A stretch of DNA of 64,000 bases from Megalonaias nervosa (Eukaryota; Mollusca; Bivalvia; Unionida; Unionidae): the NCBI GenBank assembly GCA_016617855.1, contig JAECUM010009762.1:96931-160930 (forward strand), in the 5' to 3' direction. Below are positions 1-64,000 of the stretch, piece by piece. The notes below the pieces were generated by a model that was given only the letters and a program-made list of their open reading frames with translations, was not told where the DNA came from and made no database searches. Each line of letters opens with the position of its first letter. Position 1 is the first letter of the stretch. The translations under genes were made by a program, and so were the position numbers.

Positions 1-1740
1 TGTTTTGACACAGGTAAAGACTGGGATGAAGGCATTCATTTACTTTTGTTTGCAGTTAGAGAGTCCGTTCAGGAATCTCTAGGGTTCAGTCCTTTTGAAC
101 TGGTATTTGGACATACTGTGCGTGGACCTTTAAAATTATTGAAAGAGAAACTTCTTTCAAATGAAGAAACAGAACTTAATCTTCTTGATTATGTCTCTAA
201 TTTCAAGTATAAATTGTCAAAGGCTTGTGAGGTCGCAAGAGCAAATTTGCACTTTACGCAATCAAAGATGAAGTTAACATATGATAAAAACGCAAGGGAT
301 AGGAGTTTTCAATCTGGTGATAGAGTCCTGGCTCTCTTGCCCATTCCACAAAATCCTCTTCAGGCAAAATATTATGGTCCATACACGGTTGAAAAGAAAA
401 TAAGTGATTTAAATTATATTATAAATACTCCTGATAGGCGAAAACCAAAACAACTGTGCCACATCAATATGTTAAAGGAGTATGTTGAAAGAAATAGCCA
501 GATAAATCATGCAATTAATTTAGTTGTACCTGTCCCACCAGCTGAGGATTTGAATGAAGGAATTCAGTTGGATTCTACTAATCTTGGAACAACAAGTCTT
601 CGGAATTCGGAAGTTATGGAAAATCTAGACCAGAAACTTTCTCATTTACAAAATCAAGAAAAAAGTGAACTTAAACAATTATTGTCTGAATATAAACACT
701 TGTTTCCAGACATACCTACAAGGACAAACAAAATTTTTCACGACGTTGAAATAGCAGATTCGAAACCCATGAAACAACACCCGTACAGAATGAATCCTTT
801 TAAACAGGAATACATGAAAAAAGAGATTCAGTATTTACTGGAAAATGATTTTATAGAGCCCAGTAAGAGTGATTGGAGTTCACCGTGCATTCTTGTTCCG
901 AAACCGGATAAAACTTTCCGAATGTGTACGGATTATAGGAAGGTGAACATTGTGACTAAAACAGACTCATTCCCATTGCCAAGAATCGACGATTGTATCG
1001 ACAAAATTGGAAATGCCAAATACGTCACTAAATTCGACCTTCTGAAGGGTTTTTGGCAAATTCCATTAACGGAAAGAGCAAAAGAAATTTCGGCATTTGT
1101 GACTCCAGATGGACTCTACCAGCATAAAGTAATGCCATTTGGGATGAAGGGTTCTCCAAGTACTTTTCAACGCCTTATGAATATGATTACTTCTGGTCTA
1201 GACAATTGTGATGCCTATATTGATGATGTCATCATCTACAACAACACATGGAAAGAACATCTAGCCACGATTCGGAAGTTCTTCGACAGACTCACGGATG
1301 CAAATTTGACTATTAATTTATCTAAAAGTGAGTTCTGCCGTGCGTGTTACTTTTCTAGGACATATTGTGGGACATGGTCAAATTAAACCTATAGATGCTA
1401 AGGTCAAGGCTATTTCTGAATTTCCTGTGCCTGTCAGTAAAAAACAGCTGATGCGATTTTTGGGAATGGCCGGGTACTATCGCAAATTTTGTTCTAATTT
1501 TTCTGATATTGTTGAACCTCTGACATACTTGTTGAGAAAGAAAAACAAGTTTCTTTGGACTGAAAAATGTCAAGAGGCTTTCGATAGATTAAAGGCCATA
1601 CTTGAAAGTGCACTAGTTTTAACAGCTCCAGATTTCAGTCAACCATTCAAACTATCTGTAGATGCAAGTGATGTTGGGGTTGGAGCAGTTTTGCTTCAAG
1701 ATGACAAAAATGGTGTAGAACACCCAGTGTGTTATTTCCC
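1..1740 (+). pseudogene. Ty3/gypsy-type pol fragment with integrase upstream of reverse transcriptase (Gmr1-like)
   Basis: The reading frame is already open at base 1. Bases 1-510 encode the end of an integrase (FSPFELVFGH segment, then a GPY-type C-terminal module with YYGPYTVEKK near 370-400). Bases 660-1320 encode a reverse transcriptase with SDWSSPCILVPKPDK, FDLLKGFWQIPL, MPFGMKGSPSTFQRLM and the catalytic YIDD at about 1216-1227. RNase H follows (FKLSVDASDVGVGAVLLQ, about 1647-1700). A small indel near 1340 moves the frame, and homology stops near 1735 inside RNase H, so the rest of the element is missing. Normal gypsy order is RT-RNase H-integrase; integrase first is known from the Gmr1 group. 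The protein would have copied element RNA and integrated the cDNA. The fragment is dead and directly abuts viral-type DNA. Identification as a gypsy pol is firm; the Gmr1 placement rests on gene order. Confidence 0.88.
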
Positions 1741-2091
1741 CAGTTCTTCTCTGCAAGATCTACAAAAGAAACCCTTGTGGGTGTGGTTTGGAGAACGTGT
1801 GCCTAAAACGCAAATTGTCTTTTTCTTCCAAATCTTTGTGGTGTATTGTGTCATCGGTGCTGCCATTGCCAATTTGAGTTTGCAACAAGGAGACAAACAA
1901 TTGTGGACCATTTTACTGAGCAGTTGAATTGGTTACCTTCTTCCCAATCCGTCTCTGAAATATCCCTCTAACGGAAACAACAACAACGGGAGTCTTGTGT
2001 CCAACGTTAGTTCCAACAGACACCCTAACCATCCTCTTTTAGGCACTCCTCTGACTTCCAGTGACTCCTCGGACACTAGCACTGTGGAATT
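1741..2091. other. Junction between the retroelement fragment and element A; no gene recognised
   Basis: RNase H homology ends near 1735 and the penton-like gene of element A begins at 2092. In between, all frames carry stops and I recognise no terminal repeat. The left end of element A, with the polymerase, integrase and ATPase expected for such elements, is therefore absent here. Either the gypsy element or a rearrangement removed it. Confidence 0.4.
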
Positions 2092-3003
2092 ATGAACAAT
2101 CAATTTTACTTAACGTTACCCAGTGACAGTTCCATGGAGGTGTTTCCCAATAACACTTTGTGCTGTTTCTCGGCCAGATTACCTCAAGCCATCCAATTGG
2201 ATCACGAAGCCCATTAGGAAGTGGCTTTAGTGGAAATGATTCACCCTACTCAAATCAAAAACATCATCGAAAATCAAAACACTTTTACGGTAGAAGTTCA
2301 TGACGAACAAGTGCAACAAGCCTTGGATGAACGTAGCAGTATAGCTGACTATATGAAATTACAAGACCCCAAAACTAAATGAACCACTTATCTGTTGAAA
2401 ATTCCTGCGGGTTATTATTTTAGTGGTCAACATTTGGTGAACACTATGGCTGACAGGTTCAATTTCATGTTTGGTAAAGTCTTGGAGAAAACCAGAAAAA
2501 GTGTCACGATCGATTACCACAAAATATCTCATCGCCTACCCATCAAATTTTCTGAGGACAAAGTATTGGCCATTACATTTTGTCCTGAATTGTATGACAT
2601 TTTGGGTGGAGACACTAAGTTCATCAAGATTGCAAACGAAATACCAGCCGTGACCAGTAACACAGATTTTGGGAGATATTTTAGATTCCCTGTAGAAATG
2701 AACCAAGGACTGAATTTGATATTTGTATACTCCGATGTGGCGGAGTACAACGTAGTGGGGCACACCTCCGTACCGTTACTGCGTGTCATTCCTTTCAAAG
2801 TGCACTCTGCCACGGCTGCTGACGAGGAAGGTGGAAACACCTATCACGTTCACCGCGAATTTGTACATCCTCACTATTTGCCAGTCAGTAAGTCGTATTT
2901 CGAAACTGTCAACATTACTATAAAAGGAGATCTGGGACAAAATATTTCATTCACCAAAGGGAAAGTCACAGTGAAACTCCATTTTCGAAAACGATTACTC
3001 TAA
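2092..3003 (+). pseudogene. Penton-like minor capsid protein of element A, two nonsense codons
   Basis: About 303 codons starting at the ATG at 2092 with FYLTLPSDSSMEVFPNNT, the typical start of a protein family that sits just upstream of the major capsid gene in Maverick/adintovirus-like elements of cnidarians and molluscs. The C-terminal half keeps the pattern FVYSDVAEYNVVG...VPLLRVIP and ends with a beta-rich segment (GKVTVKLHFRKRLL), as expected for a jelly-roll fold. Stops interrupt it at 2215 (TAG) and 2380 (TGA). Elements B and C have a relative at 19016 and 56393. By position and fold it probably forms the vertex (penton) of the particle; this role is inferred, not shown by a catalytic motif. 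Confidence 0.68.
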
Positions 3004-3017
3004 CTTTTTGTCAGTCA

Positions 3018-3456
3018 TGCATCCTGTGTACCAAAGAGTTTGCAACAGCGAGGACATGGTTTAGGTGATATGCTCAAACCAGCCTTTCGTACAGTGGTTC
3101 CCGTTTTGAAACCGATGGTGACACGGGGATTACACGCCTTAAAAGATTCCGCGTTGACGCAAGGTAAAGAATTTCTCCAAAATGTCATCATTGACTAACA
3201 AAACCCCAAAGAAGCTTTCCTGAGAGCAGGCAAAAATGTCTTGCTTCAAACGGGCAAACCCCTTTTGGGTCGGCGAGAAACTCTTATAAATGCCCTGGGC
3301 AATGTCGAGTCAGGCATTCCTGTTTCCCTGACGCCACAGCAAGGACAAAGCAGAAAAAGACTACGAAAACACCCTCTGAGAGGACTTCACACCCCTAAAG
3401 CTAGAAAGACTAAGAAAAGAAAAACTGTCCGAGAGTTAGACGTTTTTGATTATTAA
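3018..3456 (+). pseudogene. Small basic virion protein (pVI/pX-like) of element A, broken
   Basis: Begins near the ATG at 3018. A small indel near 3043 and a TAA at 3196 break it. It contains a Gly-rich amphipathic start (GHGLGDMLKPAFRTVVPVL), a helical middle and a Lys/Arg-rich tail (RKRLRKHPLRGLHTPKARK) ending in LDVFDY. The same layout, a GDGLGD amphipathic segment followed by helices and an Arg-rich tail, is seen in the gene just before the capsid gene in elements B and C (14520 and 51888). Adenovirus pVI, pVII and pX are comparable small basic or amphipathic core proteins, and a similar role (membrane-active or DNA-condensing) is likely. Sequence identity to them cannot be claimed. Confidence 0.55.
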
Positions 3457-3469
3457 AAAAAGAAAAATT

Positions 3470-4691
3470 ATGCACCGAGAGTCTTGTGCTTGTTTCAAGT
3501 CGGAACTGGATCTGTTTGCCATTCCACCCACCATGATGACGATGCAAGAATCCCAATGGGTCGAATTTCATCCCGTCTCCTCTTTGACGGATTCAGCTCC
3601 CATCGAGTTTGAAATCAAAGGACAACCCGAAGATTATCTCGATCTGAATAGCAGTTACTTGTACCTAAAACTGAACGTGATTAAAACCGACAACACCAAT
3701 CCGGCAGCCGATGCCAGAGTAGCTCCCGTCAACAATTTCATGCATTCCTTGTTCAGCGAAGTGGATTTGTACTTGAATAACAAACTGGTCAGCAGTAGCA
3801 TGGATACTTACCCTTACCGAGCGTACCTAGAAAATCTCTTGACGTACGGAAAAGAGGCCAAAAACACTCATCTGGATGCTTGCGTGGTATGGAAACCTGA
3901 CACCGCAGGTGAAGACACGTTTAACGACACAGCCCTGACAGCCGATGACAATTCTCACAATGTGGGTTTTAACAACCGTCGAAGGAAAGTCCTGCAAGGT
4001 CGTAGTTTAGAACTGATGGATCATTTGGATTTGGACATGTGGTTGCAAGACAAGTATTTGCAGAACGGAGTGGATATTCGCCTGAGACTCAATCGCAGCA
4101 GTGTCGCTTTCCATTTGATGGCTCATGCCAACGAGTACAAAACCATCATCCAAGAAGCCAAACTTTACGTGCGTCGTGTAGAAGTGTTACCTAAAGCGGG
4201 AAACGACATCAGTCAAACATTGAGTAGATCGACCGCCAAGTATCCGATACGCCGTGTAGAAGTGAAAACATTCACCATTGCTTCTGGATTCCGATCCAAG
4301 ATCGAAGATCATCTGTTCCAAGGACAGTTACCCAAACGTTTAATCGTTGGCATCGTCAGTAATGCAGCCCTCAACGGAGCCCACGATCAAAATCCTTTCC
4401 AGTTTAAGCACTACAGAGTGTCCAAGATCGAAGTCAGTCGCGATGGCAAGACTTTGTGTACCAGACCCTTCGAACCTAACTTTGCCCAGAAGAATTACTT
4501 TGTGGGCCTTTGATATCACTCCAGACCAAGGCATCAGCGAGGGACATTTCCACCCTATAAAATCCGGTCAACTGCGTGTGGAACTTCAGTTTGCAGAAGC
4601 TCTCACTTAGACAGTCAACGTCATCCTGTATGCTGAATTTAATAATACCATAGAAATCAACAGTTTGAGAGAAGTCATTCTAGACTATTAG
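3470..4691 (+). pseudogene. Major capsid protein (double jelly-roll type, family annotated as F54H12.2-like) of element A
   Basis: Starts at the ATG at 3470; the upstream in-frame codons lack an ATG. It has the family hallmark near the N-terminus (SQWVEFHPVSSLTDSAPIEF), then YLDLNSSYLYLKLNV and the VNNFMHSLFSEVDLYLNNK segment, and ends with YAEFNN...REVILDY. I recognise this as the protein commonly annotated in animal genomes as uncharacterized F54H12.2-like, which sits in virus-like elements next to adenain-type proteases; it fits a double jelly-roll hexon-like capsid protein. The frame breaks near 4505, where a few codons of the usual sequence also seem missing, and a TAG lies at 4608. About 406 codons in total. 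It follows the small basic protein by 13 bases, in a compact rightward cluster. Confidence 0.78.
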
Positions 4692-4696
4692 AAACT

Positions 4697-5203
4697 ATGG
4701 AAGAATCCTATCCCTCACTGAACAGTGGAGAATCTTTGGACATGGAATGGGAGGATAGCGTGAAAGCAGAACCCCAAGACGAAGCCAAAGAGGCCGAGGT
4801 AGTAGTCAAGTCCAGATGGCCAGAACAAGAACAACATTTAGTGTCCTGTTTTGCTAAACACCTAGCGAATACAATTACGGAATTGTCCAAGAAATATTGT
4901 TATGGATGTCAAAACGATCATCCCAGTCAAATTCAACACGATAAATGTATGATGATGGGTCAAGAAAAAAAATTGGTCGAGTATCTGGACGAAGCTTGGA
5001 GTCTCATCTCAGAAGAAGCAGTGTTGCATGAGTGGTATAAAGGCTTGCGTGATCTTTCCTGCCCTCCATTGACTACTCTAGAGATCTATCGCATCGAATC
5101 TCTCTTAGCCCACAGTGCGGAGACAAGGCGAAGAAACGGCTACTTGACAGATCGTTTCAAACAAAAAGTCAGAACTAAATTGATGACTTATCATTACCTG
5201 TGA
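4697..5203 (+). CDS. Conserved virus-element protein with a Cys/His motif, function unknown
   Basis: 168 aa, open from the ATG at 4697, only 5 bases after the capsid gene. The N-terminal 40 residues are acidic. The middle holds CYGC-x2-DHPSQ-x2-H-x2-C (about residues 68-84), a putative zinc-binding or structural motif that I recognise from proteins at the same position in related animal elements. The C-terminal half is helical and charged. I do not know its function; its place between capsid and protease suggests a virion or assembly protein. It is one of the few undamaged large genes in element A. Confidence 0.6.
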   Translation: MEESYPSLNSGESLDMEWEDSVKAEPQDEAKEAEVVVKSRWPEQEQHLVSCFAKHLANTITELSKKYCYGCQNDHPSQIQHDKCMMMGQEKKLVEYLDEAWSLISEEAVLHEWYKGLRDLSCPPLTTLEIYRIESLLAHSAETRRRNGYLTDRFKQKVRTKLMTYHYL

Positions 5204-5229
5204 AAAAAAAAAAAACAACACAACAAAAA

Positions 5230-5768
5230 ATGGTTACCTGGAAACTTTATTACCTTTTGAATAATAGTTCGTATACTGCTTCTTGGAAGATGACCTACCT
5301 CATTGCAAACCTCAAGACCATCAAGCTTATGTCATCAACACGGACGAAAGTCATCTTCCAGGAACTCACTGGGTTGCCGTCTACTTCCCTCAGGAGAACT
5401 GTGTGGAATATTTTGATTCGTATGGATTACACCCGTTGGAAGACGATATCATTGACTTTATGAGAAGAAATGCCCAGACGACACGATACAATAATTTGAA
5501 ATTACAAGGCACAGATTCCATGGTGTGTGGACAATATTGTGTGTATTTTCTTCATCAACGCAGTCTTGGATATCCTTTAGAACATTAAGTGACTTATTTT
5601 GATCGTCACTCTTCTAGAAACGATGAGAAAGTAGATCGATGGTTTTGTGACCATTATAGTTATCTTTTGTCTTTAGCTAGGAAACGTAGTGTACACCAAT
5701 GGCCTCATGATTTCCATCAATGGAAATCTCACATGATTTCACAACGTTGTCAACCTTGTCAAAAATAA
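5230..5768 (+). pseudogene. Adenain-like cysteine protease of element A, broken
   Basis: The peptidase C5 triad is visible: LPGTHWVAVYFP with the catalytic His near 5365, EYFDSYG with the acidic partner, and MVCGQYCVYFL with the catalytic Cys near 5530. The N-terminal part, from the ATG at 5230, is one frame off the core, so an indel lies near 5280; the core frame itself has stops at 5262 and 5265. A TAA at 5586 splits off a C-terminal tail that stays open in the same frame to 5768 (YFDRHSSRNDEKVDRWFCDHY). Adenain processes capsid and core proteins during virion maturation, so the gene fits the capsid cluster upstream. The family assignment is firm. Confidence 0.82.
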
Positions 5769-5814
5769 TTTGTTTGATGTTACTTGTTACGTGTGACTTG
5801 TTACTTGTTAGTTG

Positions 5815-5820
5815 AATAAA
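5815..5820 (+). terminator. Polyadenylation signal AATAAA after the protease
   Basis: A canonical AATAAA follows the protease by about 45 bases and is itself followed by a T/G-rich stretch (tgttgtgttttg), the usual downstream element. It contrasts with the next three genes, which have histone-type 3' ends instead. Confidence 0.55.
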
Positions 5821-5954
5821 AAATGTTGTGTTTTGAAAAAAAATGTGTCTGTCGTTTGTTTTCAAAAAACACTGTGAATATATGCTCTTTGACTTTCTCT
5901 CTATCCCTCACCATGACATGAGCTATCATAGCGTTCCGACACTAAAACCGAGTA

Positions 5955-5994
5955 GGGATGTTTTCTATCGCGTCCGCGTTTGAACCATATAAAG
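5955..5994 (+). promoter_or_regulatory. Promoter module, copy 1 of 3
   Basis: A 40-bp module: GGGATGTTTTC, then CGTCCGCG, then ATATAAAG at its end. The same three blocks at identical spacing recur at 6711 and 7791, each upstream of a small gene. The TATA box lies about 52 bases before the likely start codon. The upstream block may bind one factor that co-regulates all three genes; that factor is unknown. Confidence 0.75.
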
Positions 5995-6045
5995 CGGGTT
6001 GGTCTCCAGTCTGGTCATCCATGGTTGACTCGTCTACCTATGAAC

Positions 6046-6414
6046 ATGCCTTCCAGACTAGCCCAGCTGAACGAAGCTTACGTCAGTTTACATCGTGTCA
6101 GGCTAACCCTGATACCGAAGCCTGAAGAGATAGAGAATATCAGGATATTATCCATAGCCCAAGACCAAATAGAAGAGGTCTTTAGAGAGGAAATTAAGAA
6201 AGAACAAGAAGAATGGACTGAGAAGTACAGACTTCAGAAGAAGCAGAGAGAAGAACAACAGCAGCAACAACAGCAGCAGCAGCAGCAAGAACCAGACAGA
6301 GGTTTTGTGGACTGCCGTGTGGACACCAAAGAATTCTCTTTCTCTTTCCGCAGAAGCAGACCGTATCGTATAGGAAAGTCTGCCGCCAGACGGGGACGCA
6401 ATCTTAGACAGTAA
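6046..6414 (+). CDS. Small charged protein with polyQ tract, first of three co-regulated genes in element A
   Basis: Start chosen at the ATG at 6046 (MPSRLAQLNEAYVSL) because it lines up with the start of the next gene (MSSRLQKLLELQMHL); another in-frame ATG is two codons upstream at 6040. About 122 aa. Residues 1-70 are helical and charged, then a run of Gln (CAG/CAA repeats near 6254-6289), then an Arg-rich C-terminus (RRSRPYRIGKSAARRGR). An out-of-frame ATG at 6021 in the leader could act as a short upstream ORF. It looks like a paralogue of the gene at 6799. The basic tail could bind nucleic acid. I do not recognise the family. Confidence 0.62.
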   Translation: MPSRLAQLNEAYVSLHRVRLTLIPKPEEIENIRILSIAQDQIEEVFREEIKKEQEEWTEKYRLQKKQREEQQQQQQQQQQQEPDRGFVDCRVDTKEFSFSFRRSRPYRIGKSAARRGRNLRQ

Positions 6415-6452
6415 AAAAGATTGCCATCACTCCTGTTAACAAAAAAAACCCC

Positions 6453-6490
6453 AGCCCTTTTCAGGGCTACCCAACACTCTCGAAAAGAGA
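6453..6490 (+). terminator. Histone-type mRNA 3' stem-loop and downstream element, copy 1
   Basis: AGCCCT-TTTC-AGGGCT forms a 6-bp stem with a 4-base loop, followed by ACCCAA. This matches the metazoan replication-dependent histone 3' stem-loop except that the outermost pair is A-U. Starting 9 bases after the stem is CTCTCGAAAAGAGA, a purine-rich block like the histone downstream element that pairs with U7 snRNA. No AATAAA lies between the stop codon and the hairpin. Confidence 0.72.
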
Positions 6491-6710
6491 TTCTAATTCA
6501 ATTTGCCAAAGCTTTTAAAATTTTAAAAACTAAATAGAAGTGTGTCTATAAGCACTTCGTTTCTTTTTTGTCAGTAACAAAATCCACCCTTTGTTTTCTC
6601 TGTCTTGTCCAATCGTGCCTGTCTGTGTTTGTAAGTAAAAAGTAAAAAAGTCGACGTGAGTGCTTCTTTTAGGTCCGCACGTTTGATGTGATGGTAAATT
6701 TGGGTGCTAG

Positions 6711-6750
6711 GGGATGTTTACCTTCACGTCCGTGCTTCAAGTATATAAAG
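6711..6750 (+). promoter_or_regulatory. Promoter module, copy 2 of 3
   Basis: GGGATGTTTAC, TTCACGTCCGTGC and ATATAAAG within exactly 40 bp, the same spacing as the copies at 5955 and 7791. The leader after it (cagtct, then gttgactcgtc) also resembles the leader of the first gene, suggesting tandem duplication of the whole expression unit. Confidence 0.78.
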
Positions 6751-6798
6751 TGGCACAATTGTCAGTCTAGCTACCATCGTTGACTCGTCAACTTAAAA

Positions 6799-7272
6799 AT
6801 GAGTAGCAGACTACAAAAACTGTTGGAACTCCAAATGCACCTAGAGTATGTCAGGCGTCTTTTAGACGAACTGACTAGGGAGGCCATAGAGGAGAAAGAC
6901 AGGATCGAAGAGGAGGAGAAGAAAAAGAAAGAAAAGGAGAAGGAAAAGATCCTGCCTCACCTCTTCATGAGACCTCAGTGTGAGGTGAAGCCAGAAATGA
7001 GGACACCTCCACAGACAGTACGACCACCTCAACTACAGCCACAACCAGTACAACGTGCAGAGGAGACAAGGAGGCCAGCTCATCATCATCATCCCCGGGT
7101 CTGGCACAGAGGACAGAGGGAACAACAAGTCTTCACTATTCCACAAACAGAGGAGTGGGATAGTGAAGCCACTCAAGCCCCGTCTGCTCTCCCAACCACT
7201 CGTGTCAATTGGGAGAATGACTGGAGCAGACGTTGCGTGTGTGGTGCCAGGCCAGGAAGGTGTCACCATTAG
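6799..7272 (+). CDS. Small charged protein, second of three co-regulated genes in element A
   Basis: 157 aa from the ATG at 6799, 49 bases after the TATA box. The N-terminal 60 residues are helical and very charged (a Glu/Lys block around residues 33-52), similar in layout to the preceding gene. The middle is Pro/Gln-rich, followed by a His run, and it ends with a Trp/Cys-containing segment (WSRRCVCGARPGRCHH). No family recognised. Its unit has both the shared promoter and the histone-type 3' hairpin. Confidence 0.6.
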   Translation: MSSRLQKLLELQMHLEYVRRLLDELTREAIEEKDRIEEEEKKKKEKEKEKILPHLFMRPQCEVKPEMRTPPQTVRPPQLQPQPVQRAEETRRPAHHHHPRVWHRGQREQQVFTIPQTEEWDSEATQAPSALPTTRVNWENDWSRRCVCGARPGRCHH

Positions 7273-7303
7273 CTAGGTGCATTTGAAGTTCTAAAAAAAA
7301 CCC

Positions 7304-7343
7304 AGCCCTTCTCAGGGCTAGCCAGATCTCTAGAAAAGAGAGA
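7304..7343 (+). terminator. Histone-type mRNA 3' stem-loop and downstream element, copy 2
   Basis: AGCCCT-TCTC-AGGGCT, again a 6-bp stem and 4-base loop; the loop fits the histone UYUN pattern. About 8 bases downstream is TCTCTAGAAAAGAGAGA, a purine-rich element that can itself form a small hairpin. The hairpin lies 32 bases after the stop codon, within the usual histone range. Confidence 0.7.
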
Positions 7344-7408
7344 CTATTCAATTTGCCAATTCGTGTGAATGTAGAGTAGTGTGACTATAAGCACTCACTC
7401 CTTTACTG

Positions 7409-7410
<2 letters not shown>

Positions 7411-7466
<56 letters not shown>
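7411..7466. repeat. (GT)n microsatellite
   Basis: About 28 uninterrupted GT units between the second and third small genes of element A. Confidence 0.97.
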
Positions 7467-7469
<3 letters not shown>

Positions 7470-7470
7470 T

Positions 7471-7772
7471 GTTTCATGCGCATTCGTTGGTGTGGATAGT
7501 AAATAGGTGTGTATGTTTTATGCTTGCTCGTTCGTTGGTGTGAATAGCATATTTGTGTGTTTTATGCTTGCTCGTTCGTTAGTGAGGATAGTATATTTGT
7601 GTGTTTTATGCTTGCTCGTTCGTTAGTGAGGATAGTATATTTGTGTTTTATGCTTGCTCGTTCGTTAGTGAGGATAGTATATTTGTGTATTTTATGCTTG
7701 CTCGTTCGTTGGTGAGGATAGTATATTTGTGTGTTTTATGCTTTCTAGCTCGTTAGTGAGGACAGTATATAT
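7471..7772. repeat. Minisatellite of about 44-49 bp units
   Basis: Roughly six units built on tgcttgctcgttcgtt, then agtgaggatagtatat, then ttgtgtgttttat. Units at the ends are diverged, and the middle ones nearly identical. It fills the space before the third promoter module and probably expanded by replication slippage after the GT run. Confidence 0.9.
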
Positions 7773-7790
7773 TATGTGAAGTGAGTGTAA

Positions 7791-7830
7791 GGGATGTTTT
7801 CGTTCACGTCCGTGCTCCACGGATATAAAG
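7791..7830 (+). promoter_or_regulatory. Promoter module, copy 3 of 3
   Basis: GGGATGTTTTC, TTCACGTCCGTGC and ATATAAAG in exactly 40 bp. The middle block is identical to that of copy 2. The start codon of the third gene follows the TATA box by 33 bases. Confidence 0.78.
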
Positions 7831-7863
7831 CAGAGCGCGCGTCATTCTACACAGAACATAAAA

Positions 7864-8448
7864 ATGACTGGCAACATGGACTTATTCAACAAATTGAAAG
7901 ACAGTTGGTACTGGATGATGGATGGAGCCTACGTGCTGGACAGGCTTGAAAAGGAATGGAGGTTCCCAGGTAGCCTAGACTTGGTGAACAGTCTGAAGGC
8001 AGCTAATTATGAATTACAATGGATGACAGAAGAGGAAGTGGAGAAGTTGAGAGGCTTCCTCCATCCTAAATATGTAAGAGTGGGAACCTTGAAGCAGGTT
8101 CTTGATATTGTTATCAAAGTGAGATGTTTTTTGGAAGACATATTCCATTTAACTGAGTGGCCTTTTGTCAATAAAGGCTTAGACAATTTAAAGAAAGGCG
8201 AAGACATTATGATAAAGGTAATGAAAGAAGAAGTGAAAAAGATTAAAGAGACCTGGACAAAAGAAAGAAAGGACAAAGAAAACATCAAAAGAAAAGAAGA
8301 GTTTGAGAAACTAAACAGGAACTGGATGAAGGTACAGGAAAAGTTTAGAGCTCTGGGACATCCTGACTGGATTCCCGACAAAGAAAAGAAGAAGAAGAAA
8401 GGAATTATTGAAAAAGTGAGAACGTGGTGGAAGAAGTGGAGACAATAA
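7864..8448 (+). CDS. Lys-rich helical protein, third of three co-regulated genes in element A
   Basis: 194 aa from the ATG at 7864. The first 100 residues are mixed, with several Trp (WYWMMDG, EWRFPG). The second half is strongly helical and Lys/Glu-rich (residues 115-165), suggesting a coiled coil, and the tail is basic (KEKKKKKGIIEKVRTWWKKWRQ region). Not similar by eye to the two preceding genes, although promoter and 3' hairpin are shared. Undamaged. Function unknown; a nucleic-acid-binding or core role would fit the charge but is a guess. Confidence 0.65.
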   Translation: MTGNMDLFNKLKDSWYWMMDGAYVLDRLEKEWRFPGSLDLVNSLKAANYELQWMTEEEVEKLRGFLHPKYVRVGTLKQVLDIVIKVRCFLEDIFHLTEWPFVNKGLDNLKKGEDIMIKVMKEEVKKIKETWTKERKDKENIKRKEEFEKLNRNWMKVQEKFRALGHPDWIPDKEKKKKKGIIEKVRTWWKKWRQ

Positions 8449-8465
8449 AAGAAGAAGACGACAAA

Positions 8466-8505
8466 GGCCCTTTTCAGGGCCACTTCATATGCCTCGAAAA
8501 GATTT
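8466..8505 (+). terminator. Histone-type mRNA 3' stem-loop and downstream element, copy 3
   Basis: ACAAA then GGCCCT-TTTC-AGGGCC then ACTTCA: a textbook replication-dependent histone 3' hairpin including the upstream CAAA. CTCGAAAAGATTT, 11 bases downstream, fits the U7-binding purine-rich element. It is the best match of the three and lies 17 bases after the stop codon. Confidence 0.8.
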
Positions 8506-8544
8506 ATTCTTTCTTGCCTAAAAAAAATTTAAAACCCTACTCTA

Positions 8545-8847
8545 CTATTCACTGACACGAACGCGACTGATTCGTGTTTGTCTATAGCAATGACACAGGT
8601 GGCATGACATCACAGTACTACCTTGCCACATTGTTGCCAATGACCAGTACCGTGACGTCACCCTACCTGTTCCATTCCTCTTGGCGCTATACAGGCCCAG
8701 CATGTGCTAGTCGCTAATACAAAATTCCCATTGGAGCCATAGTGCCCCAGGCTGATTTTTTGGGCCTATAAATCGGAAGGCCATAGTGCCCCAGGCTGAT
8801 TTTCCTTCTTTGGCATGATGAGGGCTATGGTGCCCCACTACACTACT
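8545..8847. repeat. Right terminal repeat of element A
   Basis: Ends in CCCCACTACACTACT at 8847. Read on the minus strand it is collinear with the first ~270 bp of the mini-element at 29891, including AGGAATGGAACAGGTAGG, the CRE palindrome TGACGTCA (about 8650) and the AACGCG-GATT block. Two copies of ggccatagtgccccaggctg lie near the end. The matching left terminal repeat is not in the window, consistent with loss of the left part of element A. Confidence 0.7.
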
Positions 8848-11800
8848 CTCAGTTATCAAAACACATTCCTATGAATGACCAAGAGTTTGTCAGCGTAATT
8901 GATATCAACACCAGCTATTTGATGGCTTGAAGTGTACATTTTGCCTTCAGCTATGTTTAACACAACACTTGAACTAACCTGGCCAATGCGAGGACAATCT
9001 CAAAAGGGATGGTCATTCAATGATCCTCTAAAAAAAATCATTGGGCGAAGTCGTTTTAGCTTTCCTTGAAGGCGAAGTTTACACTTTTTAGGCGACTTAG
9101 GTTCCCACTTTGCCTGGTAGCATGACCCCTGTATACACAACCATGTCAGCCTATTCTGCGCATCGAGTAATTCTGTGCAACGATGCATCATTTCTGTAAA
9201 CATTGGATCGCGTGTTGTTTTTGGTCAAATTTCAAATTTGTATCATTAAAGAATGATCATCTTTTAATTAAGGAAAGTGATATTCATAACGTGTACAAAA
9301 ATATCCCACATTTCTATTCGAAATGCAGATGACAATGTGATTTTAAATGTCAACATGAAGACCCACTCCATGATCTTGAACTTGTAACCCAGAAAAAACT
9401 ATTAAATATTTCTCTTCTAGAATCATACAGATATACATTATTTAAAAGGTGTAACTCTTTACCTTGGAACAAAACTGAATCTAAATCCAAGTTTCTAATT
9501 TTGCAAGTTGTCCGATACCTACTTTATCATCTGCTATCGAAATTGTCAACTTGCCGCTTCTCAAGAATTTCCCGGGTTTATACTATATAGTTTGTTTCTA
9601 AATTCTTTAGTATTTTTTATTTCCACAAATGAGACGTTGTAAACACATTACATCCTATTCATTGTTGCTTCTTTTCAACAAAATAGCTTATTTTTATAAC
9701 TGTGTAATTTTTACTAATTTTTTTTACTAGATCAGTTTAGTTTGATTGATATCTCTTGCCATTTAGTGGCATTGTTACGTTGAATTTTGTAAAACCAGCT
9801 ATAAACCTGACCTAGCTCCTCATCTAAAATGTTGACAGAAAGAGTCCAAAGTAATGTCTTTCATTTCCATAGCCCGATGCATTAACATTACACCTTTTCA
9901 AAGCCATGCACAGAATAGGCCAACATTTCGCGAGTCAACGAAACACGGGTAGTATCCCGTGTGTCCAAAATTAGTATTATTTTAAACAGAATGTTCTGGT
10001 GACAATTGCAGCTTTTCAAATGGTAAGCACTGCAGTATTTTATTTTCGTCAATCGGTCGAATTCGGTATGTGTTTTGTGCCTTATTATGACTCCGTTGGC
10101 TTAACAAGGCCAGGAGCCTGAAATCAGTACTTACTTGTTTATCTAAGATCAAGTTCATGTGGTACTGAAATTACTCAAGATACAACTTTTTCAATCTTTA
10201 AACACCTAAAAATAAAATGACATGCCCTTCTTCAGACATTACTCATAAATACATAGGTAAGAGAGTAAGATGTAAACACTATATAATGTTTTATTATATG
10301 CTCATTTTTTTCTCCGTAAACTTTACATTGTCGGAATCGTTCAATATTGCACTCGTGCGCTCAATTCATAATGCATTCACGAAAATAAAGGAACTACTTT
10401 CTATTATAAACAATCTGTTTCTGAATGAACTAAAGCAGATGTTTCATGGACTGCCACATACCAGCTGCTTTGGCTCATTCCGCGTTAACATTTTCGATAC
10501 AGTGTTTCAGATATAGGCTAGCTATAGATGCCAGACAGGGACCTTACAAATAACATGCAAGTGACAGGGCATAAACTGTCTTCTTTAGCTGGTAATAAGA
10601 ACGGCAAAAAATATACTTACAGTTTTACATCCTGAATTTCATCAAAATGTACTTTCTTAGTTCTGTAAATCCAAATGACGTGAGCCACGTCATGGGTTCT
10701 CAAGCTTGATTACACATTTCAAAATTGTACTGTAATTTCGACTGTATTCCAAATGCAATTGCATCCTCCTTATTGCACTCAAAATGAAATAAACATTAAA
10801 TTCCATAGCGTCTTTTCGATAATTGCAATTGAAAGACTTCATATTTTTCCCACATTATGATTTGAAACATTCAATTACAGAACCGAAACACACTTGCAGA
10901 TGTCAACACGCTTCTCCCTCCTTCTTTCAATCCGGTGTATATTGTTGTGTGTCTAGGCTCGTAGAAAGTAACAAGAAAAAGAGTGAAGCCAACAAGCTTT
11001 GTAAAATTTGCCAAATAATTTATTTCCCTAGAAAAACAAGGTAAAAATAAGAAAAAGGACTTAAGGTTTATCAATCTAATCCGAAATTAATCCGAGAATT
11101 AAAAAATATAAGTCCTATCAATAAAAAGTCCTAAGTGACTCATAGTTCGAATCCCGATTAAATTCCAAGATGGAAGATGATAACGTCTTCTATAATCTGT
11201 TTTGCATTGATGTGTCAACAGTTCCTTGTTGAATCACCAAGACTAATAATCCGAATTTAGAATTCCGAATAATTCCAATAAATGTCTTTGTCCAAGAATT
11301 CGAATGAGCACTAGTATTTTTCAGGGAAAATAAATTATCAATTCCGAAAAATAGCAAAATTCAAATCAAACTGGCAACAACAAAAATACCTTCAAGCTCC
11401 AAAAAGATATAGATTTGCGACTGAGAAAAAAATCAGTATGAAACTGAGTGTTAATCCTAATTAAAACCCAATTCAGATCCTCGTGATGGGGTCACGTGAT
11501 CACTTAGTCCAAGCGACGCAAAAAGACTACAAAGAAGTCTATTATCACGTAGGCCAGATATGACCTTGACTGAAATCGGTGATTCCTTCACTGGGAATGA
11601 ATATAAAAATAAAAAATTTTTTAAAAAGTTGTTTACCAGAAACTGAATCTAGGTCACCGATTGATACAATGTATCGAGCTACTGCTTGTTTATCAGGCTA
11701 AAAAGAACTGAACTGAATTTTCTGGAAAAATGTCAAATCCAGTGAATAAAGTTATCATTACAATAACATGTAATGGAATAAAATAAAAATTAAAAAAAGG

Positions 11801-12259
11801 AATAAAACTAACAAACAAATAATTAAATTACATATACGTAACAATATGTCATGTAGAATTGGCACAGACGCTGCTGGAATCCGATGTACTTTAGGTAGAT
11901 AAATCCAGTCCATAATCACGAAATTTCGTCGAATCAACAAAAATACCAAAATGTATTCATTCCAGATCAAATGTAAACGTTGTTGCAATGCGCATTCATT
12001 CACAATATGACTCCAAATTTCAATTTTAAGCAGCCCAAAATACCATTTTCTTTCAACACTTTTGTCCAGCGCGCGACCAAGTTAAAATTTATCTCAGCGG
12101 AGTTACGTGCGCATTAATAATGTTGTTGTATAATGATGAATCTACGCTTGTGTGTTTAGTTTCGAATACGGCATACATTCAGTTACTCTGTTTCTTGTAG
12201 TGTATCTTTTTATATATTTAAGCCTTGGGTAGAATAAGACCGTGAGCATATAATAAAAA
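8848..12259. other. AT-rich intergenic DNA, no gene recognised
   Basis: Only short ORFs without recognisable domains or splice context are present on either strand. I see no clear exon, RNA gene or terminal repeat here. Confidence 0.5.
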
Positions 12260-12384
12260 GGTTACTGCATTTGTATGGTAAAATATGAACAAGTTTTGTC
12301 GGATGGATATACTACACTCCCGAGGTCGTGCAGTATACCCATCCGAAAAACTCGTTCATATTTTCCCATAGAAATGGAGTAACC
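12260..12384. mobile_element. Long hairpin, MITE-like
   Basis: Two inverted arms of about 55-60 bp, starting ggttactgcatttgtatgg and closing with the inverse at 12384 (ccatagaaatggagtaacc), separated by a short centre tcccgaggtc. The arms match with only a few substitutions. Foldback elements and MITEs have this shape. No target duplication was obvious. Confidence 0.65.
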
Positions 12385-12719
12385 TATAAATATTCAGGTA
12401 CCAATAAAGGTTGCGATCAAAAATGTAAAGGTGTGCCAACTTCTATTTACCTTGACATGATGCCTGCTCCACATCCCAGCTCAGGACAGAAATAAAAAAT
12501 AAAAGTAAATGTGCAGACATGATTGTTCACACGATTAAGCCTCCTTCTTAAAAACAGATTCAGAATTCATTTTCAAGTAAAAGAAGTATACAAATTAAGT
12601 CTCGATCATTTAATGTGCGACGATACCTCGGTAGAGGCGAGGTTCTGGAGATGACTGTTCATCAGGAACGGACGTGTAGGTCTCACTGAATACTTTCGTA
12701 TTTTGACACATCCCGGGTT
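12385..12719. other. Intergenic DNA, nothing recognised
   Basis: Low-complexity AT-rich sequence without a supportable gene between the hairpin and the dispersed repeat. Confidence 0.4.
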
Positions 12720-13030
12720 ACTATAAACACCGAAATACACTGAAAAAACCGAAATGCACACCGAAACACACTTGTATTTACATGTTCTTGGTGTATATAT
12801 TGGTATACACACAGGAATTATGATTTGTTTTTGTTTGAATAGTATTACATAGCAAAATAAAATATGATTGGAGCGATTCTGATACGAATTATTTACTTTT
12901 TTCGTCGTTATAGCTAAATTCATGCAATGGCGTCACTAGGTCGTACTTGATTCGACAGATACGATCAGTGAAGAATTGTAATAATAAATACACAGAATGA
13001 AAGTGAAAAGAATCAAAAGTACTCTCCGAC
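12720..13030. repeat. Dispersed repeat, related copies near 30.6 kb (+) and 32.7 kb (-)
   Basis: The stretch with accgaaatacac, acatgttcttggtgtatat and gtttgaatagtattaca recurs inverted at about 32724-32885. Its right part (agcaaaataaa, cagaatgaaagtgaaaag) recurs in direct orientation at about 30590-30760. The copies are diverged. It is probably an old uncharacterised repeat family of the host. Confidence 0.6.
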
Positions 13031-13160
13031 ATAACATTATATATGTACTTTAACATTTAATGATATAATTTTTGATAAATAAATAGCATTTAATTTAATT
13101 GTTGTTTAAAAAGTTTTCCAATATTTGGCAATATTGAAACGTACTTATATGCTACTTTTG

Positions 13161-13406
13161 AGCAGCAGAGGAGGTGAACGGACCACTTGTCTGAATTGTC
13201 ATTTGTCTAAAAAATAAGGGTTCCTACGAAGGCTGAAAATAATGTCGATAACGTTAAACCAAAAACCTCTAACTGACCATGAGATTTCTCTAATTGGGTT
13301 AGCTTATCTCGTTACTTTATCTCCGACTCTTTGTTTTTATTTTATGGAGTTTTCGTTTACTCGCCGGGTCATTCAATTTTGGTCGTCCACCTCCTCTGCT
13401 GCTGTA
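13161..13406. repeat. Left terminal inverted repeat of element B
   Basis: Begins AGCAGCAGAGGAGGTGAAC and pairs over its full 246 bp with 29346-29591. Unusually, its inner end is the inverse of its outer end (cacctcctctgctgctg at 13389-13404), so each repeat can fold on itself. The inner end lies 26 bases before the start codon of the first gene, so the repeat probably carries its promoter. Confidence 0.93.
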
Positions 13407-13432
13407 GTAATTAAATCATTGTTATATCAATA

Positions 13433-14488
13433 ATGATTGATGAACCACACTCATCTAGATTAGCTCGAGAGCGACTAGAGGCAATTAAAAGATATTTACC
13501 TGTCCGTGATTCCGTCAAGCAACAACTACAAGCGCGTCAAGAATCTCAAGTTGAATTTGCAGAAGATGCAAAACAATTATTTAAACCTGTTACAGAAACC
13601 ACTAAAGGTCTTCTTCCTGCGTTAGAGAAGACCGCTGAAGCAACTGGAAAAATGACAGAAAGAACTAAGAAAACAAAAAAGATTTTACGAGAACTTCCGG
13701 CTGAAATAGTTGCTACACAACCAATGCAAGAAATACTTGAAGGTATTGACCAAGCTCGTGTTGAAAGAGGTGATATAAAAGATCGTATATCAGAACCAGA
13801 GGAAAAACCAGAAGGAATTAAAACTGCTCTGATCGATAAATTTACTGAATACGGTGTTGGGTACATCAAACAACTCGACGAAAAAGATTTACCTGAGAGT
13901 GCCGTTAGAAGTTTTTTTGATAAAAGACAATTTCTAAAGCCTGAGTATCATGTTCGTTCTATAGACATTGAAAAATGGTATAAATGGATATTTCGCATGT
14001 ACCACGGCGTTGATCGGATCCGAAGTAATGATCCAAAATATAATGAGTATAGAAACAAAATAGATAATTATATTACGCAGTTACAACGACGACAATTACA
14101 ATCACAACAAAAACAACAGCCACAACAACAATCTCCAAAATCACGAATACCATTGCCACAATCTCCAAAACCACAAAAACAACAACGACGAGAGGAAGTA
14201 ACAAGTGAGGAAGAAGAACACGGTGTAGTTTTTGATCCTGACCCCGGCGCAACTGGAAGTGATCTTACTACTCAAGGAAGTGGCCTTATTAATTGTCCTA
14301 ATAACGTCCTTGCCGATGTTGAACGACTAGAAATCCTCATTGGAGGAAAACGAGCTGGTAATAATTCCCCAGAAATAATTAATGAAGCAGCTGATATTTG
14401 TAAACGATTATTTACAGGTGGTATCATGGATATTAATGTGTATCGGTCTCTCATTAATGAAATGGCCGATGACTACCACAGTGATTAA
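13433..14488 (+). CDS. Gln-rich putative virion protein, first gene of element B
   Basis: 351 aa, undamaged. The N-terminus (HSSRLARERLEAIKRYLPVR) is almost identical to the gene at 50766 in element C. The first 120 residues are helical with coiled-coil character, residues 205-250 are a Gln/Pro-rich linker, and the C-terminal 65 residues (LEILIGGKRAGNNSPEI...) form a conserved helical domain. The linker differs most between the two copies, while both ends are conserved, as in a protein with two folded ends and a flexible middle. I recognise the C-terminal domain as recurring in related cnidarian and mollusc elements, but no function is known. First place in the capsid cluster suggests a structural or scaffold role. 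Confidence 0.65.
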   Translation: MIDEPHSSRLARERLEAIKRYLPVRDSVKQQLQARQESQVEFAEDAKQLFKPVTETTKGLLPALEKTAEATGKMTERTKKTKKILRELPAEIVATQPMQEILEGIDQARVERGDIKDRISEPEEKPEGIKTALIDKFTEYGVGYIKQLDEKDLPESAVRSFFDKRQFLKPEYHVRSIDIEKWYKWIFRMYHGVDRIRSNDPKYNEYRNKIDNYITQLQRRQLQSQQKQQPQQQSPKSRIPLPQSPKPQKQQRREEVTSEEEEHGVVFDPDPGATGSDLTTQGSGLINCPNNVLADVERLEILIGGKRAGNNSPEIINEAADICKRLFTGGIMDINVYRSLINEMADDYHSD

Positions 14489-14519
14489 GTATATACTTAA
14501 ATACAATGACTATAATAAG

Positions 14520-14969
14520 ATGATCATACATAATACTCAACGTGGACCGACCATGGTCAGGGTAATAAATTCACGATTACCAGTATACAAAACGACCTAC
14601 GGAGATGGACTAGGTCATGTTGTTCAAGGTTTATTTAGAAGAATAGCCCCAAAAGCAATACCGATTGCAAAGCAACTGGGAATGAAAGCTATTGATGTTG
14701 TCCGTGAAAAAGGTATTGGTGCTGTTGGTGATGTTGCTAGTAAAGCATTCTCAGCAATCAAGGATAGACTAGCACGATTAATACGATGAAAACCTCAGCC
14801 ATCAGTGAAACTGGCCAGCACTGAAGTGATGCCCGCAAATATTAGTAAAATAATAAATCAAGCTGCGAATCAAAAACTAGCAGAGTTGGCTGATGTACCA
14901 CTATCAGAAAAAGAAAAAAATATAACCGCTAGTCTAATAGCTGGAAGTGGTCTTCGTGTTAGACGATAA
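14520..14969 (+). pseudogene. Small pVI/pX-like virion protein of element B, one stop
   Basis: Starts at the ATG at 14520 (the counterpart in element C starts at 51888). Contains YKTTYGDGLGHVVQGLF, an amphipathic Gly-rich start similar to the small basic protein of element A, then an Ala-rich helical stretch and a basic tail. A TGA at 14787 splits it. After that stop the frame stays open to 14967 with sequence conserved in C (KLASTEVMPAN). 150 codons. It ends 14 bases before the capsid gene. Likely a core or membrane-active protein processed by the protease; inferred from position and composition. Confidence 0.6.
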
Positions 14970-14983
14970 TAAATATAATAAAG

Positions 14984-16349
14984 ATGTTCAAATGTATATC
15001 TGATCCCACATTTGACATGGACGCACCAGTTCTCAAAGATGATTCCGTTCGGGATTATCAATACTATTCTTATGACGCTCGAATTCCAGATCAGCGTGGA
15101 CGAGTTGAATTTCAAGTTCAAGATACAAGTAGGTATCTCTTACCCGCTGAAGCATTCATTGAAGTTGAAGGTAAAATTTTTAAAGCAGGTAATACTGAAT
15201 ACGGAAACGATGATGTTGTTGGTTTTGTTAATAATGGTATCATGGCTTTGTTTGACAGCGCCACGTACGTGATTGACGGAAAAAAATATTGAATCGATTC
15301 AAAAGATGTTGACGTTGCCACAACGATACTTGGCCTTGCAAGATATAGCGACGATTATTCAAGATCAGCTGGTCCATCAATGATGTTTACCAAGGACACT
15401 TCTGATCGTCTAGATCACAAAAATGTAACTACGGGTAATGTAAGAAATGCTGCAGGAACCGCAGAAACTCCCGCAGTAATATCAATGAATGCAAATTTCA
15501 ACTTAGGAGTCGCATCACGTCGAACAATGTTGAAAGATAAGATTTTCATGTGCAATTCCATTATCACATATTTTTGGGTTTTGCAGAAATGTTAGAAAAG
15601 TTATTTTCGGAGCCAAGCACACAATTGTACTTGTAAGAAAAGCCACGGACAATGATGCAATATGGCGATCTGCCGGTGATGCTGGTAAAGTAGTACTGAC
15701 AAAACTTTCATTGTGGATGCCAGTAATGACTCCAACAATATCTGAAGAAGAACGTTTACTATCTTTTATGAGTCAAGGTGGTAAATCAATGTTATCATGG
15801 TTAACAATGACCACAGATAGTGTTCAAAATGCAATTAATGGTTTATTCACATGGCGAATAGCTTCTCAGCAAGGCATCTCTGCACCGAGACATATATTCG
15901 TTGCGCTTCAAGATAATACACGATTAAATGATCAAACACGAAGTTCGATGATATTTGACAACCTTGGTGTTTCTGAGGTTTCACTGAGAATAAATGGACA
16001 TCAAGAACCATCCGAGGATATTTTGTTGAATCTCGAGGTAACTCATGTTGCACGTGCATATCTTCGATTGATGTCGTTTATGGGGCGTGATCAGAATATT
16101 GATTCTGGTTTACAAATATCACAGCTAGATTTTACAACCTTATATCCAATTTATTACTTTTCGCTGGAACATTTAGATTTAACCAGGCAGTCTGTTGTAG
16201 ATATACATTTTCGATCTCGTATTAGCAGAAATATTATAGATATTCCTAATTACAGAGCAATTGCCGTTATACTCAGCGATAAATCAATGTTACTTAAAGG
16301 TGTTGGTGGACGAATGCGAGTCGTTGATGCTCCAGTAGAAAACATGTAA
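14984..16349 (+). pseudogene. Major capsid protein of element B, broken
   Basis: About 455 codons. The N-terminal half (QDTSRYLLPAEAFIEVEG, VNNGIMALFDSATYVIDG) matches the layout of the capsid protein of element A, with strands followed by the VNN-x-LF segment typical of the first jelly roll. The C-terminal half contains the conserved LSLWMPVMTPT and SDKSMLLKGVGGRMRVVDAP blocks. A TGA at 15290 and a frameshift between about 15540 and 15600 inactivate it. The copy in element C has different lesions, so the two decayed separately. Double jelly-roll identity is inferred from gene context and from the parallel with element A. Confidence 0.65.
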
Positions 16350-16371
16350 TTAGATCGCTCATAATATTATA

Positions 16372-17262
16372 ATGTCATATAATCACGTTAATGTCAGTCT
16401 GACTCCTGGTCAGATTAAAAGGTTACAATCAGCATCAAAGAATAACTGCGGAATAAAAATATCGCTAAAAAAAGAATAAATGAGCGGTGCAAATGAATTA
16501 TCGTTGACCGAGCGTCAGTTCAGAAACTTCAATGAAGCCAAAAAATCAAATAAAGGTATAAAACTTAATCTTTCTGCGGGCGCCATCAAAGATATTATTA
16601 AATCTGTTGGTATATTTCCACTTCTTGCAGCTATACCAGCATTAATCGCCGCTGCAGCCCCAGCTGTTGCAAAAGCAGCTGCATTAGGCGCTGTTGGAAC
16701 CGCTGCTGGAATGGCGTTAAAGAAAGCAACAGGTCAAGGAATAAAATCTTACCTAAAAAAAGGGAAGGGGTCTAAGATTACCAGGAACTTATTTAAGATC
16801 GGGAAGAGGATTAAGACTACCAGAGACATATCTTCAACTCTGCCTATGTCTAATTTTGATTTACTTGATGCCGCTGAAAAATTAAAAATAGCAAACTTTA
16901 GAGGAGTTTTTATGCGTGATCAATTACCAAAACAACCAAACAATATTGAAACTGGTATTAGTAATCTAGATAAAAACTCTGGTCATGGCACTCATTGGGT
17001 TGCATATGCAATTGATCCACGTGGAATTATTTATTTTGATTCATATGGACTAGCACCACCAAAAGAATTTTTAAGATATGTTAGTAACATGCAGAATATT
17101 CCAATCTGGTATTCAACGCTACCAACACAAACATTAACAGATCCACCAATATGTGGTCGTGAAGTACTCGCTGTACTTGACGCTGTATCAAGATCAACAA
17201 AACCACCTCATAAAGCTTTACACGATTATACTACGTTGTCACATTTAAACAGATATCGATAA
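16372..17262 (+). pseudogene. Basic/hydrophobic core polyprotein fused to adenain-like protease, element B
   Basis: The gene starts at the ATG at 16372 (VNVSLTPGQIKRLQ), with a TAA at 16477 about 35 codons in; the rest is open. Order: a repeat-like N-terminal domain (SLTERQFRNFNEAKK), an Ala/Gly-rich hydrophobic stretch (near 16610-16730), a Lys/Arg-rich linker, then a peptidase C5 domain: GTHWVAYAI with His at 16993, YFDSYG, and PPICG with Cys at 17152. The N-terminal part resembles precursor core proteins that adenain-type enzymes cut. Fusion to the protease would place enzyme and substrate together in the particle. Element C has the same arrangement at 53776. Confidence 0.78.
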
Positions 17263-17267
17263 GTATA

Positions 17268-18402
17268 ATGGTAGATATTTACGGAAGATCAACAACTAAA
17301 ACTAAAACAAAACAAGCACTTCCCCAAGACTTACTCAAGCAAGTAACAAAACAGATCAACGACGAGTTATCTGACATGCTCAATCTTGCCAATGTTGATC
17401 CAAATGAACTTGTTGTATTTCAAAACCGTGAAGGAAAATTGAAGACGAGTAATATCTCAGTCAATGATATTATTCTTCGTAATCGATTATCGCGAGAAGG
17501 TCTTATTGCTGTATACGACAAAGATGGCAAACTTGTCCCTAGTGTTGTTAGTCCGTCATCGATCAGAGATAGTATAAGTGAACGGGTGTTAAAAGCTGGC
17601 GATATAATGAATGGCGTCATTAACATAAATAAAAATAAAATTATTAATGTAGGAGAACCGGCGGATAATCTCGACGCTGCTACAAAAAAATACGTCGACG
17701 ATCAAGAATCTAAGTACGTATTAGCCAACGGTGGTATAATGCGTGCATTTCTCAACATGAATAATAATGGTATTAATAATCTCAGAACACCAGAATTAGA
17801 TTTTGATGCTGCAACAAAAACAAAAAATACGTCGATTATAGCAATATCCCGACGGTGACATCATTAACCACAATCAATGATGGAATTACCGCATTTAGAA
17901 CTGAATTCTCTAATCACGTACAAACGTTCCTAAATTTTCGTCGAAATATAAACAGAACCACTAATGAATTTTTTGGAAGTCCACCAACTGTTGACATAAA
18001 TCTCAAGGATATACATACGAAACTTAATGATATTGTCAGTGGAATTCCTAATATTGTTCAAAAACTAATCTTGTTAAAATTCCACACGGACAGATTAACA
18101 ATATAGTGTACACAGTAGCATCAGGATCATCAACATGGACACTACAAAATAACGCTATCAAACATACCGCAGATGTAACTGGTGTGTACAGGCTGTCCGT
18201 ATTCAGTAACGAAAAATTTAGGATATTCACCACATTTCCATGGCGTCATTCAATCGATGTGTTTTCTGGAACTGTCTCCATTATATTAAATAAAGATACC
18301 GAAGAAGAATTAATACTGGAACCATCTGACAAAACATTAACCTCGGTGTCTTACTGGTGGTGTCTGGAATTCGTAGCTGAAACTCCTCAATTAATTACTT
18401 AA
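17268..18402 (+). pseudogene. Fibre-like protein with phage-tail-fibre repeats, element B, frameshifted
   Basis: About 378 codons in three frames; indels near 17830-17870 and 18060-18110. Two copies of a repeat with the pattern M-x-G-x-I-x-x-N-x-N-K-I-x-N-x-G-x-P-x-x-x-x-D-A-A-T-K-K-Y-V-D are visible (about 17605-17700 and 17740-17830). This is the signature of short tail-fibre and spike proteins of phages, where it forms a trimeric beta-structured shaft. The C-terminal part (TVDINLKDI..., then YWWCLEFVAE) would be the tip or head. The intact relative in element C is at 54795. Probably the receptor-binding fibre; the family motif is clear, the role is inferred. Confidence 0.7.
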
Positions 18403-18406
18403 TTAA

Positions 18407-18907
18407 ATGACAACGCTATTAAGTGTAATGAATCAAACCTCAATAGACTTTCAACGTCACAGATACAATGAAATATGTAAGTGTCAGGTTGAACTAAAAA
18501 ATATCATTGACGATTATACAGTAAAAGTAAAAAAATATCGCAGACGTATGGTTGTCATTGGTATAATTGTTTACTCAGTTTCTGCTATTATTGCTGGAAC
18601 CGGATTATTATTATCAACAATAACAACGACAGCGCCTGCAGTTGTAACAATTGTCGTTTCAACTTCAACGACTATCGCAGGCATTCCCAGTATTATCGCT
18701 AAGAAGATATCTACATGTACAAGTGATAAATTACACGAGTATATAATGAAATTACATACAGTAACAACAGCTTATTCTAAACTATCGTCATATCTTTCGT
18801 TGTACCTCAGCGATGGTAAAATATCTGATGAGGAGTTCGCAACGATAATGAAAACCTACGATAAAGTATTCCTTGACAATAGCCAAGGTGAAAAAGTGGA
18901 AGACTGA
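18407..18907 (+). CDS. Two-helix membrane protein of element B
   Basis: 166 aa, undamaged, starting 4 bases after the fibre gene. Residues 25-50 are charged, ending in KKYRRR; two hydrophobic segments follow (MVVIGIIVYSVSAIIAGTG, and PAVVTIVVSTSTTIAGIPSI), then a helical tail with LSDGKISDEEF. Similar proteins occur in related animal elements, and the closely matching copy in C is at 55866. The hydrophobic pair rich in Ser, Thr, Ala and Gly suggests membrane insertion or a hairpin that could act in entry or assembly. Its conservation in both copies, while larger genes decayed, is partly due to its shortness. Confidence 0.68.
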   Translation: MTTLLSVMNQTSIDFQRHRYNEICKCQVELKNIIDDYTVKVKKYRRRMVVIGIIVYSVSAIIAGTGLLLSTITTTAPAVVTIVVSTSTTIAGIPSIIAKKISTCTSDKLHEYIMKLHTVTTAYSKLSSYLSLYLSDGKISDEEFATIMKTYDKVFLDNSQGEKVED

Positions 18908-19015
18908 ATTTCCGATTTAAAATAATAACAATAATAATAATGTCAACGTCCTTGACTGAGTCAAGAGAATTTATTACTCCAGATCGTCACTAATACAGCA
19001 CCGTCAAAAACTACT

Positions 19016-20440
19016 ATGATATCATTAAGTTCGACCAATCCTGAGTTTAGCATTAACTTTCCAACCGCAATTCCAGCCAAAGAAATGGCATTAGCACAAT
19101 TACGAGTTTATTATAGTTGGCCAAATATTAGGTCAAAATCGTTTGGTGGACTACAAACGAATAATTCATTAGTATTTACAAATAAGAATAAACCTGATGG
19201 AACTCCTGATTGGCAAGTAATTAGTATTCCAACGGGCAGTTATCAAATAGAACAGATCAATGATGAATTCCAACGCAGGGTTAAATCCATTACAGGAAAA
19301 GAATCGAAGATTGCCATTACTGTTCACGAACCAACGCTGTCATCAGACATTGAAATATTATCACCGGATTACGCCGTGGACATATATTAGTCTTCGATTA
19401 GATCAGTATTAGGATGGCCTGAAGTTGCATCAGTTTACACAGGTCCACCAGAACCACGACAAGATGAATTTTTTACAATGGAAAAAAAATACATAAAAAA
19501 ACCGGACGTTTATCTCAACGGAATTCCTGATGTCGAATTTTCTACACTTGATTGGCTGGACAGAAGAGAAACTATTACCGATACTGATGGAACATTGATT
19601 CCTCGTTATGGTTATCATTCTATAATCGCCGTCAAACGTGATCCAGTAACAGGACGGGCTATACGTGTCAATGATAAAGAAGTTGAAGTACCTTATGAAG
19701 AACCGATCGATGGATGGGTTGCTTCAATCGAATTTGAACACAATAATAAAATTAATGATTTTAAAAATTTATTTTCATCGTTATCACAAGTCGACGACGA
19801 GGACATTAAAATAAATATTATTGAAACAATACAACATCTAAATAAACTTTGATCAGATATGTATATCATTAATCGTTCTTTTATCTTAAAAATGCTTGAA
19901 GAGGATAAATTATTTCCAAAAATGAATCTCATGAAAATTTTTCTTGATTATTATGGAACAACTAAAGAAAAAATCACAACGTTTACAATACCAAAACTAG
20001 ATTCAGATAGATTAAAAAGGAGACTCATAGATGTTATCAACAATCACTTTCCCAGAATCCTCGAATCGTGGAGAAAAATAGCCCAACCAGCAAATATTCT
20101 TAAATATAATTATCCGTACGGTGAAGGTCGTCATATTTCTCCTGGCATTGTTAATATAACATCGACGATCGCAGTCAATCTAGTATGTGACGTAATTGAT
20201 GGTAGCTATCAAGTAGATCTTTCAAAGTCTCGCCAGGCCCAGCAAGGATATATAATATATTCATTCAGTCCTCATGTTCCTCCTTGGATGTTAATTGTAT
20301 CTGAGCCAATTAACCCCGTTTATCTATGTGTACATAATACGCTATTATCGAGGATACATTTCAAACTTACTCACCAGACTGGACACAATCTGGATTTAAG
20401 AAATGAGGAATTAGATATTAATCTGTATGTGAGATCGTAG
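19016..20440 (+). pseudogene. Penton-like minor capsid protein of element B, two stops
   Basis: 475 codons, all in one frame from the ATG at 19016, with stops at 19388 (TAG) and 19850 (TGA). N-terminal part: SLSSTNPEFSINFPTAIP, then YYSWPNIRSKSFGG and IPTGSYQIEQINDEFQRR. C-terminal part: GIVNITSTIAVNLVCDVIDG, PINPVYLCVHN and a final strand LDINLYVRS, matching the order of motifs in the shorter penton-like gene of element A. The middle, from about 19450 to 20040, is an insertion relative to A and very diverged in C. Likely a vertex capsid protein. It is the last gene of the rightward capsid cluster. Confidence 0.62.
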
Positions 20441-20518
20441 AACGTCTGAGTAAATTATAAAATAAAAAAAAATAATCTGATTCTGAAAAGATAATTATAT
20501 TATTTTTGTTAGTTGATT

Positions 20519-20830
20519 TTTCATTTAGTCGTGCAAATACCCCATCAAATTATTAAATTTTGCTGTATTTTTCATTTAGGCGTGCAAATACCCCATCAAA
20601 TTATTATTATTAAATTTTGCTAGATTTCTTCATTTAGTCGTGCAAATACCCCATCAAATTATTAAATTTTGCTGTATTTTCTTAATTTTACAAAATATTT
20701 CATCGAATTATTTTACTTATAACATTATTATGAAAAACTAAAAATCAGTGAAATTTGCTGTGTTTTCTTCATTTAGTCGTGCAAATACCCCATCAAATTA
20801 TTAAATTTTGCTAGATTTCTTCAATTTGAT
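20519..20830. repeat. Four AT-rich iterated repeats
   Basis: Units begin near 20521, 20574, 20631 and 20769 with catttagtcgtgcaaatacc then ccatcaaattattaaatttt. Spacing is irregular (52 to 138 bp). They sit at the end of the capsid cluster and may be binding sites or an origin-like array; function is unknown. Confidence 0.75.
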
Positions 20831-21549
20831 GGGTTGAACAGTACTCAAATCATTAAAATCTGAATAAATGATCAATTTCTATGATTAAAGCAATTGCATA
20901 TAAAGCGAGATAACTTCTGTCCTCTCTGTAGAGTAATTTAAGTAATTATCTCCCCCGTCGCTGCGTCAATTGGTAAGACCACGGCGATATTTTGTTTTCT
21001 TTCATCAAAACGGTTAATTATTTAGCGATTTAATTGTTCTCTGTAAGCAATTAGCTGTCACTGGAGCAGTAATTTGTAACAGAAAAGGATATTTATGCAC
21101 CTTTTGACTCTGATGACTTTAAATCACGCCGGCTTAATACAAGTGCGTAATTACAAAATTCAGGTTATTTTTAGTTAGTTGTATACATGTATTTTAACCT
21201 AACAAACGAGAACTTATACAGAAAATCTAATATTTTATGAAGTGTGTTTGGAGATGAATTAAATCTACGCTACAGTTTTACAATAATTACAGTATATTAA
21301 GTCGTACGTAATTTGCCTGCTTACAACCATGTAATTTATTAGATCTTTTAATTAACAGGCTATATTGATCTACATGTACACTTCAGCTTTCGGACTTACT
21401 GTGAAGAATTATTATTTATTCAAAAATAAAGTAAATCTACGTTACAGTTTTACAATAATTCAGTATATTAGTCGTACGTAATTTGACTGCTTATTCAGTA
21501 TTGGGTTAACTATATAATAATTTTAGAACGTATATTTGTATGAATCGGA

Positions 21550-21610
21550 AAGTGATGCAGTGTTATGGCGTTGGATTCTCGTACTCAAGGTCCGTGGTTC
21601 GATTTCCATG
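21550..21610 (+). other. tRNA-like segment in element B
   Basis: gcgttggattctcg followed by ctcaaggtccgtggttcgat has the look of the second half of a tRNA with a B-box (GGTTCGATT). The counterpart in element C at 59186-59254 (-) also has an A-box-like TGGCCGATTGCTAACGCG. The element B version is degraded at its 5' side. It may be a pol III promoter, a captured tRNA or a SINE head; no full cloverleaf could be assigned. Confidence 0.4.
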
Positions 21611-21889
21611 ATCGACATATGTCAATGGAGGCGATTTTGATGCCATTTTCTAAGATAATTGGGGGTCCGGAGAAATCCTCGAAATCCAACAGAAAAATAA
21701 TACACTCTCCCACCATGTCACCACGTGGTGGGTGTAACTTTTGCACTCCCCGGGGTTGATTATGGGAGGGAGAGTGTACAAAATCTGTTGGACGTAGATA
21801 AGGCCCCCGTTTATGTATGTGCCGTCTCTTAGGATAAGTTTATATGTCGTGTTTGTGTCGTTAATAAAAATTACGGATCACCCTCCGAA

Positions 21890-22140
21890 CTTTCTAGGAT
21901 GTCATTTAGCAACTTAGGGGTTCACATGGGGGTGAGTCTGTATAAATTACCCTCTGAATTTGCTAGAATGTCGTTTGGCAATCTAGGGGTTCACATGGGG
22001 GTTGTGTTTCGTCTAATTTCGAATATCCTCTGAGCTTTCTAGGATGTTGTTTGGCAACCAAGGAGTTCACATGGGGATATTTCGAATGCCCCTGAGCTTG
22101 CTAGAATGTTGTTTGACAATCTAGGAGCTCATATGGGGAT
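21890..22140. repeat. Four tandem repeats ending in ttcacatgggg
   Basis: Units of about 60-75 bp share ttctaggatgt, ggcaa, ctaggggttcacatggggg. One or two related units lie inverted in element C near 58590-58650. Purpose unknown. Confidence 0.75.
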
Positions 22141-22274
22141 GTGTTGTGATTATATGTTTTGCAAATATTTTTTTTTTCTTCAGATTTCAGAAACATTATT
22201 ATTATGATTCAGGAACATCTTATAATCTGATTTAGTAATATTTTTTATTTTAAACAAATATTTATGTATATATA

Positions 22275-22722
22275 ATGAACTACGAAAACGTTAATAATAT
22301 TATCTCTGCTATTGAAAAATTATAACGTGACGGAATAAAAATATCTGATAATCTTGATCCTCAGAAAATTATGTGTGATTTTGAATTATTACAACAACGA
22401 AAATTTGAAAATAAATATACATTACCATCTGATTATAGATTCATGAAATTAATTTATCAATCTATGTTAGAATCCTTGGCAATGGCAAACGACACACAGG
22501 TAAAGCTATTTGCACCTCTTGCACGTTCAGTCGAAAAGATCAGATCCGAATTGTCTCACGAGCACGAAAGAAAAAAACATTGTGAATAACCGTTTAATGC
22601 AGTTGAGAAAGATTATGTCATTTTATTCTGTCAAAAGTGAGACAAGTGACACTGAGAACAGCGACAGTGAAGGTGGACCTTTGACTGTGGTGATTGCTAA
22701 ACAAAACCCTTGGCAAAATTGA
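22275..22722 (+). pseudogene. Small charged protein of the B/C family, broken in element B
   Basis: Begins at the ATG at 22275. A TAA at 22323 and a frameshift near 22583 break it. The core (NKYTLPSDYRFMKL) matches the intact 135-aa gene on the minus strand of element C at 58014-58421, and both end in AKQNPW. Helical and charged, no known domain. In B it points rightward and in C leftward, because the surrounding block is inverted. Confidence 0.62.
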
Positions 22723-22813
22723 CAGAGTCGAACTATATAGTAAAAAAATATCTATTTATTCTGTTGTTTTTTTTTATTTTAAGTATCATTGATCCACCTA
22801 CAAGAGGACAGAG

Positions 22814-23316
22814 TTATCTGACATATTCAAATATTATCGGCTGATCATATTTTATTGAAAATGCAGATTTGTATGTTTTATTTGTGACAAGTTGTACCGA
22901 TTGTGGATGTAAGCAAAAATATTTGGCAGCTGCATTTATTGATGGAAAAGTTATTTCTTGGCCTGTTTCTGCATTTACGGCTTTAATAGCTCTCTTTCCA
23001 AATATTTTACACTTTCGTGTATTTCCACGGGCAGAATTCTGACTCTGTGTAATAGCTTGCAGGTTACATAAATGATTATTTTTGGGATTTCCATCAATAT
23101 GATCAATTACAAGTCCATCTTTAATGACTCCATGGAACATTCATAGATGAATCTATGTGAGAAATAATTTTTATTTCCACTGGTATTAAATACAAAATAA
23201 CCAAATTTATCAACACTACCGACTGGTTTTTTCAATCGGCAGTTTCTGATCACACTATAACGAGATGCTTCATAATTTTTAATAATTGGATGCGCTATAA
23301 ACTCATTTTGCTCCAT
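22814..23316 (-). pseudogene. HNH endonuclease with NUMOD-type DNA-binding repeats, element B
   Basis: The start codon is at 23316 on the minus strand. The N-terminal domain (ITNYEAS-like HPIIKNYEASRYSVIRNC) is a NUMOD4-type segment. The HNH core follows: SHRF..., then VIDHIDGNPKNNHLCNLQAI with the DH-x-D-G-N-x-x-N-N pattern. The C-terminus (FPSINAAAKYFCLHPQSVQ) is a NUMOD1/IENR1-type DNA-binding helix. This order is the signature of homing endonucleases of phages and introns. An indel lies near 23110-23140. The same gene is at the same place in element C (60090-60598). It may be a free-standing homing endonuclease, or an enzyme used by the element itself. Confidence 0.75.
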
Positions 23317-23345
23317 TTATATAATGATATTATTTGTTTAAATCA

Positions 23346-23627
23346 TTATTTTGAAAATCTAGCGAGATAATCTTCTGCGGTTTTTATAGGAGATTCGACA
23401 TTTTTTATATCGTAATATCGTTTTAGTTCTCGATACTTTTTACCGCCGCATTTTAGACATAACTGAGTTTTTCCTCTGACTCCAACACCACACTGTACAC
23501 ACGGTTTTGGTCCTAGACTCCTATGTCTAACGCTTTGAATATGGTAGAATTCATTTACGCATGCTTTGTTACAAGGAGAAGTATATCCGATCATAAGCCA
23601 ATTACATCGATTCTTTGTTTGAATCAT
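23346..23627 (-). CDS. Small zinc-ribbon protein, divergent from the polymerase gene
   Basis: About 93 aa from the minus-strand ATG at 23627 (MIQTKNRCNWLMIGYTSPCN). Four Cys pairs or single Cys precede CVQCGVGVRGKTQLCLKCGG, a treble-clef or zinc-ribbon-like pattern. The gene is divergent from the DNA polymerase, with 51 bp between start codons; both the spacing and most of those 51 bases are conserved in element C. Cooperation with replication is a reasonable guess. No known family beyond the zinc motif. Confidence 0.68.
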   Translation of the reverse strand: MIQTKNRCNWLMIGYTSPCNKACVNEFYHIQSVRHRSLGPKPCVQCGVGVRGKTQLCLKCGGKKYRELKRYYDIKNVESPIKTAEDYLARFSK

Positions 23628-23678
23628 TATATATATACTAAAATTCAATTTAAATATATATTTGTCTTAATTATAATA
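23628..23678. promoter_or_regulatory. Conserved 51-bp divergent promoter region
   Basis: The region between the zinc-ribbon and polymerase start codons is exactly 51 bp here and at 60922-60972. attcaatttaaatatatat and ttgtc-taattataata are unchanged between the copies, much better than expected for neutral AT-rich DNA. It contains TATA-like sequence for both directions. Confidence 0.6.
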
Positions 23679-26600
23679 ATGGAGGAATTATCCACAATTG
23701 AACCTTCCGCCGTCTCAGCGGGAGCTAGATTTGATCTTGACAGACTACCGAAATATAAATTTTAGTTTTTCGATGCAAAATTCTGGCTTTAACAAATGAG
23801 GATATAACTAAATGTATCCGTGAAGCCAAGAAGGAATTTCGTGACAATGGTGCGGCTCATGTGTGGTCGACATTCCGGATCGGAAATGTTGTCGATACTA
23901 TAATGAATAACAAACGAGGATGAGAGATTATTAACCATCTTGATATTCAAAAATATTTCATTTTAATAAAATTTATTGTAAGGACAGACGACGACACTTG
24001 GATTATCCGTGACAAACATGATCCTGTACGCATGCAGTCAGGAAATAATATTGTCCTCTTAAATAAAAATTCCAAACCCGGAATACTGACTGGTATTGAC
24101 AAACCGTATTATGAACGAACGTATCCTGTGACTGCGGTTGTCTATGCAATATATCCGCTGAATAATAAACCTGACGTCAATGATCTCAAGCCGATGAGAC
24201 TGTCTGAGTTAAGAATAAATTGTGTAGCTGAACGAGTTACAGAACACTTCACAAACGCGATATGAGGCAATGGTTTAACGGATTTACGACGTAAAAAAAT
24301 AAATACGTGGGCAGAAGCAGTTAAAGATACCAGAACGGCTATCAGCGACATTGCTGAGCTGGGAAGGAAATTTAAATTTCCAATAACAGTGAAGACGTTA
24401 CCCGGAGAGATTTTGTATAAATCGAAATATGAATCAAGAGGAGCTTCAATAGATATTATTGATCATAAGGCACACGCATGGACTGTGGCAGTAACAATAT
24501 TTCCACGAGACAGAACAGTTAAATTTTATAATGGTCATATATTTGATTTTATCAAATATATCAGTAAAAGTGACTCTGTATCCGTTTGGTTGTTTCAAAG
24601 TTCAGAATATGATTATTACAGTCAGTTTGTACGGCCTGGTGGGGATATTTATCGTACAGAATCTCTTCATGGAGAAATGAAAAATATTGCATTAAAATAT
24701 GCTTCTGACGATGTCAAGGTTGGACAATTACTGAATAATTGTTTTACCGTTCCATCAGTTGCTGCTCACTTTGCTCAGGAGAAAAATTTATGGAAACCGA
24801 CACGATTAGAATTTCTTGAAGATGTCCAGAAAAGTTGTATTGAATATGAGCACGGTGGATTATGGAATACTAAATACGATTATAGCGACGTTATCTCAGT
24901 TGATATGGTTGCATGTTATCCTGGAAGTTTTCTTGGATACGGAGAGTGTTCTGAATACTTTAAGAGATTTGGACATCCATCACACGATATGACCAGAGTT
25001 GCGATAAACGGACCCTTACCAGATTTTGACTAACCGGATTCGCCTATATAGAATCATTTGAGTTTACGGAAAATCTCCATCCGATTACTTATACTTGGTT
25101 TGGAAAACATTTTTCAGAAAAATGTTGGGTTCCAATAGTACTATTACGATATATGCTCGATAATAAAATACTGATATCATTAACAGTACATGAAGCGTTT
25201 ATATCGTATCATCCACAGAAACAAGTTTGGTTACCAGAACCGGATAGATTTAATATTGATGATGTCAAGAAAGAATTTCTTGATCTTAACGAAGATGATA
25301 TTGTTAAAATTGCTGATAATATATCTAAATGCAGGAAAGAAAGCGATGAGAAACTTGCAAAAGATCTTGGTAGAAAGATAATCGGTAAATTTCCACAAGG
25401 AGGATCATATGATCATAAACGACACTGTACAAGATTAATTATGGACGATGCTGAACTCGATTTTATAATCGCTGATACAAAGGAAAAAAACACATTTATA
25501 AGTCGAAGTAATGCTTATTTATCAAACGGAACCAAACTAGGTACAATTCTGAGCTATATTGACGGCGACTCACCGCAGTTTACTCATTTAAGATCTTCGA
25601 TGCAAGCGTACGTTTCGATAAATCTAATGTCGATGATAAATAGATTTCCTCGTTACGCTGTCAGAGTTGCTACGGATTCATTTTATATAAATAAAAAATA
25701 TACGGATTTGTTAAAACCGCTACTCGGTAATGGTGTATGGGGATCATGGAGAATAAAACAAGAAAATATACTTAGTTATTCTGAATCTGCCGACATTGAA
25801 ATTAAGGAAATATATTACAAAAATAATCAGATATCAGAATTGTCATCTGCACCATCTGTATATGATCCTGTGGCTAGACATAAGACTGTTTATCTTAATG
25901 GATGTGGCGGTTAAGGTAAAACAACTCGTGCGATTAAATTATTCCTGAACAACCATTCAGATATAATTGTTTTGACACCGACACATAAACTCGCCAGAGA
26001 AATAAAAGAATGAGGAGTAAAATCATGTACATATCATAGTTTCTTCAGATGGTGCAGAGACACATGGACTCCTGAGTGAATGGGTGAGAAATATATACCT
26101 AAGTATATTATCTGGGACGAGATAGACACGGTACCGTTAGAAATATTAAAAATAGTCCTTGAATGGTTATTGACTAAAAATACTGCTGTAATAATGTGTG
26201 GCGATCGTTGTCAACCACCACCTTTCGTCGGTCAATCTCCGCATGAGTGGCTGAAATCATTTGTAGATTATTGCGAAGAAATAAATGATGACCATAGAGC
26301 TATTGATGAATCGTTGAAAGAGTTTAAAAGGTTAATCAGACTGCAGCCAGATAAAATACAGTGTGAGATAATGCGTAAAGTAATTCCAGAAACTACTATG
26401 AATGATTTTTGGAATTTATGGAGACCAAATGATTTGATAGTTGCGAGTAGAAAAATAGTTCGTGATGAACTGCAAGAGAAATTATTTCTGTTACATAAAG
26501 AAAAGTTTTCAAATCTACCTGTACCATTGTGTTATCTCCCAGCAGATACTCGACGACAGAATATTGAAGTTGAAATTCCTGGTGGTGGAATACAAAACCT

Positions 26601-27164
26601 TGTATTAAATGATATTGTTTTAGCTGCATTTTAATGTTGTTGAGAGCGCATTAACGATGGACAAATCTCCGTGGACGTTAGTATACGCTATAACGATTCA
26701 CTCATCACAGGGATTAACTATTTCTGATACAAATATCTGGATTGTAGATGATCGGATCTAATGGTCAAATTTAGTTTATCTCGCAGTATTTCGAGTCAGA
26801 AGAATATCTCAGCTGCGGAGGATTATCATGGATTACGTGATAACTGAAGAAATCACCAGCGACTTTGTTGTCATAAAGAAAATATTAGCGAGGTGTAAGC
26901 AATGTGACAACAAAAAAAAAAAAAAAAATAAAAAAAAATAAGCGTGACTTTGATCTTGATGCTGAATTTATTATAACAATGAAACAACAACAGAACAATC
27001 ATTGTGCAAGTTGTAACACAATAATGTTGTGGCAGTATTCGAATAATAATCCAAGACAGTTCACCGTAGACAGAATTAATAGTGATCTTGGTCATACATG
27101 TGATAATGTCATATTGACATGTCTTGAATGTAATCGACGTAGAGGTGCAAGTTTACAAAAGTGA
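23679..27164 (+). pseudogene. DNA polymerase B - SF1 helicase - HNH fusion protein, element B, heavily broken
   Basis: About 1,160 codons. A polymerase region comes first: motif A ISVDMVACYPGSF (about 24894-24932) and motif C VATDSFYIN (about 25668-25694). Then an SF1 helicase: Walker A NGCGG-GKTT (about 25895-25925, with a TAA at 25912 inside it), motif Ia LTPTHKLAREI, Walker B IIWDEIDTVP (about 26109-26138), motif III MCGDRCQPPP, and the late motif IHSSQGLTI (about 26694-26720). At the end is an HNH domain: CASCN...FTVDRINSDLGHTCDNVILTC (26999-27124). Breaks include stops near 23763, 23922, 24263, 25031, 25912, 26011, 26078 and 26632, plus several indels and a homopolymer A run at 26909. 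Replicative role by family; the fusion of polymerase, helicase and HNH is known to me from related unnamed animal elements. Confidence 0.82.
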
Positions 27165-28132
27165 AGGTGGTGGTAATTGTATGTCTTTAGGAATTATTTG
27201 TAATTGTTCACGTACAAATCCACGTTGAGGAGCTGTAGAATCTAGTCTGTAGATTACAGGTCTACCTGTGGATCTTACCACGCTAGAAATTTTATGTGCA
27301 GTCACACTCCAGATAGGATCAGTTGCTCTTTTTTTACCGCCTTCAAGTTCACCAGGTTCATATAAATATCTTACAGTCACATTACCTAGTACTGGTTGAG
27401 AGGAAGATTCAAGTCGTTGTATTTGTATATATTTCTTTGTAATTGCATTAGCAGGCTTCATAGAAGATGCACGAGTAATTTCATTATTCAAAGCAGCTAT
27501 CACACTTGGCAACCTTGCAACCCATTCACGAGATCTCTTCCCGGACTTAAAGTCAGTGGATATTTCCTTTGCATATTAATATCCAAATAACCGCTTAGCA
27601 AGTGTTCGATTAAATCGTTCAACGATTGCCTGATCACGATGAATTTCAGTGTGTCCTCGTCTGATTTTAACGCTATGTTTTTTCATCAACGATAATACTG
27701 CACCAAGAAATTCCTTACCAGGATCAACCTGTAATAGCTGTGGCCATCGCAAAGGTTCTCATTGATAAATTCATTCAAACGCAGATGCAACTTCAGATGT
27801 TGTTTTTGTTGACAGTGGTCCTGCTTCTTTATATCTACTTGCAACGTCAACGACAGTTAACGCGCATTTGTATGTGCGTGATTGACGTCTACCGGTTTTA
27901 ATAGTATCATGTGGTAAAAACAAAATATCTGCTTGATGAACTTCATTGGGGTACTGACATCAAAATGTGCCTACTGAATTTGTTTTGGTGGTGGTAGATA
28001 AATTTGCCATATTGCCTGTCGTGCTAACCACACTGCAGCAACAGCACGTGAGACTTTTGCTACTTCAGCAAGTTTACTAATCGCTGCTTTGCCTCTCCAA
28101 TATCCTCTTGGGCTATAATAAATAGATTCCAT
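27153..28132 (-). pseudogene. Retroviral-type integrase of element B, broken
   Basis: Reads from the minus-strand ATG at 28132 (MESIYYSPRGYWRGKAAISK) to 27153. The rve-type core is visible across shifted frames: QADILFLPHD with the first Asp, LTVVDVASRY, LQVDPGKEFLGA with the second Asp, and AIVERFNRTLAKRLFG with the Glu, giving a D-D-E triad. The C-terminal region YEPGELEGGKKRATDPIWSV is open from 27512 to 27153 and is typical of Maverick/Polinton integrases. At least three indels separate these blocks. The enzyme would insert the linear element DNA and generate the 5-bp duplication seen at its ends. It converges with the polymerase gene, overlapping by about 12 bases. Confidence 0.85.
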
Positions 28133-28174
28133 TATAATATTTATATAATTAATTACCCAGCCCCTAGCATTATT

Positions 28175-28662
28175 TTACCTTCCATAGCAGTTTTTTTTTA
28201 GAAAACTAGCGAGTTTTTCTCTGAGAGATTTATCAGGTATTGAATTTAACGCATGAATCAATTTCACATCTGCGAGATGTCGTTGTTGTAAATCTTTACT
28301 TTTATACCCAACATCATGAACATGACACGCTTGATGAATCTTATTTATTGGATACTCTCCAAGTCGCGGTTGATCTTGATGATCAAGTCGGATATCAAGT
28401 CGAGTTCCAGGACCACAATAATTATATCCAGGAAGATGTTTCTTACCAGGGTATTTAGCCCATGGAGCTCCTGGTAATTTCCCTAATGAAGCAGCGATAT
28501 CTCCACCTTTGACTGACAAGTCAAGAGGAATAAATTTATATTTTTTGTGCCACATTTTACACATTTACCTGTAAATGCACGTCTTTCATTTTTTGTTATT
28601 ATCGTTGTCAATCCACTGGTATGGCTGGGTGCTCTGCATCTAACACAATATATTAAATCCAT
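28175..28662 (-). pseudogene. Zinc ribbon - phospholipase A2-like protein of element B, one frameshift
   Basis: Minus-strand ATG at 28662. The N-terminus is a zinc ribbon (CVRC near the start, CVKCG about 25 residues later). After a single-base indel in an A run near 28550 comes a phospholipase A2-like domain: LPGYNYCGPGTRLDIRL, the Ca-binding-type loop, then INKIHQACHVHDVGYKS with the catalytic His-Asp pair. The same domain is used by parvovirus capsid proteins to breach endosomal membranes, and fused zinc-ribbon/PLA2 proteins are common in related animal elements. A membrane-breaching role during entry is inferred. The start codon is 12 bp from that of the divergent ATPase. Confidence 0.82.
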
Positions 28663-28674
28663 ATTATTTATTAT

Positions 28675-29343
28675 ATGGATATAATTAACTTCTCAGCGAC
28701 ACGAAAACAAGAACCAGTAAGGCACCATCCAGCACTACCAAATTCTATTAGAATGATTATAATAGGCCCATATGGATCTGGTAAGACACAATTATTACTT
28801 AATCTGATAATGATGTGGCTCAAGTGGAATAAATTATATTTAGTAGCACCATCTGTAGATGATCAACGATGTTATGAAGTACTTAAAGATTTTAATAAAA
28901 ATGCAAAATTACTGGACGAAGACGGAAACGATATTATTGATTTTATCACCGACATTGATGAAGCTCCATCTGTAGATGACCTCGATAGATTTATTAATAA
29001 CCTGGTAGTATATGATGATGTAATGCTGGACAAACAATCAAATCCAGCTCGGATATTTTTCAGCGGCAGACACAAAAATACTGATGTGATTTATATTACT
29101 CAGCGATATACACAAATACCTAAAGTGATCAGAGACAACTGCAATATTTTAGTTGTGTTTAATGGAGTAGATAATTATACTTTACAAAATAATTATTATA
29201 GTTGGTGTTCAGCGGATATGGACATGATTAAGTTTAAAAACTTCTTTTCAAAAGCACAAGCTGTTCCGTTCGGATTTATAACAATAAATTTACATGACCC
29301 AAAATCTAGGTATCGTATAGGTCTGGATAAAATCTTTGGTTAA
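28675..29343 (+). CDS. FtsK/HerA-type (A32-like) genome-packaging ATPase of element B
   Basis: 222 aa, undamaged. Walker A GPYGSGKT at residues 31-38, Walker B LVVYDD at 110-115, then SGRHKNTDVIYITQRY (sensor region with a polar residue after a strand) at about 126-141. Length and motif order fit the small packaging ATPases of Mavericks, virophages and adintoviruses, which pump DNA into the capsid. The gene ends 2 bases before the right terminal repeat. Its open frame, while most other large genes in B are broken, may be chance or recent insertion. Confidence 0.88.
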   Translation: MDIINFSATRKQEPVRHHPALPNSIRMIIIGPYGSGKTQLLLNLIMMWLKWNKLYLVAPSVDDQRCYEVLKDFNKNAKLLDEDGNDIIDFITDIDEAPSVDDLDRFINNLVVYDDVMLDKQSNPARIFFSGRHKNTDVIYITQRYTQIPKVIRDNCNILVVFNGVDNYTLQNNYYSWCSADMDMIKFKNFFSKAQAVPFGFITINLHDPKSRYRIGLDKIFG

Positions 29344-29345
29344 TT

Positions 29346-29591
29346 TACAGTTGCAGAGGAGGTGAACGACCAAAATTGAATGATCCGGCGAGTAAACGAA
29401 ACACACCATAAATAAAAACAAAGAGTCGGAGATAAAGTAACGAGATAAGCTAACCCAATTAGAGAAATCTCATGGTCAGTTAGAGGTTTTTGGTTTAGCG
29501 TTATCGACATTATTTTCAGCCTTCGTAGGAACCCTTATTTTTTAGACAAATGACAATTCAGACAAGTGGTCTGTTCACCTCCTCTTCTGCT
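29346..29591. repeat. Right terminal inverted repeat of element B
   Basis: Reverse complement of 13161-13406 with scattered substitutions; ends GTTCACCTCCTCTTCTGCT at 29591, followed immediately by the TTTTG duplication. Like the left copy it is bounded by inverted short repeats (gcagaggaggtgaac at its inner end). Confidence 0.93.
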
Positions 29592-29890
29592 TTTTGTTAA
29601 TATGACAGTTGATTGTAAAGGTGTTAAGAAGACTTCTTGGAAGTATGTGAAGCGGCAATATTCATAAAGGGTTCGGAATTGATGAGTTCATTTAATGCCC
29701 TAAGACACGAAAATAAGTAAACTGGTTTTGAAATTGAATGTTGGATTCATTAGACCGAATGTTAGATTCCCAAAAGACTATGATGCAGACAAGGTGCATT
29801 TTAATGAGGAAGGGCTTTCTTTTTGGAAAGTGTTGACTTCTTTGAGAAGTTTTGTATGATAAATAAGTCGAAAGTCTGTCGTTAAGCATT

Positions 29891-30405
29891 AGTAGTGAAG
29901 TGAGGCGATATAGCGACAATGGGAAATCCAGTCAAAAACACCCCTGGGCCTGTATAGCAACACGATTTATAGCCACAAAAAAATCACTCTGAGCCTGTAT
30001 AGCGACAATGGAAATTTTGTATAGGGACAAGAGGAATGGAACAGGTAGGATGACGTCACGGTACTGGACACTTGCAACAATGTAGCAAGTACCGTGACGT
30101 CAAGCCACCTGTTTCATTTCTATATAAGGTTTGAATCATCCGCGTTCGTCTCAGTGGATAGTATATAGCAAGTACCATGTAGCAAGAACCGTGACGTCAT
30201 ACCACCTGCTTCATTTCTATATAAATTTTGAATCATTCGCGTTCGTCTCAGTGGATATTATAATATTATACCCAAATTATACAACTGACTAAAAAAAATT
30301 TAGGGAAGAGAATAATGTTTTTGGGAGTTAAACATAAATTATACAATCGAAGGGGTGTTTTTGACTGGATTTCCCATTGTCGCTCTATCGTCCCACTGCA
30401 CTACT
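29891..30405. mobile_element. 515-bp mini-element sharing ends with element A
   Basis: Bounded by inverted repeats of about 55 bp: agtagtgaagtgag...gtcaaaaacacccct and its inverse ending ccactgcactact. The first 270 bp are collinear with the right terminal repeat of element A. It contains three perfect TGACGTCA (CRE) palindromes (about 30050, 30097, 30194) and two TATA boxes (ctatataa), because an ~80-bp CRE-TATA unit is duplicated. It has no ORF. Probably a non-autonomous derivative, or a collapsed terminal repeat pair. No clean target duplication was found. Confidence 0.72.
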
Positions 30406-31271
30406 ACCATTTTTGTTTTCATTGATATATTCCAATAAATCCAACCGATAACAATCATCTGCCTGATTCACATTATACACACCACAACCAGTTTATGACA
30501 AAATCTCTGCAGATGTATTTTCAATGATCAGGTTTGGATCTTTTAGCAGTATTTATCACAGCTCATACATTAATCTTTCGTTTCGTTTGTATTTGTTTGA
30601 ATAATAATAATAAAAAGCAAAATAAACTTTGATTCAAATTTAAATGAATTATTTACTCTTTACATGATTGGATAGGTATGATAAACGTCGAATCGAAGTA
30701 CATATACAGAATGAAAGTGAAAAGTAGCAAAGTACCAAAAGTATCCAAGATAGTATATGCAGGAGTGAGAAGAATGCGATTGTAACAAGTCAGGATGATG
30801 ATTGACAAAGACAACACAGGAAAGCATTTTTGAAAAGAAAATCATTTTTTAGCAAAATGTAATAATTACATTTAATTACATACATAAGGTATCAGATTTC
30901 AATGAATGATTAATTTGAGCACACAGATGAATTAATTAATCCATTAGTATTCAAGATTCTGTTCCTCTTGAAAATCGGACTTCAAGTCATGTTACATAAG
31001 GTAAAATAAACATAACCGAAAACAATAAAATATAGCACATTATAACGAAATCTCTGGTTCATGTTTAATTTTTTTTTTGCCTTAATTGTCACAGTTCGTA
31101 CATTGACGTTTCGTTTCCTTTGTCCAGGTTTTTCATGTGTCAGTTGAACAAATTCCGTGAGTGTTTTCGTCTTCTAGTCAACTGTCTGTTTAAGGACATG
31201 GTTCATAGACTCACAATTATTATTTTTACACATACTGTCTATCTAATAGACTTTTAACTGTTTGTTGACTT
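30406..31271. other. Intergenic DNA with a diverged dispersed repeat
   Basis: Bases about 30590-30760 resemble 12835-13030. The rest is AT-rich and without a supportable gene. Confidence 0.4.
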
Positions 31272-32167
31272 TTATTTGATATTTGTCTTTAGTTTATCCT
31301 GAAAGTAATTGAGAAATTTTTCTGAACTTCCAGCACAAAGATTTTCTAAAGCTTCACATTTGTCGTCAAAGTAAATACTGTCATGAGCGTCAACTAGTCC
31401 GTCTTCCCCAAACATTTCTTTCAAGATAGTGTTGCTGTCAGTCACGGTAACTGCGTCGTCTGTCAATATATGCCTAACATTCTCTTGTTAATGGCGTGTG
31501 CACAAAACGTGTGCTGCTTCGGGTAGAACTGCCGTATTGCCTTTGACTAGAGCCTTCTCATCATCACTTCCAGTTACAAGGCTCTTAAGATTTGAATCCA
31601 TAAGTTTTACTTTCAAATGATGGAAAAAATGACTAAGTTCAAAATCGCTATTATCGTGAATGAAGAGCGGTCCAAGAAAGATTGGTGGTTCACCTGTTCT
31701 GCCTCGTTTTACCGTCAGTTGCTTGTAACATGTTACCGTCACATGCATGTTACAAAGCATAAAAGCTTTGTCAAAGCCAAGAACAGAACAGTCTGCCCGG
31801 AGCAACAAAGATTCTTACTGTCCGTTATTTGTTCGTCTGTGTACAAAATTATACAAGGGGGTTTACCGCTGGTCCTGATAACTGATCGTACAAACGAGTT
31901 ATTTTCAGTTATCAAATTTTCGAGATGTCTGATTTGTCAGCAATATTGTTGGAGTGCCCTGGAGCTATGCTGTCCTTTGGTTTTTTATTCTATTTTTTTT
32001 TCTTCATAAATTTGTTGAAAATTTTTTGGTTGGGACAGTTCATCATATTTTGAAGACAGTTTATTTAATATTTGATGCGGCTTCATTTTTAGCGAATGGT
32101 ATTCTTTTCGCGAAAAAGACTTACCCGTATGCAAAACGGATCCACCAAGTTTTATTATCAGTTGCAA
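31272..32167 (-). pseudogene. Transposase-like relic (MULE-type)
   Basis: Three minus-strand pieces in order: 32167-31985 (RKEYHSLKMKPHQILNKL), 31808-31488 (FDKAFMLCNMHVTVTCYKQL, GEPPIFLGPLFIH, GSDDEKALV) and 31466-31272. The pattern of a D-x-TF strand, then PxxxGPxxxH, then SDDEKAL and a Cys-His pair (LCTRH) resembles MULE-family transposases, and I recall similar proteins in mollusc genomes. Stops and shifts separate the pieces, so it is dead. The exact superfamily is uncertain. Confidence 0.55.
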
Positions 32168-32723
32168 TCCATAATTTTGTTTAGCAAATGAAATTGTAAT
32201 GTCTGTTTATTCATTTTCCATCTCATTTAACACATCGTTTAATAATGAGAGTGTATAGGTTCTTACAGCAAATGGGGTCCTTTCGGGAATAGGACTTACA
32301 TGTCAACATGTTCTTACCACGGTTTAAATCAATATTTTGATTAGTCTATTTGTGCCGAATTTTTCGTTGAAATGAATGTAGTCAAATCGAAAATGAGTTA
32401 AGCGACTTCAAAGCAGCATTAAACCGACTTTCACTGTCCATTCCGATTTCAGCGACTAAAAAAAACAAAACAAAAACAAACGATTGTTTTCTTAATTTCA
32501 GTAAGAAGCGGGATCAAGGGGAGGACAATAAAGGTGTGTGCAGTCAGTTAGAACATGAATTAAACGACTTAAAACAATATGAATTAAATCGACTTACACC
32601 GTCCGTTCCGGACATTACCTCCATTCCTGAACGACCAGTTTTTTTCCCCACCAATTTCAGGAACGATCAGCTCTTTGATACCTGTTAATAAAGTACGACC
32701 GTTTGACGAGTTGCTTTAACTAG

Positions 32724-32885
32724 GAAAAAAGGAAATAATTCGTATCAAAATCGCTCCAATTATATTTTTTTCTTTTGCTCTGTAATACTATTCAAACAAA
32801 TACAATTCATAATTCCTATATTTACACCGAGATATACACCGAGAACATGTAAATATAAGTGTATTTCGGTGTTTATAGTAACCGC
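32724..32885 (-). repeat. Inverted copy of the dispersed repeat at 12.7 kb
   Basis: ggaaataattcgtatcaaaa, gtaatactattcaaacaaat and gtgtatttcggtgtttatag are the reverse complement, with differences, of 12720-12900. Confidence 0.65.
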
Positions 32886-33009
32886 AAATTTACTTTTATT
32901 TTTGAGGAAGGTTTCTGAAATATTCACTCATGATTTGCAAACACACTATTTCTGTAAACGGTGTACAGATGTCAACCCCTTACAAATTGTGTGAAACTTT
33001 CTTCACGAA

Positions 33010-33587
33010 CAGACACCATCCCGTCCACAGGGGTTCGTTACAAATAAAATTAGGAGCCTAACCTGTAATCATCTTATTACAGGTTAGGCTCGTAACTAGT
33101 CCGATAAATCATCCCCCAATCTATGTTGATACTGATGGACGATATGTGGGTATGATGTGACCTGTTCATAAAAATGTGCAATTTTGCAGCATGCAAATCT
33201 TTCCGGAACAAACCTGCGTACACTTTAGACACATACCGAAAATTGGTAACAGCCATATCAAGCGCGAAATTCAAAATGGCCACGGGGCAGATAGTTGTGC
33301 TATTCCAGGTGGATTTACAAGTCACCAAACATACAATATGCTCCGGAAATATAATGTACATGTCACCAAAAGAACTCTACAGCTGACGGTAGCTGCACAG
33401 CCACGAGAAATACCGGTAAGTGTATAAAATGTACACCGATGTGTGCAGCCAACATTGCATGCAGATAATTGCAGGTTTTAATGAATAGGTGATATCAGCC
33501 CCTCACCTGAAAATCAACATCATCACGGATGAAGGGCTGATTTATCGGCCTAGCTCCTAACGAACCCGTGTGATCCCGTCACAATCG
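33010..33587. mobile_element. MITE-like element with inverted ends
   Basis: The left end (cccgtcc-acaggggttcgtta...agtccgataaatcatcccc) is mirrored at the right end (gggctgatttatcgg...cctaacgaacccgtgtgatcccg). An extra 18-bp hairpin sits inside the left arm (gcctaacctgtaat / attacaggttaggc, about 33057-33093). No transposase ORF, so non-autonomous. Confidence 0.6.
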
Positions 33588-33726
33588 CTTAAAAGCTGTC
33601 GACGTTGATTGCGCATGCGTTAAATATCGGCAGGGGAAAAACCCTAAATAAGACTTCCGGAAAAGGTCTACACTGCTGAAGAAAAAATAAATTAAAATAA
33701 TGCTAGATCTACCATAGCATAGCATA

Positions 33727-33826
33727 ATGCAGGCCATGCCGGGCCTCATTTTAACCATTTATTATAGAATCCGAAGTTTAATTCTGGTATGTCTTATATG
33801 GGCGGCATTCCTGATGCCATCAACTG
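33727..33826 (+). CDS. Possible first coding exon of a host receptor gene (signal peptide)
   Basis: From the ATG at 33727, 33 codons encode basic residues followed by a hydrophobic core (SLILVCLIWAAFLMPSTG), a classic signal peptide. The exon ends at 33826 with a donor GTACGT and leaves phase 1. That matches the phase-1 acceptor of the Ig-like exon at 44244, so the two could be consecutive exons of one gene with a 10.4-kb intron. A second Met at codon 4 could also start the protein. Supported by splice phase and composition only. Confidence 0.4.
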
Positions 33827-34202
33827 GTACGTAAACCAGCGGTATTTTTTTTTAATTTATTTTATGAGCGCTTATATAAACACGTATTGCTCGTCAAATT
33901 AAAAACCGTAACTATAATTTTTGACACCAAAATCTGGAAACAGTACCAAAATAAAGGCCACAGTTTATGGTATTCCCTCAAATCTGACGCCCCCGGAGTC
34001 TAGCAACAGGGTTCTCAGAGTGGGACAAGTGTAAGATGTGTAAGACCAAGTTGTTTACGTACGCAACATGCAGAATGGAGAGAGTGTTGGCACACCTCAG
34101 TGTTATTTCATCATTTTCATGTACCGTGGTTGAAATTTCATTGGATATTATATTGTGGAAATTGTACGTGATATACACTATTTTAATAGCTGTTAAAGCT
34201 GT

Positions 34203-34523
34203 TGTTGTTGTTGGCATCCGTTAGTCTCGAGAGACGATGGAAACGCGCCCGTGAGAGGTGTCCCGGTTGGTAGTTGTGCAGCGTCTTCTGTGGCTATGGA
34301 GCCCCACACGGGAGTGGCAATTCTTGCTGCAGTTGCTGCACTTGAAGGTTAAGTCTGGTGTGGGTTGGAGCTGCTTCCTCTTCCTCTGAGATCGTTTTTC
34401 ATCAGCGAGCAGTCGTAGCTTGTCCTCACCGGCTTTCAAACCAGTGATCAGAGCATGTCGCCAGCTGGACTTGTCTAGAGCAAGCTCTTCCCAGGTGTTG
34501 ACATCGATCTCAAGGGTTTTCAT
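34203..34523 (-). pseudogene. C-terminal end of a LINE ORF2
   Basis: Minus-strand ORF of about 100 aa: WEELALDKSSWRHALITGLK, a basic stretch, then FKCSNCSKNCHSRVGLHSHR, a C2H2-like tail. I recognise this tail from the ends of animal non-LTR reverse transcriptases. The following DNA (ttagtctcgagagacgatgg) looks like its 3' UTR. Only the last ~300 bp are present, a usual 5' truncation. Confidence 0.6.
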
Positions 34524-36715
34524 GTCGTGCTGTTAAAGTAGCGGGAGGGAATTTTGCCATACTAGACAATACCAGCTTATGAAAGTGCAACAAATGAATT
34601 GCAAATTATATAAGAAGTAAAACAAAGTTGTCGGCTCTTTTTTTTTGTTTTTTTAACAACTTAACATTGAAATGTAGGAAGTGAAAATGACCAAGCAGAG
34701 CCAGCAGTTGTTTTTTACTTTTTATTGCTGCACATGTGAACTAAGGACAAGCTGTACAAATATAACCAAAATTACACCCATGAATTATACACAAGGGAAT
34801 TAAAAGTTCTTTTAGCAATATCTAATATATACAAGGTCTGTTTTTTGCAATTATTATTATTCCAGACACAGGTAGAGGTGCCAGGATTTTGAGCCCTAGA
34901 TTCACCCTTTACAAAGTTTGGACACATTTATCTCTAAATAAGTACATGAATCTGTCAAGAGAACTATTGCAAAGGTATCGCTGATTTTATTAACAGAGAA
35001 AAGAGCAAAAGATTTAGTATACATTATTTTTTTGGGGAACATGGTTACAGTAACCTCTTTACTTGATATACTGATCATAACTTTATCGATTTAAAGCACA
35101 TTTATGTAAGATGTCAGTTCCTTTAAAATTGTTTAGCCTTCAGAATGCTTAGAAGTTGTTTAAAGCTTGTTTAAAAGTTGATATATGAGGATGGGTTTTA
35201 CAGTACTTGCACTTACAAATGTAATACTTTGAGTGTAATAGTGTACCTCTTCAGCCTATTAAATGTATTAAACAACATTGGATAAATTGCTGTTATGTGC
35301 AAGAGAACATTTAGAGACACAAAGTCTGGCCAAAACTTCTGGACTATGTTACATTCCCAAAACAGATGGTATATGGATTCAGGAAGCTGCCCACAACAAA
35401 ACCCCCCACAAATTACTATCTATTATATCAGTTTTAAATAAAAATGTATTTATATCAATAATTATGTGTAGAATCCAAACCACCTTATTTGTGGACACTT
35501 TGTTAAAATTTTGTATGTAAGAGGAACAATGTGTTGCCAATCATCTTCTCTTTGACCAAATTCTCTGTGCTACTTGCCATTTTCAGCAGGTTTTTTGTAA
35601 ATACTTTTGCAACCAGCTTTTTATACTACAACGTAAAGTTGTTTAGAGCTGATGCACGGATCTGTGATTTTTTTCTGTTTATCTATTTCCAACATTTGTA
35701 TGATATTCAGTTATTTGATCGTATTAAGCCTTAGGCTATCTGTTTGAATTGAAAAGGGAAGCCGACACTGATTCATACTAAAACATTGTCCACTAGCATC
35801 CGCTAAGTTGTTTATTCTTCTAATTCCATGTTGAAACCTATTCTAATGATAAAACAGATTTACTGCCTACTCTAAAATTGTAAGTTTTCCTTATGGGGCT
35901 ATCTAAAAATCAACATGTGTATCAACTGAAGAAGAATTTTCAAAATTTTTATCTATGTGCAAAAATACATTAAGTACTTGAATTTATTTCTTTAGGTAGT
36001 CTATCCCAAACAAGTGGAAATCAGTGATGTTTTGGCACAATGCCTCTAAAATGTGTTTCCATTTTGTTGATGCAGTTTTAAGTCATCTAATCCAATTAAG
36101 TGATCTTTAATGTTTCTATGAATGCACATACATCTATCAGTTTTAAACCTCCCAAATCATTATCATTTACAACAAGTCTTTTTTAGTTTTATGAACTGAA
36201 TTAATCCACATTAATTTATAATTATATTGTTATATTGTTAATATAAATTAGAATTTTCTTTGATGGTGATGATAAGGATAGAAGAAGATGGCTTGTTTTA
36301 GATAATGTAAAACTTTTTATAACTGTAATTCTACCAAATCATGTAGGGGTCTTTTTGACTACTGATATAATATTTTTTTTATTTCTTTTAGTTTTCTTTT
36401 CATAATTTGTACTATTTCTCCAACCTTAGTTGAAACTTTACTACTAGTAATGTAAAATCTCTGTCTCCCCAATTTATTTAATAGCTTTAACATAATTGAT
36501 CCTCACTTTCAACTTTCCTTCCAAACCTAATCCAGAAAAATTAAAATAATCAAATAAGAGATTAATGGCAAAATTCAATGATTTACTATTCCCATCCAGT
36601 GTGTAAAAAGTATCACCTGCATATTGAGAGATCAAATATTTTCTATTATTTTTTTAGTATTCCTTTAATATTTGGACTTTCAGTTACTATGTATGCCAGT
36701 ACCTCTGCTTTAAAG

Positions 36716-36720
<5 letters not shown>

Positions 36721-36776
<56 letters not shown>
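36721..36776. repeat. (TA)n microsatellite
   Basis: About 28 uninterrupted TA units inside the LINE relic. Confidence 0.97.
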
Positions 36777-36779
<3 letters not shown>

Positions 36780-38124
36780 AGATAAGTGGTCTCTTTGCCT
36801 ACATACTCCTTGAATATAAAATCAAGAAGAGATGTAGCTATTTACTGTAACATATGATTTGATATTATAATAAAACGTTGATATTCAGTTTATAATAAAA
36901 TCACCAGAACTGAAGAAAGATAAGATGTTCTTAATGTGGGACCAAGCAACTGAATCAGATGGCTTCCCAAAGTCAATTAATAGTAAGAAACATGGAGTTT
37001 TGTGTTTTTCAGTGTAAAAAATTAAATCATACAGGGTTCTGATGTTTTGTCCAATATATCTGGCTTTAATAAAACCAGTCCGATTCTCATTTATAAGATG
37101 AGGTAAGATGCTCTAACTCTTAGCTGTACAAGTAGATGACACACGCAGCAATGCTATTGGTCTCCAGCTCTTAAGATACTGCTTTGGTGTGTCTCTTTCT
37201 GTATGCAAGTAATTATTCACTCTTCTTGTGTTGATGAAAGTTCCCCTATACTGTAACCATAGTTTATGGATCTGACAAGGAAAGAACTTTCCTAAAGAAC
37301 TTAATAATCTCACTAGTAAAACCACCAAAGCTGGACATTATTGTCTGCCATATATTTCAAGCATCTTAATGCTTCCTCAAGGATATAGGTCATTCTAATG
37401 ATAATTTCTCCAATTTATTTAGTTCTGGAATATCCACATTCCTATTATTAAAAAGTTAATTTAAATAGATGGAGTCTACTTTCCTGTACTTACAAGTGCT
37501 AAAAAATAGTTCAGTTTTTGTAAAACTTCCTTTTCATCTCTTATTAACATAGACATTATTTTACTAATATAATTTCATATCTTAAGGGCGTAGAAATACT
37601 TTGTGACCTTTTCTCCTTCAGCAACCCATTTTGCTCTAGAACGGTTCAAGGCTCCTTTTATTTCTCTCCTCCTGTATTCCATCAACTCTAATTTTTTTCC
37701 TGCTCAGTTCTAATGAATTTTCTAAAGTTTCACAATCTCTTTCCAATTCCTTCATTTCCTCTAATAACGCTGCTTCTCTTTTAATGTTCTCCTTTTTCTT
37801 GTATGTAGCAAATTATATATTTTACCCCTTATTTCTGATACCAATGTTTCAAAAAATAATGTATCATTTATCACAAATGGTGTTTTGACATTTGATCCTG
37901 TGAAATCTCAAGTGTGTTGTACTAGTTGTCATATTCTGTATCTTTCCATAAAGAAATTTGAACTTCCAAAAGCCTTTATCCTTTTGAAATTTTTGGAATT
38001 CAGATTTAGTAGAGTGATCTGTTCTGTACCCAGGTTTTATCAAAGCTTCATTAATGTCCAATAAAAGATGTTCTGATACAAAAGAATCTAACCTGTAGCT
38101 TGTTTTAATTGGTTTATTTTTTCT

Positions 38125-38268
38125 CCAAGTATGCATGAGGATATCCAGTATTAATTCAATCCAACTATGCAAGAGGATATCCAGTATTAATTCAATCCAA
38201 GTATGCATGAGGATATCCAGTATTAATTCAATCCAAGTATGCATGAGGATATCCAGTATTAATTCAAT
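38125..38268. repeat. Four 36-bp tandem units within the LINE endonuclease
   Basis: Units of ccaagtatgcatgaggatat then ccagtattaattcaat. 36 bp is 12 codons, so the duplication keeps the frame and yields four copies of a WIELILDILMHT peptide on the minus strand. Confidence 0.92.
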
Positions 38269-38463
38269 CCAAATATCAGTCAGATCAAATTCATGACATA
38301 GATCAAGGACTTTTCCCTTGCCCATTGATTATTGATATTCAAATAATTATAAGTAGGATTCATAGTAAGATTAAAGTCACCTGCTACAATTATATTTTCC
38401 TTAAGTATATGAGAGATATCTTTCTCGATCTCTTCATAGAAGACTAGCATATCTTTGTTTAGG

Positions 38464-38465
<2 letters not shown>

Positions 38466-38527
<62 letters not shown>
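38466..38527. repeat. (AT)n microsatellite
   Basis: About 31 AT units, sitting where the endonuclease has an Asn-Ile-Tyr strand; likely grown from a short TATATA in the coding sequence. Confidence 0.97.
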
Positions 38528-38532
<5 letters not shown>

Positions 38533-38760
38533 CATGTATATATTAAGCTCTTTTTTTGATCCTGAATAATAATACCTAAAATCTAAAATAGGCTTACTAC
38601 CCTGATTATCACCTTTACTGCTGAATACATTGAATTCAAAAGTATTATTTAGTAAAATAACAACACTCCTAGCATTTGATGTATTTGAGCTAAAAAAGAA
38701 CATTACTATCCCCACATGGATCTAACATAATTTTCCCCAAGTCTTAACAGAATGTGTATC

Positions 38761-40228
38761 TTGTAGATAATATATGGACATATTTTTCACTTTTAAAAAA
38801 TTAAAAATATCTCTTCTTAAGGTCCCATAGCTCTTGACAATTTATTGCATAGATCTGAATATCTTACAGTTTGCTACTTCAAGAAAATTTGGATTGAGGA
38901 TGTACTGGACGAATGCCATATCAAATTGTACAGAGATTTTGTTAAACATGATTTGGGAAAGTTGTAGATCAGTCCTAGATAACCATGTAATTTTAAAAAT
39001 GACCATGTACAAAAGTTTAAATATAAATTTCAAATCAATAAAGAGATCAGCACAAAAAATGGAGCTAAAAAAATCAAAGAAGAAACTATATTGCACATAT
39101 ATCCTTCCAGTGTACATTTTCCCAATGTATGCCTTCTACCTAAAATATGAAAACTAAAACAAAGGTTAAATCATGTTGGCATATTATTACTGGCCAGTAA
39201 TTCTTAATGGTTAGCCATTCATGGTACAGCATGTGGACCAAAATAAATAAATAAAAATAACAAATTGTTTTATCAAATGAAAGAGCTCATTCATTTTAGT
39301 ACCTATGTACTTGTATATTCTTATATAGGATATTTAAGATTAAATCTTTTAACTGGTATTTTAATAAAGAATATTGTTTACCGAGTACTTTCATATATAT
39401 TACTGATATGCAAACTTCATACCATACAAGTAGAATCCTGATGTGCCAAACAAGAATAAAGAAATTAATTAGACTTTTGCAGTATTTTATGATGACTACC
39501 ATGTTTTATTAGTGTTGTCTGTTCAAGCAACCAATTGAAACCACGGTGCTTAAAAACAATTCATTTTTGTACTACAAGTGATATTCACACAAAATAAAAA
39601 ACTAATTAATTAGTGTACCATACATATTACTGAGTATTTTATAATATATTTTATTTGGTGATATAAAAAAAAGAAGAAAAAACCCACACAAACATCAGCA
39701 AATCACTTTGGGTTGTTATAAAAGTAAGGCTACCAATGCACCAATGCTAAAAGCAAGCATCAGCCAAAGTAAAAAAGACATACTGAAAACAGGAACAAAT
39801 TAGAATTTCAGACTAGTTGAAAAAAAAGAAAACAAGATGATAAGCAAAAGTTGTATGGAGAAAGGGAGATAACTCCAGAGCACCCATTTAGAAGTATATT
39901 TCTGTAAATGCTATTTGAAAATATTAAAGCTTATTACTGCAAGTATTGTAGTATGATATGATGAATGCCATAATTTTAAGTCATTATCAGTTGCACAAAG
40001 CTTCAAATATTCATTTATCTCAATAAATGTTCCCATAGAAGACACAAATATAGAATCATTATTCATATTACTGAGTAATTTGTCTGTGCATATTATGTTG
40101 TGTTGGGGAAAAAAAAACAACCATTCACCCACCCACAAAATCTTAGCAAATACCCAAACTATTTAGGCTGTTACTAAAACAAAGCTGCTGATGCCAAAAA
40201 TGTGAGTATAAGCTGAGGTAAAAGCATA
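38761..40228. other. AT-rich DNA, no gene recognised
   Basis: Short ORFs on both strands overlap each other and show no domain. Probably intron or intergenic DNA. Confidence 0.4.
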
Positions 40229-40480
40229 CTGGGGGCCCCAAGTGGCCAAGTGGTCTAAAATACTCACTGTTACGGATCACTGCCATCTCACCTCTGTCTG
40301 CGTGAGTTCGAGTCTCAGGCTCGGCTAACGTGGATACGTGAGAAAGCCTGCCAGTAGCTTCTCGTGGGTCGGTGGTTCTTCCTGTGGTTTTCCAGATTTC
40401 TTCCTCCACCAATTATACTGGTTGCCATGTATAGCCTATCTTGTGCTGAAAAATGGCGTTAAACCCTACAACAACAACAT
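40229..40480 (+). mobile_element. tRNA-derived SINE, copy 1
   Basis: Head: gggccccaagtggccaagtg (A-box-like) and gcgtgagttcgagtctc (B-box). Body: gtagcttctcgtgggtcggt, tgccatgtatagcctat, and a tail aaaaatggcgttaaaccc with a CAA repeat. Nearly the same as 62305-62555. The body and the gcgttaaa-CAACAA tail resemble SINEs common in molluscs. Confidence 0.85.
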
Positions 40481-43400
40481 GCACTGACTTGAATCAAGTC
40501 TGTGAAAGAGCAAAAGATAAATGTTAAGTTACATTAATGCTACACTAAAAATCCAAATCACACACACTCAAACTGTTATGTATATTTATATTTTTGTAAC
40601 TTTTGGTACATGATTTTATCTAATTTTTATACTTCTTACTCATGGCTGTAAAGTGTACAGAATATCATTAGCTATGTCAGGCCTACATGACTTGAATCTA
40701 TTAAGAGTGTAATATTGCACAGGATTTACAAATAGGTGTTACTTATATGTTGACAGGTATTAATAATAATCTGAATAATAAGACTTAAATGGTGTCTATG
40801 GCATAGTTTCTCAGTGACTGATGGGATATCGATATTCCAAAAATAATTCTATAAATTTCCATTGGTTGAGAGAGGTCACATGGATATGCTTAATTCAATG
40901 CAAAATCAATAGTGTATGCTGTCACATGGAGTCTATTGCGAGGTACAGTTGCAATATATGGTTTATGTAAGGAGAAAATTAAGCAATCAGATGCATTCCA
41001 ATTTTTGGTGTCATTCACACTTAATGTGTTCGTGTATGTTTCAGGAAGAAAGTGAAACCAGGAATTTAAGTCAATTCAACAAACAATTTGTTTCTCAAAG
41101 TTACGCAAAGTGAAAATTTAAGAGACACAGTATTGTGAATTAAATCCAAAATAATCCTAAATGTCAAATCACATTCCCAGAAACATAGAATGTTCTGAAT
41201 GAACTCCAGTGGTATTGATAGTATTAAATGTGCTGTTGTACCATAATGACACAATCCTGAATGTCTTTGAATAAGTTCACAATAATTTCAAAATAATGTG
41301 TTAATCCAAAGACAATGAGCACTTAGTAATTCCAATGAACAAAATTTAAATAAATAATTCCAACTGAATCATATTTGAACAAAACTATAAAGGATTCCAA
41401 CAGACTGATCTTCAAACAGGAATTATCAAACCCCTATTTATGTACATTTTCTCTTGACCTATACTGTAATATAATGTGAGGATTTCCAATGTAAAAACCT
41501 TATGTAATTGTAGATGATACTGACTTTGAGCAGTTGATATGTAAAAAGTCTTTGTAGAAAGTTCTGAACTAGAAAGCTATGTCAGCATGTTATTTACAAC
41601 TTACAATCATGGAGAAACGTTAGTCATGTAAAAATTCTGTTTAAACTTGACCAGTATTTTAAATGTAATCTAGAATCATAAACAAAAGATAAGATCACAA
41701 TCTAGACATACATACCAAAAGCAATAAGTATAGAACATCAGTATAATTGATGGATAGGAATCATACATAAAATTTTATAAAATGTCCAAGAAAGAGATTA
41801 AATTTGTTATTTTTGTATTAGCTTTTATTTTGTCATTTTGTCTATATAGCTGATGGTTTTTTTTATGTTGCAGTTAGAATTATTACGGTATGCACTGACT
41901 TGAATCAAGTCTGTGAAAGAGCAAAAGATACATTAAAATTAGCCAGAATTTACTAATTTGGCCCTTCTCCTGTTCTGTCACTTGAAGTTTCTGAAAAGTA
42001 CACTTATATGAAGACTTGTGTCAATCCCAATAAAAATTTGAAACTAATCTGACTGGCTAAAACTTTAATTTCATTTGATAAACATGTTTGTTTTCTAAAA
42101 CCATGCTCAGACCTTGTGTGCATTGACTGGAACTGTAGCAATACGTATTTTGAGCTATATTCAGCCTGATGCACACTGAATGCTAAAACTGATTCATGCT
42201 ACTGTACGCATTCCAGGATTCCACTTTATTTAACACATGAATCCTGTATGTTTCTTTTTTTAATGGAAATTCATTATTGCTATGCAAAAATGAAAATATT
42301 CAGTGAATCCTAAGAGGATGGTCATATCGACTTGGAGTTTTCACCAAAAGAAATTTCGTAATGTCTGGTTGGTAATGAATAAAAATGGTGTCAATCTGAT
42401 ATCAAGGATTGCAGTAGCCATATTGCTGCTCTTCCATAATGGATGGTTGTAACAATATAACATTCTTTTGTACTATCAGACATGATGTCCGATTGGCACA
42501 AAATGCCAATGGTTCCCCTTGAACATTCATCGTGCTCATTATGATGGTCATCTTAAAAATTTTCTCACTAATCTTCAAGGTTCAAGGGATGGTTGTATGA
42601 AAATATTTTCCTATTACTAAAATACTTCCCACAAAAACAGACATAACCTAAATGAGGCTTGTATGTCACTTATATCATGACTTAAAAAGGGCTTGACAGT
42701 TACTAGTATGTGACTAGTTAAGTGACACTTAGATGAAGGATTAGGATTTTATATGCAAATTAGGCATTTCACTTAGAAATGAAGTATACTTGCTACATGT
42801 TCATGAGGTAAGATTGAATTACTGATAGGTTCAATGAATTAGGGGTCAGAAAAGCCCCACCTCCCCCTACCTGAGAGGAAATTGTGTCCTAAATACAAAT
42901 ATCAGTTTGATAGAATAGATACGTATTTGTCCAGAGCTTACACAAAAAAATCACGTACATTTCCGTTGAAAGAATGGTTTGAAATAATTCAAACACAGTA
43001 ATTTCATCTGCTGTTTTGAAGCACCACGTTTAAAACAGCTTGCTCAGTAACAGATTTTTAAATAATTTATTTCCCATGTAATAAATGCAATTTTTTTTCT
43101 TTCAAACATATATTTTGTGCAGAATTGGTTATCATTGAGTAGACCTCTACAACTGAATTTGAAAGGAGATTTTGATTCACTGGTAGTTTTACAGAATCTT
43201 ATGGCTAGTCTGCTTCAGCAAGTAAATGATGGCTGTCCCAAATTCAGCTGTCAGCATGTGAGCCCTAGGATATTTGTATATATCACATAATGCTGAATGA
43301 TGCCAGTTTAGAAACGTTATTTCCCACACACACAAAGTGTATTATAGATTTAAACAAGCTTGACTTGATTATATTGTCACATTTTCTGAGACATGTTCAG

Positions 43401-44243
43401 ATATTTTGTAAGTACTATATAATGTTCAAGGTCAAAGGGCATTAGAAAGAATTTTGTGTTGCACTTAGAGGTATCGTGTGAACATGCCAATAAAATGTTT
43501 TTTTTAACTAAATTTGGTATGCTATAGTTTCTCAAGAATATCAGAGACAGTTTCAGCAGTCAACGGGCATAAAGGGATAAAAGGACAGAAGAGGTAGATT
43601 ATTTTTGATTCCTTGATTCAGTCATTAGAGCATCAGTCCCTTTGAGAGGTTCTCAATCCAGTATTTAGTGTGAATTTTAGGAATTTTGTAGATAGCAATG
43701 CTGTTGTTACATTTATGATAGTAATGTAGCACTGTAATTCATTGTTCTAATTTTCTACCTTTCACATATGCCAAGGATCACTGCTGAACAAAGTGGATTT
43801 ACAACCTTCAGATAGTGAAGATGGAAGTTGTCCTGAATACTGGGTTCTTTTATTTAATTAATCTCTATAGGTGGTGCACAAGAAAATACTGGTAATAAAT
43901 ATCTGAAAGAAAAGAATTAAGAAAATCATATAATTACTTTGTAAACTATTATTTCTTCCATGGGTGAGGATGTTGGTACAAATTCCATGCAAATTCCATG
44001 CAAGGTCACTTATTAGGTACTGAAAAAATGATATTAGCTTTGAAAATAATAACATAGCTTGATAATTTATTTATGATTGTTCAAATGTGCATTGTCTGAT
44101 GGTCCTATCAAAGTAAGTTTTAATGATAGGCCCCCACCTAATTCCTCCATCAGACACACAATTAATATTTAATGGCTGATCACCATTTCAGTTTTTATTA
44201 TTGTAGCATTTATTTCTGATTAGTCTGTTCCTTTTTTCTTCAG
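40481..44243. other. Putative intron or intergenic DNA
   Basis: No gene is supported. A 40-bp sequence (tgcactgacttgaatcaagt, then ctgtgaaagagcaaaagata) occurs at about 40480 and again at about 41891. If the host exons belong together, this is intron. Confidence 0.45.
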
Positions 44244-44546
44244 GTGATTTTGCAGTAGGAGTCATCCAAGGGGATGTTTTTATGAACTGGAGAATAAACA
44301 CGACAGATATTTCATCAAGTCGAGCTGTTTTCAATCCCGATGGTTCTACTGTAATTTTTTTCCCCAGAAATGATGTCATTGGCATTGTAAGTTCCTTGTT
44401 TAGTAACAGAGTCAGAGATGTTGGCAATGTTTCCCTTGGCATAGTATCATTCCATCTTTTCAATCTCACAGTGGCTGACGCAGGGAGATATTATTACAGA
44501 TCAGTTGTTGGCAGTGATGCAGGAGGACAAGTTCTTGTTATAGCAG
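44244..44546 (+). CDS. Host exon encoding an Ig-like domain
   Basis: Acceptor ttttttcttcag ends at 44243 and donor gtaag begins at 44547; the 303-base exon is open in one frame and phase 1 at both ends, as usual for Ig-domain exons. The protein has strand patterns VFMNWRINTTD, then FHLFNLTVADAGRYYYRSVV, the Ig V-set D-x-G-x-Y signature. The position where V-set domains have Cys after Y is Tyr here, so the usual disulfide is missing. Three N-glycosylation-like sites (NTT, NVS, NLT). Probably part of a cell-surface receptor or lectin-like gene. Exon identity is well supported; the gene is unknown. Confidence 0.65.
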
Positions 44547-45059
44547 GTAAGACTCTAATATTTACATCTTTTTGGGTTACAGAGATGTCAATTACAATGT
44601 ATTTATTTGGTTTGAAATACAGCTGATAAGAAAACAAAATGAACAGATTCGACTACACAAATATTACTAAATTTTAAATAAGGTCATTTTATATTTTGTC
44701 AGTTTAAGTCAAAACATGAAGATTCTAATTTGTTGACATCAAAGCTGATTTAAAACTTTGAAAGTCAGCAAAAACTTTGGTGTCAATTTCTGTTAAAGCT
44801 GAAAGTCTCTATGTCCACTTTTTGACAGAGATGTGATGGCTCAGAGCTTAGAATACAGGACTCACAGTCAGAAGGGTGTAAGTTTGAAAACTGCATGTAT
44901 TTTGACAAAATTGGGTTGACCACCATGGTATGTTCCTGGGCAAGGCAGTCAGATCTAGTTGCCTCATAACTTCGAATAAGGCGTGACTATTTGAATTATG
45001 ATGTTGTCCAATTGTCAGTATATATGTCTGTCTGTCTCAAATTCTCCACCATTTTACAA

Positions 45060-46260
45060 AAAGTTCAATGATCACTTACATTTAAGGTAAGGAAAAACTC
45101 TCACTTTTTGGGTCAACAGTCAGAAGGTCAAGGTCTTTGTGGCTGAAGGAGAAACATTGCTTTTGCATACTAGTTAGATTCATCAGGCATCGTCAATTGT
45201 TGCCAGCCAAACTTTGAATGCCTTGCAGTTATGGTAAAGAACAACATTGGCAAGGTTGAAGGTTGGTGTTACTGTGACTGAAAAAGAAGAAAAATTGTTT
45301 TTGCACAAAAGTTAAAGTTCCCACCCTGTATTGTTATTAAGATTTGCACATAGGACAAGGTAGAGGTGTATCACTGCTGGATGAAAGATCAAAGGATGAG
45401 GTCACCATGACAGAAAGAAGAAAAATGTTTTTTTGAACAATAACATTAGTTGTATATTATATACCTGGACAAAATACTTGCACTTGGGGTAAGGAAGAAG
45501 CATGTTAATATTGTGATAAACCGATCATAGGCCGAGGTCACTAAAAGTGGAACAATAATCAATAGTTTATCACAATATCATTAGTTCAAAGCACAGATCT
45601 TGTCAATCTTTGTGAATGGAATACAGTTTGGATAACAAAAAAGTCTGTACATTTCAGGATTAAAGGTCAGGAGTCAATAGTTTATTGACAAAGCTCGAAT
45701 TCCCAACCACCTGCAGTTAAAAAAAGTTTGAAGGTAGCTTGTACTTTAGATAAGGATGAACCCTGTTGATTTGGAGTCCAAAGGTCAAGTTCATTTTGAC
45801 TGAACAATGGTTTCTGCACTGATTCTCCACCATCTACATTTTCTGATCTTTGTCGATGATTTACAAATTAGTTAAGTAATAACCCTATAAATTTGGTGGT
45901 TCAGTGGTCAAAGGTAAAGTTCACTTTGGCTTAAAGATAAATCGTTTCTCCAGAGTGACTGTCATTTTTTGTCATCTGTTGTTACCAAACTTTGTGGATG
46001 GCATGCAAATGTAGTAGTGAAGAACCCATACATTTCAGAATAAAAAGGTCAAATATCAAGGTCATTGTGGCCGAGAAAAGAAAATGTTTCACAAAATAAC
46101 ATTAGGTCTATATCACAACCAGGAGCTTTTTGTTTTCATTGTCATAAGGTCAGCGGTTAAAATCATTGACTGAAAGAAGAACAATAGATTCTGTACAGCT
46201 TCTAATGTTTGGATGCCTTGCATATGTGACAAGGAAGAGACTGATAATATATAGTCATTA
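45060..46260 (+). repeat. Degenerate tandem array of about 130-bp units
   Basis: About nine diverged units, each with a core like aaggtcaaggtcattgtggc followed by tgaaagaagaa and a ttttgcac-like segment (cores near 45126, 45255, 45395, 45528, 45662, 45780, 45910, 46050, 46145). No coding capacity. Confidence 0.65.
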
Positions 46261-47571
46261 CTATTTGTGTATAACAGGGGTTGTTTCTATAAACATCCCC
46301 AATGCTGCCGTTTCATAAATTTCGCTATTCTACCAATTGAACTAAAGTTTGGAAGGAAGGAATGAAATGTTGCAAAACCTATCTGACATTAAGCATTCAT
46401 TGAAATAAATTAAGATGTTAGGTTTAAATGACATTCAGATACTCAGTTTAGAATTAAGAGGTGACAACCCTTAATTCAGACATGGAAGTCACTTGTAATT
46501 TCTCTCAATTTTGGGAGTGCTCCAGAAATAATGACATCATGCATTCCAAATCTTCCATTTGTGATTAATCTAATAACAACTTTCACAAATTGCAGACAAA
46601 CAGATTAGAAAGGGAAGGAATAGAGGTAGGACCACTTTTTTAAGCTTATCTGAGAAGCTTGAAATTAAATAAGTTTCTATATGTATCATAAAAAAATGCA
46701 TGACTTTTGTCCTTAATTTTATATACAGTTTATTTATATTCGGTACAAAGTAATCTAGAATAATATCATCTAAGAATCACCTATCATATCTGACATAGCA
46801 TGGTGTTGCCGCCTTCTTTGTACAATGGTGATGTATAAAATCGTGTTCCAGCTTTAGACTGAAATCAGTTGACTCACAGATGTCGGTGATCAACATCGGA
46901 TTAATTGGTATGCAGTGTTTCTAGGATCGAAGGAGGAACAAATGGCTCATAATGTGACAAAATTGTCAATATTATTTACTTCAGCTAGAAATGAAAGGTT
47001 TTGAAAGTAAGTTTGATTAGCACATTGGTTCCAGGAACAAAAATTATGTCATAGTTTTAACATCGTATTCATTAACGATTTTGAAAATGCACATTTATAA
47101 TAAGTACTTCCTAGAAAACTCTTCAGATGACAATTTTATTTGGCAAATACTGGGTTATGATAGCAATGATGACAGTGATTTTTCAAGTTTTGAAGTACAT
47201 GAGATATTTAGAATTTGGAAAGTGTTACTGAAAATATCTTTGGGTGATTTTGATATATATATACTGGATGGCCAATATTGGTGTCATGCCAGTGAACCCA
47301 CTATTCAATGGTATTTCAAAATTTAATGTAAAAATGGAGAACATCAAGCCTGTAGACCAACTAAGGCTATTTGATGACAGGGATTTCTTGCATTTGATCA
47401 TAGATCAATGAATCTGCACTGCAGAGGATAAATGGGGCATCTGATGAATTGAAATTTTGTTTGTTTTGGTTATGGCCATGAGTTTCATGCATAACTGATT
47501 TAGATTTTCCTAGGCAGTTGAATATGTGATGCGAACATCATAGCTCAGCAAAAACAAACATAAGCTGATAT
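46261..47571. other. Intergenic or intron DNA, no gene recognised
   Basis: One 81-codon ORF (47081-47326) has no recognisable domain. Nothing else stands out. Confidence 0.4.
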
Positions 47572-47572
47572 A

Positions 47573-47636
<64 letters not shown>
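47572..47636. repeat. (AT)n microsatellite
   Basis: About 32 AT units. Confidence 0.97.
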
Positions 47637-47640
<4 letters not shown>

Positions 47641-47664
47641 CTACTGGTAACACCTGTTCAGGTA

Positions 47665-47737
47665 CTGAACTTGAAATGTGACTGTCTTTTTAAGCTCATA
47701 TTATGAGTTTAAAAAGACAATCACATTTCAAGTTCAG
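47665..47737. repeat. 36-bp near-perfect palindrome
   Basis: ctgaacttgaaatgtgactg...taagctcata is followed directly by its inverse ending ttcaagttcag, with almost no spacer and a few mismatches. Possible remnant of a foldback element or junction of inverted repeat ends. Confidence 0.85.
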
Positions 47738-48267
47738 ACAAAACATACACGCAGTACAAGAAAAAAATACAAAGAAACTTATTGAACCAATTAAAGGAGA
47801 ATTTACATGTAATTGTTTCTGACTTTAGAATCTCTAAATCATGCGTCAAAGAATTAATCATAGATTATTTTATTTCAGTATATATTTCACTAACTGATTG
47901 TTAGGAGTCATAGTGCTAAAATAGATATAATTATTTTAACATTTTTAAACAGTACTGGGGAGATTAGGTGATGTTTCCATAAGTTGTCTGATTACCTGGA
48001 AATTCATTGATGCCAATAACAATTGTCGATAAAATTTAGGTTAATGAAAATGACACTAATACCTATTCAATATACAAATTTATAAAGTTTTCTCATGTGC
48101 AGGTCGTGTCAGTGTTGTTCAGGACTGACTAGAATCCATTTTATTTGCAAGCATGTGCAGAAAAAGAAACAGTTATTGTTCCATTTCTCCAAGTTTATAC
48201 AAAATCAACTTCTCCTTGCACTAAATGGATTAGGCTAAGTTTCAGTGACATCTCTCTTTCACTATAT
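47738..48267. other. Intergenic or intron DNA, nothing recognised
   Basis: AT-rich, no ORF of note, no repeat recognised. Confidence 0.4.
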
Positions 48268-48450
48268 GCTGAGAGCCCCCAGATAGCCAAGTGTAGGTAG
48301 GTCTTTACTGATCACTGACATCTCATCTCTGTCCACATGGGTATGAATCTCAGGCTCATCCATTGTAGGTGTGTGAGAAAACTTGCTGGTAGCTTCCAAT
48401 GATAGGTGATTCTTACTGGGGTTCTTCTCCTCTAATTATATAGTCCTACC
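48268..48450 (+). mobile_element. tRNA-derived SINE, copy 2, old and truncated
   Basis: gagagcccccagatagccaagtg, atcactgacatctcatctctgt and ggtagcttcca align with the SINEs at 40229 and 62305 but with many differences and no intact tail. Confidence 0.7.
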
Positions 48451-50523
48451 CATGTATATTGATGTCACTTTTGTAAAAAGCTGCTTACTTCAATGAAAAT
48501 GCAACATTGCTGTCCCATGGTCTATTTTTACAAATGAATTTGTCATGCTTTGTTAGTGTTGAGATAAAATATAAATGTATATGTGGACAGAAGCACTTGA
48601 ATAAATCCTTTGTTCTCTAATCATTTATGTCGAGAAGCTGCCAGTTCCAACCCCTGCTTTGCTCTTCAATTATTTCATGTTGCCGTCAGTCTTTATTGTT
48701 ACCAATGCATCAATTAACAAATGGACATTTGTTTGGTCCTCCAGAGTTGACCTTTTTGCTGCAACTTCAGTGGGCCATTCATGCATTCTTCATCAAAGCA
48801 AGCTGGTTACAATCTTCAGTAAAAACAAAGCACCCTTCCTGAAAGGAAGTCAGCATCAAATTTGAATAATTAAAGCAATCAAATCCAGTAGATTGTTTCA
48901 TTTTCAAAAGTGATCGTAACAAATTTATTGTGACTTTTAAGTTTTCTTTTCTGCAGGAAAAGAATGTAACTTTTTATGTATATAATGGCTACCAATGGTG
49001 GCATAAAACGCAAATTAAATTTACAATATCCTGAAACTAAATATCTGGCCTGAATAAGGAAGTTGAAGGTGGGTCATCTCACAAAGATGTTTCCATAAAG
49101 TTCACTTGTTGCCAGGTTTTCATTTCCCTATGAATAGTCTCATCCCTAGGTAGACTGAACAAGATGATTATGTTTGTTTTCTCACATATTTGATGTAAAA
49201 ATCAAGCTGATTTGATAACCTTACTTTTCTCAGTCTGTTTTTCTCATCTTGGTTGTCTCAGCCATGGTGTCCGTGACCTATAATCTGCTTTTTAAGGAAA
49301 GAAACCTATGTTTTCTTCCACTGTGCCTGATTGAGTTGTCATAAAATCTAGCAACAACAATAGCAGCAGATATATAAGAAAATAAACTTCACTCATAAAG
49401 AAACTTAAGGTCTCTCCAAATATGATAACACAACAAACAAAACCTTTGGAGAGAAACTGACACATACATGCACACAAAGTTGAGCTATTTGGAATAGCTC
49501 ATGATTGATCACATGAATAAACTGCTTGATTCTTCACTGACAATAGGCACACAGTCAAGCTATTTGGTAGACCTCATAAATGAAGCATATCATATAACCC
49601 AAAACTGTAACGACCATCAGTTCTCATCCAATGAATAAGCTGCCTGAATCCTCGCTGTTGGGCACAACATGGGCTTTATTATTACGGTTTAAAAGTATAA
49701 TATGTTGTACTTTGTGGTATGGGGAGGGGTAAAGAAAACAGAAACATGAAATGGGTGATATCTCTTTAAAGCAAGATTGTGAACTAAATTTAGAATATTT
49801 TGAGTTTAACAGGAAGACAAGGAAAGCTAGGGGAGGCTGTAAGAACAAAAAGAATGAAAAACCAAGAATGTACAGTAAACTCATATTTCTAGGTAAGTGT
49901 CCTGTTAATGTTTTAAGAACAAATGTCCAAGTGATTTTGTGACCTGACTGTACATTCTGCCTGCCCATGTAACCCATGTGGATGCACCTGGGCCAAATGA
50001 GCCATGGATTTTTATGGGCACTGCAGCTGGGGCAAGAAAGCTGAGTACCTTAAAGAGAAAAGGCCATGGGAAACAAACTTGCCCAGGTTGATTTCTAAAC
50101 ATCACAGATAAACTCAAGCATGAGAACATATTGATGTGCTAGAAACTGACAGAAACCCCTGTTCCAGACACACAGGCTATACACAGATATATGAACTACC
50201 AGATATATGAAGCTGCTTTCTTCAAACTTGGTTAGACACCCAGATCCACACCAGTTGAATCAGACACAATAATGAATAGCAAATGAAAACTGCACTTCCC
50301 AATCAGAGTAGTTCATTCATTAGTCCACATGTTTTTCCACAATAAGATTTCCCTATAGTCTATTGTTCTAGGATAAAAAATAAAAAATTTCTAAGAAAAT
50401 CATGAATTAGAAGACTTACGTCATTTAGCCCGGTATGGTATTTGAGGGGCCTTGAATACATGGTGGCAATTTTACAACCCATATCAATTGCAACATATGT
50501 ATGTCACATACAGTTTCACCTCT
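48451..50523. other. Intergenic or intron DNA left of element C
   Basis: Several short overlapping ORFs on both strands, none with a domain. The last five bases before element C are CCTCT, the expected left half of its target duplication. Confidence 0.4.
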
Positions 50524-50734
50524 AGCAGCAGAGGGGGTGAACAGACCATTTTGCTTGAGACATTATTTACGAAAAATAAGGTTCCTACGAAGGCTGAAAA
50601 AATAAGGTCAGTGATGTTAAACCACAACCTCTAACTTAGCTTATCTCGTTACTTTATCTCTGACTAGCGTTTTTATTTGTTTCGTTTACGCGTTGGTCAC
50701 TCAACGTTGGTCGTTCACCCCCTCTGCTGCTGTA
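50524..50734. repeat. Left terminal inverted repeat of element C
   Basis: agcagcagagggggtgaac at the outer end, ttcaccccctctgctgctgt at the inner end, and the internal block ggttcctacgaaggctgaaa shared with element B. 211 bp, about 35 bp shorter than in B because of internal deletions. The same two positions within the bounding 19-mers have changed on both sides, so the pairing is kept. Confidence 0.9.
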
Positions 50735-50765
50735 AATTAAACAGCAATTATAGATATTATCAATA

Positions 50766-51842
50766 ATGATTGGAGAGTCACACTCAGCTAGATTAGCTCG
50801 AGAGGGACTACAGGCAATTAAAAAATATTTACCCGTCCGTGATTTAGTCAAACAACAACTACAAGCTCGTCAGGAGTCTCAAGTGGAATTTGCAGAAGGT
50901 ACAGAACAATTATTTAAACCGATTGTCGAACCAACAAAGAAAATTGTTACAGCAACTGAGGCAACACAAAGAGCTCTTGAAACATTACCTGTTGATATTG
51001 CTGGCCGTATTCAAGCAGCTCAACCACAACCACAACCACAACAATCTAAACCAAGAATTAAGATAATAGATAAATTTACGCCTGAAAGTATCGCTGCTAT
51101 CAGGGATCCAAAAATATTAATTGATATTGCCGCGTTTGGATATTATGAAAGACAAAAATATGTAAAACCAGAACATGTTAAATCTCTAAGCTCTGCCAAT
51201 TGGATTAAGGATGTATATCACATCGCTACTGGTATTCCAGAAATTAGATATGATGAAGATATTATTAATTTTAATAGATTTGATGAGGATGTACACAGAC
51301 ATATAGAAAGCGAAAGAGTTAAACAATTTAAATTACAGAAACCAGTAAAAACACTTGGAGAACAAGTTCAACAATTTCCACAATCACTTCGTGATTATCC
51401 ACAATCACAATTACTATCACCACTACCATCACCACAACGATCACCAAGATTACTGCCACCACTACCACAACAATTTGAATTACCATCACCACAACAACGA
51501 GAACAACTATCACCACAACGATCAAAACGACTACGAAAAATAATGATGAAACGATTGAAATCATCACAACAACCAGTTAGAACAACAGAGGAAGAAGATC
51601 AAGATCCTGGCGCAGCTGGAAGTGGTTTAGGAAGTAGCTTTATTACTTGTCCCAATAACGTCCTTGCTGATGTTGATCGACTAGAAATTCTCATTGGAGG
51701 AAAACGAGATGGCAATAATTCCCCAGAAATCATTAATGAAGCAGCCGATATTTGTAAACGATTATTTACAGGTGGTGTTATGGATATTAATGTGTATCGG
51801 TCCCTCATTAATGAAATCGCCGAGGATTATTACAGTGACTGA
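50766..51842 (+). CDS. Gln/Pro-rich putative virion protein, first gene of element C
   Basis: 358 aa, undamaged. The N-terminal 60 and C-terminal 65 residues closely match the gene at 13433, while the middle (about residues 90-285) is replaced by an unrelated helical segment and a long Ser/Pro/Gln linker. The strong difference in the middle next to conserved ends points to fast evolution or recombination of the linker. Probable structural protein; function unknown. Confidence 0.65.
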   Translation: MIGESHSARLAREGLQAIKKYLPVRDLVKQQLQARQESQVEFAEGTEQLFKPIVEPTKKIVTATEATQRALETLPVDIAGRIQAAQPQPQPQQSKPRIKIIDKFTPESIAAIRDPKILIDIAAFGYYERQKYVKPEHVKSLSSANWIKDVYHIATGIPEIRYDEDIINFNRFDEDVHRHIESERVKQFKLQKPVKTLGEQVQQFPQSLRDYPQSQLLSPLPSPQRSPRLLPPLPQQFELPSPQQREQLSPQRSKRLRKIMMKRLKSSQQPVRTTEEEDQDPGAAGSGLGSSFITCPNNVLADVDRLEILIGGKRDGNNSPEIINEAADICKRLFTGGVMDINVYRSLINEIAEDYYSD

Positions 51843-51887
51843 GTATGTAATTAGATGCAATTAGTGATAAAATCACTTAATAATAAT

Positions 51888-52355
51888 ATGATCGTACACA
51901 ATACTCATAGACCAACCATGGTTAGGGCAATAAATTCACGATTACCAGTATACAAAACGACCTACGGAGATGGACTAGGTGATGTTGTTCAAGGTCTATT
52001 TAGAGGAATAGCCCCAAAAGCAATACCGCTTGCAAAGCAATTAGGAATGAAAGCTATTGACGTTGTTCGTGAAAAAGCTATTGGCGCTGTTGGTGATGTT
52101 GCTAGCAAAGCATTCTCAGCAATCAAGGATAGACTAGCGCGATCAATACGCAGACCGCAAGCGGTCCGACCTCAACTAGTGAAACTAGCCAGCACTGAAG
52201 TGATGCCCGCAAATGTCAGTAAAATAATAAATCAAGATGCTAATCAGAAACTAGCGGAGTTGGCTACCAACACTAATGTTGGGTTAGAAAAAGAAAAAAA
52301 TATAACCGCTAGTCTGGTAGCAGGAAGCGGTCTTCGTGTTAGACGAAGACGATAA
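51888..52355 (+). CDS. Small pVI/pX-like virion protein of element C
   Basis: 155 aa from the ATG at 51888, the position equivalent to that in element B; an in-frame ATG 11 codons upstream is possible. Intact here, whereas the B copy has a stop. Amphipathic start YKTTYGDGLGDVVQGLFRGI, Ala/Lys-rich helices, and an Arg-rich end (GLRVRRRR). Ends 9 bases before the capsid gene. Likely core or membrane-active protein by position and composition. Confidence 0.65.
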   Translation: MIVHNTHRPTMVRAINSRLPVYKTTYGDGLGDVVQGLFRGIAPKAIPLAKQLGMKAIDVVREKAIGAVGDVASKAFSAIKDRLARSIRRPQAVRPQLVKLASTEVMPANVSKIINQDANQKLAELATNTNVGLEKEKNITASLVAGSGLRVRRRR

Positions 52356-52364
52356 TAATAAATA

Positions 52365-53737
52365 ATGTTCAAGCGTATATCTGATCCCGCGTTTGACATG
52401 GACGCATCAGTTTTAAAAGATGAATCTGTGCGCGATTATCAATATTATTCTTATGACGTACGAGAGCCAAATCAGCGTGGACGAATTGAACTACAGGTTC
52501 AAGATACGAGTAGATATTTCTTACCCGCTGAAGCATTTATCGAGATTGAAGGTGAAATTTTGCGAGATGATAATAATGCTGCGATAGCTGATAATAATTA
52601 TGCGATTGCTTTTGTTAATAATGGCATCATGGCGTTATTTAAAAGTGCAGCATATATCATTGATGGACGAGAGATTGAGATCTGTCATGAAAACGTCGAC
52701 GTTGCCACGACTATACTTAGTCTTGCGCGATATAGTGATAATTATTCAAGATCAGCTGGACCATCAATGATGTTTGTTAAGGATACTTCTAACCACGCTG
52801 AGTATCGACAGTATGATATAGGACGCCCACAAAACCATGCTGGAAATGCCGGCGCTTATGTGCAAAATATAATTATTAATGTTGATCCAGATTTTAACTT
52901 AGGATTTAAATTACGTCGAGCAATGTTAATCGGTGGAAGTAGAAGATTTTCATGTGCTATTCCACTATCACATATTTTTGGATTCTGTAGAAATGTTAGA
53001 AAAGTTATTTTCGGAGCCAAGCATACAATTGCACTTGTGCGAAAGGCTACCGACGATGATGCAATATGGCGTGCTATACCAGCAGCTAATCCAGCACAAC
53101 ATGTTGGAAAAGTAGTTTTAACAAAACTCTCTTTATGGATGCCAGTAATGACTCCAACAATACCTGAAGAAGAACATTTACTTTCTTTTATGAGTCAAGG
53201 TGGTAAATCGATGTTTTCATGGTTGACAATGACCACAGATTCTATCTAGAGTAACATTAATGGTTTATTTACTTGGCAAATAGCATCACAGCAAGGTGTT
53301 TCTGCATCACGGCATATATTTATTGCTCTTCAGAATAATTTACGAGTAGATGATCAAACAGAAAGTAATATGATATTTGACACGCTTGGGGTTAGTGAAG
53401 TTTCTTTGAGGATAGACGGACATCAAGAACCTTCTGAAGAAGTGTTGCTAAATTTTGAAAATAATCATGTCATCGATTAATGACATTCATGGGACGTGAT
53501 CAAAATATCGATTCTGGTTTACAAATATCACAGTTAGATTTTACAACATTATATCCGATTTATTAACTTTCGCTGGAACATTTAGATTTAACCAGACAAT
53601 CAGTCGTTGACATATATTTTCGAGCTCGCGTAAACCGAGGAGCTATTGCTAATTACAGAGCTGTCGCTGTTATACTCAGCGATAAATCGATGTTACTTGA
53701 AGGTGTTGGTGGACGAATGAGAGTTATTGATGCCTAA
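52365..53737 (+). pseudogene. Major capsid protein of element C, broken
   Basis: Open for 294 codons from 52365, including FLPAEAFIEIEGEI, FVNNGIMALFKSAAYIIDG and LSLWMPVMTPT, then TAG at 53247. Downstream, a deletion near 53470 shifts the frame and more stops follow, although blocks such as SQLDFTTLYPIY and SDKSMLLEGVGGRMRV are still clear. The N-terminal half is the better reference for this capsid family because the B copy is broken there. Confidence 0.66.
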
Positions 53738-53775
53738 TAGAAAACATGTAATTAGATCGCTCATAATAATTATAA

Positions 53776-54786
53776 ATGTCACATCTAGTTAATGTCAGTC
53801 TGACTCCTGGTCAGATTAAAAAGCTACAATCATCATCAAAAAATAATTGTGCGGCAAAAATATCACTAAAGCGAGAACAAATCGCAAGTGGTCCGAATAA
53901 GCTATCATTATCAGAACGCAAGCATAAGCATTTCAATGAAGCGAAAAAATTGAATAAAGGTATAAAACTTAATCTTTCTGCGAGTGTCATTAAAGACATC
54001 GTTAAAACGGGTGGTATATTTCCACTTCTTGCCGCGTTACCATCAATAATAGCCGTTGCAGCCCCAGCTGTTGCAAAAGCAGCTGCATTAGGCGCTGTTG
54101 GAACCGCCGCTGGAATGGCGTTAAAGAAAGCAACGGGTCAAGGAATTACGCTCGCAGAAAATTAAAAAAAAAAGATCACGGGCAAAACAACGCGGAAGAC
54201 GTCTAAGAACACCAAACGTTCCACAGCCGGGCCGTCTAAGATTATCAGGCCCGGCATACGGTCGCGGTCTAAGATTACCAGGGACCCCACATTCATGGCA
54301 CGGAAAAGGTCTAAGACTCCCCCGGTAACTTCGTCATCGAATTCGATGATTTTTCCTATGTCCAATTTTGATTTACTTAATGCCGCTAAGCAACTGAATA
54401 TAAAAAAAAAAAACTTTAGAGGAGTTTTTATGCGTCATCAATTACCTACCGTTGCAATGCGACAAGAAACTGGTATTATTAATCTCGATATTAACTCTGG
54501 ACCAAGCACTCATTGGGTGGCGTGTGCAATTGATCCACGTGGAATTATTTATTTTGATTCGTATGGGTTGGTACCACCAAAAGAATTTTTAAAATATGTA
54601 AATACTGCTCAGAATTTGATGCGTTCTAAAATTTGGTATTCAACATTACCAACACAAAAATTAACTGATCCACCGATATGTGGTTGAGAAGTACTCGCTG
54701 TACTTGATGCTGTATCAAAATCAACAACACCACATCATAAAGTCGTGCATGAATATACCACGTTGCCACACATAAACAGATATTAG
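53776..54786 (+). pseudogene. Core polyprotein with adenain-like protease, element C, two stops
   Basis: One frame from the ATG at 53776 to 54786, with TAA at 54163 and TGA at 54685. Order as in element B: VNVSLTPGQIKKLQ repeat domain, Ala-rich hydrophobic stretch, a Lys/Arg/Ser/Thr-rich linker (longer here than in B), then protease with STHWVACAI, YFDSYG and PPICG. The second stop falls directly after the catalytic Cys motif. Adenain-type processing enzyme by motif. Confidence 0.77.
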
Positions 54787-54794
54787 TAAATATA

Positions 54795-55844
54795 ATGGTA
54801 GATATTTCTGAAAGATCTCGCAAAGCTCAGCAGCAAGTCGATTTATCTAAATACGCAACTCTTGATCAGCTCAGAAATGAAATCGATGATTTATTAAATA
54901 TCACAAGTATGGATCAAAATGAAGTCGTTGTTTTTCAGGATGAACAAGGACGATTAAAAACGAGTAATATACAACTGTTAGATGTTCTTATACGAATTCC
55001 CACCGCGGTTATTAATAATATCGTTATTTTTTCTGATCAAGGTAAAATACAAGATTTCGGTAAGTCAGTTAACGATTTTATCAAGCGAGCTGGTGATTCA
55101 TTCACGGATAACATTATTATGAACCAAAATAAAATTATAGACCTTGGAAACCCAACCGCAGATACAGATGCAGCAACAAAAATATACGTCGATGATCAAG
55201 AATCTAAGTACGTATTAGTCAGTGGTGGTATAATGCGTGCATTTTTCAACATGAATAATAATGGTATTATTAATCTTAGAATACCAGAATCAGATTTAGA
55301 CGCTGCAACGAAGAAATATGTAGACGATAAGGAAATCCCTATAGCTACACTCAATAATGAAATGACTACACTCAATACTAATTTTACTAATCACGTACAA
55401 ACTTTCTTAAATTTTCGTAGAAACATAAACAGATCTATTAATGATTTTTTTGGAACTCCACCAACTGTTGATATCAAACTCTCCGATATTAACATGAAAC
55501 TCAACGATATTGTCAGTGGAATACCTAATATTGTTCAAAAAACTAATCTGATTAAAATTCCTCACAATCAGATCGTCAATGTGGTATACACAGTAGCATC
55601 AGGATCAACAACATGGACACCGCAAAATAAAACTCTCGAACATACCGCAGAAGTAACTGGGTTATACAGGCTATCCCTGTACGGTTTGGAAATTACTGCG
55701 GCCACTTCATTATCACCGAATGTATATCATAATCCTCTGCTGGTGATGCTAACCAAGGACATCAAAGAAACGTTCACGTTGACATCAACGGAAATGCCCC
55801 CGAGACGTTACTGGTGGTGCCTGGAATTCGTAGCTGAAGCTTAA
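54795..55844 (+). CDS. Fibre-like protein with phage-tail-fibre repeats, element C (intact)
   Basis: 349 aa, undamaged. Two shaft repeats end in DAATKIYVDD and DAATKKYVDD (about residues 121-133 and 172-183), preceded by NIIMNQNKIIDLGNP and FNMNNNGIINLRIP. After the second come a coiled-coil-like part (TTLNTNFTNHVQTFLNFRR) and a C-terminal domain ending RYWWCLEFVAEA. The repeat pattern is that of phage short tail fibres. This intact copy is the best sequence for studying the protein. Probable receptor-binding spike attached to the penton. Confidence 0.75.
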   Translation: MVDISERSRKAQQQVDLSKYATLDQLRNEIDDLLNITSMDQNEVVVFQDEQGRLKTSNIQLLDVLIRIPTAVINNIVIFSDQGKIQDFGKSVNDFIKRAGDSFTDNIIMNQNKIIDLGNPTADTDAATKIYVDDQESKYVLVSGGIMRAFFNMNNNGIINLRIPESDLDAATKKYVDDKEIPIATLNNEMTTLNTNFTNHVQTFLNFRRNINRSINDFFGTPPTVDIKLSDINMKLNDIVSGIPNIVQKTNLIKIPHNQIVNVVYTVASGSTTWTPQNKTLEHTAEVTGLYRLSLYGLEITAATSLSPNVYHNPLLVMLTKDIKETFTLTSTEMPPRRYWWCLEFVAEA

Positions 55845-55865
55845 TTAAATGACGTTGTTAGTATA

Positions 55866-56348
55866 ATGAATCGAGTGACGGATTCACTTATCGACGTTCA
55901 ACGTCACAGATACGCTCAAGTATGTGAGTGTCAAACCAAACTAAAAAATATCATCGACGATTATACAGTAAAAGTAAAAAAATATCGCAGACGTATGGTT
56001 GTTATTGATATAATTGTTTACTCAGTTTCTGCTGTTGTTGCTGGAACCGGATTATTATTATCAACAATAACAATGACAGCACCTGCAGTTGTAACAATTG
56101 TCGTTTCAACGGCAACAACATGCGCAGGCATTCTCAGTATTATCACTAAAAAGATATCTACGTGTACAAATGATAAATTACAAGAGTATATAACAAAACT
56201 ACACACAGCAACATCTTATTCTAAACTATCATCGTATCTTTCTGCGTATCTCAGCGATGGTAAAATATCTGATGAGGAGTTCGCAACGATAATGAAAACC
56301 TACGATGAAGCATTTAGTGATAAAGTAACTTGCGCGACTGAAGGTTGA
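55866..56348 (+). CDS. Two-helix membrane protein of element C
   Basis: 160 aa, undamaged, very close to the gene at 18407. Charged first third ending KKYRRR, two hydrophobic segments rich in Val, Thr and Ala, and a tail with LSDGKISDEEF. Starts 21 bases after the fibre gene. A membrane-active role is inferred from the hydrophobic pair. Confidence 0.68.
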   Translation: MNRVTDSLIDVQRHRYAQVCECQTKLKNIIDDYTVKVKKYRRRMVVIDIIVYSVSAVVAGTGLLLSTITMTAPAVVTIVVSTATTCAGILSIITKKISTCTNDKLQEYITKLHTATSYSKLSSYLSAYLSDGKISDEEFATIMKTYDEAFSDKVTCATEG

Positions 56349-56392
56349 ATTCATGAGATTGCGTTCTATTAAATAACGGAGTATTTTAAATA

Positions 56393-57889
56393 ATGTCAGC
56401 GTTAAGACCATTACAACAGATCGTCACTAATACACAACAGATCGTCACTAATACAACGCCGTCAAAAACTACTATGATATCATTAAGTTCGACCAATCCT
56501 GAATTTAGCGTTAACTTTCCAACTGCAATTCCAGCAAGTGAAATAGCATTAGCGCAATTACGAGTTTATCATAGCTGGCCAAATATCAGGTCAAAATCGT
56601 TTGGTGGACTACCACCAAATAATTCACTTGTATTTGCGAATAAGAATAAACCTGATGGAACTCCTGATTGGCAAGTTGTTGGAATTTCAACGGGCAGTTA
56701 TCAAATAGAACAGATTAATGATGAGTTCCAACGCAGAATTAAATCTATTACAGGAAAAGAATCCAAAATAGCAATCACTGTTTACGAACCAACATTATCA
56801 GCGGCGATTGAAATAAATTCCCCTGATTATGTTGTAGATATTTATCAAAGTTCCATCAGATCTGTGTTAGGATGGCCTGATGTTCCTCCAGACCAAAGGT
56901 CAAATGGAATTCCAGAACCAACCAAAAATGAATTTCTCACAACGGAAAAAAGATTAATTAAACGTCCAGAATATCGAAATAAAAATCCATGGCATTATAT
57001 AAAATTTGAATTTGAACATTACGACAATGAACATTACTTTACTGATTTTGACGGTAAAAGGATTCCTAAGATAGCTAGATCAGCATTTAATGTTATCAAA
57101 GACGCCAGGACGAAGATTGAGAGAGATATTGTTGATGAAGAATTTTTTAAAATATTTTTTAATGTTCTTAAGCCTGAATACGATAAAAAAAACTTAATGA
57201 TTTAAGAAGTTTATTTATTTCATTATCTCAACATTATGACGATGGTGTAAAAAATCAGATAATCGAAACAATAAAACATTTAAATGGGATCTTATTTGAT
57301 TTATACATCGCTAATCGAAGTATTATAAACTCTGCGACTGAAGTCAGTGGAAGTATTTACTCAGATAAAATACCTAAGGAATTATTTCTTGATCATTACA
57401 AAATAACAGAAAAAGATTTACAAACATTTATAATACCAGATTTAAATAACGCTGAAATAAAAAAGACAACTCAACGATGTCATTGATGAGTATTTCCCTA
57501 AAATACTTGCAGCGTGGATAAAAATAGCCCCACCGCCGGTTATTCTTAAATATAATAACGATCAATACGGTGGAGGCCGTCATATCTCGCCTGGTATTGT
57601 TAATATAACATCAACGATCGCAGTCAATCTAGTATGCGATGTAATTGATGACAGCTATCAAGTAGATCTTTCAAAGTCTAGCCAGGCCCAGCAAGGTTAT
57701 ATATTATATACATTTACGCCTCAAGCGCCCCCCGGGTATTTAATTGTATCTGAACCAATTAACCCCGTTTATCTACGTGTACATAATCCGTTATTATCAA
57801 GGATACATTTCAAACTTACAGACCAAATAGGACGTATTTTGGATTTACAGAATGAAGTTTTAAGTATAAATCTGTATGTGAGATCATAG
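56393..57889 (+). pseudogene. Penton-like minor capsid protein of element C, broken
   Basis: Open for 270 codons, with an extra short repeat at the start (QQIVTNTQQIVTNT) before the MISLSSTNPEF that begins the B copy. A frameshift near 57190 and another near 57470 precede the conserved C-terminal half (GIVNITSTIAVNLVCDVIDD, NLYVRS). The middle is unlike that of B. Vertex capsid role inferred from relation to the element A gene. Confidence 0.6.
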
Positions 57890-58013
57890 AGCGTTTTATC
57901 ACAATGCGTCATCGTAAAACAAAAAAAAAAAAAATATCCGAATCTAACTCGGATCAGAATAATTTTTTTTACTGGGTTAAATCGTAATTATTATAAGTAA
58001 ATAACCTGTATAC

Positions 58014-58421
58014 TTACCAGGGATTTTGTTTAGCCATTATCACATTAACTCCACCTTCACTTTCATTTTCACAATGCTCTCTTAACTGTCTTATACGAAG
58101 GTTTACAATCTTTTTCTGTTCGTATTCATGAGATAATTCTAACTTAATTTTGTCAGTAGCGTTTGAGAGAGGTACAAACAGTTTTACCTGATTATCTGTA
58201 ACTGCTGCCAGCGACTGTAACATTGTCTGCTGGATAAACTTCATGAATTTATAATCAGATGGTAAAGTGTACTTGTTTTCTAATTTCCGTTGTTCTAACG
58301 ATTCAAAGTCAGACAGAATTTTTTCAGGATTAAGATTATCAGATATATTTACACCGTTATGTTGTAATATTTTAATCGCAGAAATAATAACATTAATATT
58401 TTCAGAATTCATTATATTCAT
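58014..58421 (-). CDS. Small charged protein of the B/C family (intact, inverted)
   Basis: 135 aa on the minus strand, converging on the penton-like gene. Helical, charged, ending GVNVIMAKQNPW. The B copy at 22275 lies on the plus strand. No family recognised. A short hairpin (atccga-atctaac-tcggat, about 57935) lies between the convergent stops and may mark a transcript end. Confidence 0.65.
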   Translation of the reverse strand: MNIMNSENINVIISAIKILQHNGVNISDNLNPEKILSDFESLEQRKLENKYTLPSDYKFMKFIQQTMLQSLAAVTDNQVKLFVPLSNATDKIKLELSHEYEQKKIVNLRIRQLREHCENESEGGVNVIMAKQNPW

Positions 58422-58789
58422 TATGTTTGTTTAATATAAAAACAAAATCAGAACAAAATAAAAATAATAGTCCCTAAGGACTGTTTCAGGATGATTATTA
58501 TATACATATGATTATATATTAATTAAGGGCAACACAAAACACAGAATCTTAATTACAGTAGCGTATTTACAGCAAGCATATTTACAGCACACTTTAACCC
58601 CATGTGAAACCCCTAGGTTGCCAAAGGTCATCCTAGTAGGCTCAGAGGTTATACATACATTTATCTTATGGACGCATATAAACACCCCCCCCAGCGAATT
58701 CCTAATCAAAGCGAAATACTAGAAATTCAGAGGGCTGTCTAGGCATTATGATTTTATGTAGCCCCTTAAATCAAGCAAGCATACTTACA

Positions 58790-58945
58790 GTAACAGTATT
58801 TACAATAATGTATTAACATATTTACAGTAATGTATTAACATATTTACAGTAACGTATTAACATATTTACAGTAACGTATTAACATATTTACATATTTACA
58901 GTAATGTATTAACATATTTACAGTAACGTATTAACATATATTTAT
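58790..58945. repeat. Tandem repeat of about 22 bp, six units
   Basis: acagtaacgtattaacatattt repeated with g/a variation, present in element C but not in element B, so a recent local expansion. Confidence 0.9.
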
Positions 58946-59185
58946 AGGGACAACACAGTTACATACAGACTTATCCTAGGACAATACTACGTGCCTTCTC
59001 TACGTTCAATAGAAATTTTTGCACACTCCCCCCCCATCATAATCACCCAGGGAGCGCAAAATTGCACCCACCAAGTGATATAGTGGGAGAAGTGTACAAA
59101 TTTTTTATTGAAGCAGTAGACGGGCTGGCTACGCCCAATAAATAACAAATTTTGGCATCAAATCGCCTTTCGCCCGACAGTTTGC

Positions 59186-59254
59186 CGGTCACGAGAATCG
59201 AACCACGGACCTCGAGCACGAAAACCCAGCGCGTTAGCAATCGGCCACCGAACT
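59186..59254 (-). other. tRNA-like segment in element C
   Basis: On the minus strand: GGTGGCCGATTGCTAACGCG (A-box-like), then CGAGGTCCGTGGTTCGATTC (B-box). It resembles the head of a tRNA or tRNA-derived SINE; a complete cloverleaf with acceptor stem was not found. Better preserved than the counterpart at 21550. Confidence 0.45.
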
Positions 59255-60089
59255 TCATATGTATACATAATGAAAATATTAGTATATAGTTAGCGCGTAA
59301 TGTACTTAAAGTATACAGAATAAAATCAGAATTTATTGTAAATGTATTATGCATTTCTTAATAAAATTAGAATTTATTGTGGATTTCTTAATAAAATCAG
59401 AATTTATTGTAAAACATGAATTTATTTTCAGTTTCCAAATGCTTGAAATTGCATTACACAAAACCAACAGCTAAAAGTCTGTATTAATCAGACGTTGCCA
59501 AGGATACTAAAATAATCGATAAGTTGGACGAAACACGCAATGCAATTCACATTCTAAAAATAACCTCATGTACAATTCACTGCTGAGATATATATTAGCC
59601 GATATAACACAGATAATATGTGACTCATGTTAGCTTGTTCTTTGTTTTGTAATAGTAAAATTAGCTACAATGGGCTTCTTGGGAAACATTAATGTCCCAA
59701 ACTGTATAAATCTCTATTAAATACATGTATTTAAGATAAATGGATTTTGCTGTTTCTTGATTACAACAAAATCCTGGAGGAAAATTTGCGTGCTGACTGT
59801 ACACATATATCATTTTTATGAATGATATTTATGAAAAAGGAAAATATATCAAATACTTACAGTGTTGGACTCTTCAGCCTGATAAGGTGCAAAAAGCAAT
59901 GTGGGTTCTGACCAAAACTCAAAATATCATTAGTACAACAAGTACGACAACTGCAATATTTACTATTATGCTTGACGGAGTTGTCTCGCTTCATTTTCTG
60001 ATACTATAGGAACATTATATCAATGAAAAAAAACACCCGTAGAAAACAAACTATGAAAGCAAAAAAGGGGGAAGGGAAGAGATATTGAT

Positions 60090-60598
60090 TCATGAAGAAG
60101 GTTCTGGTAGACTAACATACTGGAATCTGATTTTTTGTAGAAATCTCTTGGAAAAAGCAGATCTCCTGATATTATCTGCCACGTATTTTACTGAAGGTGG
60201 TGTTATGTTAAAGTATTTACCAGCAGAATTAATTGATTTAAACACAATTTCTTCACCATCTGTATTTACGGATTTAACAGCCCTTGTGTATCGTGCGCCG
60301 TAGCCAGTATTTCCCGACTTACAATTTTGACTTTGTGTAACAATTCGCAAGTTATCAAGCGAGTTATTTTTTGGATTTCCATCAATGTGATCTATTACAT
60401 ATCCATCTTTAATGATCCCAAAACGAACACGAACCTATGTGATAAATAATTTTTATTTCCATTGGTATTAAATGCAAAATAACCAGTATTAATAACACTA
60501 CCGACTGGTTTCTTTAATCTGCAGTTCCTAATTACACCATCACGAGATGCTTCATAATTGGTGATGATTGGATGCTTCACAAACTCATTTTGCTTCAT
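60090..60598 (-). pseudogene. HNH endonuclease with NUMOD-type repeats, element C
   Basis: Minus-strand start at 60598. ITNYEASRDGVIRNCRLKKP, then a frameshift or small deletion near 60400, then YVIDHIDGNPKNN with the HNH His and Asn residues, and FKSINSAGKYFNITPPSVK as the C-terminal DNA-binding helix. Its C-terminal third differs from the B copy more than the HNH core does. Homing-type nuclease by domain order. Confidence 0.73.
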
Positions 60599-60627
60599 TT
60601 ATATACTAATATCATTTGTTTAAATCA

Positions 60628-60921
60628 TTATTTTGAAAATCTAGCGAGATAATCTTCCTCGGTTTTTATAGGGGATTCAGAGGATGTATTTTTTTTATCG
60701 TAATATCATTTTAGCTCTCTGTATTTTTTACCACCGCATTGCGCACACAGTTGAGTTTTTCCTCTGACTCCAACACCACACCGCATACACGGTTTTGGTC
60801 CTAAACTACCTTGTCTAACGCATTGCATATGAAAGCTGCAGAATTCATTTACGCATGCTTTGTTACAAGGAGAAGTATATCCGATCATAAGCCAATGGCA
60901 TCGATTCTTTGTTTGAATCAT
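60628..60921 (-). pseudogene. Small zinc-ribbon protein of element C, one stop
   Basis: Minus-strand ATG at 60921. CMRCGVGVRGKTQLCAQCGG matches the B copy at 23346. A TGA at about 60706 precedes a short conserved tail (EDYLARFSK) ending at 60628. Divergent from the polymerase gene with a conserved 51-bp spacer. Confidence 0.65.
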
Positions 60922-60972
60922 ATACAAAAGATTAAAATTCAATTTAAATATATATTTGTCCTAATTATAATA
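60922..60972. promoter_or_regulatory. Conserved 51-bp divergent promoter region, element C
   Basis: Same length and nearly the same sequence as 23628-23678, with differences mainly in the first 10 bases. Confidence 0.6.
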
Positions 60973-63900
60973 ATGCAGGAATTATCCGCGATGGAACATT
61001 CTGGGGCTAGATTTGATCTTGACAGACTGCCGAAACACAAATTTAGTTTTTCAATGCAAGATCTAGCTTTAACGAATAAAGATATAACAAAACGTATCCG
61101 TGAGGCCAAAAAGGAATTTCGCGACGATGGTGCGGCTCATGTGTGGTCGACATTCAGAATTAGAAATACTGTTAATGTGATGAATGACAAACGAGGAAAA
61201 GAGATTATTGACTACCTTGTTCAGAAATATTTTATTTTAATAAAATTTATTGTAAAGACAGACGATGACACCTGGATTATTCGTGACAAACGTGACTCTG
61301 TCCATAGGTCAGGAGATAATATTGTTATTAGTAAAAATTCCAGACCAGGAATACTTACTGGTATTGATAAACCGTATTACGAGCGATCATACCCTGTAAC
61401 TGCGGTTGTATACGCGGTATACCCGTTAAATAATAAACCTGACGTTAGGGATCTCAAACCCATGAAATTGTCAAGGATAAATTGCGTAGCTGAACGGGTT
61501 ACAGAACACTTCACAAACGCGATACGCGGAAACGACTTAACGAATTTAAGACGCAAAAAAATAAACACCTGGACAGAAACAGTTAAAGATACCGGAGCGT
61601 CTATCAGCGACATTGCTGAGCTGGAAAAGAAATTAAAATTCCCAATAACGGTGAAGACGTTAACCGGAGAGATTTTGTACAAACCAAAATATAAATCAAG
61701 GGGAGCTTCGATAGATATTATTGATCATAACGCACATGCATGGACTGTGGCAGTAACAATATTTCCACGAGATAGAACGGTTAAATTTTATAATGGTCAT
61801 GTATTTGATGCTATCAGAAATATCAGTAAAATTGACCCTGTATATGTGTGGCTGTTTCAGAGTTCGGAATATGATTATCATGATCAGTTTGTACGATCTA
61901 ATGGTGATATTTTTCGTACAGAATCTCTCCATGGGGAAATGAAAAATCTTGCACAACGCCTTTGGCATGAATACACATCTGATGATATTAAGGTTGAACA
62001 ATTACTCAATAACTGTTTTACCGTTTCATCAGTTGCTGCTCACTACGCTCAGGAGAAAAATTCATGGAAACCGACACAATTGGAATTTCTTGAAGATGTC
62101 CAGAAAAGTTGTATCGAATACGGACACGGTGGATTGTGGAACACTAAATACGATTATAATGACGTTATCTCAGTTGATATGGTAGCGTGTTATCCTGGAA
62201 GTTTTCTTGGATACGGAGAGTGTTCTGAATACTTTCAGAGATTTGGACATCCGACACACGAGATGACCAGAGTAGCGATAAACGGACCTTTACCTGCTGA
62301 CTTAGGGGCCCCGAGTGGCCGAGTGGTCTAAAGCGCTCTCCGTTACGGATCATTGCCATCTCACCTCTGTCTGCGTGGGTTCGAGTCTAGGATTCGGCGA
62401 ATGTAGATATGTGAGAAAGCTTGCCAGTAGCTTCTCGTGGGTCGGTGGTTCTTTCTGGGGATTTCCCGGTTTCTTCCTCCACCATGAATACTGGCCGCCA
62501 TGTATAGCCTATCGTGTGCTGAAAAATGGCGTTAAGCCCCACAACAACAACAACAACCTGCTGACTTAACCGGATTTGCTTGTATAGAATCGTTCGAGTT
62601 TTACGAGGATCTCCATCCGATTGTTTATCCGTGGTTTGGGAGACATTTTTCAGAGCGACGTTGGGCTCCAATAGTACTAATAAAGTATATGCTTGATGCT
62701 GGAATTTTAATGTCGTTATGCGTAAGTGAAGTAATTATATCATACCACGTGCAGAAACAGGTTTGGTTGCCAGAACCGGATGTATTTAATGATGTTGAAA
62801 GAGATTTTCCTAATCCTGAAGATGATATTTTTAGTGAATACAGAAGAGAAAGTGATGAGAAATTTGCAAAAGATCTCGGCAGAAAAATAATCGGTAAATT
62901 TACGCAAGGAGGATCATACGATCATAAACGAGCGTGTACAAGATTAATCATGGACGATGCTGAACTCAATTTTATAATCGCTGATACAACGGAGAAAAAC
63001 ACGTTTATAAGTCGAAGTAATGCTTATTTACCAGACGGAACAAAATTAGATACAATTGTGAGCTATACTGATGGCGAGTCACCGCAGTTTACTCATTTTA
63101 GCTCTTCGATGCTAGCGTATGTTTCGATAAATTTATTATCGATGATAAACAGATTTCCTCGTTACGCAGTCAGAGTCGCGACAGATTCATTTTATATAAA
63201 TAAAAAATATGCGGATTCGTTAAAAGAATTGCGTATTAACGATCATGCATCATGGGGCGGATGGAGAATAAAACATGAGGATATAATCAGTTATTCTGAA
63301 TCCGCGAGAATATATTGCAAGAGTAATCAGCTATCAAGGATGTCATCGGCATCATCTGTATATGATCCTGTAGCTAGACATAAAACCGTTTATCTTAATG
63401 GGTGTGGTGGTTCAGGTAAAACAACACGCGCGATTAAATTATTTAGTAATTGTTCTGACATGATTGTTTTGACACCGACACATAAACTCGCCAGGGAAAT
63501 AAAAGAATGAGGAGTAAAATCGTGTACATATCATAGTTTCTTTAGATGGTGCGGAGCCGCATGGACTCCATCGCGGATGGGTGAGAAATACATTCCTAAA
63601 ATTATTATCTGGGACGAGATATGCACGGTGTCGCTAGAGGTATTAAAAATATTTCTTGATTGGCTGTTATTAAAGAATACTGCTGTGATAATGTGTGGCG
63701 ATCATGGTCAACCGCCACCTTGCATTGGATCGTCTCCACATGAGTGGCTGAAAACATTTGTAGATTATTATGAAGAAATAACTGATGACCATAGAGCTAT
63801 TGATGGATCACTAAAAGAGTTTAAAAAGTTAATAAGATTACAGCCAGATAAAATACAGTGTGAGATAATGCGTAAAGTAATTCCAGAAACTCCCATGAAT

Positions 63901-64000
63901 AATTTTTGGGCTTTATGGAAACCTGCTGATTTGATAGTTGCAAGTAGAAAAATAGTTCGCGATACGCTTCAACAACAATTATTTACGTTACATAAAGAAA
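60973..64000 (+). pseudogene. DNA polymerase B - SF1 helicase fusion, element C, interrupted by a SINE and one TGA; runs off the window
   Basis: From the ATG at 60973 the frame is open to the SINE at 62305 and again from the far side to 63507. Polymerase motif A VDMVACYPGSFLGYGE near 62173-62220 and motif C VATDSFYIN near 63175-63201. Helicase: Walker A NGCGGSGKTT near 63397-63426 is intact here (a stop sits in it in B), then a TGA at 63508 shared with B, Walker B IIWDEI near 63607, and motif III MCGDHGQPPP near 63692-63720. Apart from these two lesions the visible gene is undamaged. The HNH end lies beyond the window. The N-terminal 300 residues should hold exonuclease-like or priming functions, which I could not assign. 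Confidence 0.83.
62305..62555 (+). mobile_element. tRNA-derived SINE inserted in the element C polymerase gene
   Basis: 251 bp, head ggccccgagtggccgagtgg with a B-box gggttcgagtc, tail gcgttaagcccc then CAA repeats. Flanked by a 13-bp target duplication acctgctgactta (62292-62304 and 62556-62568). It proves that element C was already in the genome when this SINE family was active. Confidence 0.93.

Follow-up and report, generated by a model that had tools for sequence, protein, structure and literature searches.

Animal replication-dependent histone genes carry a stem-loop soon after the stop codon and a purine-rich element downstream of it. The transcript is cleaved between these two signals, the first being bound by SLBP and the second base-paired to the U7 snRNP. 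To our knowledge, histone messages are taught as the sole animal mRNAs that end in this hairpin rather than in poly(A). Here, we describe the same arrangement behind three small genes of Megalonaias nervosa. The likeness to histone genes extends to uninterrupted frames, compact tandem or head-to-head units, and TATA promoters of their own. Unlike histone genes, however, these genes encode no recognisable histones and are carried by virus-like elements, with at least 150 matches in the genome.

The element that carries them resembles adintoviruses and Maverick-Polinton elements, such as the set in the sections of PMC11071296 available to us, in its double-jelly-roll capsid, penton-like, and adenain-like protease genes. 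It differs in having an additional small-gene module with histone-type ends, which we did not find in four distant capsid relatives (L001-L004). Small animal DNA viruses have already been linked with histones through the histoid genes of adomaviruses, one of which comes from a Tegillarca clam data set (PMC11071296, same sections). As presented there, it is the protein that resembles histones, whereas here it is the mRNA end, and gene 3 of our module lacks a convincing fold match.

A viral module and three small genes

The window that we analysed is a stretch of 64,000 nt (assembly GCA_016617855.1, contig JAECUM010009762.1, positions 96,931-160,930, forward strand), and the genome searched is the same assembly (2.19 Gb, 54,709 contigs). 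The double-jelly-roll major capsid protein gene, the feature by which adintoviruses and Mavericks are recognised, lies at 3470-4688 and is broken: it contains a stop, and near 4500 its frame changes where about 30 codons are missing. It is accompanied on the forward strand by a small membrane-type ORF behind a gypsy-type pol ORF (1751-1960; one stop; tblastn 47-51% to ORFs of L001 and L003), a penton-like gene (2095-3009; two in-frame stops; tblastn 30% to an L001 protein, E 1e-32), and a core-like gene (3046-3261; one stop; tblastn 34% to an L001 protein, E 1.5e-5). Downstream follow an open 168-aa acidic ORF without a Pfam match (4697-5203) and an adenain-like protease gene (5325-5645) with an in-frame stop at 5586-5588, a Peptidase_C5 match just under the Pfam cut-off (E 7e-4), and 38% tblastn identity to L001. 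We saw neither PolB nor integrase in this copy, which on its left runs into the gypsy element; the relative L001 has ORFs read as PolB, ATPase, and integrase.

Genes 1, 2, and 3 lie beyond the protease gene on the same strand, at 6040-6414 (124 aa, pI 9.6), 6799-7272 (157 aa), and 7864-8448 (194 aa, pI 9.5, predicted all-helical), with predicted messages of about 455, 550, and 632 nt. Their frames are open and their products all net basic. No Pfam family scored above cut-off and none of the three encodes a core or linker histone; an earlier, sequence-only reading of the window had described the products as charged and not recognisable as histones. The predicted fold of gene 3 (mean pLDDT 77) gave no Foldseek match below E 0.05 in PDB or BFVD. 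By our own manual count, about 3.4 kb of capsid and protease genes contain about 9 lesions (stops or changes of frame), versus none in genes 1-3; at an equal rate, zero lesions would have a probability of 0.02-0.05, and we regard the intactness of the small genes as suggestive only.

Each small gene has its own promoter, with GGGATGTTT, CGCGTCCGCG, and TATAAAG ahead of gene 1 (5955-5994) and the same motifs ahead of gene 2 (6711-6750) and gene 3 (7791-7830). The shared set can be written as GGGATGTTT, a C(A/G)CGTCCG(T/C)G dyad, and TATAAAG, and the part of it that we searched for occurs three times in the window, once ahead of each gene. The dyad, C(A/G)CG-TC-CG(T/C)G (at 5971, 6727, and 7807), changes symmetrically between gene 1 and genes 2 and 3, as expected of a sequence bound by a protein with two-fold symmetry, and is a candidate for such a site. 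A TG run and a minisatellite with a 44-nt unit (7410-7814) separate gene 2 from gene 3, standing directly before the gene 3 promoter, and the spacing of these two genes differs between genome copies.

The window also contains two related Maverick/Polinton-type elements (13161-29591 and 50766-64000), about 37.4 kb apart and both with double-jelly-roll genes. The first has 246-nt inverted ends that are 94% identical and additionally carries A32-type ATPase, HNH, and phospholipase-A2-like genes. Neither element gave a match to RF00032, the Rfam covariance model of the histone 3' stem-loop (curated cut-off, 34 bits).

Histone-type hairpins and downstream elements

A hairpin with a 6-bp stem and a 4-base loop lies behind each of the three genes on the coding strand: AGCCCT-TTTC-AGGGCT at gene 1 (6453-6468, 38 nt past the stop), AGCCCT-TCTC-AGGGCT at gene 2 (7304-7319, 31 nt), and GGCCCT-TTTC-AGGGCC at gene 3 (8466-8481, 17 nt). 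Histone 3' stem-loops are expected no more than about 100 nt past the stop, and all three fall within 17-38 nt. GAAAAGA blocks, candidate histone downstream elements, begin 13, 13, and 14 nt beyond the hairpins (6482-6488, 7333-7339, and 8496-8502). Both features are confirmed as the sequence-only reading had noted them. That reading had also proposed a covariance search, and RF00032 gave a significant match at gene 3 (8461-8507; 38.9 bits, E 6.8e-8). The matches at gene 1 (6448-6494; 29.3 bits, E 2.8e-4) and gene 2 (7299-7343; 16.2 bits) fall below the cut-off, the latter being weak, with an E-value of 0.96 in a 3-kb search with all 4227 families.

Each hairpin folds into the structure drawn, with shuffle z-scores of -4.0, -1.7, and -1.5 for genes 1, 2, and 3, so that a fold far more stable than in shuffled sequence is seen for gene 1 alone. 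A pattern composed once the hairpins were already known, the hairpin followed by AAAAGA or GAAAGA within 32 nt, occurs three times on the forward strand of the window and never on the reverse, whereas 200 simulated windows gave 0.015 on average and never more than 1; the hairpin pattern alone occurs three times on the forward and once on the reverse strand (simulated mean 0.43, maximum 4). Inside the hairpin and downstream block, gene 3 is identical to gene 1 at 24 of 26 bases and to gene 2 at 22 of 26, compared with 28/74 and 25/73 in the rest of the flank. Genes 1 and 2 also resemble each other outside these signals (44/74), which points to a more recent common flank.

The signals recur behind other copies of the genes. 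For this count, we took the best row per locus (L030-L089), counted each distinct 3' flank once, and excluded flanks shorter than 90 nt and matches ending more than 25 residues short of the protein end. We scored a hairpin as intact when it had six pairs, a G at position 2, and a T at both positions 1 and 3 of the loop. Such hairpins occur in 23 of 28 flanks of gene 1, 32 of 37 of gene 2, and 28 of 37 of gene 3; hairpin and downstream block together are present in 21/28, 30/37, and 25/37. The hairpin also accompanies relatives down to 39% protein identity, so that it is conserved across homologues as a histone 3' stem-loop would be, and its co-occurrence with orthologues, which the sequence-only reading had left to be checked, is borne out. 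At least one hairpin with a downstream block occurs in 69 of the 76 loci that we fetched (L022-L097), which partly overlap and many of which were picked for their genes or hairpin.

Mean pairwise differences at gene 1 are 0.030 in the hairpin and 0.039 in the block, with 0.081 between the two, 0.081 upstream, and 0.083 downstream. The corresponding values are 0.034, 0.022, 0.034, 0.109, and 0.061 at gene 2 and 0.056, 0.060, 0.085, 0.047, and 0.206 at gene 3. These comparisons favour constraint on the hairpin for genes 1 and 2, with the gene 2 hairpin varying as much as the interval that separates it from the block (both 0.034). For gene 3 they favour constraint against the downstream side only. 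That the gene 3 hairpin is more variable than its upstream flank (0.056 vs 0.047) speaks against the explanation that we prefer, as do the weak score and the TCTC loop of the gene 2 hairpin.

Compensatory stem changes, which the sequence-only reading had looked to as a test, exist but are few. The three window stems differ by one base pair, A-U versus G-C, with both sides changed, a result equalled by 158 of 500 shuffles. Of 14 hairpin misses in the row-wise flank list, where some loci have two rows, 9 are single-base stem changes; two more have two changes, one is a deletion, one has an altered loop, and in the last (L082) pairing is kept by a two-sided change at pair 2. Conservation is therefore mostly of sequence.

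Could the hairpin instead be a DNA or RNA feature of the element, for example a palindrome recognised by a protein, that only looks like the histone signal, with the transcripts being polyadenylated? The scarcity of compensatory changes would fit this reading, and so would an AATAAA at 8444-8449, which overlaps the gene 3 stop and lies 16 nt ahead of the hairpin. The claim that no AATAAA lies near the hairpins thus fails for gene 3, while the one ascribed to the upstream protease gene is indeed there, at 5815. However, the stop codon is TAG in 32 of the 37 distinct gene 3 flanks and TAA in one, so the AATAAA over the stop looks private to the window copy. Within 120 nt after the coding part, AATAAA occurs in 4/28, 0/37, and 2/37 flanks of genes 1, 2, and 3, where it is a possible alternative transcript end. 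Moreover, the match to the histone signal takes in the loop, the bases on either side, and a second element at the right spacing, and all three window hairpins sit just past a stop codon on the coding strand. We therefore consider a look-alike unlikely and are highly confident that the hairpin and downstream signals are genuine.

Copies and relatives across the genome

Searches of the genome gave at least 155 matches to gene 2 and at least 150 to gene 3. Among the gene 3 matches listed, one group is window-like and another, at about 79-82%, shows little variation, which suggests recent amplification. At the 30 best gene 2 loci, one of which is the window's own, gene 1 is present in 27, and the protease gene and gene 3 in 26 each; contig ends truncate at least two of the remaining loci. 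This linkage, recurring on many contigs, largely refutes the reading in which genes 1-3, with their histone-type ends, belong to the host and are neighbours of a dead viral insertion by accident. That reading gains something from the distant capsid relatives L001-L004, which hold no relative of genes 1-3 at E <=0.1, but we judge it very improbable. The same four relatives gave no RF00032 match at E <=1.

Two of these relatives, L001 and L002, are animal virus-like capsid genes in contigs filed as Escarpia and Bathymodiolus bacterial symbiont genomes, probably as a result of host contamination. L002 has a weak twister-P1 ribozyme-like match downstream of its capsid gene (11734-11798; 28.9 bits, below cut-off).

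The GGCCCT-TTTC hairpin with a GAAAAGA block also follows diverged relatives of gene 3. It is present in L090-L092 (79-81%), which were picked from the gene 3 match list with flanks not known beforehand and of which L092 has one G-U pair, and in L024 (58%), L026 (47% and 68%, in two pieces), and L103 (39%), which were obtained via hairpin or H4 searches. An H4-like match near the L103 hairpin was rejected; it has no sensible frame for H4, and the hairpin belongs behind the gene 3 relative.

RF00032 itself has at least 75 matches in the genome, 66 of them over the cut-off; the window's own are not among them. We opened 13 of the 75 listed loci (L022-L029 and L093-L097), all over the cut-off. 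In 12, the hairpin lies behind a relative of gene 3, a gene of 77 aa, or a partner of the 77-aa gene. In the thirteenth (L022), it comes after a GGGATGTTT/CGTCCG promoter like those of the window, with a gene 2 relative and its own hairpin upstream. The core histones H2A, H2B, H3, and H4 had no match at E <=0.01 in these 13 loci, and an H4 search of the genome gave 7 matches, none of them an H4 gene followed by a hairpin. Host histone genes may be missing from the assembly.

The 77-aa gene was found at 8 loci, all reached through the hairpin, and its partner, which lies head to head with it, at 10 loci, often with broken frames. The two are 232 bp apart in L028 and L029, and their layout is reminiscent of divergent histone gene pairs. 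A hairpin lies behind the partner in 4/10 loci and another 4/10 end at the locus edge; in L027 and L028, no hairpin was found behind it by the pattern used. In L029, both small genes end in histone-type hairpins. A protease relative stands near these families in L027 only (36%), so their viral link is weaker than that of genes 1-3. Chance similarity in a low-complexity region, which the weak gene 2 match might suggest, is extremely improbable given three occurrences in the window against 0.015 expected and recurrence behind diverged gene 3 relatives and two further families.

We found no relative of gene 3 in the genome_contigs collection, and none of gene 3 or the capsid protein in the viral_contigs collection, which we take to consist mostly of phages. 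The common promoter pattern has no occurrence in viral_contigs. Hairpin pattern scans of viral_contigs returned 7, 7, and 3 stretches, and none of these 17 loci reached the RF00032 cut-off. Four of the first 7 were inspected and have no GAAAAGA within 44 nt past the hairpin; the other 10 came from patterns that already required both hairpin and block. One candidate, L019, was rejected as a true signal because its match sits within a 625-aa frame, and the remaining matches, which are unannotated, we took for chance. A limited literature search found nothing joining the histone stem-loop with polintons, which does not establish absence from print. For histone stem-loop, viral genome, and SLBP together, the parts of the records available to us yielded only a viroid RNA motif. 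The term 'stem-loop' does not occur in the available sections of PMC11071296, PMC11071308, and PMC8363768.

Proposed processing by the host histone pathway

Why would a viral element carry histone-type mRNA ends? Our findings support the earlier proposal that these elements borrowed histone-type 3' processing. Judging from sequence, genes 1-3 likely form an accessory module within a high-copy adintovirus/Maverick-like element, and their messages would be processed by the host histone pathway. Each gene would act as a compact unit in which one uninterrupted frame stands between the common TATA promoter and a histone-type stem-loop, with a purine-rich element further downstream. The host U7 snRNP and SLBP machinery would cut the transcripts between stem-loop and downstream element, and the cut transcripts would exit the nucleus without a poly(A) tail. 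The messages would then be translated and degraded together with host histone mRNAs. The link to S phase and SLBP, which the sequence-only reading had put forward, is drawn from histone mRNA biology; should the pathway be used, S-phase expression would follow naturally. The proteins would thus be made mainly in S phase or in fast-dividing cells of the embryo or germ line, at times when replication is open to a nuclear DNA virus, and the virus may benefit from this timing.

On a broader proposal, we are evenly divided. An animal DNA virus lineage may have taken over the histone mRNA pathway as an expression switch for at least five families (genes 1-3, the 77-aa gene, and its partner), perhaps starting from a captured histone gene pair with replaced coding parts, so that the supply of viral protein would follow S phase independently of poly(A). 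If true, a large virus-derived family of non-histone genes with histone signals would break the histone-only rule, and a DNA virus would be able to follow the cell cycle through RNA processing. Moreover, scans for the histone hairpin in some genomes may largely pick up viral genes.
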